A DNA stretch of 57,639 bases from Pseudonocardiales bacterium (GTDB lineage: Bacteria > Actinomycetota > Actinomycetes > Mycobacteriales > Pseudonocardiaceae): positions 1-57,639 of the forward strand of contig JAHEXI010000021.1 of NCBI GenBank assembly GCA_023252195.1, read 5' to 3'. The first letter of the stretch is position 1; the number at the start of each line of letters is the position of its first letter. Below the pieces are notes generated by a model. That model saw only the letters and a program-made list of their open reading frames with translations, was not told where the DNA came from and ran no database searches. Below are positions 1 to 57,639 of the stretch, in pieces. Position numbers and translations under genes: made by a program.

Positions 1-96
1 GTCAAACTCACAGACCAGCAGAAGCAATCCATACCCATTACACGACACGACTTCCACGGTGACTGGAATTACACCATCCGACGATCAAGTGAATGA
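1..96 (+). pseudogene. ISAzo13-like transposase, 3' end only (cut by contig edge)
   Basis: The frame is open from base 1 to a TGA at 94-96. It encodes a C-terminal tail ending in HGDWNYTIRRSSE. A final WNYTI block is typical of ISAzo13-family transposases; this is recalled family knowledge, not a search result. Only about 31 residues are present because the window starts inside the gene. The same tail occurs, reading inward, at the other end of the window, so the contig probably ends in two copies of one multicopy element. Confidence 0.7.
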
Positions 97-118
97 TTAA
101 TTCAATTCCGGCTCCTAA
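1..118 (+). repeat. Left copy of a 118-bp inverted repeat shared with 57519-57636
   Basis: Bases 1-118 equal the reverse complement of 57519-57636 without a mismatch, and identity stops after GGCTCCTAA at 118. The repeat contains the transposase tail and 22 bases beyond its stop codon, so it should reach the right end of the insertion sequence. The flanks differ after that point. Confidence 0.9.
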
Positions 119-184
119 GCCGGTGATCAACGACCAACAGCGGGCTCATATCGAGCTCCGCAGTTTCGTGCGAACCCGGCACTG

Positions 185-282
185 CCCGGCACTACGCGAC
201 ACTCGAAACCAGCAAGAATGGCCCCTGACGTGCATTTACCGGCCCTAACCGTCATTACCCGGCACTACGCGACACTCGAAAC
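185..282. repeat. Pair of 25-bp direct repeats beside the tRNA-Lys fragment
   Basis: CCCGGCACTACGCGACACTC followed by GAAAC occurs exactly at 185-209 and 258-282, 73 bases apart. Both copies are followed by AGCAA after zero or one extra base. Their place next to a tRNA 3' fragment and an integrase remnant suggests arm-type integrase or excisionase sites. That role is inferred. Confidence 0.55.
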
Positions 283-287
283 AGCAA

Positions 288-332
288 ACTTTTAATCCTT
301 GGGTTCTGGGTTCGACCCCCAGGCGGCCCACA
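288..332 (+). other. 3' fragment of tRNA-Lys, probable attachment-site scar
   Basis: CTTTTAATC is the anticodon loop of tRNA-Lys(TTT). A T-arm with stem CTGGG/CCCAG around TTCGACC follows, then an acceptor 3' strand ending in ACA. No 5' half (acceptor, D arm) lies upstream, so this is not a working tRNA. Integrative elements that insert in tRNA genes duplicate exactly this 3' part, and an integrase remnant lies 65 bp away. Confidence 0.7.
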
Positions 333-396
333 AAACACCAGTTCAGAGGTGGCATGGCTGTGCTCTATCAGGATCGAGGGACACTTTTGGGATCCT

Positions 397-852
397 TTAC
401 GGCTCACGCGGGGGGCTGGACCCCATCAACTTTTCGAGGGCGTCAGCGGTCTGGCGGTCGGTGAGCTTGCGCCCAAGGTAGTGATCTTGGGTCATGCTGA
501 CCTTGGAGTGGCCGAGCTGGTCGCTGATCTTTCGGGTGGGTACGGCGGCGTCGTCGAGGAAGCTCGCGACGGTCTTGCGCAACGTGTGGCTGACTAGGCC
601 CTCTATCCCAGCGTCATCGCGGACTCGCCGCCACACCCGCCGCACATTGGATGGGTCACGCCAGCCGCCGCGAGAGTCGGGAAACACTGGCTGTATGTCG
701 GATGCGATGGCCAGGCGACGGCGTTTGAGCATGGTCACGGCCCAGCTAGGTAGCGGGATCAGCCGTTCGCCGCTGTTGCCCGTTTTCGTTGAGGCCAGCC
801 GCAGCAGTCCGACACCTGTCCGGCGCACCAGTCGCCAGCAGACGTCCACCAC
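397..852 (-). pseudogene. Tyrosine recombinase (integrase), C-terminal catalytic part only
   Basis: About 150 residues match the second half of a phage/ICE tyrosine integrase. An HTLRK block supplies HxxR, and LGHSKVSMTQDHYLG supplies the second histidine and the nucleophilic tyrosine. The open frame runs upstream through RIGECLAIGWDEIDLD, which resembles catalytic box I, to a stop near 1117. Before box I it reads as low-complexity Arg/Gly/Pro sequence with no core-binding domain. The N-terminal half is therefore lost or scrambled. It lies next to the tRNA-Lys fragment, its likely former target. Confidence 0.7.
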
Positions 853-1267
853 GGCCCGGTCTAGGTCGATCTCATCCCAGCCGATCGCCAGGCACTCCCC
901 GATGCGGCTGAGTCGTCGTCCTAGTTCACCTGCCCGGCCTGCCCGATCCCGCTCGGTGCGCGCGGCCTGGCGGCCGTGCTCGCGCGGGTCGGTCCGGCCG
1001 GGCGTGGGTGGTTTAAGCCCGCTCTCACCTCGCGGCGAGGCTTTCCGGGGTGGCTGCTGTACAGGACTCGACGCGGGTGTACACCGAATCTGTGTGGCCC
1101 CTTCTTGGGGCTCTTCCTACCAAGGCCTCGGACCGGACGCCTCGCTAGTAACCGCGGCTGGTCCGCACGGGTGGCAAGGTCGCCGTCCGCTCTGCCCGGA
1201 TGGCTGGGATGAGGGGGAGTGGCGCCAGATCGGGTTGCTGTTCCGCGCCATCCGGAAAATCTTCGGC
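853..1267. other. Intergenic stretch, integrase debris only
   Basis: The first 70 bases still read as integrase box I on the minus strand. The rest up to the exporter's stop codon holds no gene, RNA or clear repeat that I can support. Confidence 0.4.
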
Positions 1268-2968
1268 TCAGGTGTCCCGCGGATGGGCATTGATCCCGAC
1301 GTCGAGCGGCCCATCTGTTTGAAGCGCGGGCCTGCCGTTGCCCGTGGCGGTGGTGGACGGTACGAGGTGGCCCTCGACGGTAACCTCCCTGCTGGTGGCC
1401 GGTGCTGCTGGCGCCGGGCCGAATCCAGCCGGCGGGGCGGGGGCGGGTCCGGACCGCAGCAGCAGCGCCACTAACGCGCCCATGGCGCTGAGTCCGGTGG
1501 AGATCAGGAATAGGTCGTCGATCGCCCCGACGAACACCTGCAGCTGGGTCTGCTGGTAGAGGGCGTAGGTGTCAACCCAACCGGGGACGGTCGGGCCGCC
1601 GATTTGCGGGGTGGGAGTGGTGGCGGGCAGCAGCGCGGCGCGTCCGGCCAGTTGTTGGGCCTGTTGGGTGGTCAGGATGGCGGTGAGCATGGCCAACCCG
1701 AGCGCCCCCGAGACACGCTGCACGACGTTGTTCAGCGCGCTGGCGGCGTTCGAGCGGGTCAACGGGATGACCGCGACACCCCCGGTCAAGATCGGCATGA
1801 AAGCGGTCCCCAGGCCGACTCCTAGCACCACCATCAGCCACATGACGTGCTCGCGGGGAGTGTCGATGGTGATCGTATGGAGCAGATAGACACCAACGGT
1901 CACGATCGTCAGGCCGATAGCCGCTGGCCAGCGGGGCCCGATGCGGTCATAGACCCGCCCGGCGACAGGCATCAACACCGCCATCACCAGCGCCTGGGGC
2001 AGCAAGGTGAGCCCGGCGTCGAATGCACCCCAGCCCTGGGCCTGCTGCAGGAACTGCGGGATGTAGAACAGCACCCCGTACATCACAATCATCAGCACCG
2101 CGATCAACAGCAGCGAATTAGTGTACGCCCAGTAGCGGAATATGCGGATATCCAGCAAAGGGTCGGAGACCTCTAGTTCGATCACCACGAACAGTGCCAG
2201 GCTCAGCACGCCGTAGGTGATCAGACCCAGGATCTGGTAAGAGCTCCAGCCCCAGGTTTCGCCCTCTGAGGTTGCCAGCAGCAGCGCGAAGAGCCCGCCG
2301 CCCACGGTAAGGAAACCCAGCACGTCGAACCGCCGTCCGGCCACCCGAGGGAATCGCGGTAGCACCAGTGCGGCGGCCACCGCGCCCAGGATCCCGATGG
2401 GCACGTTGATGTAGAAGATCAGCCGCCAGTTCACGTACTCGACCAGATACCCGCCCAGGACTGGGCCGACGCCTGGGGCGAACACGATCCCCAGCCCATA
2501 CAGGCCCATCGCAGCTCCGAGCTGCTGCCGTGGCACGATCCGGAGCAAGATGGACAGCGTGATCACCGGGAGGATGCCGCCCGGGATCGCCTGGACGATC
2601 CGGAAGATCACCAAGCTGTTCAGACTTCCAGCCAGCCCGCACAGGGCCGACCCGGTGGCAAACGCCAGCAGTGCCAGGTTGTACAGCCGCTTGAGCCCGA
2701 CACGATCCCCCAGCCACGCAGTGATCGGCACCACTACGCCCAGGGTCAGCGTGTAGCCCGTGACCACCCACTGCACGTCGTCAGTGGTCCCCCCGAACTC
2801 CGTCTGGATGGTAGGAATGGCCACGTTGACGATGCTGGTATCCAGGACCGACATGAACATCCCGATGATCAGCACTATCAGCGGTAGGCCCCAGGCCGCC
2901 TGGGAGTCCTGTCTGGAGACTCCACCCCCGGCGGGCTGAGCTGCCACCACCCCGTTAGGAGAGCTCAC
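1268..2968 (-). CDS. DHA2-family (EmrB/QacA) multidrug MFS transporter
   Basis: This is a 14-helix proton antiporter of the cytoplasmic membrane. The first helix carries LDTSIVNVAIPTIQ (the DHA2 D1 motif), helix 5 carries APGVGPVLGGYL (antiporter motif C), and the loop after helix 2 has the GDRVGLKRLY type of motif A. The N-terminus is uncertain. A TTG at 3055 would add 29 residues unlike the family; the GTG at 2968 used here leaves a short tail before helix 1 but has its GGAG directly abutting. The C-terminal tail after helix 14 is rich in Pro/Ala. No transporter partner or regulator gene is adjacent. A 17-bp palindrome lies just upstream and may be its operator. The substrate cannot be told from sequence. 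Confidence 0.9.
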   Translation of the reverse strand: MSSPNGVVAAQPAGGGVSRQDSQAAWGLPLIVLIIGMFMSVLDTSIVNVAIPTIQTEFGGTTDDVQWVVTGYTLTLGVVVPITAWLGDRVGLKRLYNLALLAFATGSALCGLAGSLNSLVIFRIVQAIPGGILPVITLSILLRIVPRQQLGAAMGLYGLGIVFAPGVGPVLGGYLVEYVNWRLIFYINVPIGILGAVAAALVLPRFPRVAGRRFDVLGFLTVGGGLFALLLATSEGETWGWSSYQILGLITYGVLSLALFVVIELEVSDPLLDIRIFRYWAYTNSLLLIAVLMIVMYGVLFYIPQFLQQAQGWGAFDAGLTLLPQALVMAVLMPVAGRVYDRIGPRWPAAIGLTIVTVGVYLLHTITIDTPREHVMWLMVVLGVGLGTAFMPILTGGVAVIPLTRSNAASALNNVVQRVSGALGLAMLTAILTTQQAQQLAGRAALLPATTPTPQIGGPTVPGWVDTYALYQQTQLQVFVGAIDDLFLISTGLSAMGALVALLLRSGPAPAPPAGFGPAPAAPATSREVTVEGHLVPSTTATGNGRPALQTDGPLDVGINAHPRDT

Positions 2969-3067
2969 CTCCGGTTCCGTTCGCACCCACCACGACCGGC
3001 ATCGGTTTCGCGAACAACCGATCCTCGACTCGATGATATTGTTTGCTTCACGCAACTAAACTAAACA

Positions 3068-3084
3068 GCATGGCTTAGCCATGC
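3068..3084. promoter_or_regulatory. 17-bp palindrome upstream of the MFS exporter
   Basis: GCATGGCT, one T, AGCCATGC: a perfect 8-bp inverted repeat with a one-base centre. It lies 13 bases above the TTG at 3055 and 99 bases above the GTG at 2968. This spacing fits a TetR- or MarR-type operator, common for DHA2 exporters, but no such regulator is in the window. Confidence 0.5.
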
Positions 3085-3373
3085 AACTCAGATACACTCT
3101 TTCGATAAAAGTTTTTTAACCTATACGAGTAGTAACGATCACAGTGCGCAATGAAGTGCAGCTCACCCAGCTGGCAGCCGACGGCCCAGACCGTAGCCGT
3201 CGACGACCCTTGCGTGCGTGGGGTCGCGCCTCCTTCGTGGCCTTCGAGGCACGTCAACGTGGGTCTGTATAACGCCCAAGCATCCGTAGACCACCAGACA
3301 ACACCGGAGCAGCCGGACTAGAAGAAGATCAACCCACGACCATGTTGCCGCGAGTCATGGGTTGATGTAGCAG

Positions 3374-3432
3374 GGTGGTGGGTCAAGGATTCGAACCTTG
3401 GAAGGCATCAGCCGACGGATTTACAGACCGCT
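3374..3432 (-). other. 3' fragment of tRNA-Tyr(GTA), second attachment-site scar
   Basis: On the minus strand AGCGGTCTGTAAATCC gives the anticodon arm with GTA. A variable-arm segment, a T arm with stem CAAGG/CCTTG around TTCGAAT and the acceptor strand ACCCACC-A-CC follow. The complementary 5' strand GGTGGGT and the D arm are absent, so the tRNA is incomplete. A decayed integrase lies on the same strand about 360 bp away. This pairing mirrors the tRNA-Lys scar at 288-332. Confidence 0.75.
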
Positions 3433-3788
3433 GCTGTGCTGACCCGAGCGTAGTTGCACACTCAACAGTCCCTGCGCATCCATCGCCACCGGCCGCATAC
3501 GCCGATGACCGTGGACAGGTTCCGCCGCATCGGGGCCGTCTGTGGGCCGTCCTAGTCGACGACACGACGCCCAACAACGAGATACGATGCTGACCAACGA
3601 CAAGTATTGCCGCTGGTCAGCGGCAGTCTCGGGGTTGTGATCAGGAGGCCTGTTTGGTCTCCCAGAAGATCTTGTCAATCTCAACGACCGTGCCCTCGCC
3701 GGGCGGGCAGGTCTCGGGGATGGCCAGCCACCAAAAGAAGTGCCGCGGTGAGTCGGGTGGGCGGGGTGCGGCGTCCCCTCGACCTCCC

Positions 3789-4543
3789 TCAAGGGCTACC
3801 ACGCGCCAGCCCGGGGGCAGAGCTGCACGGCGCATGTGGCGGTTGCGTCGAGGGCTGCCCCCGGGCTGGCGTGTGGTCGGGCAATGCCACATATGGCCCT
3901 CGATGGCGGTGGTGGCGGCGCAGGACCGTGATGGTGAGCCGGTCGAGTGCGATCATGCGAACGCTGCCGGCGGTCTTGGTGTCACAGACGGTGAGTTCTC
4001 CATTGTGCTGCTGGAGTTGTCGACCGACCAGCAGCGCCCGGTGGTGCAGGTCCACATCGCACCAGCGCAGGGCGCAGGCCTCGCCGCGCCGCAGGCCGAC
4101 CAGGGTGATGAGCCGGAACAGTAGGTAGAGGCGGTGCTGGCGGATGTGGTGGAGGAAGTCCGCGGTCTGGTGGGCGCCCGACCGTAGCGGGTGGGGGTGC
4201 GGGCCAGGATCGCGAAGGTGGTCTGTACGTCATCCAGGCACAGCTCGCGCAGCACGATCCCACCGAGGTGCGGAACGAGGTGCTGGTGGATGTGCTGGTG
4301 GTAGCTACGCAGCGTGGCGGGCCGCGGCCGAAGGCGGGTGGCCAGCCAGTGCATCAGCCACTGCCCGGTAGTTAGCAGCGCCCGGCGCGGGTCGGCTGGA
4401 TGCGGTCGGCGCAACCCGGTTAGCGCCTGGTGGGCCTCGGCAAGGGTGCGGTAACCGCCTCGCCGCAACCGGCGCCGCGCTCCGCCAGGTCCGGGGGGCA
4501 ACTCGACCGTTAGATACCAACTCCCGTGCCCTGTCCTGGACAA
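3789..4543 (-). pseudogene. Tyrosine integrase, frameshifted and truncated
   Basis: The 5' part (4543 to about 4150) encodes an N-terminal arm-binding region (MSRTGHGSWYLTVELPPGP) and the SAM-like core-binding domain (TLRSYHQHIHQHLVPHLG). The match then moves to another frame, where LVGLRRGEACALRW supplies the first catalytic arginine and DTKTAGSVRMIALD follows. Reading then dissolves into Pro/Arg-rich sequence before any HxxR or tyrosine. At least one frameshift and loss of the catalytic C-terminus make it inactive. Its position next to the tRNA-Tyr 3' fragment suggests it once integrated there. Confidence 0.75.
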
Positions 4544-4581
4544 CTGAGGACAGTGGCGTCGGCGCGTGTCGATGTCAAAGT

Positions 4582-4845
4582 GACCATGGTGATCTCGACC
4601 ACGGCCAACTCGGATTCATCGCGGTCCGCGGCTGGCTGGACTGCCACACCGAGGACCGCGATGGGCGTCCCCGGGTGGAGTTCAGCTGGCAGGGTGATGA
4701 CGAGGGCGACGACGTCTGCGGCCGCGGCTGGGCGGCCCTGAGGGATGATGGCACGCTCGACGGGCACCTGTTCTTCCACCTCGGCGACGATTCCGGATTC
4801 CACGCCGTCCCGTTCGGTCTTGCCGCGCGAGCGGATGGTCGATGA
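4582..4845 (+). pseudogene. 5'-truncated small conserved protein, coupled to the next gene
   Basis: One frame reads LGFIAVRGWLDCHTEDRDG, VEFSWQGDDEGDDVCGRGWA and HLFFHLGDDSGFHAV, then stops at TGA 4843-4845. The pattern of a (W/F)xGxDE block, a GRGWA block and an H-GDDSGF block belongs to a small beta-rich family of unknown function that I recall from many bacteria. No ATG or GTG with a ribosome site lies upstream in frame, so the 5' end may have been lost next to the integrase remnant. The stop overlaps the start of the following gene in ATGA, a sign of translational coupling. Confidence 0.55.
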
Positions 4846-6020
4846 GCGAGTACCAGTACTACGAGTTCCTCGCCCTCGACCGGCCGCTGGAGGCACGCCA
4901 GCAGGATGAGGTGCGCGCGCTGTCCACCCGGGCCAGAGTCAACGCCACCAGCTTTGTCAACGAGTACCACTGGGGCAACTTCCGAGGTGACCCGGACCGG
5001 ATGATGGAGCGCTACTACGACGCGCACCTGTACCTGGCCAATTGGGGATCGCGCCGGATCATGTTTCGCTTCCCGCGCACGCTGCTCGACCTGGACGTCG
5101 CCGAACAGTACTGCCTCAACGACCGGGTGGCGGCGTGGACGGCGGACGAGTTCACCGTGCTCGAGTTGGCAAGCGAGGACGATTCCGGCGAATGGGTGGA
5201 AGGCGCCGAGGGGTCGCTGTCGGCGATTGTCGGCGTCCGTGCCGAGATCGCCGCAGGCGATCTGCGGGGGCTCTACCTCGCCTGGCTGGCCGGCTACGGC
5301 ACGTGGGAACGCGACGAGTACGCATTTGACCGGGAGCACGACGACGAACTCGAACCACCAGTACCGCCAGGACTGGCAACACTCACCGCATCGCAACAAG
5401 CACTGGCCGACTTCCTCCGCCTCGACGACGACCTGCTCACCGTCGCCGCCACCACAAGCCCACCGCTCCAGGACGCTACACATGATCCCCGCAAGCTCGC
5501 CGGATGGATCACCAACCTGACCCCGCCCGAGGAAGACCGACTCCTGCTCCGGGTCGTCTGTGACCACCCAGCCACCGTGCGAGCGGAACTCCTACGCCGC
5601 TTCCGCGGGCAATCCACGCCGGCGGTCCCACCGGTTCCCCGGCGCACAGTGGCCGATCTGCTGGATACGGCCGCGCGAACGCGTGCCGAACGCGAGCGCC
5701 GAGCCGCCGCGCAACGTGCCGACGAGGAAGCTCGCCGCGAGACCATACGGGCCCACGCTCGGGAGTGCCGCCTGGACGAGCTGGCTCACGATGAGGAAAC
5801 GGCCTGGGCGCGCATCGACACGATGATCGCCAGCAGAAAGCCTGGCGAGTACGATGCCGCGGTCGCGCTGCTCACCGAGCTACGGGCCCTCGCCGAGCGC
5901 CACGCGCGTTCCGAGGAGTTCACCCGGCGCTGTGCCACGTTACATCAGAGGCACTCGCGCAAACCCAGCCTCATCGAGCGCTTCAACCGAGCAGGCGTCG
6001 GAACAGACCATTACGCCTGA
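4842..6020 (+). CDS. Conserved actinobacterial hypothetical protein
   Basis: The 392-residue soluble protein starts MSEYQYYEFLALDRPL and continues with VNEYHWGNFRGDPDRMMERY and DAHLYLANWGSRRIMFR. I recall this N-terminal pattern from actinobacterial hypotheticals, sometimes next to SWIM zinc-finger proteins, which are not present here. Residues about 265-390 are charged, Ala/Arg/Glu-rich and likely helical or coiled coil. No enzyme motif or signal peptide is visible. The ATG overlaps the stop of the small upstream gene. The frame is intact although neighbours on both sides are decayed. Function unknown. Confidence 0.75.
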   Translation: MSEYQYYEFLALDRPLEARQQDEVRALSTRARVNATSFVNEYHWGNFRGDPDRMMERYYDAHLYLANWGSRRIMFRFPRTLLDLDVAEQYCLNDRVAAWTADEFTVLELASEDDSGEWVEGAEGSLSAIVGVRAEIAAGDLRGLYLAWLAGYGTWERDEYAFDREHDDELEPPVPPGLATLTASQQALADFLRLDDDLLTVAATTSPPLQDATHDPRKLAGWITNLTPPEEDRLLLRVVCDHPATVRAELLRRFRGQSTPAVPPVPRRTVADLLDTAARTRAERERRAAAQRADEEARRETIRAHARECRLDELAHDEETAWARIDTMIASRKPGEYDAAVALLTELRALAERHARSEEFTRRCATLHQRHSRKPSLIERFNRAGVGTDHYA

Positions 6021-6295
6021 CAAGCCGGTCTCCGCCGGACCAACCTACTCAACAAGACACGAAAGCGACACCAGCTGCGCAGTATCCGTAGCCGCTCATG
6101 CCCAGCATTCACCGCGCGTTCAGCGGCAGAAGAGTATGTCGGTTTGATTTGATCCCGCTTTGAGGGGCAGCCACCTACCGGGCGGCGCCACTGCTGCTGC
6201 CCGGCAGTGCGAGTAAATGCTTCGCGGCGTCTGCGGAGACCTTGCCCGTGCCGAGCATGTAGCTGGCGACGAACCGGTGATGCCCGGTCAGGGGG
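6021..6295. other. Intergenic stretch between hypothetical gene and IS6-like element
   Basis: I see no gene or RNA here. The right part should contain one end of the IS6-like element, but I could not match its terminal inverted repeats with confidence. Confidence 0.35.
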
Positions 6296-6997
6296 TTAGG
6301 CCAGGCCGGTGACTTCGTTCCAGACCCTGAAGCGGTGGCGCATCTCGGTGCGGTACTCGATGGCCCATAGCAGGTGGCGACGGGGCCGGAAGTGCGGTGA
6401 TATCAGGCTGAAGCAGGCCAGGAACCGCTGGGCTCGACCCGGAGATCGGAACCCTTTCATGGCTCGTTCTCGCTGGCGGGTGGGTTGGTGGGAGTTCTCC
6501 GCCCGGTTGTTGAGGTACTTCGACTGACAGTGCTCGACTGAGGACATCAGATCCCGGTGCGCCGCGGCGTAGCTGCGGAGTTTGTCGGTGACCAGCACCC
6601 GCGGGACCCGCCGCTGGGTCTTCATCAGCTTGGCCAAAAACCGCTTCGCCGCTGTGGCGTTTCTCCTGCTCTGCACCAGGATGTCCAGCACGGTGTCGTC
6701 CTGGTCCACCGCCCGCCACAGATACTGCCGGACACCGTTGACCTTGATGAACACCTCGTCCAGATGCCACTTGTCCCCGGCCCGGGCCCGGCGTCGGCGC
6801 AGGCCAGCCGCGTAGGCGGCGCCGAACTTGTCGCACCACTGCCGGATGGTCTCGTGCGAAACGACCACACCTCGCGCGAGCATCATCTCCTCGACCTCGC
6901 GGAAGCTCAGCGGGAAGCGGTGGTACAGCCACACACAGTGGGAGATGATCTATGCTGGATAGCGAAACCCCCGGTAGGACACCGCATCCGCGTTCAA
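6296..6997 (-). pseudogene. IS6-family transposase with an internal amber codon
   Basis: The protein carries the IS6/IS26 DDE core: D in WHLDEVFIKVNG, D in VLVTDKLRSY and E in NNRAENSHQPTRQRE, with the IS6-typical MKGFRSPGRAQRFL tail. Reading from a TTG at 6997 gives NADAVSYRGFRYPA, then TAG at 6952-6950, then IISHCVWLYHRFPLSFREVE. The family normally continues through this point, so a sense codon (perhaps GAG) has become TAG. A GTG at 6934 could restart a protein lacking about 21 N-terminal residues. The element sits upstream of a broken LuxR gene and may have disrupted it. Confidence 0.85.
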
Positions 6998-7106
6998 TGA
7001 CCGCACCCCGTTCCCTCGGGCCACGATCAAACCAGATGCTCACGCCGCGGTCGGAACGCGATCAGGCCACCGCTCAAGCGAGTTCCTGCTCCGGCTGAGT
7101 GCGCCC

Positions 7107-7471
7107 ATGGCCAAAGCCCTACGGGCGGCGTTGACCTGCGTCAGCTCACCGGCGACCGACGTGCCGCTTGGCCCTGGCACCCTGATCCTCGACATCCACA
7201 ACGAAATCCAAGCCATCACCCCGCAGGGTGACCAGTGGCTGGCCCTGTTCCGTTCCTACGCCATCCCCGCCGAGGCGACGCCCACGGGCTCACTGCCCGC
7301 GAACACCAGCTCGCCCGACTCCTCCTCGACGGCCTGCCCAACACCGAGATCGCCCAACGGCTGCACATCTCGACCTACACCGTCCGAGACCACGTCAAAG
7401 CGGTACTCGACAAACTCGGCGTACACAGCAAACGCGAACTCATCGCCAGCATCCTCAGCCAGCGCCTGTAG
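7107..7471 (+). pseudogene. LuxR-type regulator remnant with frameshift
   Basis: From about 7289 the frame encodes a complete LuxR helix-turn-helix: LTAREHQLARLLLDGLPNTE, IAQRLHISTYTVRDHVKAVL and DKLGVHSKRELIASIL. Upstream, another frame reads VPLGPGTLILDIHNEIQAIT, like the end of a GAF/PAS sensory domain. The two frames join near 7250-7290, so a frameshift separates sensor and DNA-binding parts. The 5' end is missing where the IS6-like element begins. Probably inactive, though a short HTH-only protein from 7235 cannot be excluded. Confidence 0.65.
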
Positions 7472-7672
7472 ACGTACACCGGTTGCTCGCCTAGCCTCGC
7501 CGCAGCTCGGTCACGCCAGATCATAACGACCCATGTTGACCACGTTTCCCCAGCTTAAGAGCCGTTTCAGCCGACACGCCGACGAAACTCCGGCCTAGAT
7601 TCCTTGCTGGAGGAGCTTGTGCTCCGACGAGCGAGGCTCTTCGCCTCAATGCATCAGTGCCCTCTGAGCTGG

Positions 7673-7790
7673 TCATCTGGCCGCCTCACTGATCAGCCGA
7701 GCGAGGTAGGCATCGAGCGCCTCTCGGGGAACGCGTCGACACCGCCCGATCTGCACCGACCCGAGGCGATCGCGGCATACACCGCGAACA
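7673..7790 (-). pseudogene. Excisionase-like (HTH_17) remnant
   Basis: The minus strand reads RLGSVQIGRCRRVPREALDA then YLARLISEAAR and TGA at 7675-7673. This is the usual C-terminus of actinobacterial helix-turn-helix excisionases that pair with tyrosine integrases. The preceding VYAAIASGR block lies in a different frame, so the gene is frameshifted and its start is lost. Together with the two integrase fragments it marks a decayed integrative element. Confidence 0.55.
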
Positions 7791-8135
7791 GTTCAACCCC
7801 GGCCCCGCGTAACCGCGCAGCGCAGGTGCACCTCGTGGACCGCCAGGTGAACTCACCGGACCCCGATCTCTATTTCCAGTGCTGGCGGTCGGCGTGGGCC
7901 CCTTGCGGATCAGGCACTCGCCGACCACGCGCCCGAGTGCGGCGACTCCAGGATTCGAAGCGGCACAGTTGCATTAAGACGAAGGGCGTCCCCGCACGCC
8001 CCAGAGTGGAAAGGCAAGCCCAAGCCCCTCAAACACGTGGAGAACCGCCACAAATCGGGCATCCGAATGTCCGCTGCGTGGCTTCTGGGCCAGCAGGTTG
8101 ACCGGCTTGGGTGGGTCGATCGCTTATGCAAACCA

Positions 8136-8267
8136 CTACGGGCACGATGTAGGAATGAGGTAGCACGGCGTAGGTACTGGATTAGCGCCGGCCGCGCCAG
8201 CGCCGGTAAAAAGCAGTCCGGTGAATACTGCGGCGACTGCGAAAGAACGGATGATGACTCGTCGCAT
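8136..8267 (-). CDS. Small secreted peptide with two cysteines
   Basis: A 43-codon gene starts ATG at 8267, a few bases after an AGGGG ribosome site. Residues 1-26 form a classic signal peptide: MRRVIIR, a hydrophobic stretch AVAAVFTGLLF, then GAGAAGA as the cleavage region. The mature part would be only about 15 residues, ANPVPTPCYLIPTSCP, with two cysteines seven apart that could form a disulfide loop. No processing enzyme or immunity gene is visible nearby. Function unknown; a secreted peptide is the simplest reading. Confidence 0.6.
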   Translation of the reverse strand: MRRVIIRSFAVAAVFTGLLFTGAGAAGANPVPTPCYLIPTSCP

Positions 8268-8849
8268 GACATCCCCTAGCTTAATATCAGCCAAATTGCC
8301 TCAGTCATCGATTACCACCGACCACGACCAGACTACGCACCAGATGCCTCGGACCACTCGGCTGAGGCACTGGAACCTGACGCATGACGTGGTTACAGTA
8401 CCCGACAAAACGAATATATACTTCATCTCCGCTGAAAGCTAGGGCTGTCTTGCGTCATGGCGACGGTAGTGCATCCCGTGCCGATCCCACTATCCGACAT
8501 GACCCAACGGTTGATCTTGAATTGGGAGGTCGGCACTTCGATCCCTGGTGACCAGCTTCCGGATCCCCAGTCAAACCCATGTTCGACCGCTACTGAGGAC
8601 TGTAAACAGGATAAAGTTTCGCGAGGCAGGACACCTATCGGCGGGTCGAGCACGCTGCGCTCGCGGCCGACTCCGATGCGCTATCTTCTGTGTACACCGC
8701 GGTTAGTGGCGATCTACGCGTTGTGATGAAATGAGGGAATTTGCTGGGAATTCGCTGGATTCCTTGCGTACAACGCCGATGACCGGTTATGCATGCAGGG
8801 GTGTCCTTGACGGACGGTGCGGTGCCGCAGAGCCGGGGAAGGTCACACC
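8268..8849. other. Intergenic stretch before the MacB-like gene
   Basis: I find no convincing gene. A forward open frame at 8457-8726 has no recognisable motif and no ribosome site. The end of the stretch carries GGGGAAGG at 8836-8843, a likely ribosome site for the next gene. Confidence 0.4.
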
Positions 8850-10100
8850 ATGAGCCGCCACACAAAGAGCCACCGGTTGACTTTATCCGCGCTACGCGGG
8901 TTGCGCGCCCACCGCATGCGTTCCGCGTTGACCATGCTCAGCCTCGTCATCGGAGTCTCGGCAGTGATTCTGCTGGTCGCCTGTGGTTATGGGGTGAAGA
9001 ACTCGGTCAATGCGCGCGTCGAAACGGTGGCCGATGAAATCGCCATCGTGCCGACGACCGCCGAGGTCCCAGGGGGGCCACCCGCCCGGAATCTGACCGA
9101 TGCCGACGCCTCCGCGCTGCAGGACGCACCCGACGTCGCCACCGTCACTCCGTCCATCAACAGCACAGGAATGGTGATCGCGACCGGAAGCGTCAAGCTC
9201 CTCTCGGGAACCACCATCGGTACCACGGACATCTGGGCTGCGACGAACAACCGGGTCCTTACGGCGGGGTCGTTTTTCAACCAGACTCAGGCACGCGAGG
9301 CCGCCAGGGTGGCAGTCGTGGGTCCCACTGTCGCGAGCACTCTCTTCGGTGATCCCGCGGCAGCGCTGAACCAGACAGTCCAGATCAACCATGTGCCTTT
9401 CCGGGTCATCGGTGTGATGGCCAGCTACGGCCGGCAGCTGGACAACACCGCGGTGGTGCCGATGGACACCGACCGCCGCTACATCGTCGGCTACGGCCAA
9501 GGTAGCGGCAGCACACTCAACGCGATCACCGTGCAGGCCCCCCAGCAGACAGCCGTGCCCGCTGCCATGGCCGAGGTCGCCCGCATCCTCGACGCTCGCC
9601 ACCACATCACGGACCCCCGACTGCGGGATTTTCAAATTCAATCCCTGGGAAACCGGCTGCAAACCTTCAACCAGATCGTGCGCATCCTCGTCCTGTTCAT
9701 TCCGGCTATCGCGGTGATCTTGCTGGTCGTCGGCGGCATCGGAGTCCTGAATATCATGCTGGCCTCGGTCGCCGAACGAACCCGCGAGGTCAGCATCCAC
9801 GAAGCGGGCAGCACTACCAGCCGCGCCATCCTCAAACAGGTCCTCATCGAATCCATCGTCCTGGCCGGCCTCGGTGGACTCATCGGCGTCGGAGCCGGGA
9901 TCGGACTGATCTTCCTCATCCAAACCGTTGCCCCGGCCTTCGACCCCTCCGGAGCCCTCGCCGGGTTCACCCCCGTCTTGACTGTCCCGCCGGTGGTGGC
10001 GGCATTCGCCATCAGCCTGATGATTGGCCTCATCGCCGGTAGCTACCCCGCCTACCGGGCCGCCCGACTGCTCCCCATCCAACCCCTCAGATACCAGTAA
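8850..10100 (+). CDS. MacB-like ABC transporter permease (FtsX fold)
   Basis: The 416-residue protein has a short cytoplasmic N-terminus, TM1 (MLSLVIGVSAVILLVACGYG), a large extracytoplasmic MacB_PCD domain at about 45-280, and three C-terminal helices of the FtsX domain, including FIPAIAVILLVVGGIGVLNI. MacB-type permeases work with a separate or fused ATPase and export peptides or act mechanically on envelope partners. No ATP-binding gene or membrane-fusion protein adjoins it, so it is an orphan here. The ATG at 8850 is preferred because GGGGAAGG precedes it; the frame is open back to 8817. The usual RSALTMLSLVIG start of the family supports this choice. Confidence 0.85.
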   Translation: MSRHTKSHRLTLSALRGLRAHRMRSALTMLSLVIGVSAVILLVACGYGVKNSVNARVETVADEIAIVPTTAEVPGGPPARNLTDADASALQDAPDVATVTPSINSTGMVIATGSVKLLSGTTIGTTDIWAATNNRVLTAGSFFNQTQAREAARVAVVGPTVASTLFGDPAAALNQTVQINHVPFRVIGVMASYGRQLDNTAVVPMDTDRRYIVGYGQGSGSTLNAITVQAPQQTAVPAAMAEVARILDARHHITDPRLRDFQIQSLGNRLQTFNQIVRILVLFIPAIAVILLVVGGIGVLNIMLASVAERTREVSIHEAGSTTSRAILKQVLIESIVLAGLGGLIGVGAGIGLIFLIQTVAPAFDPSGALAGFTPVLTVPPVVAAFAISLMIGLIAGSYPAYRAARLLPIQPLRYQ

Positions 10101-10286
10101 CACACTGCGTTCCCCACTGCAGCGCCTATCGGCGTCGCCATGCGATGGCGCCGACGCCCTGGTCGCCCGGGCCGGCTCGATCGGACGAAACGGTCGGTAG
10201 TGTCCTGAGAAAGTCTGGCCGACGTCAGCAGTCAAAAGGGGAGGAGCACCGGGCAACCCGGCACCCCTACCCTTTTATATGACTTC

Positions 10287-10673
10287 TCAGCAATTTAGCA
10301 AAGAGGGGTCCTGATTGAGGAGCTGCGCGCGAGGTGAAATGAAGACCTCGTACTCCTCCGTCGCGTCGATCCGGAACAGGCCGACCTTGCAGCAGTTTTG
10401 GAACGCCATGCGTATGCCGAAATGTCGCTGAACCGTTCCTCGCATCGCGTCACTGCCCACCAAACGGAAAACCTCACCCCACGACGCGTCGTCGGGCGGA
10501 ACCTCCAGGTTTTGTACGGACGGTGCACCGGTAGCATCCAGCTCCTTCGCAAGTCGCTCAACCATCGACCACGCGTAAGGCAGCGACTCGCGAATACAGT
10601 CCACAAATTCGTCGTCTGAGATAGCGCCGTGCTGCGCCTTCTCCAACAGGCTCACGGGAACGGTCAGTGACAC
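10287..10673 (-). CDS. SCO5389-family protein
   Basis: The 128-residue protein matches the SCO5389 family of actinobacterial hypotheticals by recall: a VSLTVPVSLLEKAQ start, DEFVDCIRESLPYAWSM, a central RLVGSDAMRGTVQRHFG and AFQNCCKVGLFRI, and the end SPRAQLLNQDPSLLNC. It is cytoplasmic, without TM segments, and its function is unknown. The GTG at 10673 follows GGAGG by four bases and matches the family start. The frame is open to 10709, giving 12 extra unlikely residues. Confidence 0.8.
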   Translation of the reverse strand: MSLTVPVSLLEKAQHGAISDDEFVDCIRESLPYAWSMVERLAKELDATGAPSVQNLEVPPDDASWGEVFRLVGSDAMRGTVQRHFGIRMAFQNCCKVGLFRIDATEEYEVFISPRAQLLNQDPSLLNC

Positions 10674-11692
10674 TGCGCCTCCAATGTCGGCGTAACGGAC
10701 CCGCTTCACGCTACGGCCCGTTCACTCCCGCCGAAACACCCGATTAGGCGACTGCCGATTCATGCGCCGATACGAATGGAAGGACCGATGCGTCCCACAC
10801 CTTCAGAACTTGACCGTGAGGCAGATCGGTTGGCCGGCACTCCAGAATTAGCTCGCGGACGGTCGCGGCAGGAGTGGGGCAGGCGAACGCCTCGTGATCC
10901 GCGTGGGTCAGGCTCGCCGGCCTACCCCCGCATAACCGTTGAACCGCTCGGGATGACCATCGACGTCGGCCGGCAAGTCCGGATGCCACAACGGCATGTA
11001 CACCGCTCCGGGGGGCAAGGGTGACCGATGGAGCCGCCGAACTGGACGTTCGACGCGTGTGTCAAGGGGCCGTCAGTGTTCACCGGTCTCCGCCCAAGGT
11101 TTCGCTAAAGACGCGGCCAACCGGAGACCCCATGGAGGCAGCCTACCGGCTTCCAGAGTCATTCATGATCGATTAGACGGCTGGAGCCTGCTCGTCGGAG
11201 CTCCTGAGGCAGTCTTTCAAGATCGTGTTTGTCGGAACGCCGACGGAAACCCCACCGGAGCGTCCGCGCTAGGACCCCGCAGGCCTGTCCGGCGGCTTGC
11301 GGGCCGCACCGGCTAATGCCCGCCGGATGTCTTCAAGCGATTCGGCGGGGGCCGGCTCGGCTGCACCGGCTGCGCTGCAGCATGTGCAGCGGCATCCCGA
11401 CTGCCAGCCGAGGAGCGTGCCGTGCGGGACATCTTGGGGTGCGGCCATCGATCCACCGTGGCGAACCGTCGTCTCACCGTCAACCCCCTTGCCTGCGCTG
11501 TGGAAATGCCAAGGATTGGCAATTCCCGTCTCCGCGGAGCGGCGTTCACGACGGCAGTCACTGTCCGTGGTCCTCTCCCAGGCAACTGTGAGGTTGTGTG
11601 CAGCTTGCTCTCACCTAGCCGGTCCATAACGGGAAGCACAACGTAGGCACGGCTTTTCGCGTGCTGCACCTGATGGACAGAGGAGTAAAGCG
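10674..11692. other. About 1 kb without a supportable gene
   Basis: Several open frames cross this region on both strands, but none has a recognisable motif, ribosome site or typical start. The last bases (GAGGAG at 11681-11686) are the ribosome site of the next gene. It may be decayed coding sequence. Confidence 0.4.
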
Positions 11693-12139
11693 ATGAACAG
11701 AGTCGCAGCCGGAAATCATCGACGGACAGGGACAAAGGCGACGATCAGGTTGGTCGGCGCCTCGGTCGCGATGGGCGTCATGGCAGCTTGCTCCGGCGGA
11801 TCGAGCACCCAGGGCGTCACCCCGACGACGACAGCGCCACCCGCGGCGACCGCGCCCGCCAAGGGCGCACATGCCCATGGGCTCATCGGCCAGATCACCG
11901 CCGAAAATGGTTCAACCTGGACCATCAACGCCAGAAACGGCACTCAGTACACCGTGACCATCACGCCTCAGACGCAGTTCGGCACCAGGCGAAGGCCCGG
12001 CACCGCACAGCAGCTCCCGGTCGGCAGTACCGTGCACGTAAGCGGTACCGCCAACGGCAACACAATCACTGCGAACCGGATCACGGCAACCAGACCGCGG
12101 CACCCGGCGAGCACCGCGCCCGCCTCCCCGCCGGGTTGA
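11693..12139 (+). CDS. DUF5666-like lipoprotein
   Basis: The 148-residue exported protein has an Arg-rich n-region (MNRVAAGNHRRTGTKATIR), a hydrophobic core and a lipobox GVMAAC, so Cys33 is the likely lipidated residue. After a Thr/Ala/Pro linker, residues about 60-130 read as an OB-like DUF5666 repeat: GLIGQITAENGSTWTINARN, VTITPQTQFG, LPVGSTVHVSGTANGNTI. A GAGGAG ribosome site lies 7 bases upstream. It ends in a Pro/Ala tail. Role unknown; anchored outside the membrane. Confidence 0.75.
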   Translation: MNRVAAGNHRRTGTKATIRLVGASVAMGVMAACSGGSSTQGVTPTTTAPPAATAPAKGAHAHGLIGQITAENGSTWTINARNGTQYTVTITPQTQFGTRRRPGTAQQLPVGSTVHVSGTANGNTITANRITATRPRHPASTAPASPPG

Positions 12140-12179
12140 ACGACAGTGCTATCAGCCGAGGTCGCCGGTGTCGAAGGTG

Positions 12180-12506
12180 CTACAGCTCGTCAAGTCCCCG
12201 GACTGGTACCCCCGTGAGATACCACTTCTGGCGCTGCGCGGAGGTGCCGTGGGTGAACTGGCTCTCGTTGACCCGACCGCCACCGAGCTCGGATTGGATG
12301 TAGTCGTCGCCGATGCGGGAGGCGGTGTCGAGCGCTGCGCTGACGTCCGCGTCGGTCGCGTCGACGATCAGCGGCCGACCGGATGATCCGGCGGTGGTGC
12401 TCGCGTTCTTCACCCAGACCCCGGCGTAGCAGTCGGCCTGCAGCTCCAGCCGCACCGAGCGCAACCCGGCCGCCGATGCCACCAGTTCCGCGGCCGCGCT
12501 GGTCAT
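12180..12506 (-). pseudogene. Neutral zinc metallopeptidase, C-terminal fragment
   Basis: The frame reads VRLELQADCYAGVWVKN, then DDYIQSELGGGRVNESQFTH and GTSAQRQKWYLTG. This is the C-terminal third of the YpfJ/KPN_00967-type putative neutral zinc metallopeptidase family. LELQADCYAG carries the glutamate zinc ligand, but the upstream HExxH helix and the N-terminal membrane anchor are absent. The usual C-terminal cysteine loop is also lost. It is therefore a decayed gene lying against another pseudogene. Confidence 0.7.
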
Positions 12507-12517
12507 CGACCTGGGAA

Positions 12518-13440
12518 CTACTGCAAGGCCACACCTTGGCGTTTAGCGTCGTCGTAACCGGCTTCGATTCGGGCCTCGATCGATGACCGGGAGAAGTCGC
12601 TGGCGTTGGTCAGGTCGTGATGGAGTTTGGCCTCGATGACCTTGAAGCTGTTGATCCTGCGGTGGCCCAACATGCGCTGGTAATCCTTGTCCGACCGTAT
12701 CGTGCTGTCGGCCGGAAGCTCGGCGTCGACGCGCTCGATGAGTTTGATCACTCTGTCGATCTTGTTGAAGAGCTTCTCGTCCAGCTTGATCCGGCTCGTG
12801 TACTGGAGCTGCACCATCCTGTCGACGACATCGGTCAACGACTGAGGGACCGGGGCTTCCATCGGGAACAGCTCGATCGCGATCACTTCCCGGTAGATAT
12901 CGGGATTGTCCGGCTCGCAGGACTCCAGGAAGTTTGGCGTTGTCGAAATACCTGATCAGCGCGGTCCCGATGTCGATGGCGCCCACGATCACTCGCATGC
13001 CACCGTGGTTGAGTTTGTGAACGTCGGTCAGGTCCGCCAGAGTCTGGCGAAGCGGTCCGGTCTCGTAGATGCTCGTGCATGCCCATGGCGCCATCAGCAT
13101 CGCAGGGTTCAGCTGATACATGCCCGGGTTGCCGAACGTCGCCAGGGATCGCTCGACATCGCGCGGCATGAACGGCATCGGCATCGCCGGAAACCCCGGC
13201 ACCCGGGGCAGCACTGTCAACTTGTCGCGCTACAGCGTCTCAAGCGCAGCGATGGGCTCGCCCGGGCGCCGCCTAATACGGCGGCAGTCACTGCACCAAT
13301 CGAGATACCCGCCACCGCCGCCGGCTCGAACCCCGGCCGCTGGTCGTAGATGGCCTTGCGCACGCCGAACTCGTAGGCGCCCAGGGCGCCTCCCCCTGCA
13401 AGACAATCGCGGTCCGGATGTTGGCCGGGTCGGTAGGCAT
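12518..13440 (-). pseudogene. Patatin-like phospholipase, multiply frameshifted
   Basis: Starting at ATG 13440 the protein reads MPTDPANIRTAIVLQ, then needs GGGALGAY (oxyanion loop). The DNA has GGGGGAGG where one more G would keep frame, so a single-base loss shifts it. The next frame gives GALGAYEFGVRKAIYDQRPG and VAGISIGAVTAAVLG, with the GxSxG nucleophile. Further pieces follow in other frames: SIYETGPLRQTLADLTDVHK, then EVIAIELFPMEAPVPQSLTD and the helical C-terminal domain typical of patatins with DUF3734. At least three breaks make it inactive. Confidence 0.75.
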
Positions 13441-13768
13441 CGCAGCTCCCTTGACGGGTCGCACATCGTGGTCCCCTGGGCCCGGATCAGGTTTCGGGGA
13501 TACCTGCTAACAGAGGCCGACAATCTGGCTGCTGATACCGCCGGGAGGTGCCCGACGTTGAAGCCAGGCCCACCTGGGCCCCGGGGCTTAGGTTGTGGAC
13601 CTCGTGTTCTGGGAGGACCCGCTAGTGGATCCGGCCGACGGCCCAGCCCCGCGTCGGTTGCGTTTGCCCCGGTAGCCCAACCGCCGCCGTCGGTCCCCTG
13701 ATCACTCATGATCACAGATCGGGAAGAATGAGCCGCGCTGAGCGCGGTTGGTTCTTCCGAAATCACGA

Positions 13769-14156
13769 TCACGTGTTGGCATTGAGGGGCGAAGGACCTG
13801 CCATGATCGCCGCAATTCCAGTGATGGCCGCGCGATCGCTAGCGGCGATCTTGAGAACGCGGCCGCTCGGGTTGACATCTGTGCCGGGTTCGGGGATGGC
13901 CCCGGACACGGTCACGCGTCGAACACCGTTGAGCTTGTCGTCGTCGTCGAGGTAACAGCGATGAGATCAACGACGAGCGGCTCATCCTCAGCCGAGGGGG
14001 TGACTGACATCCACGGCGTCGCGCAGGGCTGAAGCCCCAACCGCGCTCGTCGTTCCACTTCCGAATATTGTCGAGCTGCGTACGGAGCGAGACGAATATG
14101 TTGTCCGGCGGTGTCGCGCGCTCCGCATCCTGAGTGATCGTCTGGACGTTTTCCAT
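13769..14156 (-). pseudogene. Frameshifted hypothetical gene, mobile-element type
   Basis: The first about 42 residues (ATG 14156; QLDNIRKWNDERGWGF) resemble a small actinobacterial family I recall from integrative elements, with an ARGWGL block. The match then moves to a second frame (EDEPLVVDLIAV) and to a third (YLDDDDKLNGVRRVTVSG, running to a TGA at 13771-13769). Two frameshifts within 120 residues indicate decay. Family assignment is weak; no function is known. Confidence 0.4.
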
Positions 14157-14429
14157 GGGGGATTACCCACTCGTGGTCCGCCCGCCGCGGCGAGCAGCCT
14201 CGGACCACCCGGCTGCCGGGTCGCGGCGCCGGATGAGGAGACTCGATGTTGGTAGTCAGCGTCGGTAAGCTCCGTAGAATATCGCCCCACATTACGCGTT
14301 GAAAAGCAACTCCTCTGCTAGGTAGTGTGCCGGTCGATTTACGTGCGTCTACTAATTGCCGCGCGGTCTTACTTCTCGGCAGGGTATGTGGTGCCGAATC
14401 GGGAATGACACCGATGAGGTGTTGTGTCC
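14157..14429. other. Leader region upstream of the glycine-rich peptide gene
   Basis: No gene is visible. The region is less GC-rich than its surroundings around 14285-14400, as expected for a promoter, but I cannot assign -35/-10 boxes reliably. Confidence 0.35.
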
Positions 14430-14451
14430 GTGCCCGGGACCGACCGGGCAC
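14430..14451 (+). promoter_or_regulatory. Leader hairpin just before the ribosome site
   Basis: GTGCCCGG and CCGGGCAC form an 8-bp perfect stem with a 6-base loop. It ends seven bases before the AGGAGG at 14458-14463 that serves the glycine-rich gene. It could control access to the ribosome site, or end upstream transcription; no U-run follows, which argues against a terminator. Confidence 0.5.
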
Positions 14452-14468
14452 ATTCCTAGGAGGATTTG

Positions 14469-14804
14469 ATGTCTGACGCACTGAGCTTTGTGCAGATGGG
14501 CGGGCAGCACGTGGAGCTGTTGCCGGCACGTACTGTCCTATCGCTGTTCTGTGGGCTCACCGGCAGTACCGGCACTAGCGGTGCGGCTGGCGCGGCCGGT
14601 GCGGCCGGCGCTGCTGGCACTGGTGGCGCGGCCGGCGCCGCTGGTGACGGTGGTGCTGGGGGCGCCAGCCCTGGCGGCGCGCCGACCGTCACCAGCAATG
14701 CGATCTTCGTCGATGGCGATCAGTGGAACACCCTCTCCGGCGCAGCTGGCGGCACCGCTGGCACTGGTGGCACCGGTGGCGCCGCCACTGGTGGTGCTGG
14801 CTGA
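14469..14804 (+). CDS. Gly/Ala-repeat peptide with a conserved-looking leader
   Basis: The 111-residue product begins MSDALSFVQMGGQHVELLPA, then RTVLSLFCGL, followed by about 45 residues of GAAG/GTGG/GDGGAGG repeats. A patch NAIFVDGDQWNTLSGAAG follows and a second short GGTGGAA tail. There is no signal peptide. A leader of about 30 ordinary residues before a simple-sequence core is the layout of a ribosomally made peptide precursor or of PGRS-like surface repeats. I recall similar HVELLPARTVLS starts in actinobacterial hypotheticals. AGGAGG lies five bases before the ATG, and a strong hairpin follows the stop. No modification enzyme is adjacent. Function unknown. Confidence 0.65.
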   Translation: MSDALSFVQMGGQHVELLPARTVLSLFCGLTGSTGTSGAAGAAGAAGAAGTGGAAGAAGDGGAGGASPGGAPTVTSNAIFVDGDQWNTLSGAAGGTAGTGGTGGAATGGAG

Positions 14805-14855
14805 GTCGGGCACTGAAACCGCGTAACCGCAGCCGTGATCGGGCGCTGGGCGATG

Positions 14856-14890
14856 AGGCAGGGGAGCCAGGCACATGGTCTCCCCTGCCT
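14856..14890 (+). terminator. Strong hairpin after the glycine-rich gene
   Basis: AGGCAGGGGAG (14856-14866) pairs perfectly with CTCCCCTGCCT (14880-14890) around a 13-base loop. It lies 51 bases after the stop codon. Only TTCGT follows, so it is an actinobacterial-type terminator without a clear U-run. Confidence 0.6.
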
Positions 14891-15181
14891 TCGTATCGAC
14901 TCCAGTATCGGCTACCGTCGAAATACGCGGTTCCATGCCGGCGTTTGATGTCATCTACGTATTCGCACAACTGGCTCGCTGCTAGGTAGCCCGGCAGGAT
15001 AGGTTAGGTGTGACTACCGATTGCCAGGTCAGGCGAACTGCGTGCAAGATATGTGATGTCAAATCGGTAATGCCGCCGACGAGTCGCTTTCCAGCGCCGT
15101 GGGCAGCTGAGTTGAGTGGGTCGCTAGGAACGGTGAACTGGCTAGGGGGGGCAGGGGTGGCTGGATCGCAGCCGCCCCTCC
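14891..15181. other. Intergenic stretch between convergent genes
   Basis: No gene is supported. It separates the glycine-rich gene from the convergent beta-helix lipoprotein gene. Confidence 0.35.
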
Positions 15182-16336
15182 CTAGCCGGGAGTGTTGTTA
15201 TCCACGTGGGATCCCGGCCGGGATGAGCCGTCGACCTCCACGGTGGGGCGATCCCCGGTGGTGGTATTGCCGGTCACCGTGCACCCCGTCGAGCCCTCGC
15301 TGATCAACACCGCCCGAGTCAAGTTGGGGCCGGAGAAGGTGTTCTGACGCACCACGACGTTGGGCCAGTGCCGCACGTTGACCGCCTGCGCGCCGTTGTT
15401 CGCGCACTGGTTTCCCACGAACGTGATCGACGGCACGCCGTCCGGGGCGGCGCGGTTGCCGTCCTGGTCACCGGTGGCGATCAGGCACTGCGCATCCACG
15501 TTACGGCAGGTGTTACCCGAGATCACCACATCGAAGGTGGGTGGCTTGCTGTTGTCGAGGGTCTGGAAACAGTCCGGGTGCGGCGGACTGCGGTAACCCT
15601 CCGCGGAGATGTCGGAGATGGTGTTGTCGGTGATCCGATGCCCGCTGCCGAAAAACCGCATGCCGTCGGCGTCACCGCCGTGCTGGGACACCACCGTGTC
15701 GCTGATGGTGTTGGCGTGCACGGTGATCCGTTGTCCGGTGATGTCGATACCGTTGCTTGCGACATGAGTCATGGTGTTGGACTCAATCGTCGAGTCGGTG
15801 CACGGATCGCAGGTGATCCCGCCCTGGTCGGTGTCATGGACGGTGTTGTTCCGCGCAGTGATCCCGGCGCCCTCCAGCAGCACTCCACCGCCACCCGCGA
15901 CGGTGAAACCCTCCAGGACGACGTGATCGGCCTTGATCTGCACCTCGTGCACGGTGGCCCCGTCGGCCGCGAGGGTGATCGGCGCGTCCGCGGTACCGGA
16001 TCGGGTCATCATCATGTCGGTGTCACTGAGGTCACCACCAGAAAAGCACACCGTGTCGCCCGCAGCGGCGGCGTCTAGAGCCGCCGGCACGTCATCGGCC
16101 CGGGTGATGGTGTGGGTGCAGCCAGATGGCAAGGCTTGCTGGCCCTGGGCGCCCGGCGGTCCATGTCCCGACGACGAGGTGGTGCACCCGGCGACGACGA
16201 GCAGCAGGCCCAGCAGCGGGATCAACCAACCCGGCACCGTCCTGGCGACCCATCTCACCGCGGCGGCGACGCGGTCAGCCAGCCGCGAGACGACCTCGCG
16301 CTGAGGGTCCGACATAGGGATGAGCCGGAGAGTCAT
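15182..16336 (-). CDS. Right-handed parallel beta-helix lipoprotein
   Basis: The start is at ATG 16336 (MTLRLIP) or 16315 (MSDPQRE). An amphipathic segment and TM stretch LIPLLGLLLVVAGC end in a good lipobox, so the protein is probably lipid-anchored outside the cell. From about residue 110 the sequence is a run of PbH1-type turns: VVLEGFTVAGGGGVLL, ITARNNTVHDTDQGGI, STIESNTMTHVASNGIDITG, VVISGNTCRN, VVVRQNTFSGPN. Such folds often bind or cleave polysaccharides, but I see no catalytic signature. Several Cys pairs (TCDPCTD) may form disulfides. The frame is open upstream to 16648 but that part is not family-like. Confidence 0.8.
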   Translation of the reverse strand: MTLRLIPMSDPQREVVSRLADRVAAAVRWVARTVPGWLIPLLGLLLVVAGCTTSSSGHGPPGAQGQQALPSGCTHTITRADDVPAALDAAAAGDTVCFSGGDLSDTDMMMTRSGTADAPITLAADGATVHEVQIKADHVVLEGFTVAGGGGVLLEGAGITARNNTVHDTDQGGITCDPCTDSTIESNTMTHVASNGIDITGQRITVHANTISDTVVSQHGGDADGMRFFGSGHRITDNTISDISAEGYRSPPHPDCFQTLDNSKPPTFDVVISGNTCRNVDAQCLIATGDQDGNRAAPDGVPSITFVGNQCANNGAQAVNVRHWPNVVVRQNTFSGPNLTRAVLISEGSTGCTVTGNTTTGDRPTVEVDGSSRPGSHVDNNTPG

Positions 16337-16734
16337 GAAACCGACACTACGTGCACCTGCGTTCAGCGTCGGACACGGCGTGAAGCTGGCTGCTGCGAGC
16401 AACGTCGCAGTGCATGTACCGATGGTGGCCCCACGTCTGAGGGCTTCCCGCGCCGACCGCCAGATGTCATGCCACTGCGCGAAGCCGTCCCCCGTGGGGA
16501 TCGCGGCAATCCCTTCGTCGACAGCGTGCTGCTGGTGGTCGGCCCACCAACCTGACGACGAGAACCGGGTTGTAACGGCGACAGCGCGAATGGCGATGAC
16601 ATGGGTAGCCTCCGTGACGCTGTTGGACCCCCGACCTGGCGGCCTCACTGGGGCTTTTTCCTGTCCTACCTCCGTCTGTGCTGCCGATTCGGCCCGGACT
16701 TGGCAAGCTGTTACCCAGCATCCAAGGAGGTCAG

Positions 16735-18150
16735 ATGGCCATGTCCGGCGTGGACCAGCGGACCACCGCCAAGGTGATCCTGATCTCGGTGGTCGCCGCC
16801 GTCGGCGGCTTCCTCTTCGGCTTCGACACCGCGGTGATCAACGGCGCGGTGGACTCCATTCAGGGAGCCTTTCACCTCAGTCCTGGCCTCACGGGTTTCG
16901 CGGTGTCTTGTGCGCTGCTCGGCTCCGCCGTGGGCGCGTGGTACGCCGGCCGGACCGCGGACCACCTGGGCCGGGTGCGGGCCATGGTCATCGCCGCGGT
17001 GCTCTTTGCTGTCAGCGCGGTCGGGGCTGGACTGGCCTTCTCGGTGTGGTCGCTGATCGCATGGCGGTTCGTCGGCGGCCTGGGCGTCGGGATGGCCTCG
17101 GTAATCGCTCCGGCCTACATCGCCGAGGTCGCGCCCGCGCACATCCGCGGCCGACTCGGCTCGCTGCAGCAACTGGCCATCGTCTCCGGCATCTTCGTCG
17201 CGTTGCTGTCCGATGCGTTCCTGGCAAACCTCGCCGGCGGGGCGAGCCAGCAGCTCTGGTTCGGTCTGTCGGCCTGGCGGTGGATGTTCCTCGCCGGACT
17301 GGTCCCCGCCCTGGGCTACGCCGTGCTGGCCCTGCAGATTCCGGAATCGCCCCGATACCTGGTGGCCAAGGGAGAGCTCATCCGCGCCGCTGAGGTGCTG
17401 CGCGAGGTGTTGGGCGCCCGAAGCGTCGAAGCCGTGCAGCGCAAGGTGCAGGACATCGTGGTCAGCCTGCGACGCGAGGACCAACACGCACCGAGGCTGT
17501 CGGACCTGCGCGGACCCCGTCTCGGGCTGCTCCCCATTGTGTGGGTGGGGATCCTGCTATCGATCTTTCAGCAGTTCGTCGGCATCAATGTGATCTTCTA
17601 CTATTCGACCAGCCTGTGGCGTTCGGTTGGATTCAGCGAGTCGGACTCGCTCACGATCACCGTTATCACCTCGGTGACCAACGTCCTGGTCACGCTGATC
17701 GCCATCACCATCGTCGACAAAGTGGGTCGCAAACCGATGCTGCTCGGCGGATCGTTGGGTATGGCGGTGACCCTGGGAACGATGGCTGTGTGCTTCTCTC
17801 AATCGATCGGCATCGGCAAGGACGTCAGCCTGCCTCAGCCATGGGGAACGATCGCGCTGATCGCTGCCAACCTTTACGTCGTGTCATTCGGCACGACCTG
17901 GGGGCCCGTTGTCTGGGTGCTGCTCGGCGAGATGTTCCCCAACTGGATCCGGGCGGTCGCGCTTGCCGTGGCCGCCGCCGCTCAGTGGCTGGCCAACTTC
18001 GCCATCACCACGACGTTCCCGGTCCTGTCGAATGCCGGCTTGTCCTTCGCCTACGGGCTCTACGCGGTCTTCGCCGCGCTGTCCTTCGGGTTCGTACTTA
18101 AGGCGGTCAAGGAGACCAAGGGCCGCGAACTGGAAGACATGACGGGTTAG
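16735..18150 (+). CDS. Sugar-porter (SP) family MFS permease
   Basis: The 471-residue, 12-helix symporter has SP-family signatures: GFLFGFDTAVINGA in helix 1, GRTADHLGRVRA in loop 2-3, RFVGGLGVGMASVIAPAYIA with EVAPAHIRGRLGSLQQL, PESPRYLVAKG before the central loop, QQFVGINVIFYYS in helix 7 and VDKVGRKPMLL in loop 8-9. It resembles XylE/GalP/GlcP-type proton symporters for hexoses, pentoses or polyols; the substrate is open. AAGGAGG lies four bases before the ATG at 16735. It is divergent from the beta-helix gene and convergent with the serine-cycle operon, so it may be a separate unit. Confidence 0.9.
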   Translation: MAMSGVDQRTTAKVILISVVAAVGGFLFGFDTAVINGAVDSIQGAFHLSPGLTGFAVSCALLGSAVGAWYAGRTADHLGRVRAMVIAAVLFAVSAVGAGLAFSVWSLIAWRFVGGLGVGMASVIAPAYIAEVAPAHIRGRLGSLQQLAIVSGIFVALLSDAFLANLAGGASQQLWFGLSAWRWMFLAGLVPALGYAVLALQIPESPRYLVAKGELIRAAEVLREVLGARSVEAVQRKVQDIVVSLRREDQHAPRLSDLRGPRLGLLPIVWVGILLSIFQQFVGINVIFYYSTSLWRSVGFSESDSLTITVITSVTNVLVTLIAITIVDKVGRKPMLLGGSLGMAVTLGTMAVCFSQSIGIGKDVSLPQPWGTIALIAANLYVVSFGTTWGPVVWVLLGEMFPNWIRAVALAVAAAAQWLANFAITTTFPVLSNAGLSFAYGLYAVFAALSFGFVLKAVKETKGRELEDMTG

Positions 18151-18218
18151 TGGACATGGCGCAGCGGTGGCCTTAGCCCACCGGGGACCTTGCAGGCCAC
18201 CGCCGCACGCCCTACCAG

Positions 18219-18431
18219 CTAGTCCTTGAGTTCAAAGAGGCCGGCCAGCCCACTGCCACCATTAGCACGACTCCCGATGATCGCCGCAAGCCCACTGCGC
18301 TGCAAGCGGGGGTCGGTGAGCGATTCGCTGCCTTCACCGGGCTCGATGTAGCCGTAGTAGCAGTCGTTGTCGCAGGTGTCAGGACGTCGTAAACTGCCGT
18401 CACCCATTGTGAAGATATCCGCAATCCTCAT
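18219..18431 (-). CDS. Small Cys/Tyr-containing peptide, possible RiPP-like precursor
   Basis: A 70-residue product starts ATG 18431, four bases after AAGGAG. It begins MRIADIFTMGDGSLRRPDTC, then DNDCYYGYIEPGEG, and ends in a Gly/Ala/Leu-rich tail (LAAIIG, GGSGLAGLFELKD). I recall actinobacterial small proteins that start M(R/K)(I/L/F)ADxFxMG and carry a Cys/His/Tyr-rich middle; their role is unknown to me. No signal peptide is present. It lies downstream of the glycerate kinase gene on the same strand but more than 350 bases away. A precursor peptide or small regulator are both possible. Confidence 0.55.
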   Translation of the reverse strand: MRIADIFTMGDGSLRRPDTCDNDCYYGYIEPGEGSESLTDPRLQRSGLAAIIGSRANGGSGLAGLFELKD

Positions 18432-18784
18432 AACGCTCCTTTTCGCTTCAGCCGATGGACGAGTTGTGCAGGCCAACAGAACTCAAGCGACCTAGGGAGG
18501 TTGTGCAACGTTGTGCCGCCCGTGAGATTATGCGGAGATGATGTGCACGCCTGGGGCCGTCTTGCGAGACGATGCCCCAATCGTCGACGCAGTCCAGCGT
18601 TAGCGAGCTCTTCCCCCGTGTCGCAACGACAGCATGTCAATCCGCCGTATTCGGCAGCCCCCAGATGACCTGAGCTGGCCTCCTCACTCTCCGTGGTCAC
18701 GCAGTTACGAAGCTAGGCCATGCGGTGACTCAGTGCAACAACAACTTTGGGTACATGAGTGGTGACCGTGAGTAACAAAGAAAC
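18432..18784. other. Intergenic stretch below the serine-cycle operon
   Basis: No gene is supported. It should contain the end of the serine-cycle transcript and the promoter of the small peptide gene; I could not fix either by sequence. Confidence 0.35.
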
Positions 18785-20053
18785 TCAGGTGACGAGTACG
18801 GCGCGGAAGTCGTTCACGTTGGTCAGGGTGGGACCGGTCACCACCTGATCACCCAGCGTGGCGAAGAAACTGTGCCCGTCGTTGTCGGCCAGCGCCGCTG
18901 CGGCGTCCACCCCAAGGTGCGTGCCGCGGCGCAGGGTGTCCGGTCCTATCAGAGCCCCGGCCACCTCTTCCGTCCCGTCCACGCCGTCGGTGTCGCAGGC
19001 GATGGCGTGGACGTGCTCAGCCCCACGCAGGGCCAGGGCCAGGGACAGCAGCAGCTCGACGTTGCGGCCGCCGCGGCCGGTGCCGCGCACGGTCACGGTG
19101 GTCTCGCCGCCGGAGAGCAGCACGCACGGCGGTGCCGCCGGCTGGCCATGGCGGCGCACCTGGCAGGCGATGCCGGCCAGCACGATCCCGACTTCCCGAG
19201 ACTCGCCCTCCAGCGAGTCACTCAGGATCACCGGTGTGACTCCGGCCTGGCGGGCCACCACCGCGGCGGCTTCCAGCGACTGCTGCGGGGTGGCGATCAC
19301 GTGATTGGTCACCCGGGCCAGCCTCGGGTCGTCGGGTCCAGGGCAACCCGGCGACGTCGCCAAGTGCTCCCGCACTACCGGCGGCACCGGGACGTTGTAG
19401 GCCGCCAGCACCGCCAGTGCCTGCGCCGGAGCGGACGGCTCCGCCACGGTAGGCCCGGAGGCGATCACGGCGGGGTCGTCGCCAGGCACGTCGGAGATCA
19501 GCAAGCCCACGGTGGCAGCCGGGAACGCCGCCGCCGCCAGCCGGCCGCCTTTGATCGCGGACAGGTGCTTGCGCACCAGGTTCATCGCTGCGATCGACGC
19601 CCCGGAGCGCAGCAGCGCGGTGTTGATCGTCTGCTTGTCAGCCAGAGTGATGCCCGGCGCGGGCAACGTCAGCAGGGCCGAGCCGCCGCCGGAGATCAAC
19701 GCCAGCACCAGGTCGTCGGCACCGAGGTCGGACACCAGCTCCAGGATCCGGCGGGCGGCCCGCTCACCGGCGGCGTCGGGCACCGGATGCGCCGCCTGCA
19801 CGATCTCCACGCGCGTGCCCGGCACCGCGTGGCCGTAACGGGTCACCACGAGTCCGCTCAGCGGACCGTCCCAGGCCTGCTCGACCGCCTGCGCCATCCG
19901 CGCCGACGCCTTCCCGGCGCCGACCACAACCACCCGCCCGGGCGGCCGCACCGGCAGGAATCGCGGCACCCGCTGCAGCGGATCCGCGGCCGCCACCCCC
20001 GCGTCGAACATCGCCCGCAACAGCGCTGCCGGATCACCCACTTGCGCACTCAC
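18785..20053 (-). CDS. gckA: Glycerate 2-kinase (MOFRL family)
   Basis: Phosphorylates D-glycerate with ATP to 2-phosphoglycerate, the exit of the serine cycle to central metabolism. The 422-residue protein has the class II GckA/TtuD layout: N-terminal Rossmann part with VVVVGAGKASARMAQAVEQ, HPVPDAAGERAA, LALISGGGSALLTLP and VRKHLSAIKGGRLA, then the MOFRL domain with VLLSGGETTVTVRGTGRGGR and ACDTDGVDGTEEVAGA. The length is normal and the frame intact. It is the last gene of the operon, 109 bp after hprA, with a hairpin repeat in the gap. M. extorquens GckA belongs to the same family. Confidence 0.9.
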   Translation of the reverse strand: MSAQVGDPAALLRAMFDAGVAAADPLQRVPRFLPVRPPGRVVVVGAGKASARMAQAVEQAWDGPLSGLVVTRYGHAVPGTRVEIVQAAHPVPDAAGERAARRILELVSDLGADDLVLALISGGGSALLTLPAPGITLADKQTINTALLRSGASIAAMNLVRKHLSAIKGGRLAAAAFPAATVGLLISDVPGDDPAVIASGPTVAEPSAPAQALAVLAAYNVPVPPVVREHLATSPGCPGPDDPRLARVTNHVIATPQQSLEAAAVVARQAGVTPVILSDSLEGESREVGIVLAGIACQVRRHGQPAAPPCVLLSGGETTVTVRGTGRGGRNVELLLSLALALRGAEHVHAIACDTDGVDGTEEVAGALIGPDTLRRGTHLGVDAAAALADNDGHSFFATLGDQVVTGPTLTNVNDFRAVLVT

Positions 20054-20082
20054 GCTGCGCCCACCGCAACGACGCGGAGTGT

Positions 20083-20142
20083 CGTGAACTCGACGAGACC
20101 GACATCGGAGAGGCTGTGGACGTCGGTCCCGTCGAGTTCACG
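20083..20142. repeat. Dispersed hairpin repeat, copy 1
   Basis: Arms 20083-20105 and 20120-20142 pair over 23 positions with two mismatches (CGTGAACTCGACG...). A second copy with similar arms and loop lies at 47812-47872. It sits between hprA and the glycerate kinase gene, so it could shape the transcript there. Confidence 0.8.
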
Positions 20143-20162
20143 GACAGTGGCGCGCGGCAGAC

Positions 20163-21131
20163 TCACGCCACCCGGCAGGATGGGTCGCGGCCCGCTAGGA
20201 AATCTTGCAGGTTGTCCAGGACGAGCATGCCCATGGCGGTGCGGGTTTCCAGAGTCGCGCTGCCCAGATGGGGCAGCAGCACCGCGTTGTCCAGCTCAAC
20301 CAGTCCCTGCGGGATCTCGGGTTCGCCCTCGTAGACGTCGAGTCCGGCGCCGGCGATCGTCCCGGATCGCAGCGCCTCGATCAGTGCGGAGGAGTCGATG
20401 ACGTCACCGCGAGCGCTGTTGACCAGGAATGCGGTGGGTTTCATCGTCGCCAGCGCCGCGGCGTCGATGAGGTGGGTGTTCTCGGCGCCGCCGGGCATGT
20501 GCAGCGAGACGAAGTCGGCGACGGCCAGCACCTCCTCGAGGGTGCCGACCCGGCGGGCGCCGGGGATCCTGTGGTCGGGCTCGAAGTCGGCCGGGTCGTA
20601 GAAGACCACCGACATGCCGAAGCCGAAGTGCCCGCGGCGGGCCAGCGCCACTCCGATCCGGCCCATGCCCACGATGCCCAGCGTCTTGCCGGTGACGTCG
20701 GCGCCCATCATGTGGGTTGGCCGCCACCCGGTCCAGCGCCCGGCGCGGACCTCGCGTTCCCCCTCGCCGGCCCGGCGGGCGACCATCAGTAACAGGGTCA
20801 TCGCGGTGTCCGCAGTGGTGTCGGTGAGCACGCGCGGGGTGTTGGTGACGACGATCCCTGCCTTGGCCGCGGCGGCGGTGTCGATGTGGTTGTAGCCGAC
20901 GCCGAAGTTGCCGAGGAACTTCGTCCGCAGTTCCCCCTCGAACAGCTCAGCGGGCAGCCGGTCGGAGACGGTGGGCAGCACGACGTCGGCGTACTCCAGC
21001 GCGGCGCGTAACCCGTGGGCCCCGAGCGGGACGTCGTCAGCGTTGAGCCGCACGTCACCGAAGCGCCGCGTCAGCTCGTCCTCGACCGGGGCCGGCCAGC
21101 GCCGGGTGACAACGATGACGGGCTCGTCCAC
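20163..21131 (-). CDS. hprA: Hydroxypyruvate reductase (D-2-hydroxyacid dehydrogenase)
   Basis: Reduces hydroxypyruvate to D-glycerate (and probably glyoxylate to glycolate) with NAD(P)H. The 322-residue protein has the family fold: an N-terminal substrate domain with NFGVGYNHID, the Rossmann motif GKTLGIVGMGRIG, the catalytic Arg in VNSARGDVID, Glu in GLDVYEGEPEIP, and His in LLPHLGSAT. The GTG start at 21131 follows TGGAGG by six bases. It stands between the malate thiokinase genes and glycerate kinase, which makes hydroxypyruvate the likely substrate. The gap to mtkB holds a perfect hairpin. Confidence 0.9.
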   Translation of the reverse strand: MDEPVIVVTRRWPAPVEDELTRRFGDVRLNADDVPLGAHGLRAALEYADVVLPTVSDRLPAELFEGELRTKFLGNFGVGYNHIDTAAAAKAGIVVTNTPRVLTDTTADTAMTLLLMVARRAGEGEREVRAGRWTGWRPTHMMGADVTGKTLGIVGMGRIGVALARRGHFGFGMSVVFYDPADFEPDHRIPGARRVGTLEEVLAVADFVSLHMPGGAENTHLIDAAALATMKPTAFLVNSARGDVIDSSALIEALRSGTIAGAGLDVYEGEPEIPQGLVELDNAVLLPHLGSATLETRTAMGMLVLDNLQDFLAGRDPSCRVA

Positions 21132-21153
21132 GGCGATCCTCCAGCAGGTTGGT

Positions 21154-21195
21154 CGTGAGTGCGTAACAGTGTTCTAACACTGTTACGCACTCACG
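21154..21195 (-). promoter_or_regulatory. Perfect 20-bp hairpin between mtkB and hprA
   Basis: Bases 21154-21173 and 21176-21195 are exact reverse complements with a two-base loop. The right arm contains the mtkB stop codon. A tight GC/AT-mixed stem without a following U-run may slow or process the transcript, or act as a DNA operator in the middle of the operon. Confidence 0.7.
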
Positions 21196-22087
21196 AGCGC
21201 GCGTGTTCTCCGAGCACGCGCGCCACAGTCTCCCCAATGCAAGAGGGATCAGCCGCCACCGTAATACCAGCCGCGGCCAAAATCTTCGTCTTCTCCTGGG
21301 CGGATTCCCCGATGGAAGACACGATCGCACCAGCGTGCCCCATCTTGCGGCCCTTGGGGGCCGACAGCCCGGCGATGTAGGCGATCACCGGTTTGGTCAT
21401 GTGATCGCGGACGTAGTCCGCACCCTCGGCTTCCTGCGGGCCACCGATCTCGCCCACCATGACCACCGCGTCGGTGTCCGGGTCGGTTTCGAACAGTTCC
21501 AGATGATCGCGGAAGGAGGACCCGTTCACCGGGTCACCGCCGATCCCGACCGAGGTGGACACGCCGATGCCCAGCGCCTTCATCTGCGATGCGGCCTCGT
21601 AGCCCAGGGTGCCCGAGCGCCCGATCACCCCGACCCGTCCGGGCAGGTAGATATGCCCGGGCATGATGCCCACCAGCGACTGCCCGGGTGAGATGGTGCC
21701 CGCGCAGTTGGGTCCGGTAAGCGTCATCCGCTGATGCGCCCGGTAGCGCCGCATGTAGCGCTTGACCCGCATCATGTCCTGCATCGGGATGCCATCAGTG
21801 ATGCAGACGCAGAACCGGATCCCGGCGTCAGCGGCCTCCATGATGGAGTCGGCGGCGAACGGCGGCGGCACGAACACGATCGACGCATTCGCCCCGGTCT
21901 CGGCTACGGCGTCTTTCATGGTGTTGAACACCGGACGGCCCAGCGCCTGCTCGCCGCCCTTGCCAGGAGTGACGCCGGCGACCACGGTGGTGCCGTAGTC
22001 GATCATCTCCTCGGTGTGGAAGCGCCCGATGCGCCCGGTGATGCCCTGCACTACCACGCGAGTGTGCTCGTCGATCAGGATGGCCAT
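21191..22087 (-). CDS. mtkB: Malate thiokinase (malate-CoA ligase), small subunit
   Basis: With MtkA it converts malate, CoA and ATP to malyl-CoA. The 298-residue protein has the succinyl-CoA-synthetase alpha fold: CoA-binding VVVQGITGRIGRFHTEEMI, GVTPGKGGEQALG, FVPPPFAADSIMEAADAG, GPNCAGTISPGQS, RSGTLGYEAASQMKALGIG and KGRKMGHAGAIV, where the histidine of GHAGA is the phosphorylated one. Wording such as GIMPGHIYLPG and DGIPMQDMMRVKRYMRRY is close to M. extorquens MtkB as I recall it. It starts 15 bases after mtkA. Succinyl-CoA ligase is the alternative, but the mcl neighbour favours malate. Confidence 0.9.
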   Translation of the reverse strand: MAILIDEHTRVVVQGITGRIGRFHTEEMIDYGTTVVAGVTPGKGGEQALGRPVFNTMKDAVAETGANASIVFVPPPFAADSIMEAADAGIRFCVCITDGIPMQDMMRVKRYMRRYRAHQRMTLTGPNCAGTISPGQSLVGIMPGHIYLPGRVGVIGRSGTLGYEAASQMKALGIGVSTSVGIGGDPVNGSSFRDHLELFETDPDTDAVVMVGEIGGPQEAEGADYVRDHMTKPVIAYIAGLSAPKGRKMGHAGAIVSSIGESAQEKTKILAAAGITVAADPSCIGETVARVLGEHARS

Positions 22088-22102
22088 GACCCTCCCCGCA
22101 AC

Positions 22103-23275
22103 CTAGACACTGACGGTGCCCACGACGGCGACGGCCTTGTGGGCCGCCTCGGCCAGGCTGTCCGCGGTGATGATGGGCAGTCCGGAGTCTCGCAAGATCT
22201 GATGGCCGAGATCGACGTGCGTGCCGGCCAGCCGCACCACTACCGGGATCTTGACGTCGAGCTCCTTGAATGCCGCCACGATGCCCTCGGCAACCCAGTC
22301 GCAGCGGTTGATGCCGGCGAAGATGTTGATCAGCATCGCCTTGACCTTGGTATCGTGCAGCACCGCGCGAAATGCCTTGAGAACCCGCTCTGGTGACGCG
22401 CCACCACCGATGTCCAGGAAGTTCGCCGGCTCACCACCCGCTACTTTGATCATATCCATGGTCGCCATGGCCAGGCCCGCACCGTTGATCATGCAGCCGA
22501 TGTCGCCGTCGAGGCCGACGTAGGCCAGTCCACGGTCGGCGGCGTGGCTTTCCCGGGCGTCTTCCTGGCTACGGTCCCGCAGCTCGGAGATGTCGAGGTG
22601 GCGAAACAGCGCGTTGTCGTCGAAAGACATCTTGGCATCCAGCGCGACGATGCTGCCCTTGGTCGTCACGGCCAGCGGATTGATCTCCAGCATGGTGGCG
22701 TCGAGGTCCCGGAAGGCCCGGTAGGCGCGGCGGAATATCCGGCTGGCCTCGGCGAGCATCGCCGGCTCCAGGCCGAGCGCGAAGGCGATCTCCCGCGCCT
22801 GGAACTCGAGAAATCCGACCGCGGGCTCGATGGTCGTGCGCACCAACGTTTCGGGCTTGGTGGCCGCCAGCTCCTCGATGTCCATGCCACCCTCGGCGGA
22901 GGTGATGATGCACACCCGCTCGATGCGGCGGTCCAGCATGATGCAGAAGTACAACTCGCGGGCGATGTCGGTGGCCTCCTCGACGTACACCCGGTAGATC
23001 AGCTTGCCGCGCGGCCCGGTCTGCTTGGTGACCAATCGCCGGCCGAACATGTCGTTCGCGACGTCTTGGACGTCACGGTCGGAATGGCACACCTTCACTC
23101 CGCCGGCTGCACCGCGGCCGCCGGCGTGTATCTGGGCCTTGACCACCCAGGCGGACCCGCCGATCTCGGTGCACCGGTAGGACGCCTGCTCGGGGTTGTA
23201 GGCCAGGCCGCCAACGGGAATCGGTACGCCGAAGCGGGCCAGGATCTCCTTGGCTTGATATTCGTGAATGTCCAC
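22103..23275 (-). CDS. mtkA: Malate thiokinase, large (ATP-grasp) subunit
   Basis: The 390-residue ATP-grasp subunit pairs with MtkB. It starts [20 protein letters not shown] and has [46 protein letters not shown] and [20 protein letters not shown], then the C-terminal flavodoxin-like part with [20 protein letters not shown] and [20 protein letters not shown] at 23275 is the start, 11 bases after the mcl stop; the frame is open further upstream only as mcl shadow. The length and motifs match both SucC and MtkA; placement between mcl and mtkB points to malate. Confidence 0.9.
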
Positions 23276-23286
23276 GCCCAACCCTC

Positions 23287-24240
23287 TCAGGCCCGGCTCG
23301 CGGCGGCGGTCCGGATCGCCTCGTCCATCGCGATCACGGTCTGAGCCATCCGCTCCGAGGCGGCGTCGATCATCTTGCCGTCCACCGCCGCGGCACCCTT
23401 GCCTTGTGCGGCGGCCCGGCGCAGCGCTTCGATGATCCGCTGGGCTCGGTCGACTTCCGCTGCCGGTGGGCTGAACACCTCGTTGGCCAGCGCGACCTGG
23501 CTGGGATGGATCGCCCACTTACCCTCAGCTCCCAGCGCGGCCGCCCGCCTGGCCCCAGCGCGGAAGCCATCAGCGTCGGAGAAGTCGCCGAATGGGCCGT
23601 CGATCGGGCGCAGCCCATAGGCCCGGCAGGCCACAATCATCCGGGACAGCGCGAAATGCCACTGATCACCGGGGTAGTCCGGGTTCAGGCCACCGATGCT
23701 CACCGTGCGGGCGCGGTTGCTCGCGGCGTAGTCGGCCACCCCGAAATGCAGCGCCTCCAACCGGCCAGGACTGCTCGCGATGGCTTCCACGTTCGCCATT
23801 CCCAGCGCGGTCTCGATCAGTGCCTCGATACCGACTTTGTTCGGGTAGCCCTTGGCCTGCTCGATCTGGTTGATGAGGGCTTCCACGCAGTACAGATCCG
23901 CCGGCACCCCGACCTTGGGCACCAGGATGGTGTGCACCCGGTCGCCCGCCTGCTCCATCACGTCGATGACATCGCGGTACATGTAGTGGGTGTCCAAACC
24001 ATTGATCCGCACCGACACCGTCTTGCCTTTGGCGGCCCAATCGATGTCGCGCAGCGCCTCGACGACGTTGCGGCGGGCCTGCTCCTTGTCCGCGGGAGCG
24101 ACCGCATCCTCCAGATCGAGGAAGACGAAATCGGCGGCGCTGTCCGCCGCTTTGTCGATGAAGCTGGTGTTGGATCCCGGCACCGCCAGCTCACTGCGTT
24201 GCAACCGGGGCTGACGCATCGGGTGCAGGGTGTGGCTCAT
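23287..24240 (-). CDS. mcl: Malyl-CoA lyase (HpcH/HpaI-type CitE fold)
   Basis: Cleaves L-malyl-CoA to glyoxylate and acetyl-CoA. The 317-residue TIM-barrel protein has [33 protein letters not shown] (metal-binding Asp), [50 protein letters not shown] (metal-binding Glu), [14 protein letters not shown] and [17 protein letters not shown]. These blocks match the Mcl1/MclA group rather than short citrate-lyase beta chains. The ATG at 24240 overlaps the sga stop in ATGA, so translation is coupled. Some family members also cleave beta-methylmalyl-CoA, which sequence alone cannot exclude. Confidence 0.92.
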
Positions 24241-25439
24241 GTGGCGCCAGCCTCGGCTTCCAGCGTCGCGGTCGCGCTGCGGTAGTAGTCCTGGGCCGCC
24301 GCGACGCCGGCACCGAGCTCGATTTTGGCCCCGGCGTCGGCCAGTGACATCTCGGCGCTGGCCAGCGCGGCAAGGCACATCACCTCGTTGAGATGTCCGA
24401 GATGACCGATCCGGAACACCTTGCCCGCCACCTTGGACAGGCCACCCCCGAACGATGTGCGGTAGCGGGAGTAGCCGATCCGGCAGACCTCCCCGGCGTC
24501 CACGCCTTCTGGAGTGCGAATGGCAGAGACGGTGTCGGAATGCCATTTCGGATCCAACGCGCACAGCGACAGGCCCAATGCGTCCACCCCGCGACGAACC
24601 CCTTCGGCGAGCCGGTGGTGGCGCGCGAACACCTGCGGCAGGCCTTCGTCGAACAGCAGGTCCAGCGCGGCTCGCAGGCCGTGCAGCATCGGGGTGGACG
24701 GGGTGTAAGGGAAATAACCAAGATCATTACTCGTGAGCATGTCCTCGAAGCTGAAGTAGCAGCGCTGCATCGTCGAGGACTTGTGCGCCTCCAGCGCCTT
24801 GGCGCTGACCCCGAGCAGAGACATCCCGGCGGGCATCATCAAGCCCTTCTGCGAGCCGCTTACCGCGAGGTCGACGCCCCAGGCCTCCTGCTCGAACGGG
24901 ATAGACGCCAGCGACGACACCGCGTCGACGTACAGCAGCGCGTCCGAGCCGGCCGCGTCCATCACCGCGCGGACCGCGGCGATGTCGGAGGTCACCCCGG
25001 TGGCGGTCTCGTTGTGGCACACGAAAACGCCCTTGATGGTCTTGTCCTCGCCCAGGTGACGCGCGTAGTCCTCCAGCGGGACGCCCTCGCCCCATTCCCG
25101 CTCGACGCAGATGACGTCCAGGCCCAGGCGCTTCGCCATGGTGGCCCAGAGGTGGGAGAACAGGCCGAAGCTCGACATCAGCACCCGGTCGCCCAGGTTG
25201 AGGGTGTTGGTGATCGCCGCCTCCCACGCCCCGGTCCCAGAGGAGGGATACATGACCACCCGGCCGGTCCCGTTGGCGAAGACCGTCTTGAGATCTGCGA
25301 ACAGCGGCAGGGTGAGCTCAGGGAAGTCCGGTGCCCGGTGGTCCTGCATCGGCACGTTCATCGCGCAGCGCACGGCGTCCGGCACATTGGTGGGACCAGG
25401 AATGAACAGGTGCATGGGTCCTGCAGGCACCCGCGTCAC
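24237..25439 (-). CDS. sga: Serine-glyoxylate aminotransferase
   Basis: A PLP enzyme that moves the amino group of serine to glyoxylate, giving hydroxypyruvate and glycine. The 400-residue class V aminotransferase begins with [14 protein letters not shown] and has [50 protein letters not shown] and [16 protein letters not shown], whose lysine binds PLP. An HLGHLNEV block near the C-terminus is typical of SGAT/AGAT enzymes. Both ends overlap neighbours by four bases (ATGA), a very tight operon arrangement. Alanine-glyoxylate activity is a possible side reaction. Confidence 0.92.
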
Positions 25440-26737
25440 CGCCCTTCAGAGTGGGGTGCGAGCTGGGGATACAGCGGGTAACGCTTGGCCAGTACCCGGG
25501 TGCGTTCGCGCAGCGACGCTCGTTTGGCCTCGTCGAGCTCACCGGTCAGCGCCTCGGTGATGATCTTGCCGATCTCCCGGAAGTCGGTTTCCTGCAGCCC
25601 CCGGGTGGCCAGCGGGGCGGTCCCGATCCGCAGGCCGGACGCGACGGCCGGCGGTCGCGGGTCGAAGGGCACCGCGTTGCGGTTGACGGTGACCCCGATC
25701 TCGGCAAGCCGGTCCTCGGCCTGCTTGCCATCCAGCGGAGATTCCCGCAGGTCAGCCAGTAGCAGGTGGACGTCGGTGCCGCCGGTCAGGACGTTGATCC
25801 CGCCAGCGAGCATCTCCTCCGCGAGCACCCGGGCGCCGGCGCGGGTACGCCGTTGGCGCTCCCGGAACTCCTCCGATGCGGCAATCCGCAGCGCCACCGC
25901 CTTAGCGGCGATCACATGCATCAGCGGGCCGCCCTGCCACCCCGGGAACGTCCGAGAGTTGATCTTCTTCTTGAATTCTTCCTTGCAGAGGATCATGCCG
26001 CTGCGCGGGCCGCCCAGCGTCTTGTGGATCGTCGTGCTGACGACGTCGGCGTAGGGCACCGGACTGGGGTGTTCTCCGGCGGCGACCAGCCCGGCGAAAT
26101 GCGCCATGTCGACGAACAGGTAGGCGCCCACCTCGTCGGCGATCTCCCGGAAGCGGGCGAAGTCGAGCTGGCGGGGGTAGGCCGACCAGCCGGCGAGGAT
26201 CATCTTCGGCCGGTGCTCCTTGGCCAACCTGGCGAGCTCATCCATGTCCACCCGGGAGGTCTCCCGGTCCACGCCATAGGGCACCACGTTGTAGTTCAGG
26301 CCAGAGAAGTTGATCCTCATGCCGTGCGTGAGGTGCCCGCCGTGGTCGAGCTTCATCCCCAGGAACGTGTCGCCGTTGTCCATCAGCGCGCTGAAGACGA
26401 TCGCGTTGGCCGACGCGCCGCTGTGCGGCTGCACGTTGGCGTGCTCGGCTCCGAACAGCTCCTTGGCCCGGTCGATGGCCAGCTGCTCAGCCACGTCAAC
26501 GTGCTCGCAACCGCCGTAGTAGCGCCGCCCCGGGTAGCCCTCCGCGTACTTGTTGGTGAGCACCGAGCCCTGGCAGTCCAGAACGGCTTGGGGCACGAAG
26601 TTCTCCGACGCGATCATCTCCAGGGTGTTCTCCTGGCGGGAGAGCTCGTTGTCGAGCACCGCCGCGATCTCGGGGTCGACCTCGGAGACCGGCTTGGTGA
26701 AGAAGTCAGCGGGCAAGTCAGCGGGCTGAGTACTCAT
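25436..26737 (-). CDS. glyA: Serine hydroxymethyltransferase
   Basis: Joins glycine and methylene-tetrahydrofolate to serine, the C1 entry step of the serine cycle. The 433-residue PLP enzyme has [88 protein letters not shown] and the PLP-lysine block [15 protein letters not shown]. The ATG at 26737 follows GAGGA by seven bases; the long upstream open frame is not coding. It is the first gene of the serine-cycle operon. A second, housekeeping glyA may exist elsewhere in the genome. Confidence 0.95.
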
Positions 26738-26960
26738 CGGCGAATCCTCGGCTCGTAGGGGCTGTGACGTGAGTAGATGTAGGGACTTGCGGCGGCTCGG
26801 CGCGTCGCACCCGCCGGTGTCGATCGGAAGCGGGGTCGAGCAGAACCGGGTCGATGCAAAACCTACCGCCGCCGATGCTCGTGAACTCGTATCCCGACCC
26901 CCTATCGAGGCCAGCATATCGGCGGGCAGCCCAGACAGACAGCCTTGTCTCGTTTGATGA
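26738..26960. promoter_or_regulatory. Upstream region of the serine-cycle operon
   Basis: About 220 bases between glyA and a divergent fragment must contain the operon promoter. I looked for a glycine or folate riboswitch and for clear palindromes and found none I could defend. Confidence 0.35.
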
Positions 26961-27350
26961 CGGCCAGCGGCGCGGCGAACGGTACCCAGCCCTACCATCC
27001 TGCATGTCGCCGGTGTCTCGTGGACGCAAGAACACGGGTTCGTCGAGATCGCCCATGCGGGTGCCTTCGACGACGTGCCGCAGGCGGCCACCGCGTGGCG
27101 AGCGCTGGTGGGTGATATGGCGGACAGCGCGCAGCCGGAGCGGGTCGAGACCGCGGAGCGCCTGCTCTGCCTCGTCCATTGTGATTCCGAGGAAGAGATC
27201 CTCCGCGGAACCGAATCGCGGACGCTGTTAGACAACTGGTTCCGGGTTGAGTTCCAGCTCGCGTTGATCAACGACTGGATCCCTGATGATCCGATTGTCG
27301 ACCGTGGGGTCGCCGTCGCCGCAGGCGGTGTCAGGGCGGCATCGGACTGA
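26961..27350 (+). pseudogene. Unrecognised conserved-looking gene without a start codon
   Basis: The frame has protein-like composition: [60 protein letters not shown] and [20 protein letters not shown], ending TGA at 27350. I do not recognise the family. In frame upstream there is TGATGA and no ATG or GTG before this block, so the 5' end seems lost. It lies directly before the MazEF-type pair. Confidence 0.4.
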
Positions 27351-27407
27351 GCGGTCCTCGGGTTCGGGTCGACCTCGCTCGCGAACGCCGCTGCGGTCTG
27401 GACACGG

Positions 27408-27426
27408 GTCTGACCAGTGGTCAGAC
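27408..27426. promoter_or_regulatory. 19-bp perfect palindrome, probable MazEF operator
   Basis: GTCTGACCA, G, TGGTCAGAC is an exact palindrome ending seven bases before the antitoxin ATG. Ribbon-helix-helix antitoxins bind such sites to repress their own operon. Here it would also cover the ribosome site. Confidence 0.7.
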
Positions 27427-27433
27427 TGGAAGC

Positions 27434-27673
27434 ATGACCGTAAAGGTTGGCATCTCACTGCCAGACGCGACTCATGCTCGGGCGCTGCAGCATGCACGCA
27501 GCGCCGGAACCACACTGTCAGGGCTGGTAGACGCGGCACTAAAGGCAGAATTGACGCGCCGCGAGCTGGCTGACCACGTGATGATGCTCGCCGAGGCCGA
27601 CGATGTTGAGCGGCTGCGTGCGCGTGCGCAGTCGCGCAACCGCGGGCTAGCCGCGTGGAAGACCGGACGGTGA
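27434..27673 (+). CDS. mazE: MazE-like ribbon-helix-helix antitoxin
   Basis: The 79-residue protein starts [20 protein letters not shown], an RHH beta strand followed by the first helix, then [20 protein letters not shown] (second helix). A charged C-terminal half ([20 protein letters not shown]) would bind and neutralise the toxin. The stop overlaps the toxin start in GTGA. The pair is an intact type II toxin-antitoxin unit, with autoregulation likely through the palindrome just upstream. Confidence 0.8.
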
Positions 27674-27999
27674 CGGCGCCAGGCCAAACCACGCCGAGTC
27701 AGGGCGATGTCCTCATCTCCAACCCGTCCCCGCTGACCGGAGAGCGGGAGTTGTCGCTGGTGGTGTCGGCGGACATCTACAACGCCGCGGGCGGTCCTAC
27801 CGTGCTGATCGCCGAGATCGAGACCGGCACCTGCTACCGCGCTACCGCCTATGCGACCGAGACCGGCTACGGCGTCGTGCTCGCCGACCGGGTGGTATGG
27901 ATGCCGGTAGACATGCTTGGCGAGCAATTCGGCCGCTTGACCGACGCACAGCGGGATCGGGTCGTTGACCAGATCGTGGCCGTCCTGCGAGGCCAATAG
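27670..27999 (+). CDS. mazF: MazF-like (PemK) endoribonuclease toxin
   Basis: The 109-residue protein would cleave RNA at specific short sites when its antitoxin is degraded. It has QGDVLISNPSPLTGERELSL, a diverged form of the PemK GDVVLxD strand, VVSADIYNAAGGPTVLIAEI, and a C-terminal helix GRLTDAQRDRVVDQIVAVLR typical of MazF. The family's conserved Arg and Thr/Ser near the catalytic loop are not easy to place, so substrate and activity are uncertain. The GTG at 27670 overlaps the antitoxin stop; a GTG at 27655 would add five residues. Confidence 0.75.
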   Translation: MTAPGQTTPSQGDVLISNPSPLTGERELSLVVSADIYNAAGGPTVLIAEIETGTCYRATAYATETGYGVVLADRVVWMPVDMLGEQFGRLTDAQRDRVVDQIVAVLRGQ

Positions 28000-28395
28000 C
28001 GCCGCCGCTCCACAGCGGCATCCGGTCAGAGACACCTGTTCGAGTGCCTCCGGCAGAGCCCCATCAGACTCGGGGAAATTCTAAGCACACGTAGTTAGGG
28101 CTGGACTGGCATCGGCCAAAGACGTGGCTTTGGAATCGCCCGCCTCGACCGGGTCCTCGGCGCGCTGGCGGAGTCCGAAGTCAGCTTTGGCAACGACGTC
28201 GCCGATTGCGACTAGGTCGGTCCATAGGTCTGAGATTATCGGATCTGATAAACGAGATGCGCGGCCAGGCGGTGGCGGCTCTACCATCCATCCCGCCGAG
28301 GTTGCTCGACGTTTGTCGCCCGGCACCAGGTTTGCGTGAGGTCGAGACGTAGTCGGCGAACGATGCTCGTCACTGTCCGTGTCGCTCAGGGTCTC
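28000..28395. other. Intergenic stretch after MazEF
   Basis: No gene is supported. A minus-strand frame at 28081-28485 has no motif and runs through the tandem hairpins, so it is not likely to be coding. Confidence 0.35.
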
Positions 28396-28452
28396 GGCAT
28401 TGCTGCGCGCAGCAATGCCAGGGTGGCAACTTTTGCCGCAAAGTTGCCACCC
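28396..28452. repeat. Two tandem strong hairpins
   Basis: GGCATTGCTGCG/CGCAGCAATGCC is a perfect 24-bp palindrome (28396-28419). One base later GGGTGGCAACTTT (28421-28433) pairs exactly with AAAGTTGCCACCC (28440-28452) around six bases. They lie between MazF and the next gene on the same strand and may end transcription in both directions. Confidence 0.7.
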
Positions 28453-28590
28453 ATGGCACCTCTGCAAAGCATCCACCCATCTCATTCATGGGACGTTCGT
28501 GACGCATGTGGTTGCTGGGAACGAAATCTCAACGAGGTGCTGGTGTGGGAGATGGCCGTGACGCGATGCGGTTACGGCAGACTCCGTGAC

Positions 28591-29046
28591 ATGAGTACCC
28601 CGTCAGAGCGGATCTTTGCGCAGCTCGAGGATGACGAGGATGACACCGAGTTGCGCGACTTCCTACCGCCGCAGGCTCGGCATCCCATGACGCTCGCTCG
28701 AACAGCGGATCGGATCGCGGATGGTGTTGCACTGCGAGAAGCAGCGGCGGACTTCCTTGACGATCTTCGGTGGGCCAGGGGGCACCATGACGTCGCGCAG
28801 CGGATCGCCGAGCGGCCACGCGATGTCGATCCGCGTACCGATGCCTACCTCGGAGCTTTGGCCGAGCACATCGCTGCCGAGCGTGCACTAGCCGTACCAC
28901 CCTGGTCCGTCGAAGCGGGACGGTTTCTCACGCGTATCTGGTGGCCGCGCTACCCCGGGCTGTGGGCACGGGCCATTGTGGAGTCACCCGCAGCGTTTCG
29001 TCGGCGGGGCATCCTGCTCGGTGCCGGAATGTTGAGCAGGGTCTAG
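28591..29046 (+). CDS. Conserved protein paired with a nucleotidyltransferase
   Basis: The 151-residue soluble protein has DDTELRDFLPPQARHPMTLA, RTADRIADGVALREAAADFL and PPWSVEAGRFLTRIWWP and an AFRRRGILLGAGMLSRV C-terminus. I recall the same two-gene unit (this family followed by a DUF6036-like nucleotidyltransferase) in many actinobacteria, behaving like a toxin-antitoxin or defence pair, but the role is unproven. ATG at 28591 is preferred; the frame is open upstream through the hairpins. It ends three bases before the next start codon. Confidence 0.7.
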   Translation: MSTPSERIFAQLEDDEDDTELRDFLPPQARHPMTLARTADRIADGVALREAAADFLDDLRWARGHHDVAQRIAERPRDVDPRTDAYLGALAEHIAAERALAVPPWSVEAGRFLTRIWWPRYPGLWARAIVESPAAFRRRGILLGAGMLSRV

Positions 29047-29048
29047 CT

Positions 29049-29474
29049 GTGCGCCGAGACGAGATACTGGCGGCTCTCACGGCACTGGGAGCCGACTTGG
29101 CTGAACGCGGGTTGGTCGCCGATCTGTATGTCGTGGGCGGAGCAGCCATCGCTCTGGCGTATGACGAACGCCGGGCTACCAGAGACATCGATGCAGTGTT
29201 CGCGCCGAAGAACGAGGTCTACGCCGCCGCCCGGGTCGGTGCCGCGCTCGACCTACCCGACGGCTGGCTCAACGATGCTGTCAAGGGTTTTCTGCAAGGG
29301 CCGGACACCTTCCCCACCAGCGTCCTCGATATGCCGGGGCTGCGGTGCGAACAGCTCGGGCTGGGAACCGCCGATCAGGTGCTCGACCTCGTGGAAGAGG
29401 TCGGTCACCCGCGGTTGCTCACGCCGCAGGTCGGACTCTTTGTCAGGTCGGTCATGGACGTCACTGGCATGTGA
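29049..29474 (+). pseudogene. DUF6036-like nucleotidyltransferase with an internal deletion
   Basis: Residues 1-95 look normal: a YVVGGAAIALAYDERRATRD-IDAVF nucleotidyltransferase core with the DxD aspartates in RDIDAVF, then PDGWLNDAVKGFLQGP. After VLDMPGLRC the sequence jumps to GLGTADQVLDLVEEVGHPRL, the family's C-terminal part. As I recall the family, a block of about 30-40 residues (VASPEYLLAMKLLAARxxRDxxD) is missing here. The deletion keeps frame, giving 141 instead of about 180 residues. GTG at 29049 is the start. The enzyme is probably inactive, so the pair may be half broken. Confidence 0.6.
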
Positions 29475-29760
29475 CCGGGCCAGGATCGCGTTCCGTAGCT
29501 GCTGGGTCGTCGGCCAGGCACTGGACGTCGGAACTTAACCGGAAGCACGCACGATCTGCGCGACTTCCGCCGCAACGGCCTTTCGTTCGGCCAGCTCCCG
29601 AGCGGCTCGAGCACTTCGGACTCGAGCGCGTCGAGCACCGCATCGAACCGGTCTGCCAGATTCCGCACGACGTGGTCGTGATCGTAGGAGTCGCGGCGGC
29701 AGACCCATCAGAACAGCGCACTCACGGCAAGGAGCTGCCGTTGCGGAGGATGAAACCGCG
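29475..29760 (-). pseudogene. Antitoxin fragment related to the gene at 31909-32436
   Basis: Bases 29541-29612 match 32134-32205 at roughly 85-90 percent. On the minus strand both encode ARELAERKAVAAEVAQIVRA-type sequence, here ending in a stop just after it. Upstream, FDAVLDALESEVLEPLG lies in another frame. This is a broken paralogue of the HTH antitoxin; nothing else in this stretch is recognisable. Confidence 0.55.
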
Positions 29761-30000
29761 CTAGGCGGCGGTGCCCTCGATGAGCTGGTCGATGGTGGGA
29801 TTGATCAACACCGAACCGTCCGGTAGCTGCACGGTCGGTACGGTCTGGTTGCCTCCATTGACGTCTGCCACGAATGCGGCGGCCGCTGCGTCGTGCTCGA
29901 TGTCGACTTCGCGGAAACCGATGCCGGCACGCGCCAGCTGCGCTTTGAGCCGCCTGCAGTAGCCACACCACACGGTTGTGTACATCGTCAGTTCGCTCAC
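29761..30000 (-). CDS. mrx1: Mycoredoxin (glutaredoxin-like, mycothiol-dependent)
   Basis: The 79-residue thioredoxin-fold protein reduces mixed disulfides with mycothiol in actinobacteria. It reads LTMYTTVWCGYCRRLKAQL, with active-site CGYC, then NGGNQTVPTVQLPDGSVLIN, which contains the cis-Pro TVPT motif, and a short C-terminal helix. This matches Mrx1 (Rv3198A type) in motif and length. The GTG at 30000 is chosen; the frame extends to 30060 with unlikely residues. Its presence points to a mycothiol-using actinomycete. Confidence 0.9.
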   Translation of the reverse strand: MSELTMYTTVWCGYCRRLKAQLARAGIGFREVDIEHDAAAAAFVADVNGGNQTVPTVQLPDGSVLINPTIDQLIEGTAA

Positions 30001-30240
30001 GCTCGGTGCCAACAGTGCAGGCGTGCGGGGTGTTCCTGCCGACGTCGGACGGCGGACCATGGTCGGCTACGGCCGGCCCTCGAGTGGTCATTTTCGGTTG
30101 CCGCGTGTGAGGGACGCCCTTCACCCCCAGACGCGCCCGGCGGTCCACACGATCGTCCGGAGCTTTCGAGTCCCCGCGCGTGGCTTCGATCGATCTGCGT
30201 GACACCGCTTGCGCCGCAGATTGTGCTAGCTCTGGCGGTC
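30001..30240. other. Intergenic stretch upstream of mrx1
   Basis: This separates mrx1 from the 3' end of the phosphotransferase-like gene. I see no gene in it. Confidence 0.35.
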
Positions 30241-30298
30241 CCGAACTAAACAGCAATGCTGTTTAACGCGGGCTGGACAGCGTTGCTGTTTAGTTCGG
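30241..30298. terminator. 58-bp compound hairpin at the end of the phosphotransferase gene
   Basis: CCGAACTAAACAGCAA (30241-30256) is the exact reverse complement of 30283-30298. Inside, AACAGCA/TGCTGTT forms a smaller hairpin. The right arm holds the TAA stop of the minus-strand gene. The arrangement fits a bidirectional terminator, though such an exact 16-bp repeat could also be the end of a lost small element. Confidence 0.6.
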
Positions 30299-31207
30299 AG
30301 GTCTGAGAGCGGAGCGCTCGAGTACTCCGCTCCATTTCGTGTCCGGATTGTCATCACGCCAAGTTTGGAGCCGCACCTTGATCTCTTCGACCACCTTGCG
30401 GCTACGGTGGCCATGCTGCATGAGCCAGGTGGTGGCGCACATCTCCCACAGTCGACGGTAGGTTGCATAGCCATCCCAGGTCCGTATGTCGAAACCGTAG
30501 GCGTCAGCAAAGTCGCGGTAGCACTGCTCGGGCCGACCGAAGCGAGTGACCGCAACGGCAGTGTGGACGAGATCCCACTCGCGGGGCCCGATAGCCACCT
30601 GTTCAAAGTCGATGAACACGGGATGCCCAGCGCGGAACAAGACGTTACCGACCTCGGCTTGCCCGTGGACGACGCCATCCGGTAGCACAGGTTGCACCTG
30701 ATCCAGCTCGACGGCGATCCGCTCTGACCACCGAGTAAGCATCGTGACCTGCTCAGTCGCGTAGTGACCGCCCAGATCGATCAATCGCCGATTGGATGCG
30801 ACGAGCGGGCACCACGGCTTAACTGGAACCCGCAGCTCAGCGGTACGCTGATGAAAGATATGCAGTAGCTGTCCCAATGATCCATAGAGATCGTCGCGGT
30901 CTGGCTCATCGAGTCTTTGCCATACGGTGCCCAGGCAGTTTCGGGCTTTGAGCGGTTGCTGAGCGGGAATCTCGGCAAGCTGCGCGGTGGGGATATCGAG
31001 TCGAGCGAGTTCGTGCACCAGGTCAATCTCACGGTGCACATCGGCTTCGTTGGTAGTAGGATACATGACTCGCAGGACATGCGCCTCGCCTATACCGAAG
31101 ACAGCGTTGCTACCAAAGCGCAGCAGCTCAGGTTCGTGCCCCCGAAGTCCGGCCAGTTCACACATCGCGATGGCTACGTGCCGGGCGTCCGTTTCGGTCC
31201 AGTCCAT
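30290..31207 (-). CDS. Aminoglycoside-phosphotransferase-fold protein with altered catalytic loop
   Basis: The 305-residue protein has an APH/choline-kinase fold: N-lobe LRVMYPTTNEADVHREIDLV, then WQRLDEP, and the C-lobe loop VVHGQAEVGNVLFRAGHPVF-IDFEQ. In active members this loop is HGDxHxxN; here the Asp is Gln (HGQAEVGN), while the metal-binding Asp of IDFE is kept. It may be a pseudokinase or have changed chemistry. ATG 31207 is the likely start; the longer frame upstream is not family-like. The gene ends in a strong hairpin. Substrate unknown; antibiotic resistance should not be assumed. Confidence 0.7.
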   Translation of the reverse strand: MDWTETDARHVAIAMCELAGLRGHEPELLRFGSNAVFGIGEAHVLRVMYPTTNEADVHREIDLVHELARLDIPTAQLAEIPAQQPLKARNCLGTVWQRLDEPDRDDLYGSLGQLLHIFHQRTAELRVPVKPWCPLVASNRRLIDLGGHYATEQVTMLTRWSERIAVELDQVQPVLPDGVVHGQAEVGNVLFRAGHPVFIDFEQVAIGPREWDLVHTAVAVTRFGRPEQCYRDFADAYGFDIRTWDGYATYRRLWEMCATTWLMQHGHRSRKVVEEIKVRLQTWRDDNPDTKWSGVLERSALRPPN

Positions 31208-31604
31208 GAGTGCAGCCCTTCGTGCATCGTCACCGCCGCAGCATGGGCGAGCAGCGGCCGCCCTTCGCCAATCACGGTAACGTGATCGCGCCGATCCGCG
31301 GCCGTAATAAGTGCAATGGTGTGGCAATTTCCTCCGTGATGAGCTGGCCGGCCTGCAATCTGCGCGCCGCGGAGACGACCCCGCCGCCCGCGGGCTCCGG
31401 CTGGCTGACTGAAGTGCACGGGTCGTCGCAGAGCGCTGACTGGGACGGCGGCACGGGACTTCGGTAGGCGCCACGGGGCTTGGTTCGGACGCCGTGGGAA
31501 CGGTGGTCAAGTGCGCGCGGTGCGAACAGGCGCAACCGTCGGATCCCGTTCTGAAATCACCGAGACCTGCCGCCAGCTCGGTCGAAGGCGTCTTCGTTCG
31601 TCTG
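31208..31604. other. Intergenic stretch
   Basis: No gene is supported between the phosphotransferase start and the HNH fragment. Open frames on both strands lack motifs. Confidence 0.35.
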
Positions 31605-31870
31605 TTAGCAACGGAGGGGGTTGCGTAGTGGGGTGCGGGTCGGGTCGATGATCGGGGGTGGGATGAATTCGACGTGGCCGGGATGGATGAGGATTTCACA
31701 GCCGGTGCGGTGCACGTGCCGGTGATGGGTTTCGCACAAGAATACGCAATTCTCTACGCTTGTTTCGCCATTATCGATCCAGTGCAGGCAATGATGCGCT
31801 TGGCACATTCCCGGTGACCTATCGCAGCCCGGAAACGCACATCCGCGGTCTCGAGCGACAAGCGCGCGAC
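31605..31870 (-). pseudogene. DUF222/HNH endonuclease, C-terminal fragment
   Basis: The minus strand reads RDRGCAFPGCDRSPGMCQAH, then HCLHWIDNGETSVENCVFLC and ETHHRHVHRTG. This is the HNH module with its zinc cysteines and H-H pair that ends DUF222-type proteins common in actinobacteria. The large N-terminal DUF222 region is missing: just upstream the sequence changes to a nucleotidyltransferase remnant. The ORF with ATG at 31808 starts inside the HNH domain. Inactive fragment. Confidence 0.75.
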
Positions 31871-31881
31871 GAATAGCCAGC

Positions 31882-31930
31882 GCAGCGCATAGAGCCAGCC
31901 CATGCCAATTAGCTCAATTGCCGCCGGCGC
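31882..31930. repeat. Fragment matching the nucleotidyltransferase gene at 33975-34023
   Basis: Over 49 bases the two stretches differ at about nine to ten positions. On the minus strand both encode the segment ELIGMGWLYAL. The piece lies between the HNH fragment and the antitoxin gene, so sequence from a paralogue of the downstream nucleotidyltransferase has been spliced in. Confidence 0.65.
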
Positions 31931-32436
31931 GGGTCCGGCCTTCGTGCGTCCAGCGCAGCCAGGTCGTGGAGAGGCGACGGGTCCGGTCCCGGACGGGCAC
32001 GATCAACGTCCAGTGACACGGTCCGCATCCGGAGCAGCAGAGACGCCGATGGGGTGACGGAGCCGCACAGGTAGGTCGATAGCCGCGACGCCGAGGTCCC
32101 GATCCGGGAGGCGAATTCGGACTTGCTCAAACTAGAAGCCCGCACGATCTGTGCGACTTCTGCCGCAACGGCCTCTCGTTCGGCCAGGTCCCGGGTGGCT
32201 CGGGCGTCGGAGAGTATCCGTCGCATGGCAACGTCGACGCCATAAGGATGGACGCAGGTTAGTGCCGTCTCTACTCTGCGGGCCACCAGTCCCCTGGGAT
32301 CGGCCCGGATCGCTTCGCCGAGTCGGTGCCAGTCGGACAGGCCGCCGCGTTCGAGAGCTGTGATCACCGCTTCGGTCGGCCAAGTCTCCACCGGGTCCGT
32401 GGGCGAGGCGTCGATGTTACGGAAAACGAGTGTCAC
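31909..32436 (-). CDS. HTH antitoxin-like protein (partner of AbiEii-type toxin)
   Basis: The 175-residue protein has an N-terminal region VTLVFRNIDASPTDPVETWP and a helical middle (ARATRDLAEREAVAAEVAQI). An HTH follows: SLSKSEFASRIGTSASRLST, YLCGSVTPSASLLLRM. Such proteins precede or follow AbiEii/AbiGii nucleotidyltransferase toxins in actinobacteria and are taken as antitoxins. The GTG at 32436 overlaps the toxin-gene stop by four bases. The last about 25 residues run into the foreign nucleotidyltransferase fragment, so its C-terminus is probably not original. Confidence 0.7.
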   Translation of the reverse strand: MTLVFRNIDASPTDPVETWPTEAVITALERGGLSDWHRLGEAIRADPRGLVARRVETALTCVHPYGVDVAMRRILSDARATRDLAEREAVAAEVAQIVRASSLSKSEFASRIGTSASRLSTYLCGSVTPSASLLLRMRTVSLDVDRARPGPDPSPLHDLAALDARRPDPRRRQLS

Positions 32437-32890
32437 GGCTTCTTCCTCTCCATCTCCGCGGCGACATCTCGGCAGGTCGCGACGACGGCCGACCACTCGT
32501 GCCAGCGTGCGTCGAGATTCTTGTAGAGTTTCAGCTCTCGGGTGGTGGATGAGTCTTTGGGGCGAGGGTCCGAGAGCTGCCGGAAGATCTGCGTCGCCAC
32601 CCCGTCTCCTGCTCCGCGTTGGTCGGTGTAGTACTGGTCAATATCGCGCAATGCCGAGGCGGCCGATTCGATGCCGACGCGCTGCGCGAGCGCGGCGACA
32701 TCAAGGTAGTCGCGGGTTTGATTTCGCCGCACGACGAGAAATGCCTTGATGCGCAGAGTCTCGTCATCGGTGGGCACCGTGAGTGTCTGTCCGGAGGGCA
32801 ATTCGATCTGGGTCGTCTCCAGCGGCGCAGTCCAGGGACACGGCGACGACCTTCACCCCGTCGGGCCTCCCGTCCATCGCGCCGAGGTTA
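32433..32890 (-). pseudogene. AbiEii/AbiGii-type nucleotidyltransferase toxin, truncated and frameshifted
   Basis: The C-terminal half is intact: TLTVPTDDETLRIKAFLVVR, RNQTRDYLDVAALAQRVGIE and QIFRQLSDPRPKDS, as in the AbiEii family. Upstream the match continues in another frame (NLGAMDGRPDGVKVVAVSLD) and jumps frame near 32830, where LETTQIELPSGQ begins. The nucleotidyltransferase N-terminus with its GxDxD-type active site is missing. The toxin should be dead while its partner gene is retained. Confidence 0.7.
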
Positions 32891-32922
32891 GACCGATCTG
32901 TTGAGATTAGTTCGATATTAGA

Positions 32923-32932
32923 GATAGCTATC
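32923..32932. promoter_or_regulatory. AT-rich palindromic region upstream of the RHH/HTH regulator
   Basis: GATAGCTATC is a perfect 10-bp palindrome, followed closely by ATCATGAT and GATATC. This AT-rich patch, unusual for this GC-rich DNA, lies 70 bases before the regulator start and probably holds its promoter and operator. Confidence 0.45.
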
Positions 32933-33003
32933 ATGATATCGTGGTGCGAAGTTGGGGCGAAGCCCACACGAACAGGAGAACCAGAAGGATTAGGTGATCG
33001 ACG

Positions 33004-33381
33004 ATGACTCCCGCGCCGGAGCCCACCCGTGCGGTCTATGCGCGAGTACCGCCACAGGTGGCCGAGAAGTTGGACCGTGCGGCCACGAGGCTCGGTCTGT
33101 CCAAACGCGACGTGCTGGCCAATCTGGTCAGCGATCACCTCACCATGGAGGATGACGAGGTCATCTGGCGTCCACGTCCCACGCCCAAAACGACCATCAT
33201 CAGCGGTGAGCTGTACGACGCCGTGCTCGATCTTATCGAGGCCGCGGAGTTGCTCCGCGTGTCCGAGACTGACCTGCAGGCGCTGGCGGAGTCCGGCGAG
33301 ATCCCGGGACGCCAGATCAGCAGCGAATGGCGCTTTTCCCGACAGGCACTGCTGCACTGGCTGGGCGCAAGTACCCAGTAG
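33004..33381 (+). CDS. Two-part DNA-binding protein (RHH-like plus excisionase-type HTH)
   Basis: The 125-residue protein has an N-terminal part RAVYARVPPQVAEKLDRAAT-RLGLSKRDVL that looks like a ribbon-helix-helix. The C-terminal part LLRVSETDLQALAESGEIPG then RQISSEWRFSRQALLHWL is a MerR/excisionase-type winged helix (HTH_17). This combination may control the adjoining element genes. The ATG at 33004 follows AGAAGGATTAGG. The gene is intact and stands between two broken genes. Target unknown. Confidence 0.7.
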   Translation: MTPAPEPTRAVYARVPPQVAEKLDRAATRLGLSKRDVLANLVSDHLTMEDDEVIWRPRPTPKTTIISGELYDAVLDLIEAAELLRVSETDLQALAESGEIPGRQISSEWRFSRQALLHWLGASTQ

Positions 33382-33410
33382 ATGGCCCGGCGGATGCGAT
33401 AACGACTTCG

Positions 33411-33628
33411 CTGACGTGTGTCTGGACACGAGCGGACGGCCCGTGGTTGAGGTGACGCGACTCGTGCGCGAGCACGCTGGCGGATGGCTCGTGCTGACCG
33501 GGCTGGTCCCTTCATCGAGCCGCGAAACGGAACCACCGCAGCCGCCCGTTCGCGCAGTGAATACCGTTCCCGGACCGGTCTTGTGGCTCTGCGGTCCCAC
33601 CGGCGTCGGCAAGTCAACGGTCGGCTAG
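33411..33628 (+). pseudogene. N-terminal fragment of a P-loop protein, ends at Walker A
   Basis: The frame reads LDTSGRPVVEVTRLVREHAG, LVLTGLVPSSSRETEPPQPP and then VLWLCGPTGVGKSTVG followed at once by TAG. The GPTGVGKST motif is a Walker A ATP/GTP-binding loop, so the catalytic body after it is missing. The open frame also runs upstream as a shadow of the regulator gene. Probably a deletion scar. Confidence 0.6.
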
Positions 33629-33666
33629 CCATCCACCAGGCACTGAGGCCACAGCAATAGCGGTGA

Positions 33667-34407
33667 TCAGCTGGCCAGCTCATTCAGCGGACCGGTCAGG
33701 CGGACCGCCAGGCCAGCATCGACCCGTTCGATCTCGCCGAGCAGGGCTTCGCTGATCACGCCGAAAGCGCGTCTGAGCTCGTCAATGTCGAGCGAGCAGA
33801 CGAGCGCCCCGGTGAGCCCCGCGATGATCGCTGACGGTAGGAGGTCCATACCCCGGCCCTGAACGGCGGGCACACCGTGGCGCAGGCACATCAGCGCGAG
33901 AACATGATCCCGCATGCCGCTGATCATGTATTCCGCCTGCCACATCCGGCCACGGGCGATGCTCGAACGAGCATGCAGCGCATAAAGCCAGCCCATGCCG
34001 ATCAGCTCAGCCGCCGCGGGCGCTGGTGGTGTCGGTCGCTCGTGGGCCATTCCGAACAGCAGCCGGAAAGTAGGAGCGATAGCACCGAACTCCGCCGCTG
34101 ACCAGAAGGCGAGGTCGACCTGCAAGGTGCTAGCGAGCAGGAACACCCGATAAAGAGTGGTACCCCGGGTCACATCCAGATGATGGACGGCTGCATGGTC
34201 CCGGTACACGCGGTCGGTCCAGTCGGCCAGCACCTGTGCACGGTCGGCGTCAGCGGCAACGCACAAAGCGAGATCGATGTCCGACCACCGATCTTCACGC
34301 CCGACCGCAGCCGACCCTGTCACCGCCGCACCCGTGATGCGAGCATCGGCGTGAGCCGCCGAGATCAGCCCCTCGCGCAACCGTTCGCGCTGCGTTGGCG
34401 TGAACAC
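33667..34407 (-). CDS. Nucleotidyltransferase-domain protein
   Basis: The 246-residue protein has an N-terminal polymerase-beta-type core: GAAVTGSAAVGREDRWSDID-LALCVA, that is, GS followed by DxD, the metal-binding aspartates. A helical C-terminal domain follows (ELIGMGWLYALHARSSIARG, RDHVLALMCLRHGVPAVQGR) like HEPN-linked or aminoglycoside-nucleotidyltransferase-like proteins. The GTG at 34407 is chosen; the frame is open upstream over the divergent gene. Substrate unknown. A piece of a paralogue of it lies at 31882-31930. Confidence 0.75.
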   Translation of the reverse strand: MFTPTQRERLREGLISAAHADARITGAAVTGSAAVGREDRWSDIDLALCVAADADRAQVLADWTDRVYRDHAAVHHLDVTRGTTLYRVFLLASTLQVDLAFWSAAEFGAIAPTFRLLFGMAHERPTPPAPAAAELIGMGWLYALHARSSIARGRMWQAEYMISGMRDHVLALMCLRHGVPAVQGRGMDLLPSAIIAGLTGALVCSLDIDELRRAFGVISEALLGEIERVDAGLAVRLTGPLNELAS

Positions 34408-34462
34408 AGCGCCAGATACTATTTGTCGCGCGGCTGTCAGCGTGCGCGGATACCTTGCGACG

Positions 34463-35119
34463 GTGACCGATGTAACCCATCTTGAGACCACCCGACGTGA
34501 CTACGACTCGATGGCCGTGCGCTACGCCGAATTCGTCCAAGACCCCGTCAACGCCGAGCCGTTCGGTCGCGCCCTCATCGGCGTCTTCGCCGACCTCGTG
34601 GGCTCTCGCGGCGCCAATGGGACAGCCGTAGACGTCGGCTGCGGCCCAGGGCACAGGACCGATCTTCTCGCTCACCTTGGCCTGTCGGTCCACGGGATCG
34701 ATCTGTCACCTGCAATGATCGAACTGGCCCGACGCAAACACCCCGATCTTTCGTTCGACGTCGGCTCGATCCTCGACCTCGACTTCGCTGACTGCTCGGT
34801 CGGCGGCGTACTTGCCCACTTCTCGATCATCCACACTCCACCAGAACACGTGCCAACGGCACTCGCGGAATGCGCGCGGGTGCTCGCGGTTGGCGGATAT
34901 GTACTTCTGGGGTTTCAGAGCGGCAACGACACGCTGCAGAACTGGGAGGCCTTCGATCACAAGGTCTCCCCGGCCTACCGCTGGTCCATCGATGCCCTCG
35001 CAGATCTCTTGCGGGCACAGCGACTCTTCGAGGTAGCCCGGCTCCGAGTGCAGCCGGGACCGAACGGCAGGTTCCCCGACGGGCATCTCCTGGTGCGTAA
35101 AATCGATGCGGCCGACTGA
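34463..35119 (+). CDS. SAM-dependent class I methyltransferase
   Basis: The 218-residue protein starts VTDVTHLETTRRDYDSMAVR and has SAM motif I TAVDVGCGPGHRT, the acidic residue of motif II in VHGIDLSPAMIELARR, and motif III-like LAVGGYVLLGFQSG. This is the UbiE/Methyltransf_11 type acting on small molecules; the substrate cannot be told. GTG at 34463 matches the family start. It is divergent from the nucleotidyltransferase gene with 55 bases between them, so a shared promoter region is likely. Confidence 0.85.
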   Translation: MTDVTHLETTRRDYDSMAVRYAEFVQDPVNAEPFGRALIGVFADLVGSRGANGTAVDVGCGPGHRTDLLAHLGLSVHGIDLSPAMIELARRKHPDLSFDVGSILDLDFADCSVGGVLAHFSIIHTPPEHVPTALAECARVLAVGGYVLLGFQSGNDTLQNWEAFDHKVSPAYRWSIDALADLLRAQRLFEVARLRVQPGPNGRFPDGHLLVRKIDAAD

Positions 35120-35267
35120 GCGTTGCGGAAGAACGATCTGAGGCAGCGGCCTTGGGACACTTGTCCTGTGTCGAAAGGGGATCGGTCTGCGGTTCTGGCT
35201 CTGTGCAGAGAGCGAAACGACTGCCCGAGCCGTGGGGGTCACAGCGATGAATCCGATCGGCGAAATA

Positions 35268-36617
35268 CTAGCTGGAGTCAGAGCCCTGACGCATCAGCTC
35301 GTACGCCTCCCGCAGTTCCGGTGCTTCTGGCAAACTTCGGGATTCAACAGTCCGAACCACCTCAAGCGCTCGCCAGTGGTTGGAGGCCACCAGGCGGCCG
35401 GAGAGCATAGACGCCTGGGCGACTGCACAGGCTTCATCGAGACAGTCAGCCAGGAGCAGGGCAAGGGCTAGGTCGATATTGGCGGAGGCCAGCCGGCGTG
35501 GCCAGCGGCCAGCCTCGGATTCATGAGTAAATGTGGCGACGACCCTGCGGGCATGGTGCTCAGATGCCACATCCCCAAGCCAAGCGAGTGTGGTAGCAAC
35601 ATAAGCTTCCGCCTTGTCCGGATCATACCGATAATGATGCTCAGGTGTCTCCGGCCTTGCCATGCGAGAAACGTATTCCTCTACCCGCTTGAGCGCATCG
35701 TATGTCTCCTTGGATTTACCAAGTCGCGCCCACGCGCGCCCTTCTTGCGCCGTAGCCTGAATGGCTGCCGAGCTGCTGCGGGGAGCAAGCTGCTGAGCGG
35801 CCTGCGATAGGTCGACCGCGTGATGGTAGTCACCATCAGTCAGTACCTGCCAAGCCTCGGTCTCATAGCGCCAGGCATAAATTTCGGACTGGCCCGCCTG
35901 CTTCGCCAAGCTCGCAGTGGTCGCGAGCCAGCTATTAGCCGCCGCTCGCTGTTCGAGATCAATATATAGCGTGGCTGCAATAAGGGAGAGCCAGCCGCCC
36001 ACGATGAGCAGCCGACGGTGCTCATCAAGCGTCTTGCGCGCATCAATTAGCCGCATGACATATGAAATGTGTCGGCGGACCGAATCAAGTAATTCCTGCG
36101 GTGGGGTTTTGGGATACATGACTGCCAGTTCGTCAACCATGTTTTCGAGTCGGCCGAGCGTCTCGGCGCTCACATCTGACGCGGCTACCCGCCGTGCAAG
36201 CTCCAAGGCGTCATGCTCGTCCCCGTCCTTTAAGGAGGTACCCTGCCAGACGGCTACTCGCAGATCGTTCGGAGTCGCCGTTGGTGGAGTGATGAGTCCA
36301 CCGTTAGGAGGCAGTGTTGCCAATTCAGACCGCGCCCGCGCGCGACGGGCCACGCGCTTATCGGTCTTGTGGGCTTCCCGGGCCTGGATGAAGGCATCAT
36401 ATTGACCGATCAGTGCGCCATTTGCGCTGTCTGCTGTTTCCCAGAAGTCGGCATCCGCGAGCTGCGATCCCGCTTCGGCGTGTGTCACGGTTGTGCGATG
36501 GCACGGCACTGCACGAGCGATATCTGTCTGATAGAGTCCAGCTGCTTCCCGGAGCGTCGCCAGTTGTCGGCCCAGCGCCCGCCGCAGCTCGGCGAGCTCT
36601 GGCGGCTGGCGACCCAT
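35268..36617 (-). CDS. XRE-type regulator with TPR-like helical domain
   Basis: The 449-residue protein has an N-terminal HTH: LGRQLATLREAAGLYQTDIA and RAVPCHRTTVTHAEAG. A long helical region with repeat character follows, for example AAANSWLATTASLAKQAGQ, EAWQVLTDGDYHHAVDLSQA and AYVATTLAWLGDVASEHHAR. Actinobacteria carry many such XRE-TPR regulators next to biosynthetic or RiPP genes. The ATG at 36617 (MGRQPPELAEL) is preferred. The next gene upstream, divergent, is a remnant of an ATP-grasp-peptide type methyltransferase, so the regulator may once have served that cluster. Confidence 0.8.
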   Translation of the reverse strand: MGRQPPELAELRRALGRQLATLREAAGLYQTDIARAVPCHRTTVTHAEAGSQLADADFWETADSANGALIGQYDAFIQAREAHKTDKRVARRARARSELATLPPNGGLITPPTATPNDLRVAVWQGTSLKDGDEHDALELARRVAASDVSAETLGRLENMVDELAVMYPKTPPQELLDSVRRHISYVMRLIDARKTLDEHRRLLIVGGWLSLIAATLYIDLEQRAAANSWLATTASLAKQAGQSEIYAWRYETEAWQVLTDGDYHHAVDLSQAAQQLAPRSSSAAIQATAQEGRAWARLGKSKETYDALKRVEEYVSRMARPETPEHHYRYDPDKAEAYVATTLAWLGDVASEHHARRVVATFTHESEAGRWPRRLASANIDLALALLLADCLDEACAVAQASMLSGRLVASNHWRALEVVRTVESRSLPEAPELREAYELMRQGSDSS

Positions 36618-36769
36618 GCTGTGGCGCACCTCCTACCTGGGCGGAAGCTCGTTCAGGTTTCCAGCCTAGCGCCGAGCTACGTGGGAGTTGGTTCACCCGC
36701 TACCCTACGTAACGGCTCACACCGTTGACTCCTCTCCTGGCCCCAGGGCCGGGTTGAGCGCTCCAGCTG

Positions 36770-37216
36770 GTGCAGCGCATGCTCGGCCACCTTGATCCCC
36801 AACCCGGGGAACGGGTCCTGGAGATCGGCACCGGCACGGGGTGGACCGCGGCACTGCTGGCCCACCAGCTCGGTGACGACCACGTGGTCAGCGTCGAGGT
36901 CGACCCCGCCGTGGCCGACAACGCGCGCCAAAATCTCACCCGAGTCGGACGCTCGCCGCTAGTCGTCACCGCCGACGGGGCGCAGGGCTACCCGTCCACT
37001 CTATGGCTGCTCGCGTCGGACTCGTGGGCGAGCGTGCAAGGCAATACCGTCCGCCAAGTTGGCCTACGCCGGCTCTTCGACGAAGTGATCCGCGCCTACA
37101 CCTGGTGGCAACAGGTCGGCCGCCCACCCCGCGAACGGTACGGCGTCACCGTCACCTCCGCGGGCCAGTCGGTGTGGCTCGATGCCCCGACACAGCTCGT
37201 CGCCCCACGGGACTAA
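36770..37216 (+). pseudogene. Isoaspartyl-methyltransferase-like RiPP methyltransferase remnant
   Basis: The start reads LQLVQRMLGHLDPQPGERVL-EIGTGTGWTAALLA, the SAM-binding core of PCMT-like enzymes, but a TGA lies just upstream and about 100 N-terminal residues are missing. After VVTADGAQGYP the sequence jumps to LASDSWASVQGN and RRLFDEVIRAYTWWQQVGRP-PRERYGVTVT, ending VWLDAPTQLV. That C-terminal region is typical of the methyltransferase of ATP-grasp peptide maturase systems (by recall). The middle is deleted in frame. Inactive; 148 residues against nearly 400. Confidence 0.65.
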
Positions 37217-37276
37217 CGGAGTCCTGGCCACTCGGTCACCAGTGCGCTGCTGCGCCGTCGACTAACGTCACCGGTG

Positions 37277-38311
37277 ATGCTGATCAACCTGTACTCCGAT
37301 ACCCAAACGCGGCCGGTCGAGGCGATGCGCGCGGCGATGGCAGCTGCGGAGGTGGGCGACGAGCAACGCGGCGAGGATCTCACTGTCACCGCCTTGTGCG
37401 AGCGGGTCGCGGCACTGCTCGGCAAGCCCGCCGCGGTGTTCTTGCCGTCGGGCACGATGTGCAACGCGATCGGTTTTCGGTTGCATATCCGGCCCGGCGG
37501 CGACGCGGTGCACCTGCATCCGAGCTCGCACCCGGTCGTGGCAGAGGGCGGCGGCCCGTCGGCGTTGTCCGGGGCGGTGCTCGCCCCGGTGTCGGGAGAG
37601 GGTGGCATGTTCACCGCCGGCGCGCTGGCGGCGGCGCTGTTCCCGGCCCGAGACCGTTATAAACCGCGGTCCCGGCTGGTGTCTGTGGAGCAGACCACCA
37701 ACCTGGCCGGCGGCCGGGTGTGGCCCCTGGTGCAGGTGCGCGCGGTGCTGGGGATCGCCGCGCGGCATGGGCTGCGCGCCCACCTGGACGGCGCTCGGTT
37801 GATGAACGCCGTGGTCGCCTCCGGGGTGCCGGCCGCGGAGTGGGCGCGTGGGTTCGACACCGCGTGGATCGACTTCACCAAGGGTCTGGGCGCGCCGGTG
37901 GGTGCCGTGCTGGCCGGATCGGCCGAGCTGATCGAGGAGGCCTGGCGCTACAAGCAGATGATGGGCGGAGCGCTACGCCAGGCCGGCATCGTCGCGGCCG
38001 GCTGTCTGTGGGCTCTGGAGCACCACGTGGACCGTCTCAGTGACGACCACGCCAACGCCAGGATCCTCGCCGAGGCGCTCGCCGAGCTACCCGGAATCAC
38101 GCTCGACCCAGCCACCGTGGAGACGAACATTGTGGTGTTCGGCATGCCCGGCGCGCCGGGGTTCTGCACGCGGCTGGAGGCCGAGCACGGAGTACGGATG
38201 GGTGCTCTGGGACCCCATGTGGTCCGGGCCGTGACTCACCACGATGTGGACCTCACCGCCGTGCACCACGCGGCGGACGCAGTCGCTGCGATGCTCAACG
38301 TTGCACGGTGA
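37277..38311 (+). CDS. ltaE: Low-specificity threonine aldolase
   Basis: A PLP enzyme that splits threonine or allo-threonine into glycine and acetaldehyde. The 344-residue protein has NLYSDTQTRPVEAMRAAM, AVFLPSGTMCNAIGFRLH, SVEQTTNLAGGRVWPL, AHLDGARLMNAVVASG and the PLP-lysine block DFTKGLGAPVGAVLAGS. The order fits the beta-eliminating lyase/aldolase family. ATG 37277 or GTG 37274 can start it. It stands alone between two remnants. It could feed glycine to the serine cycle, but there is no operon link. Confidence 0.88.
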   Translation: MLINLYSDTQTRPVEAMRAAMAAAEVGDEQRGEDLTVTALCERVAALLGKPAAVFLPSGTMCNAIGFRLHIRPGGDAVHLHPSSHPVVAEGGGPSALSGAVLAPVSGEGGMFTAGALAAALFPARDRYKPRSRLVSVEQTTNLAGGRVWPLVQVRAVLGIAARHGLRAHLDGARLMNAVVASGVPAAEWARGFDTAWIDFTKGLGAPVGAVLAGSAELIEEAWRYKQMMGGALRQAGIVAAGCLWALEHHVDRLSDDHANARILAEALAELPGITLDPATVETNIVVFGMPGAPGFCTRLEAEHGVRMGALGPHVVRAVTHHDVDLTAVHHAADAVAAMLNVAR

Positions 38312-38394
38312 ACTCAAGCCGCCCGATCGGCCATGGTGTCGTCGATGACGACGAGCTCGCTGAGTTGTTCGGTGCGGAAGCCGAGGCCGCCGCG

Positions 38395-38694
38395 TTACTG
38401 AGCGCCCACGCCGTTGACGAAGAGCAGGCGGCGGTTCAGGGCTGTCTGTCGCACAGCGAGTGCCTCCGCGTATTCGGCGGAGTCATACCAGCGCTCCAGC
38501 TGCTCCATGGACGGGAACTCGACCACGACGACCCGTTGGCGAGTCGGCCAGTCCCCTTCTGGCACCCTCGGATTCGCTCCTCGCACGAGGTACCGCCCGC
38601 CATAACGAGCGATCGATGCACTCGCCAGCTCGCGATAGCGCTGGGCTTGCGCCTCATCCAGCATCTCAACTTCCGAGATCGCGTAGGCCGTCAC
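38395..38694 (-). CDS. DUF1330 family protein
   Basis: The 99-residue protein has the dimeric ferredoxin-like DUF1330 pattern: MTAYAISEVEMLDEAQAQRY, GGRYLVRGA, RVVVVEFPSMEQLERWYDSA and EYAEALAVRQTALNRRLLFV. Cytoplasmic, function unknown. Normal family length with an ATG start. Downstream of ltaE on the opposite strand (convergent). Confidence 0.85.
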   Translation of the reverse strand: MTAYAISEVEMLDEAQAQRYRELASASIARYGGRYLVRGANPRVPEGDWPTRQRVVVVEFPSMEQLERWYDSAEYAEALAVRQTALNRRLLFVNGVGAQ

Positions 38695-38781
38695 GGCCTC
38701 ATCATCGCAAGAACGTCGCCGACTGTCCGCGACGATCCTCGCCCGGGCGACCTGGGACCCCCTCGTCAGGGGCGAGCCAAA

Positions 38782-38926
38782 CTACGTCGTCGATTCGCGG
38801 GTGAGGATGGCGAAGTCGAGCTCGTCGCTCCATTCGCCCTTGAACCATTCGTTTTCGACCAGGTGCGCCTCCTGTCGCATGCCGACTCGACGTAGCACGC
38901 TGATCGAGGCGATGTTGCGGGCGTCA
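38782..38926 (-). pseudogene. GNAT acetyltransferase, C-terminal fragment
   Basis: The minus strand reads ARNIASISVLRRVGMRQEAH then LVENEWFKGEWSDELDFAIL and ends TAG at 38784-38782. This is the last third of a RimJ/RimL-type N-acetyltransferase, with the N-x-AS-x-x-(V/L)-x-x-x-G-M helix that holds acetyl-CoA. Its N-terminal part is replaced by a nucleotidyltransferase fragment in another frame. Confidence 0.7.
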
Positions 38927-39153
38927 GTTCGAGCGACCAGATCACCGCGACCACGTCGAGCCCGGTCCGCGCGCGCGTGCCGACCGCGATATCGAGATCG
39001 CGCGCGTCGGGCTGGCCGCGCGACGCGCTGCCGAACAGCACCACAAGCGAGAGGTTGTGCGCGTCAGCCAAGGGCCTCGAGGCGGCCGTCGACCGCGGCG
39101 CTACGCAGCCGGTGCGCCGCATCGACAGGACTGACCGCCACGTCGCCGAGCAT
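38927..39153 (-). pseudogene. MNT-type nucleotidyltransferase, N-terminal fragment
   Basis: From ATG 39153 the frame reads MLGDVAVSPVDAAHRLRSAA, then shifts near 39066 to ADAHNLSLVVLFGSASRGQP and DARDLDIAVGTRARTG. GSASRG with DLDIAV is the minimal nucleotidyltransferase GSx10DxD core. The protein then runs straight into the GNAT fragment in yet another frame. One frameshift and one fusion point lie within about 230 bases. Confidence 0.65.
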
Positions 39154-39257
39154 AGTTAGCCGCCGAGCGGCGCGGGACGCCGGTGAGATCGATGCGAGCG
39201 CATCCGTGCGGCATACTCAGCTATCGCGCTGAATCGCCTGCCGGCAACGGGACCCTG

Positions 39258-39983
39258 ATGGCACCCGACGCGGCCACAATCGAGAACCCATGGCCGATGG
39301 ACGCCGACTCGGTGGGGTCGATCGTCTTGATCCTGCACGGAGGCCAAGCCGCCAGCATCAAAACGGCTGGCCGTCGGAGGGGTCCCTACCTGCGGATGAT
39401 CCCGTTCGCCGCGGCGCTGCACCGGCGCGGCCGTGGGCGGTGTCTTTCGGTTCGGCTGCTGCGGTATCGATACCGGGGCTGGAACGAACCCGAGATGCAT
39501 CCTCTGGCGGATGCGAGGTGGGCGCTTGACCATCTTGGTGAGCACCACCCGGACGTCCCGGTGGCCCTGCTCGGTCACTCGATGGGTGCGCGAACGGCGC
39601 TGCGGGTCGCCGACCACCCGGCAGTGGTGGCGGTCTGCGCGCTCGCACCGTGGACCCGCGAAGACGAGCCGGTGCACCAGGTGGCCGGGCGGTCGGTGCT
39701 GATCGCACACGGCGTTCATGATCGGGTCACCGATCCACGGCTGTCCTACCGGTTTGCGGTGCGGGCCCGTGCGGTCAGCGACCGGGTATGCCGTTTCGAC
39801 GTGCTCGGCGACGGCCACGCCATGCTGCGACGCCCGCGCGATTGGACGGCGCTGGTGACCCGCTTCATCGAACCGGCCCTGGGTCTGTCCGACCCCGACC
39901 CCCTCATCACCGACGCGATGGCGCGGCCGACCCCCGAGGGACTCCGGGTGCCGCTGCCGCGCCGTCTGCGCTGGCCGACGTGA
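39258..39983 (+). CDS. Alpha/beta hydrolase
   Basis: The 241-residue protein starts at ATG 39258 (MAPDAATIENPWPMDADS); the frame is open to 39183. It has the oxyanion strand IVLILHGGQAAS, the nucleophile elbow ALLGHSMGARTALR (Ser in GHSMG), a late Asp in AHGVHDRVTDPRLS and the catalytic His in LGDGHAMLRRPRDW. This is a serine-hydrolase of the dienelactone/Hydrolase_4 type without a signal peptide, so cytoplasmic. It ends two bases before the radA stop (convergent). Substrate unknown. Confidence 0.8.
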   Translation: MAPDAATIENPWPMDADSVGSIVLILHGGQAASIKTAGRRRGPYLRMIPFAAALHRRGRGRCLSVRLLRYRYRGWNEPEMHPLADARWALDHLGEHHPDVPVALLGHSMGARTALRVADHPAVVAVCALAPWTREDEPVHQVAGRSVLIAHGVHDRVTDPRLSYRFAVRARAVSDRVCRFDVLGDGHAMLRRPRDWTALVTRFIEPALGLSDPDPLITDAMARPTPEGLRVPLPRRLRWPT

Positions 39984-39985
39984 TG

Positions 39986-41383
39986 TCAGGCGCGCAACCA
40001 GCCCAACGCCGCGGCCAGGTCGGGCACCACATGCACGCGCATCTCCGGCGGGACGCTAGCGCCGCCACCCGAGACCCGCAGGGCGCTTTCTCGGGCGGTC
40101 GCTGTGACCGTTTCTGGGGGCACGAGTGCGTGCCGGAAGCCCAACCGGGCGGCTTCGGTCAGGCGCCGGCGTAACCCGGTCACCTGCCGGACCTCACCGG
40201 CCAATCCCACCTCCCCGATCGCCACCGTGTGCGAGGGCAGCAACAGGTCACCGGCTGCCGACGCTACGGCGAGCGCGACCGCGAGATCGGCTGCCGGCTC
40301 CGCCACGCGCATCCCACCCACCGTCGCGGTGTACACATCGGACCCGACCAAGCGCACGCCCCCGCGGCGCTCGAGGACCGCCAGGATCATCGCCACCCGG
40401 GATGAATCCAGCCCGCTCACCGCGCGGCGCGGATTGGCCAGCGCAGACTCGGCGACCAATGCCTGGATCTCGCCCAGCAGCGGTCGTTTTCCCTCCACGA
40501 CGACAGTCACCGCCGTGCCGGCGACCGCGCCGTCGCGGTGGCTGAGGAACAGTCCGGACGGATCAGGCAAGCAGATGATGCCGTCGTCGGTGAGCTCGAA
40601 GCAGCCGACCTCGTCAGCGGGCCCGAACCGGTTCTTGATCCCACGAACCATCCGCAGCGTGGAGTGCCGGTCGCCCTCGAACTGCAACACCACATCGACC
40701 AGGTGTTCCAGTACCCGTGGCCCGGCCACCGTTCCGTCCTTGGTGACGTGCCCGACCAGCACCACTGGCAGCCCGCGCGCCTTGGCGGCGCTGATCAGCA
40801 CGCTGGCCACCGCTCGGACCTGCGACACTCCGCCCGGGCTGCCCTCGACGCCGGCACACGACATGGTCTGCACCGAGTCGACGATCAACAGTCCTGGATC
40901 GACGGCGTCGAGGTGCCCTAGCACGGCGGCGAGGTCGGACTCAGCGGCGAGGAACAGCTCATCGTGCAGCGCGCCGGTGCGCTGCGCGCGCAGCCGCACC
41001 TGGCCTGCCGATTCCTCGCCGGTGACGTACAGCGCGCGCCGGTCGGCCAGCGCAATGCGGTATGCGACCTCCAGCAGCAGGGTGGACTTTCCGACCCCGG
41101 GCTCGCCGGCCAGCAGTACCACCGCGCCGGGTACCAGGCCCCCGCCGAGCACTCGGTCGAGCTCGGCCACTCCGGTGGGGGTGGCCTGCGCGGAGTGCAG
41201 GTCGATCTGCGAGATCGGACGGGCCGGGTTCGATGGCGTTGCGGCCACCACCGCCGTCACCGGCCGGGAACCGGCCGCAGCCACGCTGCCCCAGGTCTGG
41301 CATTCCGGGCAACGCCCCACCCACTTGGTGACTTCATGCCCGCAGTCACCACACCGGTAGGTGTTCGCGGAAGACCTCACCAC
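39986..41383 (-). CDS. radA: DNA repair protein RadA (Sms)
   Basis: A RecA-like helicase that drives branch migration in recombination repair. The 465-residue protein has the N-terminal zinc finger YRCGDCGHEVTKWVGRCPEC, Walker A LLAGEPGVGKSTLL, Walker B region GLLIVDSVQTM, the RadA-specific KNRFG motif in RGIKNRFGPADEVG, and the C-terminal Lon-protease-like domain (VGEVGLAGEVRQV). Length and order are normal. It is followed on the same strand, after a compound palindrome upstream, by the lpqE order known from mycobacteria. Confidence 0.97.
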   Translation of the reverse strand: MVRSSANTYRCGDCGHEVTKWVGRCPECQTWGSVAAAGSRPVTAVVAATPSNPARPISQIDLHSAQATPTGVAELDRVLGGGLVPGAVVLLAGEPGVGKSTLLLEVAYRIALADRRALYVTGEESAGQVRLRAQRTGALHDELFLAAESDLAAVLGHLDAVDPGLLIVDSVQTMSCAGVEGSPGGVSQVRAVASVLISAAKARGLPVVLVGHVTKDGTVAGPRVLEHLVDVVLQFEGDRHSTLRMVRGIKNRFGPADEVGCFELTDDGIICLPDPSGLFLSHRDGAVAGTAVTVVVEGKRPLLGEIQALVAESALANPRRAVSGLDSSRVAMILAVLERRGGVRLVGSDVYTATVGGMRVAEPAADLAVALAVASAAGDLLLPSHTVAIGEVGLAGEVRQVTGLRRRLTEAARLGFRHALVPPETVTATARESALRVSGGGASVPPEMRVHVVPDLAAALGWLRA

Positions 41384-41396
41384 GCTCCCAACCTGG

Positions 41397-41460
41397 CCCG
41401 ATATGGGGACATATCGGGGTAAACAGTGGGTCGATTACCCCGATATGTCTCCATATCGGG
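41397..41460. repeat. Nested palindrome between radA and lpqE
   Basis: Arms 41397-41422 and 41435-41460 pair over 26 bases with one mismatch around a 12-base loop. Each arm is itself an inverted repeat (CCGATATG-4 bases-CATATCGG), giving four copies of the half site CCGATATG. It lies in the upstream region of radA and after lpqE. Confidence 0.85.
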
Positions 41461-41466
41461 GGTGGC

Positions 41467-41991
41467 TCAGCGGGCTGAGTTCGGCGGCGGGGCTATGGGG
41501 ACTGGGAGAGTGACGCGGCCGGCGTTGTGGAACTGGAACGTGATCGGCGTGGTTAGGCCGGCGTGTAGGGGTTGGGTGGTGGTGAGCAGGATCCTCAGTT
41601 CGCCGACGACCAGTGGGCTAATGGGTCCGGCCGAACCGGCGGTGCTGATGACCGTCGTGCCGGGAGCGATCTGGGTCGCGCCCAATACCAGCGCCTGGCC
41701 GGTCGGGCTGGTCACGGCGACCAGTTCATCGGGTTGATCACCTTGGTTGATGATGGTGAGCACCACCGGCACGGTCGACCCGGCGGGGTAGGTGCCCGTC
41801 GGGTTCGGCGGGTAGGGCAGCAGCACGTCGCGCAGCGCGATGGCATTTCCGACGTTGCCGAAGACCCCGTCGACGGCGGCAACCTGGTTATCGGTCTGGG
41901 TGATCTGGCCGGCACCGCAGCCAACCAGCGCCAGCGCGGCGGCACAGCAGGCCACGACGCGAGCCGCGATGATGAGGGGGACCCGCATCAT
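41467..41991 (-). CDS. lpqE: LpqE-like lipoprotein
   Basis: The 174-residue lipoprotein has a signal peptide MMRVPLIIAARVVACCAAAL ending in the lipobox ALVGC, then a beta-sandwich-like body: AIALRDVLLPYPPNPTGTYP, STVPVVLTIINQGDQPDELV, GLTTPITFQFHNAGRVTLPV. Position between radA and divergent carD is the same as in M. tuberculosis (Rv3584). Exact function unknown; copper-chaperone-like folds are known for related proteins. The start is ATG 41991 or 41988; the frame upstream crosses carD and is not coding. Confidence 0.85.
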   Translation of the reverse strand: MMRVPLIIAARVVACCAAALALVGCGAGQITQTDNQVAAVDGVFGNVGNAIALRDVLLPYPPNPTGTYPAGSTVPVVLTIINQGDQPDELVAVTSPTGQALVLGATQIAPGTTVISTAGSAGPISPLVVGELRILLTTTQPLHAGLTTPITFQFHNAGRVTLPVPIAPPPNSAR

Positions 41992-42219
41992 CGAAGCGTA
42001 TCGGACCCACCGCTGTGGACGGTGCGCCACCTCAACGCAGCTGGCCTGCCGAAGCGGTCCACAGTGGAGTGACCGTGAGCTGCGCAGCACGGAGTTGCCT
42101 GGTCTGGACCCGTGGCCGGATCCTCTGACCTGCGATGACGCTCTAAGTAGCCGACCCGCCCCCCGCGCCGCGATTTGCAGACGTGGTAACCTGGGTGCAG
42201 CGAAAGGGGCAGAGGACAC

Positions 42220-42708
42220 ATGGTTTTTAAGGTCGGAGAGACCGTCGTCTACCCGCATCACGGTGCCGCTCTCATCGAGGCCATTGAAACTCGAGTGATC
42301 AAAGGCGAAGAGAAGCAGTATCTCGTCTTGAAGGTCGCTCAGGGTGATCTTACCGTCCGTGTTCCTGCTGCCAACGCCGAGTTCGTCGGCGTCCGGGACG
42401 TGGTCGGTCAAGAGGGTCTCGATCGGGTTTTCGAGGTGCTGCGTGCTCCTCACACGGAGGAGCCGACGAACTGGTCGCGGCGGTACAAGGCCAACTTGGA
42501 GAAGCTCGCCTCTGGCGATGTCAACAAGGTGGCGGAAGTGGTCCGGGATCTCTGGCGTCGCGAGCGCGATCGGGGCCTGTCGGCCGGCGAGAAGCGCATG
42601 CTTGCGAAGGCTCGCCAGATTCTGGTCAGCGAGCTCGCGCTCGCCGAGGGCACGAACGAGGACAACGCCGAGGTGTTACTCGACGAGGTTCTCGCGGCCG
42701 CCTCCTGA
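42220..42708 (+). CDS. carD: RNA polymerase-binding regulator CarD
   Basis: Binds the RNA polymerase beta subunit and promoter DNA to stabilise open complexes, notably at rRNA promoters. The 162-residue protein starts [20 protein letters not shown] with the Tudor-like RNAP interaction domain, and has the C-terminal helical DNA-binding part ([40 protein letters not shown]). Length and sequence are as in mycobacteria. GAAAGGGGCAGAGGA lies upstream of the ATG. It heads the carD-ispD-ispF-cysS-rlmB block. Confidence 0.97.
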
Positions 42709-42772
42709 GCCACTGCCTCCCGCGTCAAGCGCCCTGACGACGTCATCGACCAGTGCCGCGACCTCCCGGGTC

Positions 42773-43447
42773 GTGGCACTGGTGCCTGCGGCGGGGCAGG
42801 GTGTGCGGTTGGCGGCTGGGATGCCGAAGGCGTTCGTGCCGCTGCGTGGCCGTCCGTTGCTCTGGCACTGTGTGCAGCGTCTGTTGGCGTCCGGTTGCAT
42901 CGAGGTCGTCGTCGTTGCGGTCGGTGAGCAACACCAGGACCAGGCCCGCACCGCCGTTGCAGAGGCGGGCGACCAGGTGCGGATTGTCATCGGTGGCGCG
43001 CACCGCTGCGACTCGGTGCGGGCGGCCCTGCGCACCGTGCCTGATGCCGAAGTGGTGTTGGTGCACGATGCCGCCCGCTGCCTCGCGCCGATCAGTGTGA
43101 TCCAAGCGGTGGCGCAAGCGGTATTGGCTGGGCAACAGGCCGTGGTGCCGGTACTGACGGTGGTCGACACGATCAAAGAAGTGGACTCCGACGGCTGCGT
43201 GGTGGGCACTCTGGATCGGGCGGCCCTGCGTGTGGTGCAGACCCCCCAGGGCTTCGCCGGGGACCTGCTACGCCGGGCCCACCAGCTACCGTCCGGGCCG
43301 GTGACCGACGACGCCGGGCTCGTCGAGGCGCTGGGCATGCCGGTGACCACGCTGCCCGGCCATCCGCACGCTTTCAAGATCACCACTCCGTTCGATCTCG
43401 TCGTCGCTGAACTGCTGGCCGGCGCGAGAGCCGACGGTCCGGGATGA
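42773..43447 (+). CDS. ispD: 2-C-methyl-D-erythritol 4-phosphate cytidylyltransferase
   Basis: Third step of the MEP isoprenoid pathway: transfers CMP to MEP. The 224-residue protein has the nucleotide loop [60 protein letters not shown] and TPQGF, ending in the dimer arm [11 protein letters not shown] and [18 protein letters not shown]. The GTG at 42773 is the only sensible start in frame. The stop overlaps the ispF ATG in ATGA. Confidence 0.95.
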
Positions 43448-43914
43448 GGGTGGGGATCGGCACCGATGTGCACCCGGTGCAACCCGGCCGGGACTGCTGG
43501 ATCGCCGGGCTGCGCTGGCCCGGAGTGCCTGGTTGCGCCGGACACTCCGACGGCGACGTCGCCGCGCACGCGTTGTGCGACGCTGCGCTGTCGGCCGCTG
43601 GACTGGGTGACGTGGGTGCGGTGTTCGGCACCGATGAGCAGCGCTGGGCCGGGGCGCACGGCGCCGACCTGCTCACCGAGGTGCGCCGCAGGTTGGCGTC
43701 GCAGGGCTGGACGGTGGGAAACGGCGCCGTCCAGGTGATCGGCAACGCGCCGCGGGTGAGCACTCGCCGCGCCGAGGCGCAGGGAGTGCTGTCCGACGCC
43801 TTGGGCGGCCCGATCTCGGTATCCGGTACGACCACTGACGGCCTCGGGTTGACCGGCCGCGGTGAGGGCGTCGCAGCGGTGGCAACGGTGCTGCTCGTAC
43901 CATTACCCGAGTGA
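43444..43914 (+). CDS. ispF: 2-C-methyl-D-erythritol 2,4-cyclodiphosphate synthase
   Basis: Cyclises CDP-ME 2-phosphate in the MEP pathway as a zinc-dependent trimer. The 156-residue protein has [13 protein letters not shown] (metal-binding Asp and His), [20 protein letters not shown] with the third ligand His, and the C-terminal [20 protein letters not shown]. It is coupled at both ends: ATGA with ispD and GTGA with cysS. Confidence 0.97.
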
Positions 43915-45314
43915 CCTTGCAGCTTTACGACACCGCCACCCGCAGTCAGCGGGAGTTCGTCCCGTTGCGACCGCGCACGGCGTCGATCTACGTCTGTGGT
44001 GCCACCGTGCAGGGCGTCCCGCACATCGGCCACGTGCGCTCGGCGCTGAACTACGACGTGCTACGTCGCTGGTTGATCGCCACCGGCCACGACGTGCTTC
44101 TGGTGCGCAACGTCACAGACATCGACGACAAGATCCTCACCAAGTCCACCGAAGCGGGCCGGCCCTGGTGGGAGTGGGCGTATCTCCACGAACGGGCCTT
44201 CGAGGCCGCCTACACGGTACTTGGCTGCCTGCCCGCGTCGGTCCTGCCGCGGGCCACCGGCCATATCACGCAGATGATCGAGCTGATGGCGCGGTTGATC
44301 GAACGGGGGCACGCTTACGCCGCCGACGGCAATGTCTACTTCGCGGTGGCCACGATGGCGGACTACGGCTCGCTGTCGGGACAGCGTCTCGACGAGGTCT
44401 GCCAGGGTGAATCCGCGGGGTCGGGCAAGCGCGACCCTCGGGACTTCACCATGTGGAAGGGTGCCAAGCCAGGCGAGCCGTCCTGGCCAACGCCGTGGGG
44501 TCCAGGCCGCCCTGGATGGCACTTGGAATGCTCGGCGATGGCCACCACTTACCTCGGCCCGGAGTTCGATATCCACGGCGGCGGGTTGGATCTGATCTTT
44601 CCGCACCACGAGAACGAACTGGCCCAGTCCCGCGCCGCTGGCGACTCGTTCGCCCGGTACTGGTTGCACAATGGCTGGGTGACGTTGTCCGGCGAGAAGA
44701 TGTCAAAGTCGCTGGGCAACACCCTGTCCATCCCGGCCACCCTGCGCCGGGTTCGTGCCGCGGAGCTGCGCTATTATCTGATCGCCGCGCATTATCGGTC
44801 GGCCATCGAGTATTCGGACGGCGCGCTCAATGAGGCGGCGGCCGCCTACCAACGGATCGAGTCATTCGTGCATCGCGTGCGGGAGCGGTGCGGGGTGCCG
44901 GAACCACGCATCTGGTGCGCCGACTTCGTCGCGGCGATGGACGATGACCTCGGCACGCCGGCTGCGGTGGCCGCGATTCACGCCACCGTGCACGAAGGCA
45001 ACACGGCGTTGGACGCGGGCGACCACCCGACGGCGGTAGCAGCGGCAGGTTCGGTGCGCGCGATGACCGGCGTGCTGGGTTTGGACCCGCTGGCTGATCA
45101 GTGGCGCCCGACGTCGGGGTCTGACGCTGCGTCGGCGGCGCTGGCTTTCTTGGTGGACCGGCTGCTCGCCGAGCGCGCCGAGGCTCGCAACCGCCGTGAC
45201 TACGTGACCGCCGACGCGGCGCGTGATCAGCTGCTGGCGGCCGGTATCACCGTCGAGGACACCCCCGATGGTCCGGTGTGGACAGTCAAGGGGAACTCAC
45301 GACATGGCTGGTAA
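43911..45314 (+). CDS. cysS: Cysteinyl-tRNA synthetase
   Basis: Charges tRNA-Cys. The 467-residue class I synthetase has [20 protein letters not shown] (zinc Cys and HIGH), [11 protein letters not shown], the zinc/cysteine pocket [25 protein letters not shown] and the KMSKS loop [13 protein letters not shown]. The C-terminal DALR domain is complete. It is not the shorter MshC ligase, which lacks the anticodon end. The GTG at 43911 overlaps the ispF stop; the end overlaps rlmB by 11 bases. Confidence 0.97.
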
Positions 45315-46323
45315 CTCTCAGCGCCGGGGCGCGATGCGCAAGCCGGGCACCAAGAAGGGCGCTGTTGTCGGCTCCGGCGGGCAGAAGCGCAAAAGCCTGC
45401 GCGGTCGCGGTGCCACCCCGGCCGCCGAGCTGCGGCCCGGCCACCCGGCCCAGCGCCAAGGCGCCCAACGGCAAGAGGGCCAGCATAAGGACGCCCAGCA
45501 CAGCGCTGGCCAGCGGCGACCGGCTGCGCGGCAGGGCGACAGCCCGGCCGCTGCGGCCCGCCGTCGCAGCGGTAGCGAACCGGGCGAGACCGTGCTCGGG
45601 CGTAACCCGGTGCTGGAATGCCTGCGCGCCGCAGTGCCGGCCACCGCGCTGCAGGTGGCCATCGGGGTGGACCTGGATGACCGCGTCAGCGAGTCCGTAC
45701 GGTTGGCTGCCGACGCCGGTCTGTCCATCCTCGAGGTGCCCAAGGCGGACCTCGATCGGCTGGCCAGAGGTGCCCTGCACCAGGGGGTGGCGCTGCAGGT
45801 GCCACCGTATGAGTACGCATTCCCCGACGATGTGCTGGTCGCCGCTCAGCAGTCCACTACGGCGCCGTTGCTCGTCGCGCTGGACGGGGTGACCGACCCG
45901 CGCAATCTGGGAGCGGTGGTCCGTAGCGCCGCCGCGTTCGGCGCGCATGGACTGGTGGTACCGCAGCGCCGCTCTGCGGGGATGACCGCAGTGGCCTGGC
46001 GCGCCTCTGCGGGCACTGCCGCGCATCTGCCGGTGGCCCGGGCGACGAATCTGGTGCGCACGCTCAAGGACTTCGCTGCGGCCGGTTTGATGATTGTGGG
46101 CCTCGACGCCGAGGGCACAATGCCGTTGGATGCCTTTGCGCTGGCTACCGAACCCTTAGTGCTGGTCCTCGGTTCAGAGGGACGGGGGATGTCCCGGCTG
46201 GTCCGGGAAACCTGTGATGCCACGGTGTCGATACCCATGGTGGGACCGGTTGAGTCGCTCAACGCGTCGGTCGCCGCCGGTGTCGTGCTCGCCGAGGTAG
46301 CGCGGCTGCGTCGGGCCGGCTGA
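45304..46323 (+). CDS. rlmB: 23S rRNA (guanosine-2'-O)-methyltransferase (SpoU/TrmH)
   Basis: Methylates a 2'-OH in 23S rRNA (Gm2251 type). The 339-residue protein has a long basic, Gln/Arg/Ala-rich N-terminal extension (about 90 residues: [20 protein letters not shown]), then a substrate-binding domain from [20 protein letters not shown], and the SPOUT knot: [35 protein letters not shown] and [17 protein letters not shown]. The basic extension is usual in actinobacterial homologues. It matches the gene after cysS in mycobacteria (Rv3579c). Confidence 0.93.
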
Positions 46324-46466
46324 AGCGTTCTGCGTGCCGCGACGGACACTTTCGGGATGCCGCGGACTAGGGTCCCAGATACATTGTGTATCTTATCGCG
46401 GTCAGCGTTCACGGCACGGCAGTTGTGCCTACGCCGCCTTCCTCCCGACAAGGAGAATCAGTACTC

Positions 46467-46880
46467 GTGGCTCAGAAGACCATCGTCACCCTCATCGACG
46501 ACCTCACCGGTGAGGAAGCTGAGGACATTTCAACAGTCGAGTTCGCACTCGAGGGCATCTCGTACGAGATCGATCTAGCGAACGACAACGCCGTCAAGCT
46601 TCGTGACAACTTGGCCCGTTACGTCGCTGCTGCCCGCAAGACCAGCGCGCGACGCCCGGGCGCTCGTGGCGCCGACCGTTCAGCCGCCCGCGGTGCTGGC
46701 AACGCCGGCGTTGCGCGCAGCGGCTACAACCGCGACACGCTCCGGTCCATTCGCGAGTGGGCCAAGCAGAACGGCCACAATGTCAGCGACCGCGGTCGAC
46801 TGCCGCTGACCGTGCTGCACGCCTGGGAAGCAGATCACCAGTCAATGAAGAACGGCAAGATTCCTACTTTCTCGGGGTAG
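46467..46880 (+). CDS. lsr2: Nucleoid-associated protein Lsr2
   Basis: An H-NS-like silencer of AT-rich, often foreign, DNA. The 137-residue protein has the N-terminal dimer/oligomer domain VAQKTIVTLIDDLTGEEAED and VEFALEGISYEIDLA, an Ala/Arg/Gly linker, and the C-terminal DNA-binding domain IREWAKQNGHNVSDRGRLPL with the RGR minor-groove hook. GTG 46467 lies after AAGGAG. Unlike mycobacterial Lsr2 (112 residues), it continues past the hook helix with EADHQSMKNGKIPTFSG, an extension I do not recognise. Lsr2 may matter here for silencing the foreign genes. Confidence 0.93.
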   Translation: MAQKTIVTLIDDLTGEEAEDISTVEFALEGISYEIDLANDNAVKLRDNLARYVAAARKTSARRPGARGADRSAARGAGNAGVARSGYNRDTLRSIREWAKQNGHNVSDRGRLPLTVLHAWEADHQSMKNGKIPTFSG

Positions 46881-47591
46881 CCCGGTCCTGGGCTCTGAAC
46901 GAACCTGCGCCGCAAACCGGTCGGTGAGTGGCTCGCGGCGAAAGTGGAGCTTGAAAAATTGGACGAGTCGGCGGCTCGGCATGCGGACGGTGCTCAGTTC
47001 CTCAGTACTTGCGCTCGGCATGTTTGCCACCACTGGATCGCTTCCGGCGGCTGCTGCGAGCCTTCCGCAAGCCGAGCGCACGCAGCGTGTGAGGTCTATC
47101 GATGCTCGTGCCTCGTCCTATAGGCTGGCTTGGGCGCTATCGAGCCGGCTGAATTCGATCATTCTCAGCACCATGAAGGTAGGAGACGATGGTGCAAACG
47201 TCGTGCTCTTGGTAGGGGAGCGCGAGATCGGCGGCTCGGCAGCGGCAGCGATACTCGATGACCACTGCCAGGAGCACGAGCAGTTGGTGGCTCGGTATTG
47301 GGTTGGGACGGCAGCGAGGACACGCCCGTGGTGCGGCTCGACGCAATCCCGCTCTCTGAGCTGATCGTGTGAGCGTAGTCATCCGGTCCGACTAGCGGGG
47401 TGCGAGACCGCTCGCGAAGACGTAACTCGCCGGCTCGGCCAGCGAACCGATTGGCTGTGGCGCACGAACGGTCACATGCTCGTCGGCGACTCGCGAGTAG
47501 CCCGGTGGGCACGGTTGAGGACCTGACCTCTCCGTGCTCACCGGGTTTCCACGTCCGGAGCCGAGCCGTCAGCTACCGGCCGCCAGCCTAC
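46881..47591. other. About 700 bases without a supportable intact gene
   Basis: A forward frame (about 46980-47364) begins with a signal-peptide-like MRTVLSSSVLALGMFATTGS and has VVLLVGEREIGGSAAAAILD, but I recognise no family. Another frame carries EDTPVVRLDAIPLSELIV just after it, so a decayed gene is possible. Confidence 0.35.
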
Positions 47592-47756
47592 CTACCTGCG
47601 CTGGCCGAACTTGCGGGCCACTGAGAATCCGATCAGGCCGCCGATGACGACCAAAATGATGATGATGAACAGGATGGTCCTCCCGATACCTCGGAGGAAA
47701 CCTCGGGCCTCAAGTTCGGCGGCGAACAGCCCTGCTTGAGTCGCAAAGAGCAACAT
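47592..47756 (-). CDS. Small single-helix membrane protein
   Basis: A 54-residue protein starts at ATG 47756 two bases after GGGAG. It has an amphipathic N-terminus (LLFATQAGLFAAELEARGFL), one strong TM helix TILFIIIILVVIGGLIGFSV and a basic end ARKFGQRR. Short membrane proteins of this form are common near actinobacterial envelope genes, but I cannot name the family. It lies on the minus strand upstream of the divergent MBOAT remnant. Confidence 0.65.
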   Translation of the reverse strand: MLLFATQAGLFAAELEARGFLRGIGRTILFIIIILVVIGGLIGFSVARKFGQRR

Positions 47757-47811
47757 GGCTCCCGATGGTAGGGCCCCGCGCGCCGGCGCGCTGGACAGAA
47801 TCGCCGGTGTA

Positions 47812-47872
47812 CGTGAACTCGACAGTACCGACGTCGCAAGGCGCTGGGGACGTCGGTGACGTCGAGTTCACG
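47812..47872. repeat. Dispersed hairpin repeat, copy 2
   Basis: Arms 47812-47835 and 47849-47872 pair with about three mismatches. Arms and loop align with 20083-20142 (shared CGTGAACTCGAC, AGGC-CTG-GG, GACGTCGGT, GTCGAGTTCACG). The two copies lie about 27.7 kb apart in unrelated gaps. Confidence 0.8.
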
Positions 47873-47928
47873 ACGCATGGCGACGGTGGATGGCGGGTGA
47901 GGGGGGTCGGCTAGGCTGCGCGGCCGCT

Positions 47929-49234
47929 ATGTCTTTTGCCAGCCCACTGTTCCTGTGGTACTTCCTGCCAGCCGTGCTCGCTGCCGTGGTGGTCGCGCCT
48001 AGGCACTGGCGCAACGGCATCGTGGCGTTCGCCAGGTTGACGTTCTACGCGGTGGGAGCGGGCCCGACGACCCTGCTGCTGCTGCTGGCATGCATGGTCG
48101 TCAACTACGGGCTGGGTCCGGCGTTGGAACCCGACGACTGGGACCTCGAATCCAAGCGCCGCCGCCGGCTGCTGGTCTGGCGTGATCGCCTCCGACGTCG
48201 CGGTGCTCGCCATCTGGAAATACGCGGGTTTCGCCAGCGCACAGGCTGCAGGGCTGGCGTCATTCACCGGCCTGGACCTGCCCACCTTCTCGCTCGCATT
48301 GCCGATCGGGATCTCCTTCTACACGTTTCGCCACATCTCGTACGTGGTGGACATCTACCGCGGTGAACGCCCGGCGCTGCGCAATATGGCCTCGTTCGTC
48401 GTCTACATCGCGCTGTTCCCCCAGCTCATAGCGGGACCGATCGTGCGCTACCGGGAGATAGCCGATCAGCTCACGCAGGAACGCAGCCACCGGTTGGACG
48501 ACATCGCCGCCGGATTCCCGCGTTTCGCTCTTGGGTTGATCAAGAAGGTGTCCATCGCCGATTCGCTGGCACCGGTGGTGGATGCCTGCTTCGCCACCCC
48601 GGCCGACCAACTGACCACCGCGACAGCATGGCTCGGGGCGGTCGCTTACACGCTACAGCTGTACTTCGACTTCTCCGGATATTCGGACATGGCCATCGGG
48701 CTGGGGCGCATGCTCGGGTTCAAGTTGCCCGAGAAGTTCGCCCGGCCGTACTCCTCGGCCAGCGTCACCGAATTCTGGCGGCGATGGCACATGTCGCTGT
48801 CCCGATGGTTTCGCGACTACGTGTATATCCCGCTGGGGGGCAACCGGTGCGGTGTCGGGACCACTTACCGCAACTTGTGGATCGTGTTCGCGCTGGTCGG
48901 GCTATGGCATGGCGCCAACTGGACGTTCCTGTTCTGGGGGCTCTACCACGGCACTGTGCTGGTGATCGAGCGCCGTCGCGGGTGGGGAGTCGCGGCCACT
49001 GAGCCGCAGCGTCGGCTGGCGCGCCGGGCACTGACCCTGCTGATCGTGGTGGTCGGCTGGGTGCTGTTCCGATCGCCAGATCTGGGCACCGCGCTGGTCC
49101 TCTAGCAGCACATGGTGATCCCGGATCTCGGCGGGCTGACTGACGTGGTGAGCGCCTCGCTGACTCACCAGAGACTGGTCATATTGCTGCTGGCGGTTCA
49201 TCGTCGCTCTTGCTGCTGGTGCACAGCAGCGTAG
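47929..49234 (+). pseudogene. MBOAT O-acyltransferase (AlgI-like), frameshifted and with amber codon
   Basis: Membrane-bound O-acyltransferase that would acetylate a surface polysaccharide. ATG 47929 gives MSFASPLFLWYFLPAVLAAV; near 48175 the frame shifts and continues as GVIASDVAVLAIWKYAGFAS. The core is well kept: ALPIGISFYTFRHISYVVDI, LFPQLIAGPIVRYREI, YFDFSGYSDMAIGLGRMLGF, FWRRWHMSLSRWFRDYVYIP and the catalytic-His block VGLWHGANWTFLFWGLYHG. After GTALVL comes TAG (49103-49105), beyond which QHMVIPDLGGLTDVV still fits the family. No AlgJ/SGNH partner follows. Recent inactivation, or two sequence errors. Confidence 0.8.
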
Positions 49235-49432
49235 CTAATACCTGCGGCGGCGATTACCCCTCCCGCGGAATGCGTCCTTGACCTTCTCGCCGGCCTGCTT
49301 CAGGTTGCCCATCACCTCATCGGCGCTACCCTCGGCCTGAAGACGTCTGTTGCCGGTGACCTCGCCTGTGTTCCGCTTGACACGGCCACGCAGCACCTGA
49401 GCCTTGTCTCTGAACTTGTCCGCGAAGCTCAC
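49235..49432 (-). CDS. CsbD-like stress protein
   Basis: A 65-residue, highly charged protein of the CsbD family: FADKFRDKAQVLRGRVKRNT, GEVTGNRRLQAEGSADEVMG, NLKQAGEKVKDAFRG, basic Arg-rich end. Family members are induced under stress; mechanism unknown. GTG at 49432 follows AAGGAGG by five bases, a strong ribosome site. The long frame upstream is not coding. It ends next to the MBOAT remnant. Confidence 0.88.
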   Translation of the reverse strand: MSFADKFRDKAQVLRGRVKRNTGEVTGNRRLQAEGSADEVMGNLKQAGEKVKDAFRGRGNRRRRY

Positions 49433-49652
49433 AACAGCCTCCTTACCTCGTCGTCGAGGGCGGCTCGGACCCATGTTCGAGACGCCGCCGACTCCTTCGA
49501 ACATACCCCGAGCGGAACCATGCCAGTCGCGGTTCCGCTCGGCCGGGATTGATCGGGCGATGGGTTCGGCTCGCCGTCCGGTGCCCGCGTGTCCCAGGTG
49601 ATCATCGTGCGTTTGGATACCGCTTGTGACGAGCGTGGAGGAGAGGCCTCGC
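49433..49652. other. Promoter region of the CsbD-like gene
   Basis: This holds the AAGGAGG ribosome site near 49438-49444 and presumably the promoter. No other feature is recognised. Confidence 0.35.
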
Positions 49653-50279
49653 TTACCGGGAGCCCCGAGGTTCGACCCCCTGCGGTTGCACGGCGGACAG
49701 GGTGAGGCAAGCAATCCGAGCGCCTGCCTTGCCGGCCTGACCCGGTTCCGTTGCGGTCTGCATCGCCTCGTGCACCACGATGGATCCTGGCCCGCGGTCG
49801 GTGAACACAAAAGGCACCGTGGTTCGCGACGTGCCGGAGCCGGTTGCGTCAGTGCGCACGTCCAGCCAGACCTCGTTGCGCGGGTTGGCGTACTCGGGGT
49901 TCGTCGACGGCGCCTGGCGGGTGGCGGCGGGATCGACACGGTTCTGGTAGTGCGGCCCGTCCAATTCGGGGCTGGCGCTACACGCGTTGATGTGCGCGTG
50001 CACCGCATAGCCCCGGTTCGGCAGTAGCCCGGAGACCGTCAACTCTGCGTTAGTAGATTCGGCCGACGGGGTGAGAGCGACTTTCAACCTCGAGCCGACC
50101 GGCGCCAATGCTGGATTATAAGTCTCAGCGGTTGAGGTCGCGTTCGGCTCGGTGAGTGCACCCTCGCCATGGAGGGTTACGGCGGATTGCGCGGCCATGC
50201 TGAGCCCCCTGTAAGCACAAGCCGTTGACGTGAGAGCCACGACTGCTACGACCGTGGCGACGGTGAGCCATCGGCGCAT
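49653..50279 (-). CDS. SodC-like (Cu/Zn superoxide dismutase fold) lipoprotein
   Basis: A 208-residue exported protein: MRRWLTVATVVAVVALTSTA-C gives a lipobox signal peptide. The body is a Sod_Cu beta barrel with GYAVHAHINACSASPELDGP (two copper-type His and a disulfide Cys), PHYQN, SIVVHEAMQTATEPGQAG (His) and KAGARIACL (active-site-like Arg, second Cys). The usual zinc-loop HFNP pattern is not clear, so metal content is uncertain, as in some actinobacterial SodC proteins. Start ATG 50279 is inferred from the signal peptide; an ATG at 50363 is possible. Confidence 0.75.
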   Translation of the reverse strand: MRRWLTVATVVAVVALTSTACAYRGLSMAAQSAVTLHGEGALTEPNATSTAETYNPALAPVGSRLKVALTPSAESTNAELTVSGLLPNRGYAVHAHINACSASPELDGPHYQNRVDPAATRQAPSTNPEYANPRNEVWLDVRTDATGSGTSRTTVPFVFTDRGPGSIVVHEAMQTATEPGQAGKAGARIACLTLSAVQPQGVEPRGSR

Positions 50280-50476
50280 CAGCCGCCGGTCAGTTATCGT
50301 CACCGCAGGAGCTATGACTGAACACGCTGTGTGATATTGGTCGTTTAGACGTGGTTCACTCATGGATGTATGGTGCCCCACCGGCATGCACTTGGCGAGC
50401 ACAACTACTTTTTGCACAGCCCCTGCACCGGCGCGATCTCTTGTGGGGACCGCGGTCAATAGCGATTAACCCATAC

Positions 50477-51568
50477 TCAGTGCACAGGAGGCGGCTCGTC
50501 AGTATTTTCTTGATCATAGGGGCCTGGCGCCAACGCGTTTTCGGAAGTGTCAGAATCATCAGTTTTTTCCGGGCTGGCTGGTGTTGCACTAACAGATTTA
50601 TCAGGATTCGCCGGTGTGTCGACGGCGGGATCATTCCTGCGCGCCTTGGTGGGAGTGGGCGCCGCGGACGGAGTCGTGAGGATTTTTTGTGGGGAGCCTG
50701 AGACCACATCGGGTTTGTCGATAGCGTCGGGACTGGCCGGCTTATCTGATGAATCGGGTGCGCTCGGCTTTGCGGGTGAGTGCCGCGCGGGGACCGTCTC
50801 CGGAGTCTCCGGGCTGGCCGGGACTGCTGTGCTGTTCGACGTGTCTGGCTTGGTTGATTCGCCTGATCCAGCCGGTGTATCTGACTTCGCCGGCAGGTCT
50901 GATCCGGTCGGTGCGGTCTGCTTAACCGGCACACCAGGGTTATCACCTGTACCCGACTCAGTTGGCGTACCCGACTTAGCTGGCGTATCTGATTGGGCCG
51001 GCGCAGCTGGTTTCGCCGGTGCGACTGGTTTCGCCGGCGTGCCCGAACCGTTAGCAGGATCCGGGTTGACGGTCTTTGCCGGTTTGTGCGCGGCTGGGGC
51101 AGCTTCGTCGGCCGGCTTCTGCGGGTGTATCGGAGCGGCGGCCGGTGCGCGTCGTTGCGAGCGGGGCTGCGTAGGCAGCTGCTTGTGAGGTACCGGGATT
51201 ACCTTCGGTGCCTCGATTATCGGGGCCGTCCGAACTGTTCGCGGCGCCGGTATGTGCGGTACCACTGCTGCCAGTGGAGCGGGAGCCGAATGGGGGGCGG
51301 GGACCGCTTGAGGTGCTGGAATCGCCGGAGCAGCTGGAATCACTGGCGCTGCTGGAATGTTTGGGACGGCTACCTTGCTGGTGGAATCCGCGGTGGTCGC
51401 ATTCTGCGGAGCGCTTCCTGCGGGAGCTGTTTCGAGGGAGGCCTGTCCATGGGTCTTGATCTGATGCTGTTGCCGTACCACCAGGACGCTCAAGCCGCCC
51501 ACAATCATCATGGCAACCACCAATAATACCAGTAAGATTCCATTCGAGCGCATCCAGCGAACGTTCAT
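50477..51568 (-). CDS. Single-pass membrane protein with long Pro/Ala/Lys/Asp-rich outer region
   Basis: The 363-residue protein has a short basic N-terminus, one TM helix GILLVLLVVAMMIVGGLSVL and a short helix VRQQHQIKTHGQ. It then has almost 300 residues of low-complexity Pro/Ala/Thr/Ser: first PAAPVIPAAPAIPAPQAVPA, later PAKPVAPAKPAAPAQSDTPA repeats, and an acidic end ENTDEPPPVH. The N-in orientation puts the repeat region outside, long enough to span the cell wall, reminiscent of TonB-like or wall-spanning stalks. No catalytic domain is visible. Function unknown. Confidence 0.7.
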   Translation of the reverse strand: MNVRWMRSNGILLVLLVVAMMIVGGLSVLVVRQQHQIKTHGQASLETAPAGSAPQNATTADSTSKVAVPNIPAAPVIPAAPAIPAPQAVPAPHSAPAPLAAVVPHIPAPRTVRTAPIIEAPKVIPVPHKQLPTQPRSQRRAPAAAPIHPQKPADEAAPAAHKPAKTVNPDPANGSGTPAKPVAPAKPAAPAQSDTPAKSGTPTESGTGDNPGVPVKQTAPTGSDLPAKSDTPAGSGESTKPDTSNSTAVPASPETPETVPARHSPAKPSAPDSSDKPASPDAIDKPDVVSGSPQKILTTPSAAPTPTKARRNDPAVDTPANPDKSVSATPASPEKTDDSDTSENALAPGPYDQENTDEPPPVH

Positions 51569-51836
51569 CGAAGGCCCCCATTCGGCTCGACTCCGCCCCA
51601 GGAATCAAACCAGATCTATATCAGTGAGATGGCCGAGATCGACGCTGCGCAATACGCGTACTGACCCCTTTCAGTAGCACCGGTCCCCGACCACCTTCCA
51701 GGGTAGGTCGCCGTTGTACGGAGGGTCAAGGGCCGGTGGCCCAGTGCTGGCCGGGTCGATGTCGCGCCCGGCGCCCGCAGGACTGCTACTATAACGATGT
51801 TACAAAATGGCTCACGGGTGCTGGGAGGCTACGACG
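51569..51836. promoter_or_regulatory. Divergent promoter region before the carotenoid oxygenase
   Basis: The segment includes an AT-richer patch CTACTATAACGATGTTACAA at 51785-51804, a plausible promoter, and GGGAGG at 51823-51828 as ribosome site. No gene is seen. Confidence 0.4.
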
Positions 51837-53294
51837 ATGGGTAACGACTACCTTGAGGGCAACTACGCTCCGGTTCGCCGGGAACAGACGATCACCCGGT
51901 TGGCTGTCACTGGCACCATCCCGGCCCACCTCGACGGGCGTTATCTCCGCAACGGGCCGAACCCGATCGCCGACGTCGACCCGGCGATTTATCACTGGTT
52001 CGCCGGCGACGGCATGGTCCACGGGATACGCCTGCGAGACGGCCAGGCGCAGTGGTACCGCAATCGCTGGATCCGCACGCCCGCCGTTGCCCGGGCGCTC
52101 GGCGAGTCCGGCCGCCACCGAGCCCCCATCCGAACCGGGCTTGAGCTGCTGGGTGCCAACACCAACGTGCTCAGCCACGCCGGTCGCACGCTGGCGTTGA
52201 TCGAAGGTGGCGTCACCAACTACGAGCTCACCGACGATTTGGGGACCGTCGGCCCGTGCGACTTCGACGGCACCCTGCGCGGCGGTTACACGGCGCACCC
52301 CAAGCGCGACCCGGACACCGGGGAACTGCACGCGGTGTCCTACTCGTTCGGTCGCGGCAACCGTGTGCAGTACTCGGTCATCGGCATCGACGGTCGCGCG
52401 CGCCGCACGGTGGACGTTACAGTCACAGGCAGCCCGATGATGCACGATTTCTCGCTGACCGAAAACCACGTCGTGTTCTACGACCTCCCGGTCACCTTCG
52501 ATCCCCGGCAGGCTGTCGCGGTGTCCGTGCCGTCCATCTTGCGCGCACCCGCCCGGTTGGTGCTCGCCGCGCTCATCGGCCGGGTCCGGGTACCCGAACC
52601 GATCATCGCGATGGCAGGGAAAGGAATGAGCGGGAACGCCAACCTGCCCTACCACTGGGATCCCCGCTATCCGGCCCGCGTCGGTGTCATGCCGCGCGCC
52701 GGCGACGCCGGTGACGTCCGGTGGTTTGACGTCGAGCCCTGCTACGTCTTTCACCCGCTCAACGCCTACGACGACGGCGACACGATCGTCCTGGACGTCG
52801 TGCGGCACCCGAAGATGTTCGACACGGAGTTGCGTGGGCCCAACGAGGGCCCCACCACCCTGGATCGCTGGACCGTCGACCTCGCAGACGGGAAGGTCCG
52901 CGAGACCCGTCTCGACGATCACCCGCAGGAGTTCCCCCGGATCGACGACCGGCTCGTCGGGCGACCGCACCGTTACGGGTACGCGATGCAGACGTCGGGC
53001 GCGGGGGGTGACGCCGGCGACTCGGTACTCAAACACGACCTGCGCCGCGGCCACACCGTCGCACGGCGGCTCGGCGCTGATCAGCGTGTCGGCGAGTTCG
53101 TCTTCGTGCCCAGCTCACCGCAGGCGCCCGAGGATGACGGGGTGCTCATGGGGTTCGTCTATGGCGCCAGCACTGACCGCAGCGACTTGACCATCCTTGA
53201 TGCAGCGAGCTTGGCGACCGTCGCAGTGGTCCACCTGCCGGTCCGGGTGCCCTTCGGGTTTCACGGCAACTGGCTGCCGACCCCGACGACGTGA
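51837..53294 (+). CDS. Carotenoid cleavage dioxygenase
   Basis: A non-haem Fe(II) oxygenase that cleaves carotenoid or stilbene-like double bonds. The 485-residue protein has the seven-bladed propeller family blocks: LDGRYLRNGPNPIADVDPAI-YHWFAGDGMVHGI, GGYTAHPKRDPDTGELHAVS, SPMMHDFSLTENHVVF, CYVFHPLNAYDDGDTIVLDV and VPFGFHGNWLP. The four iron-binding histidines are those in TAHP, MMHDF, VFHPLN and GFHGNW. ATG 51837 follows GGGAGG by eight bases. Cytoplasmic. It is convergent with the next gene, with one base between stops. Confidence 0.93.
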   Translation: MGNDYLEGNYAPVRREQTITRLAVTGTIPAHLDGRYLRNGPNPIADVDPAIYHWFAGDGMVHGIRLRDGQAQWYRNRWIRTPAVARALGESGRHRAPIRTGLELLGANTNVLSHAGRTLALIEGGVTNYELTDDLGTVGPCDFDGTLRGGYTAHPKRDPDTGELHAVSYSFGRGNRVQYSVIGIDGRARRTVDVTVTGSPMMHDFSLTENHVVFYDLPVTFDPRQAVAVSVPSILRAPARLVLAALIGRVRVPEPIIAMAGKGMSGNANLPYHWDPRYPARVGVMPRAGDAGDVRWFDVEPCYVFHPLNAYDDGDTIVLDVVRHPKMFDTELRGPNEGPTTLDRWTVDLADGKVRETRLDDHPQEFPRIDDRLVGRPHRYGYAMQTSGAGGDAGDSVLKHDLRRGHTVARRLGADQRVGEFVFVPSSPQAPEDDGVLMGFVYGASTDRSDLTILDAASLATVAVVHLPVRVPFGFHGNWLPTPTT

Positions 53295-53295
53295 C

Positions 53296-53787
53296 CTACG
53301 AACTCCCGAACGAGAAGTGCCGGTCCGCGGCGGCAGAACTGAAGGCGACGGTCAGCGGCAGCGTGAACGACTGACCCTTGCACTTGGCGTCCGTAGTGGC
53401 CGCCATCGTCACGGAGACCTCGTAGGTATGCAGGCTATTCGCCCTGATGAAGCCGACCGGACTCTCGACCGCAGCGCTGGTGAGGGTACCGGCGGGGCAG
53501 CCGCTCGCGGTCGCGGTCGAACTCCCCGCGCTGATCGACGTGACCCGAACGCCGTAGTCCTTGGAGTTCTTCACGTAGATGGGGAACGTCCCGGTCGCGC
53601 CGGGGGCCAGCGGGCGGACCTGGTCGTCCGGAGTGACGGTAAGATCAGCAGAGGTGGTCCCGCCGGTCCCACCGCTACCGGCCGTGCCGATGAAAAATCC
53701 CACCGCGACGAGCGCGAGGGCGATGAGCAGGGCGAGACCGTCGTAGACGTTGAGGCTACGCACGCTGGTGCCCAAGTCGTATTCCAC
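53296..53787 (-). CDS. Membrane-anchored beta-rich protein
   Basis: The 163-residue protein has an N-terminal cytosolic piece VEYDLGTSVRSLNVYDGLAL running into one TM helix ALLIALALVAVGFFIG. A Gly/Thr linker and an outer beta-sandwich-like domain follow: ATGTFPIYVKNSKDYGVRVT, SGCPAGTLTSAAVES, VSVTMAATTDAKCKGQSFTL-PLTVAFSS, with two cysteines. GTG 53787 follows GGAGGGAG by six bases. It resembles small actinobacterial surface proteins with an Ig-like fold. Function unknown. Confidence 0.7.
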   Translation of the reverse strand: MEYDLGTSVRSLNVYDGLALLIALALVAVGFFIGTAGSGGTGGTTSADLTVTPDDQVRPLAPGATGTFPIYVKNSKDYGVRVTSISAGSSTATASGCPAGTLTSAAVESPVGFIRANSLHTYEVSVTMAATTDAKCKGQSFTLPLTVAFSSAAADRHFSFGSS

Positions 53788-53973
53788 CGCGGACTCCCTC
53801 CAGAGGCCCCAGTCACGCAGAGCCCAACTACCTAAGCGCACAGTCACCACACCGCAGTTGCCGTTCTACCTGATTTCCGGCTGGGTTGTCGACTGACAGT
53901 GCCGGAATGGCTGCGCTGCGTTGCGTCCGGGATAGGTTATTCGGTTGCGTCGCTGCGGTGCCGTCGGGGTGTC

Positions 53974-55359
53974 CTAGAGGGCTTTGAGCTCTTCGATCAC
54001 TGCTGCGACGGAGGCTTTGGCGTCGCCGAAGAGCATCGAGGTTCCGGGCTCGTAGTACAGTTCGTTCTCAATCCCGGCGAACCCGGTGTTCATCGAGCGT
54101 TTGAGCACGATGACCGATTTGCTCTCGTCGACGTTGAGGATCGGCATGCCGTGGATCGGCGAGTTCGGATCGTTGCGGGCGGCCGGGTTGGTGACGTCGT
54201 TGGCGCCGATCACCAGGGCGACGTCGGTGCGGTTGAACTCGCCGTTGATCTCATCCATCTCTTTGAGCTGCTCGTAGGGCACGTCGGCCTCGGCGAGCAG
54301 CACGTTCATATGCCCGGGCATCCGGCCGGCCACCGGGTGGATGGCGTACTTGACCTCGACGCCCTTGTCCTCCAGCAACCTGGCCATGTCCTTCACGACG
54401 TGCTGCGCCTGGGCCACTGCCATTCCGTACCCGGGCACCACGACGACCTGGTTGGCATAGGCCATCTGCACTGCTGCATCGGCTGCGTTGGTCTCCCGAT
54501 GAGTCCTGTCGCCGAGCTCGCGGCCGGGCGCCGCGGCACCGCCGCCGCCGAACCCGCCGGCCACGATCGCCGGGATGGACCGGTTCATCGCGGTGGCCAT
54601 CAGGTTGGTGAGGATCGAACCGGAGGCGCCGACGATCATGCCCGCGACGATCATCGCGGTGTTGTTCAGTGCCAGCCCGGCGGCGGCGGCGGACAGGCCG
54701 GTCAGCGCGTTGAGCAGCGAGATCACCACTGGCATGTCGGCGCCACCGATCGGCAGTACCACCAGCAGCCCCAACGCCGCGGCGAACACGAGTGTGCCGA
54801 TGATCAGCAACTCGGCGCCGCCGCCCAACCCGATCGCGACCGCGCAGGCCAGTGCTGCCAGCAGAACCAACGCGTTGACCAGCTGCTGTGGTTTGCCCAG
54901 GCTGATCGGTCGGCCGGGAAGGAGTTCCTGCAGCTTGCCGAAGGCCACCAGGGAGCCCCAGAACGACACCGAGCCGACGATCGCGCCGAACAGTGAGGCG
55001 ACCATCACGTAGGTGGGCTCGTTGATGAACCCGGCGGTGGTGTTGAACTCCACCCAGGCGATCAGCGCGACGGCGCCGCCGCCGACGCCGTTGAACAGCG
55101 CCACCATCTGCGGCATCGCGGTCATCTTCACCTGCTTGGCCGCCGGCACCCCGAGCGCGGTGCCGAGCGCCACGCCCAGGACGATCAGTGCCCAGTTGCT
55201 CACGCCGGGGATGAGCAGGGTAGCCAGCACCGCGATGCCCATCCCGACCGCCGCGATGAGGTTGCCGCGCACCGCGGTACGCGGGCCGGTCAGGCCCATC
55301 AAACCGTAGATGAACAGTGCGAAGGCGACGATGTACAGGGCCACGACCACAGTCGTCAT
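53974..55359 (-). CDS. pntB: NAD(P) transhydrogenase beta subunit
   Basis: Membrane part plus NADP(H)-binding domain of the proton-translocating transhydrogenase, which makes NADPH from NADH using the proton gradient. The 461-residue protein has about nine TM helices (FALFIYGLMGLTGPRTAVRG, NTTAGFINEPTYVMVASLFG) and the C-terminal dIII domain with VVVVPGYGMAVAQAQHVVKD, HPVAGRMPGHMNVLLAEADV and VALVIGANDVTNPAARNDPN. The ATG at 55359 overlaps the pntAb stop (ATGA). Confidence 0.96.
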   Translation of the reverse strand: MTTVVVALYIVAFALFIYGLMGLTGPRTAVRGNLIAAVGMGIAVLATLLIPGVSNWALIVLGVALGTALGVPAAKQVKMTAMPQMVALFNGVGGGAVALIAWVEFNTTAGFINEPTYVMVASLFGAIVGSVSFWGSLVAFGKLQELLPGRPISLGKPQQLVNALVLLAALACAVAIGLGGGAELLIIGTLVFAAALGLLVVLPIGGADMPVVISLLNALTGLSAAAAGLALNNTAMIVAGMIVGASGSILTNLMATAMNRSIPAIVAGGFGGGGAAAPGRELGDRTHRETNAADAAVQMAYANQVVVVPGYGMAVAQAQHVVKDMARLLEDKGVEVKYAIHPVAGRMPGHMNVLLAEADVPYEQLKEMDEINGEFNRTDVALVIGANDVTNPAARNDPNSPIHGMPILNVDESKSVIVLKRSMNTGFAGIENELYYEPGTSMLFGDAKASVAAVIEELKAL

Positions 55360-55670
55360 CGCTGCTGCGCACCCTTCGGGGCCTTCGCGGGTTGCTTGCC
55401 CTTGAACATGCCCAGCATCCGGTCGGTGACCAGGAACCCACCGACCACGTTGATGGTGCCGAAGGCGATCGCCACCACCAGCAGCAGCTTGTCGAAGATC
55501 GTGAGGTCGTGGCCTACTCCGAGCACCACGATCCCACCGAGCAGCACGATGCCGTGGATGGCGTTCGTGCCGGACATCAGCGGCGTGTGCAGCGTGTTGG
55601 GCACCTTGGAGATCACGGCGAAGCCGACGAATCCGGCTAGCACCAGGATCGCCAGGTTGGCGAGCAGCAT
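55356..55670 (-). CDS. pntAb: NAD(P) transhydrogenase alpha subunit, membrane part
   Basis: The 104-residue protein supplies the remaining TM helices: LANLAILVLAGFVGFAVISK, VPNTLHTPLMSGTNAIHGIV and LLLVVAIAFGTINVVGGFLV. Many actinobacteria and alphaproteobacteria split PntA into two genes as here. The basic tail KGKQPAKAPKGAQQR is cytosolic. It overlaps both neighbours, so the three genes form one coupled operon. Confidence 0.95.
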   Translation of the reverse strand: MLLANLAILVLAGFVGFAVISKVPNTLHTPLMSGTNAIHGIVLLGGIVVLGVGHDLTIFDKLLLVVAIAFGTINVVGGFLVTDRMLGMFKGKQPAKAPKGAQQR

Positions 55671-56803
55671 CAGCGGTTGTCCCCTTCCGGCTCCCGCGTG
55701 ATGCAGGAGCGGACCAGCACCTCATCATCGGAGTCCGGGGTCAGCCGGCCTTCCTTGTCCAGCATCAGCTCCAGCAGTGACTGCACATTACGGGCGTACA
55801 GCTCGCTGGCATGCTCGGGCATCGTCGCCGGCAGGTTCAACGGTGACGCGATCGTCACATCCTCGCGGACCACGACCTCACCCGGCACCGTGAGCTCGCA
55901 GTTACCGCCGGTCTCCCCGGCCAGGTCCACGATCACGCTGCCCGGTCGCATCCCTTTCACCGCCTCCGCGGTGACCAGGATAGGGGCCTTGCGTCCAGGT
56001 ACCAGCGCGGTGGTGATCACGACGTCGAAACCACTGGTCGCCTCGGTCAGCCGTTGTTTCTGCTCGGCCCGCTCGTCGTCGGTGAGCTCACGGGCGTAGC
56101 CGCCCTCACCGGCCGCCTCGATGCCCAGGTCGAGCCACTTGGCGCCCAGCGAGCGCACCTGGTCGGCGACCTCAGGTCGCACGTCGTAGCCGGTGGTCCT
56201 GGCCCCCAGGCGCTTGGCGGTGGCCAGTGCCTGCAACCCGGCCACCCCGACGCCGAGGATCAGCGCGGTCGCCGGCTTGACGGTGCCCGCGGCGGTGGTG
56301 AGCATCGGGAAGAACCGGGTGGACAGCTCCGCGGCTAGCAGCACCGCCTTGTAGCCGGCCACGTTGGCCTGCGAGGACAGTGCGTCCATCGACTGCGCGC
56401 GGGAGATCCGCGGGATGGATTCCATGGCGAAACCGGCCACGCCTGCGTTGTGGAGCTTGCCGGCGATCTCCGGGTCGGACCGCGGTGCCAAAAACCCGAT
56501 CAGCACCGACCCGCGACGTAGCCGGCCGATCTCCTCGTCGGTCGGTGGCGCGACTTTGACCACGACGTCGGCGTCCCACGGGTCGCCGATGGTGGCGCCG
56601 GCCTCGATGAACAGCTCGTCGGGCATCAACGCGCCTACCCCGGCGCCCGATTCGACGACGACTTGCAAGCCCCGCCCGGTCAGCTTCTCTACCATCTTGG
56701 GCACCAGAGCAACCCGACGCTCGCCGTCTCTCGACTCCCGGGGAACGCCGACTCGGGTGCCTTGCTTGTCCTGCGATGAAGTCACCCGCAGAGCATCGAA
56801 CAT
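55670..56803 (-). CDS. pntAa: NAD(P) transhydrogenase alpha subunit, NAD-binding part
   Basis: The 377-residue soluble dI domain binds NAD(H). It starts with GTRVGVPRESRDGERRVALV, the alanine-dehydrogenase/PNT N-domain, and has FAMESIPRISRAQSMDALSS, the Rossmann motif ALILGVGVAGLQALATAKRL and VITTALVPGRKAPILVT, ending with SPLNLPATMPEHASELYARN. It is not alanine dehydrogenase because the pnt membrane genes follow directly (TGATG overlap). First gene of the operon; promoter expected at 56804-56855. Confidence 0.96.
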   Translation of the reverse strand: MFDALRVTSSQDKQGTRVGVPRESRDGERRVALVPKMVEKLTGRGLQVVVESGAGVGALMPDELFIEAGATIGDPWDADVVVKVAPPTDEEIGRLRRGSVLIGFLAPRSDPEIAGKLHNAGVAGFAMESIPRISRAQSMDALSSQANVAGYKAVLLAAELSTRFFPMLTTAAGTVKPATALILGVGVAGLQALATAKRLGARTTGYDVRPEVADQVRSLGAKWLDLGIEAAGEGGYARELTDDERAEQKQRLTEATSGFDVVITTALVPGRKAPILVTAEAVKGMRPGSVIVDLAGETGGNCELTVPGEVVVREDVTIASPLNLPATMPEHASELYARNVQSLLELMLDKEGRLTPDSDDEVLVRSCITREPEGDNR

Positions 56804-56855
56804 GATCGGCGTGGCGTCCAGTGCCCGCGCACAAACGTGGCCGGGTCAACACAGC

Positions 56856-57275
56856 TCAGTCGGCCGTCCCAGGTGGCACTACCCACTCGACGGGCTGGCC
56901 GGTGACCTCTGCGATCACCTCGAAGTCGCGGTGATAATGCAGGACTGGAAGGTCATGCCGCTCAGCGACCGCGGCGATGATCAGATCGGGGATCGCTACC
57001 GCTCTGTGCTGCCCGCGCTCGGCGAGCGCGGCGTGCACCTCGACGGCCCGATCCCAGACTTCATCCGGAGTGGGTAACCGTTCTAGGCCGCGCAGTTCCA
57101 GACGAACCTGACGGTGTTCCTCGGCGCCGCGAACGCTGTACAAGACCTCGAGTTCGGTCATGCCGCACACCGCGAGCCGACCTGCGGTCAGCAGCGGAAG
57201 CACGACCTGGGCGACCGCGGGTTTGGCGAGCCGGGCCCAGGCGCTCTTGTCGACGAGGTGGTCAGCTACCGCCAT
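56856..57275 (-). CDS. vapC: VapC-type PIN-domain ribonuclease toxin
   Basis: The 139-residue PIN protein cleaves RNA when free of VapB. It has the acidic metal site: Asp in HLVDKSAWARL, Glu in GMTELEVLYS, and Asp in VAIPDLIIAAVAERHDLPVL, followed by HYHRDFEVIAEVTG. Length is normal. The ATG at 57275 overlaps the antitoxin gene by ten bases. The frame is intact. Confidence 0.88.
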   Translation of the reverse strand: MAVADHLVDKSAWARLAKPAVAQVVLPLLTAGRLAVCGMTELEVLYSVRGAEEHRQVRLELRGLERLPTPDEVWDRAVEVHAALAERGQHRAVAIPDLIIAAVAERHDLPVLHYHRDFEVIAEVTGQPVEWVVPPGTAD

Positions 57276-57517
57276 GCCCGTGCCATGACCTCAGGATCGG
57301 CGAGATCCGGCAGCGCACCCGAGGCCAATCGCTCGCCGAGCCTCACCCGGAGCCTGAACTTGACGTACTCGGACAGAGCGCGGTTGACGGTGTCCTTCTT
57401 GGTCTCGGTACCGAGCAGCGCTGCGGCCTGGGCCAGCAGGGCGTCATCCAGATCGATGAGTGTCTTAGATATGGAGTGCTCCCTTCTTATATGCGATATC
57501 CTCGTCCTAGGATACAT
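57266..57517 (-). CDS. vapB: VapB-type antitoxin with unusual start
   Basis: The core reads SKTLIDLDDALLAQAAALLG, a ribbon-helix-helix DNA-binding fold, then TETKKDTVNRALSEYVKFRL and a C-terminal toxin-binding tail. Family members normally begin MSKTLIDLD. Here the codon before SKT is ATA (57472-57470), lying six bases after a perfect AGAAGGGAG ribosome site. Either AUA is the start, or translation begins at the ATG at 57517 (used here), or at an ATG inside the insertion sequence (57544). The operator palindrome lies between 57497 and 57514. Confidence 0.75.
   Translation of the reverse strand: MYPRTRISHIRREHSISKTLIDLDDALLAQAAALLGTETKKDTVNRALSEYVKFRLRVRLGERLASGALPDLADPEVMARAWR
57497..57514. 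promoter_or_regulatory. Inverted repeat upstream of vapB, probable operator
   Basis: TATCCT, six bases, AGGATA. It lies 25 bases above the AUA and directly beside the end of the insertion sequence. VapB dimers or VapBC complexes usually bind such inverted repeats to repress their own promoter. Confidence 0.6.
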
Positions 57518-57518
57518 G

Positions 57519-57636
57519 TTAGGAGCCGGAATTGAATTAATCATTCACTTGATCGTCGGATGGTGTAATTCCAGTCACCGTGGAAGTCGTGTCGTGTAAT
57601 GGGTATGGATTGCTTCTGCTGGTCTGTGAGTTTGAC
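57519..57636 (-). repeat. Right copy of the 118-bp inverted repeat shared with 1-118
   Basis: Exact reverse complement of bases 1-118. The inner edge (57519-57520, TT) marks the end of the insertion sequence, a few bases from the vapB operator. Confidence 0.9.
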
Positions 57637-57639
57637 TTT
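57541..57639 (-). pseudogene. ISAzo13-like transposase, 3' end only (right edge)
   Basis: Reading inward from base 57639 the frame encodes KVKLTDQQKQSIPITRHDFH then GDWNYTIRRSSE and stops at TGA 57543-57541. It is the same protein tail as at bases 1-96 with one more codon visible. The gene continues beyond the window. Confidence 0.7.

Follow-up and report, generated by a model that had tools for sequence, protein, structure and literature searches.

Most known examples of the serine cycle come from Proteobacteria, and methylotrophs among the actinomycetes are usually tied to the RuMP cycle. In its icl-minus form, the serine cycle does not need isocitrate lyase. Within the lineage of interest here, Grostern and Alvarez-Cohen are said to have addressed the C1 metabolism of Pseudonocardia dioxanivorans in 2013. 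A RuMP operon is cited for Mycobacterium gastri (PMC8879981), and a Streptomyces is likewise credited with RuMP genes (PMC11648730). No report of a serine cycle in Pseudonocardiaceae was met in the open-access literature that was searched. Because this coverage amounts to part of the open-access papers, with subscription papers mostly outside its scope, we do not claim a first report. The pathway is already known, and the novelty lies in the host lineage.

Among described systems, the icl-minus serine cycle of Methylorubrum (Methylobacterium) extorquens AM1, with its ethylmalonyl-CoA pathway, relies on the same dedicated enzymes as those apparently encoded by an operon in the window, by which we mean the whole 57,639-nucleotide stretch of DNA that was analyzed. 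The likeness extends to the closest solved relative of the window's malyl-CoA lyase (5ugr, presumably from M. extorquens AM1), to a genome with crotonyl-CoA carboxylase/reductase (Ccr) in which no isocitrate lyase was found, and to a formate-THF ligase gene accompanied by a cyclohydrolase-like gene. The window's organism differs from M. extorquens AM1 in being an actinomycete, in yielding no match to a PQQ-type methanol dehydrogenase, in carrying ppc and ftfL on contigs other than that of the operon, and in possessing RuBisCO. The initial annotation had read seven intact, minus-strand serine-cycle genes in the window (18785-26737). An open reading frame check finds all seven where it placed them, without internal stops, and the assigned families agree with Pfam, NCBIfam, and solved relatives. 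The gene starts below were picked within longer open frames.

25436-26737, minus strand: glyA, serine hydroxymethyltransferase, 433 aa (Pfam SHMT, E 1.7e-154; NCBIfam PRK00011, 584.8 bits against a cut-off of 335)
24237-25439, minus strand: sga, serine-glyoxylate aminotransferase, 400 aa (best solved relative 6pk1, E 3.3e-115)
23287-24240, minus strand: mcl, predicted lyase of the malyl-CoA/beta-methylmalyl-CoA type, 317 aa (best solved relative 5ugr, E 1.2e-121, near full-length alignment)
22103-23275, minus strand: mtkA, predicted large subunit of malate-CoA ligase (malate thiokinase), 390 aa (NCBIfam PRK14046)
21191-22087, minus strand: mtkB, predicted small subunit of malate-CoA ligase, 298 aa (SucD family, 430 bits against 336; downstream of mtkA)
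20163-21131, minus strand: hpr, D-2-hydroxyacid dehydrogenase of the hydroxypyruvate/glyoxylate reductase type, 322 aa (Pfam 2-Hacid_dh_C and 2-Hacid_dh)
18785-20053, minus strand: gck, MOFRL-type glycerate kinase, 422 aa (Pfam DUF4147 and MOFRL; solved relative 2b8n, a putative glycerate kinase)

The tight spacing noted at the outset was recomputed with the same values: glyA overlaps sga, and sga overlaps mcl, by 4 bases each, and gaps of 11 and 15 bases follow. The last two gaps are 59 and 109 bases. A sugar-porter MFS gene (16678-18150 of the window) adjoins gck and is not counted as part of the operon; several of the 11 relative loci end short of its position, and among them only that of genome G007 holds a match. 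Three of the operon's proteins score below the cut-offs of their nearest models. For SGA, whose identity is assigned by homology only, no NCBIfam model was passed, and the top model was BhcA (548 bits against a cut-off of 650). The operon thereby resembles the beta-hydroxyaspartate cycle (BhcABCD) in its aminotransferase, but SGA falls short of the BhcA cut-off and none of the other six genes is of the BhcB, BhcC, or BhcD type. Hpr reaches 280 bits against 455 for the glyoxylate reductase model PRK13243 and lies below every listed NCBIfam cut-off; its best structure matches are glyoxylate reductase chains. Gck reaches 224 bits against 550 for the NCBIfam glycerate 2-kinase.

The core of this gene set recurs well outside the window. 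In 47 of 80 loci from named genomes, a single strand carries sga, mcl, mtkA, and mtkB in this order with identities of at least 50% for each gene, some of the remaining 33 loci being cut by contig ends. The same four genes recur together in the congeners, within the limits set by the short length of those loci. Because of this shared order and recurrence, the grouping exceeds what chance would produce. Rhodobacterales and other Alphaproteobacteria (Cypionkella, Gemmobacter, Roseobacter, Mesorhizobium, and others) have the identical four-gene order, but well-supported branches lie between their clusters and the window's, and the remaining genes are rarely alongside: hpr accompanies the four in 17 of 80 loci, and glyA (at least 50% identity) lies within 10 kb in 3 of 80. 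Closer relatives occur in Pseudonocardia nigra DSM 104088, Pseudonocardia sp. N23, and the Actinophytocola sp. Dino_bin13 bin, whose Mcl proteins are 84-85% identical to the window's and belong to the same clade. The P. nigra cluster is arranged as glyA-ppc-sga-mcl-mtkA-mtkB-hpr with folD nearby; the window's operon differs from it in having gck and in being without ppc. In genome G037, ftfL and folD lie upstream of sga-mcl-mtkA-mtkB-hpr-glyA-ppc. The N23 locus holds mcl-mtkA-mtkB only, and the module is also found in genome G057. Overall, an Mcl at least 83% identical to that of the window is present in all 10 congeneric genomes, in 2 of 61 other genomes of the same family, and in none of 48 genomes from other families of the order. 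From the lack of defects in the operon, the initial annotation had suggested that it is under selection, and dN/dS values of 0.01-0.30 for its genes across relatives bear out purifying selection. The mtkB gene of genome G004 has an in-frame stop.

We consider it probable that the operon supplies the dedicated enzymes for a serine cycle of the icl-minus type, fed by formate in the window's species. GlyA would form serine from methylene-THF and glycine, and SGA would transfer the amino group of serine to glyoxylate, yielding hydroxypyruvate and glycine. Hpr and Gck would then convert hydroxypyruvate to 2-phosphoglycerate, which enolase, PEP carboxylase, and malate dehydrogenase, all encoded outside the operon, would carry on to malate. 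MtkAB and Mcl would turn malate into glyoxylate and acetyl-CoA. Glyoxylate would most likely be regenerated via the ethylmalonyl-CoA pathway, with the second cleavage performed by the same Mcl, and formate would most likely enter through formate-THF ligase and the cyclohydrolase-like protein. The enzyme activities, the direction of flux, formate as the substrate, and a complete ethylmalonyl-CoA pathway are predictions from sequence.

Genes elsewhere in the genome are consistent with this serine-cycle interpretation. The initial annotation took an absence of PEP carboxylase and C1-oxidation genes, together with a lack of C1 incorporation, to argue against it, but PEP carboxylase (C41:153397-156102, 976 bits), formate-THF ligase, and an above-cut-off formate dehydrogenase are all present. 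A total of 13 genomes were profiled, the window's own included, and 11 of these are genus genomes (its own and the congeners). PEP carboxylase is found in 11 of the 13, including the window's own; the two without a match are G003 and G008. Formate-THF ligase is found in 8 of the 13, again including the window's own, where the gene adjoins an FTCD_C cyclohydrolase-like gene whose product reaches 82 where the FchA cut-off is 275. Because 5 of the 11 genus genomes (G002, G003, G004, G007, and G010, with G002 and G007 being 98% and 97% complete) yielded no formate-THF ligase, formate cannot serve as the C1 source for the genus at large.

The search for C1-oxidation genes succeeded for formate dehydrogenase and failed in the window's genome for both types of methanol dehydrogenase and for N-methylglutamate synthase. 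No match to the PQQ-type methanol dehydrogenase was found there, and the NDMA type gave a single weak match (37.7 bits against a cut-off of 625), so methanol was set aside as the C1 compound feeding this species. The PQQ dehydrogenases of congeners G010 and G009 were not counted as methanol dehydrogenases; the G010 copy resembles ethanol dehydrogenases, its closest solved relatives (444 bits), followed by XoxF (374 bits). A gene read as N-methylglutamate synthase points to possible methylamine use in P. nigra, G037, and G057; the last two are the only ones of the 13 genomes in which a close counterpart of the P. nigra gene was found. The one hit in the window's genome is 30% identical and falls within a 1549-aa open frame that reads as glutamate synthase. 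Methylamine was therefore also discarded for this species.

Of the glyoxylate-regeneration genes that the initial annotation had named, one kind was found and another was not. Ccr is above its cut-off in all 13 genomes (in the window's, C41:25023-26213, 607.8 bits against 378.55), and isocitrate lyase was found in none of the 11 genus genomes, the window's own included. Given this combination, the ethylmalonyl-CoA route most likely regenerates glyoxylate. In the window's genome, a third CoA mutase gene, a candidate for the ethylmalonyl-CoA mutase (C14:15405-16865, 533 against a methylmalonyl-CoA mutase cut-off of 876), is on a contig different from that of ccr; in G004, G007, G009, and G010, a third CoA mutase gene shares the ccr contig. 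Visual inspection of the stretches around ccr revealed neither methylsuccinyl-CoA dehydrogenase nor mesaconyl-CoA hydratase.

Other explanations for the operon must be weighed against a serine cycle. It is scarcely credible that these are misannotated housekeeping genes, with MtkAB acting as the succinyl-CoA ligase and Mcl being a paralogue that resembles citrate lyase. MtkA does exceed two SucC-type NCBIfam cut-offs, MtkB likewise passes a SucD-type cut-off, and every solved relative of MtkA bears the name of a succinyl-CoA, citryl-CoA, or ATP-citrate enzyme, with no malate-CoA ligase structure listed. However, MtkA also passes the cut-off of PRK14046, malate--CoA ligase subunit beta (663.7 bits against 604). 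Furthermore, MtkAB is not the sole SucCD copy, the case in which the initial annotation would have doubted its own reading: a separate SucCD lies on contig C48, and MtkB and MtkA are 49% and 40% identical to this pair. Because of this second SucCD, we rejected the housekeeping reading of MtkAB. As for Mcl, once the window's own genome, the congeners, G037, and G057 are set aside, the searched genomes offer no match above 51% identity, and the seven of their best matches that were placed in the tree stand apart from the serine-cycle Mcl rows. It is also improbable that Mcl serves only acetate assimilation through the ethylmalonyl-CoA pathway, with the other genes being co-travelling amino-acid housekeeping genes. 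The pattern of Ccr and isocitrate lyase across the genomes would suit such a role, as would the presence of a single Mcl-type gene in the window's genome at E 1e-30. Yet the malate-CoA ligase score of MtkA argues otherwise, since MtkAB is not known to take part in acetate assimilation by that pathway, and so does the sga-mcl-mtkA-mtkB order in the 47 loci.

Glyoxylate salvage, including that of photorespiratory glyoxylate formed after RuBisCO oxygenation, is rather unlikely and is nonetheless a real rival because 5 of the 11 genus genomes gave no formate-THF ligase match and 7 of the 11 carry RuBisCO above its cut-off. SGA, GlyA, Hpr, and Gck might take glyoxylate to 2-phosphoglycerate as in the plant-type photorespiratory C2 cycle, which has the same four steps, with methylene-THF supplied by glycine cleavage. 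Mcl and MtkAB would then run in reverse and, substituting for malate synthase, form malate out of glyoxylate and acetyl-CoA. Consistent with salvage, RuBisCO is above cut-off in the window's genome with neighbors read by eye as cbbS, cbbX, and a PRK-like gene, neither type of methanol dehydrogenase is above cut-off there, and the best solved relative of SGA, 6pk1, is a serine--glyoxylate aminotransferase that we take to be the Arabidopsis photorespiratory enzyme. However, the plant-type cycle is without Mcl and MtkAB, which would be superfluous in it, and the window's glycerate kinase is of the MOFRL type. G007, although 97% complete and without a RuBisCO match, keeps all seven genes at dN/dS values of 0.13-0.28, and the module occurs in G057 and P. 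nigra, both likewise without a RuBisCO match. Moreover, ppc lies inside the P. nigra cluster and at the cluster end in G037, where ftfL is upstream, and salvage needs neither gene. Thus, of the options left open by the initial annotation, C1 assimilation is favored as the best reading, and salvage stands as its rival.

If the operon does support a serine cycle, its retention in all 11 genus genomes searched and in the cultured P. nigra would widen the range of organisms counted in soil C1 turnover, and would make available a Gram-positive system that assimilates formate or methylamine. P. nigra makes this reading directly testable. The coexistence with RuBisCO raises the question of which cycle carries carbon, and under which conditions. 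It is possible, though doubtful, that an uncultured genus, probably of the Pseudonocardiaceae, combines a Calvin cycle (RuBisCO and PRK) with a laterally acquired icl-minus serine/ethylmalonyl-CoA cycle, and that the window's sub-clade runs the serine cycle on formate without methanol or methylamine oxidation.

By sequence, the core genes of the operon are nearest to those of Rhodobacter-like bacteria. The Mcl tree that the initial annotation had proposed was built with 99 rows, and it joins 15 Pseudonocardiaceae-side rows with 18 Rhodobacterales rows (support 100/98 and 98/97) that are 73-80% identical to the window's Mcl. A four-gene concatenated tree of 60 rows joins 11 Pseudonocardiaceae-side rows (SH-aLRT 100) to 12 Rhodobacterales rows (100). 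Because the Pseudonocardiaceae genes group with one Rhodobacterales set, a single lateral acquisition is suggested: the sga-mcl-mtkA-mtkB block probably entered the Pseudonocardiaceae once from a Rhodobacterales-like donor, a direction of transfer that we infer. Such a transfer would clearly exemplify how a module of central carbon metabolism can pass, as one block, from Alphaproteobacteria into Actinomycetota. In quick trees of mtkA, mtkB, or sga alone, the Rhodobacterales sister set has no starred support; for mtkA and mtkB, such support is seen only within the genus, and for sga it is seen for the Pseudonocardiaceae-side clade.

The minus-strand operon at window positions 18785-26737 probably encodes a serine-cycle module that would assimilate C1 units, putatively from formate; this would place a known pathway in a new host lineage. 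The window is contig C10:1-57639 of a 4.74-Mb genome (48 contigs, 97.8% complete). The seven-gene operon proposed in the initial annotation is borne out: the reading frames of glyA, sga, mcl, mtkA, mtkB, hpr, and gck are all intact and in that order, with junctions, in gene order, of -4, -4, 11, 15, 59, and 109 bases. Gene identities were based on NCBIfam, Pfam, and sequence comparison with solved structures. The strongest of these predictions concern MtkA, which scores 663.7 bits against a cut-off of 604 with the NCBIfam malate-CoA ligase model, and malyl-CoA lyase (Mcl), whose top solved-structure match is 5ugr, a malyl-CoA lyase/beta-methylmalyl-CoA lyase (E 1.2e-121). The putative assignments of serine-glyoxylate aminotransferase (SGA), Hpr, and Gck are at the family level only.

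MtkAB is not the sole SucCD-like pair in the genome, as a second SucCD at contig C48 is 40% identical to MtkA and 49% identical to MtkB. Outside this genome, ten congeners (G001-G010), and two other genomes of the same family (G037 and G057), no Mcl match in the surveyed genomes exceeds 51% identity, and seven loci from those genomes sit outside the serine-cycle Mcl rows of the Mcl tree. A housekeeping reading was rejected as very unlikely because of the second SucCD and the distance of these Mcl-like paralogues.

In a survey of 120 genomes (this one and 119 others), Mcl at 83% identity or more occurs, among the matches listed, in this genome and all ten congeners (the G009 copy is divided between two contigs), in two of 61 other genomes of the family (two copies in G037, and G057), and in none of 48 genomes from other families of the order. 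To the extent of the stretches examined, sga, mcl, mtkA, and mtkB co-occur in the genus loci. The gck gene adjoins the operon here and in G002, G007, and G009; in G003 and G004, no gck was seen next to hpr. Named genomes were scanned through the best 80 of at least 586 confirmed Mcl relatives, from which records close to this genome may be absent. Among these 80, the top carriers are Actinophytocola sp. Dino_bin13, Pseudonocardia sp. N23 (whose locus holds mcl-mtkA-mtkB only), and Pseudonocardia nigra, at 84-85%, followed by Alphaproteobacteria, Gammaproteobacteria, and others; four Actinomycetota MAGs (three titled as Acidimicrobiia) stand at 70-74%.

The Mcl tree (99 rows, midpoint root, outgroup paralogues on very long branches) unites 15 Pseudonocardiaceae-side rows (support 100/98). 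Their sister is a set of 18 rows comprising Rhodobacterales and one unclassified alphaproteobacterium (98/97), and the joined clades nest within a larger alphaproteobacterial set; four other Actinomycetota rows are placed elsewhere. Rows L014 and L024 are probably two copies belonging to a single bin. The grouping also points to Pseudonocardiaceae as the family of this genome. A concatenated sga-mcl-mtkA-mtkB tree of 60 rows, six of which lack one or more genes, likewise joins 11 Pseudonocardiaceae-side rows (SH-aLRT 100) and 12 Rhodobacterales rows (100), and these 23 rows form one side of a branch with support 100. The midpoint root falls on that branch, and therefore the concatenated tree alone gives no direction of transfer. 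In quick trees built from sga, mtkA, or mtkB alone, the sister set did not reach starred support. The simplest reading is that the block entered the Pseudonocardiaceae by one lateral transfer. Other Rhodobacterales (Roseovarius, Thalassococcus, and Puniceibacterium) are placed apart from this set, so the tree describes the donor no more closely than as probably Rhodobacterales-like.

The central proposal of the initial annotation, a serine-cycle module under selection, is supported. In pairwise comparison of the window genes with G001, G002, G003, G004, G007, G010, G037, G057, and P. nigra, dN/dS is 0.01-0.30 for every gene compared, with gene coverage varying by genome and gck compared against G002 and G007 only. 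The mtkB gene of G004 (L152) carries one in-frame stop, which may be genuine or may reflect faulty assembly.

Companion genes were searched in 13 genomes (this one, the ten congeners, G037, and G057). PEP carboxylase is present in 11, this genome included, and was not found in G003 and G008. Crotonyl-CoA carboxylase/reductase (Ccr) exceeds the cut-off in all 13. Isocitrate lyase was found in G037 and G057 but in no genome of the genus (0 of 11). Among ten genomes searched for CoA mutases, each of eight genus genomes has three matches, and G037 and G057 have four each. Adjoining PEP carboxylase in this genome is a molybdopterin dehydrogenase gene broken into fragments (C41:156169-157405; L140:11170-12406). 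It is also fragmented in G007 (L196), with three more genes intervening, and the G001 counterpart (L184), which adjoins PEP carboxylase, is open over 696 amino acids.

The P. nigra cluster runs glyA-ppc-sga-mcl-mtkA-mtkB-hpr; close to it are folD and a gene with a glutamate-synthase domain, interpreted as N-methylglutamate synthase. On a single G037 contig, formate-THF ligase and folD precede sga-mcl-mtkA-mtkB-hpr-glyA-ppc. In G057, sga-mcl-mtkA-mtkB-hpr shares one contig with ppc and glyA, which lie on the opposite strand; a second contig has folD, formate-THF ligase, an above-cut-off gene of sarcosine-oxidase-beta type, and genes that inspection by eye assigns to an N-methylglutamate pathway. 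Because ppc, folD, formate-THF ligase, and N-methylglutamate-type genes are linked in them, these sister clusters look like C1-assimilation clusters, and methylamine is probably their feed.

Formate-THF ligase was found in eight of the 13 genomes (this one, G001, G005, G006, G008, G009, G037, and G057) and not in G002, G003, G004, G007, and G010. Since it is present here and in all four congeners whose Mcl is closest to this one (G001, G005, G006, and G008; 98-99%), formate entry seems to characterize this sub-clade rather than the genus as a whole. In this genome it lies in the following cluster:

C48:70074-79745, methylene-THF-reductase-like protein, 501-aa protein, core methionine synthase, MetK (by eye), PfkB kinase, AhcY, formate-THF ligase, and FTCD_C cyclohydrolase-like protein

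The 501-aa protein (C48:71044-72549; L138:9044-10549), encoded between the methylene-THF-reductase-like and core methionine synthase genes, has no Pfam or NCBIfam match and is possibly a novel type of folate or methyl-transfer enzyme.

Formate dehydrogenase alpha exceeds the cut-off in five of the 13 genomes (this one, G005, G006, G008, and G037); the remaining eight contain relatives that score lower. At C5:24907-29555 (L181:7907-12555), formate dehydrogenase alpha is flanked by a gene of the aldehyde ferredoxin oxidoreductase family immediately upstream and by a NuoE/NuoF-like fusion downstream. G009 has a formate-dehydrogenase-like set next to formate-THF ligase and a cyclohydrolase-like gene (neighbours by eye). 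Formate-dehydrogenase-like genes of G002, G005, G006, G007, G008, G009, G010, G037, and G057 contain a single in-frame TGA, mostly at a similar profile stretch, which fits expectation for selenocysteine enzymes; no TGA-containing match is listed for this genome. PQQ dehydrogenase had no match here and exceeds the cut-off in two of the 13 genomes (G009 and G010), and NDMA methanol dehydrogenase does so in G057 alone. The G009 PQQ-dependent alcohol dehydrogenase gene (C109; L175:7366-12370) adjoins genes identified by eye as pqqB, pqqC, pqqD, and pqqE.

Perhaps the operon instead serves photorespiratory or other glyoxylate salvage. This rival is a fair one given the following locus in the genome, yet we consider it less likely than C1 assimilation:

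C31:99455-106180 (L192:7455-14180), RuBisCO, then genes assigned by eye as cbbS, cbbX, and, close by, a LysR-type regulator, an aldolase, and phosphoribulokinase

These neighbors assign the enzyme to form I, and two carbon-assimilation cycles may coexist in this genome. Fifteen genomes (the 13 above, N23, and P. nigra) were searched with PF00016, and nine exceed the cut-off, namely seven of the 11 genus genomes, this one included, G037, and N23. However, the module is retained where RuBisCO was not found by this search (G007, which is 97% complete, G005, G008, G057, and P. nigra; G006 has a fragment under the cut-off), and the linkage of PEP carboxylase and formate-THF ligase to the module in relatives also argues for C1 assimilation over salvage.

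We found no report of a serine cycle in Pseudonocardiaceae in the portions of the open-access literature covered here, and we do not claim a first report. In those portions, Amycolatopsis methanolica showed no detected H4MPT formaldehyde route and a RuMP operon is cited for Mycobacterium gastri (PMC8879981), actinobacterial methanol users are listed (PMC3763247), and one Streptomyces is described with RuMP genes, the serine cycle being named only as a general option (PMC11648730). Eight MAGs labelled by 13C-methanol carry serine-cycle genes, with Pseudonocardia unmentioned in the text covered (PMC6908837). A serine cycle is reported for Binatota, along with mention of Actinobacteria MAGs with methylotrophy signatures (PMC8262859), and Pseudonocardia dioxanivorans is among strains studied for key ethylmalonyl-CoA pathway enzymes (PMC9925536).

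The surroundings of the operon agree with the earlier description of broken genes elsewhere in the window, as ~10100-15200 and 28000-37200 hold few, short coding-like segments. A plus-strand sugar-porter MFS gene (window 16678-18150) adjoins gck; G007 has the same neighbor (89% identical), and no match was seen in ten other relative loci searched, several of which stop short of that place. In G002 (L153) and G009 (L147), a gene of ~535 amino acids, without counterpart there in the window, separates hpr from gck, and that of G009 is a MurJ-type flippase (Pfam). An IS240-type transposase domain lies at window 6296-6934, and toward the right end are minus-strand NAD(P) transhydrogenase genes (window 53974-56803; domains PNTB, PNTB_4TM, and AlaDh_PNT).
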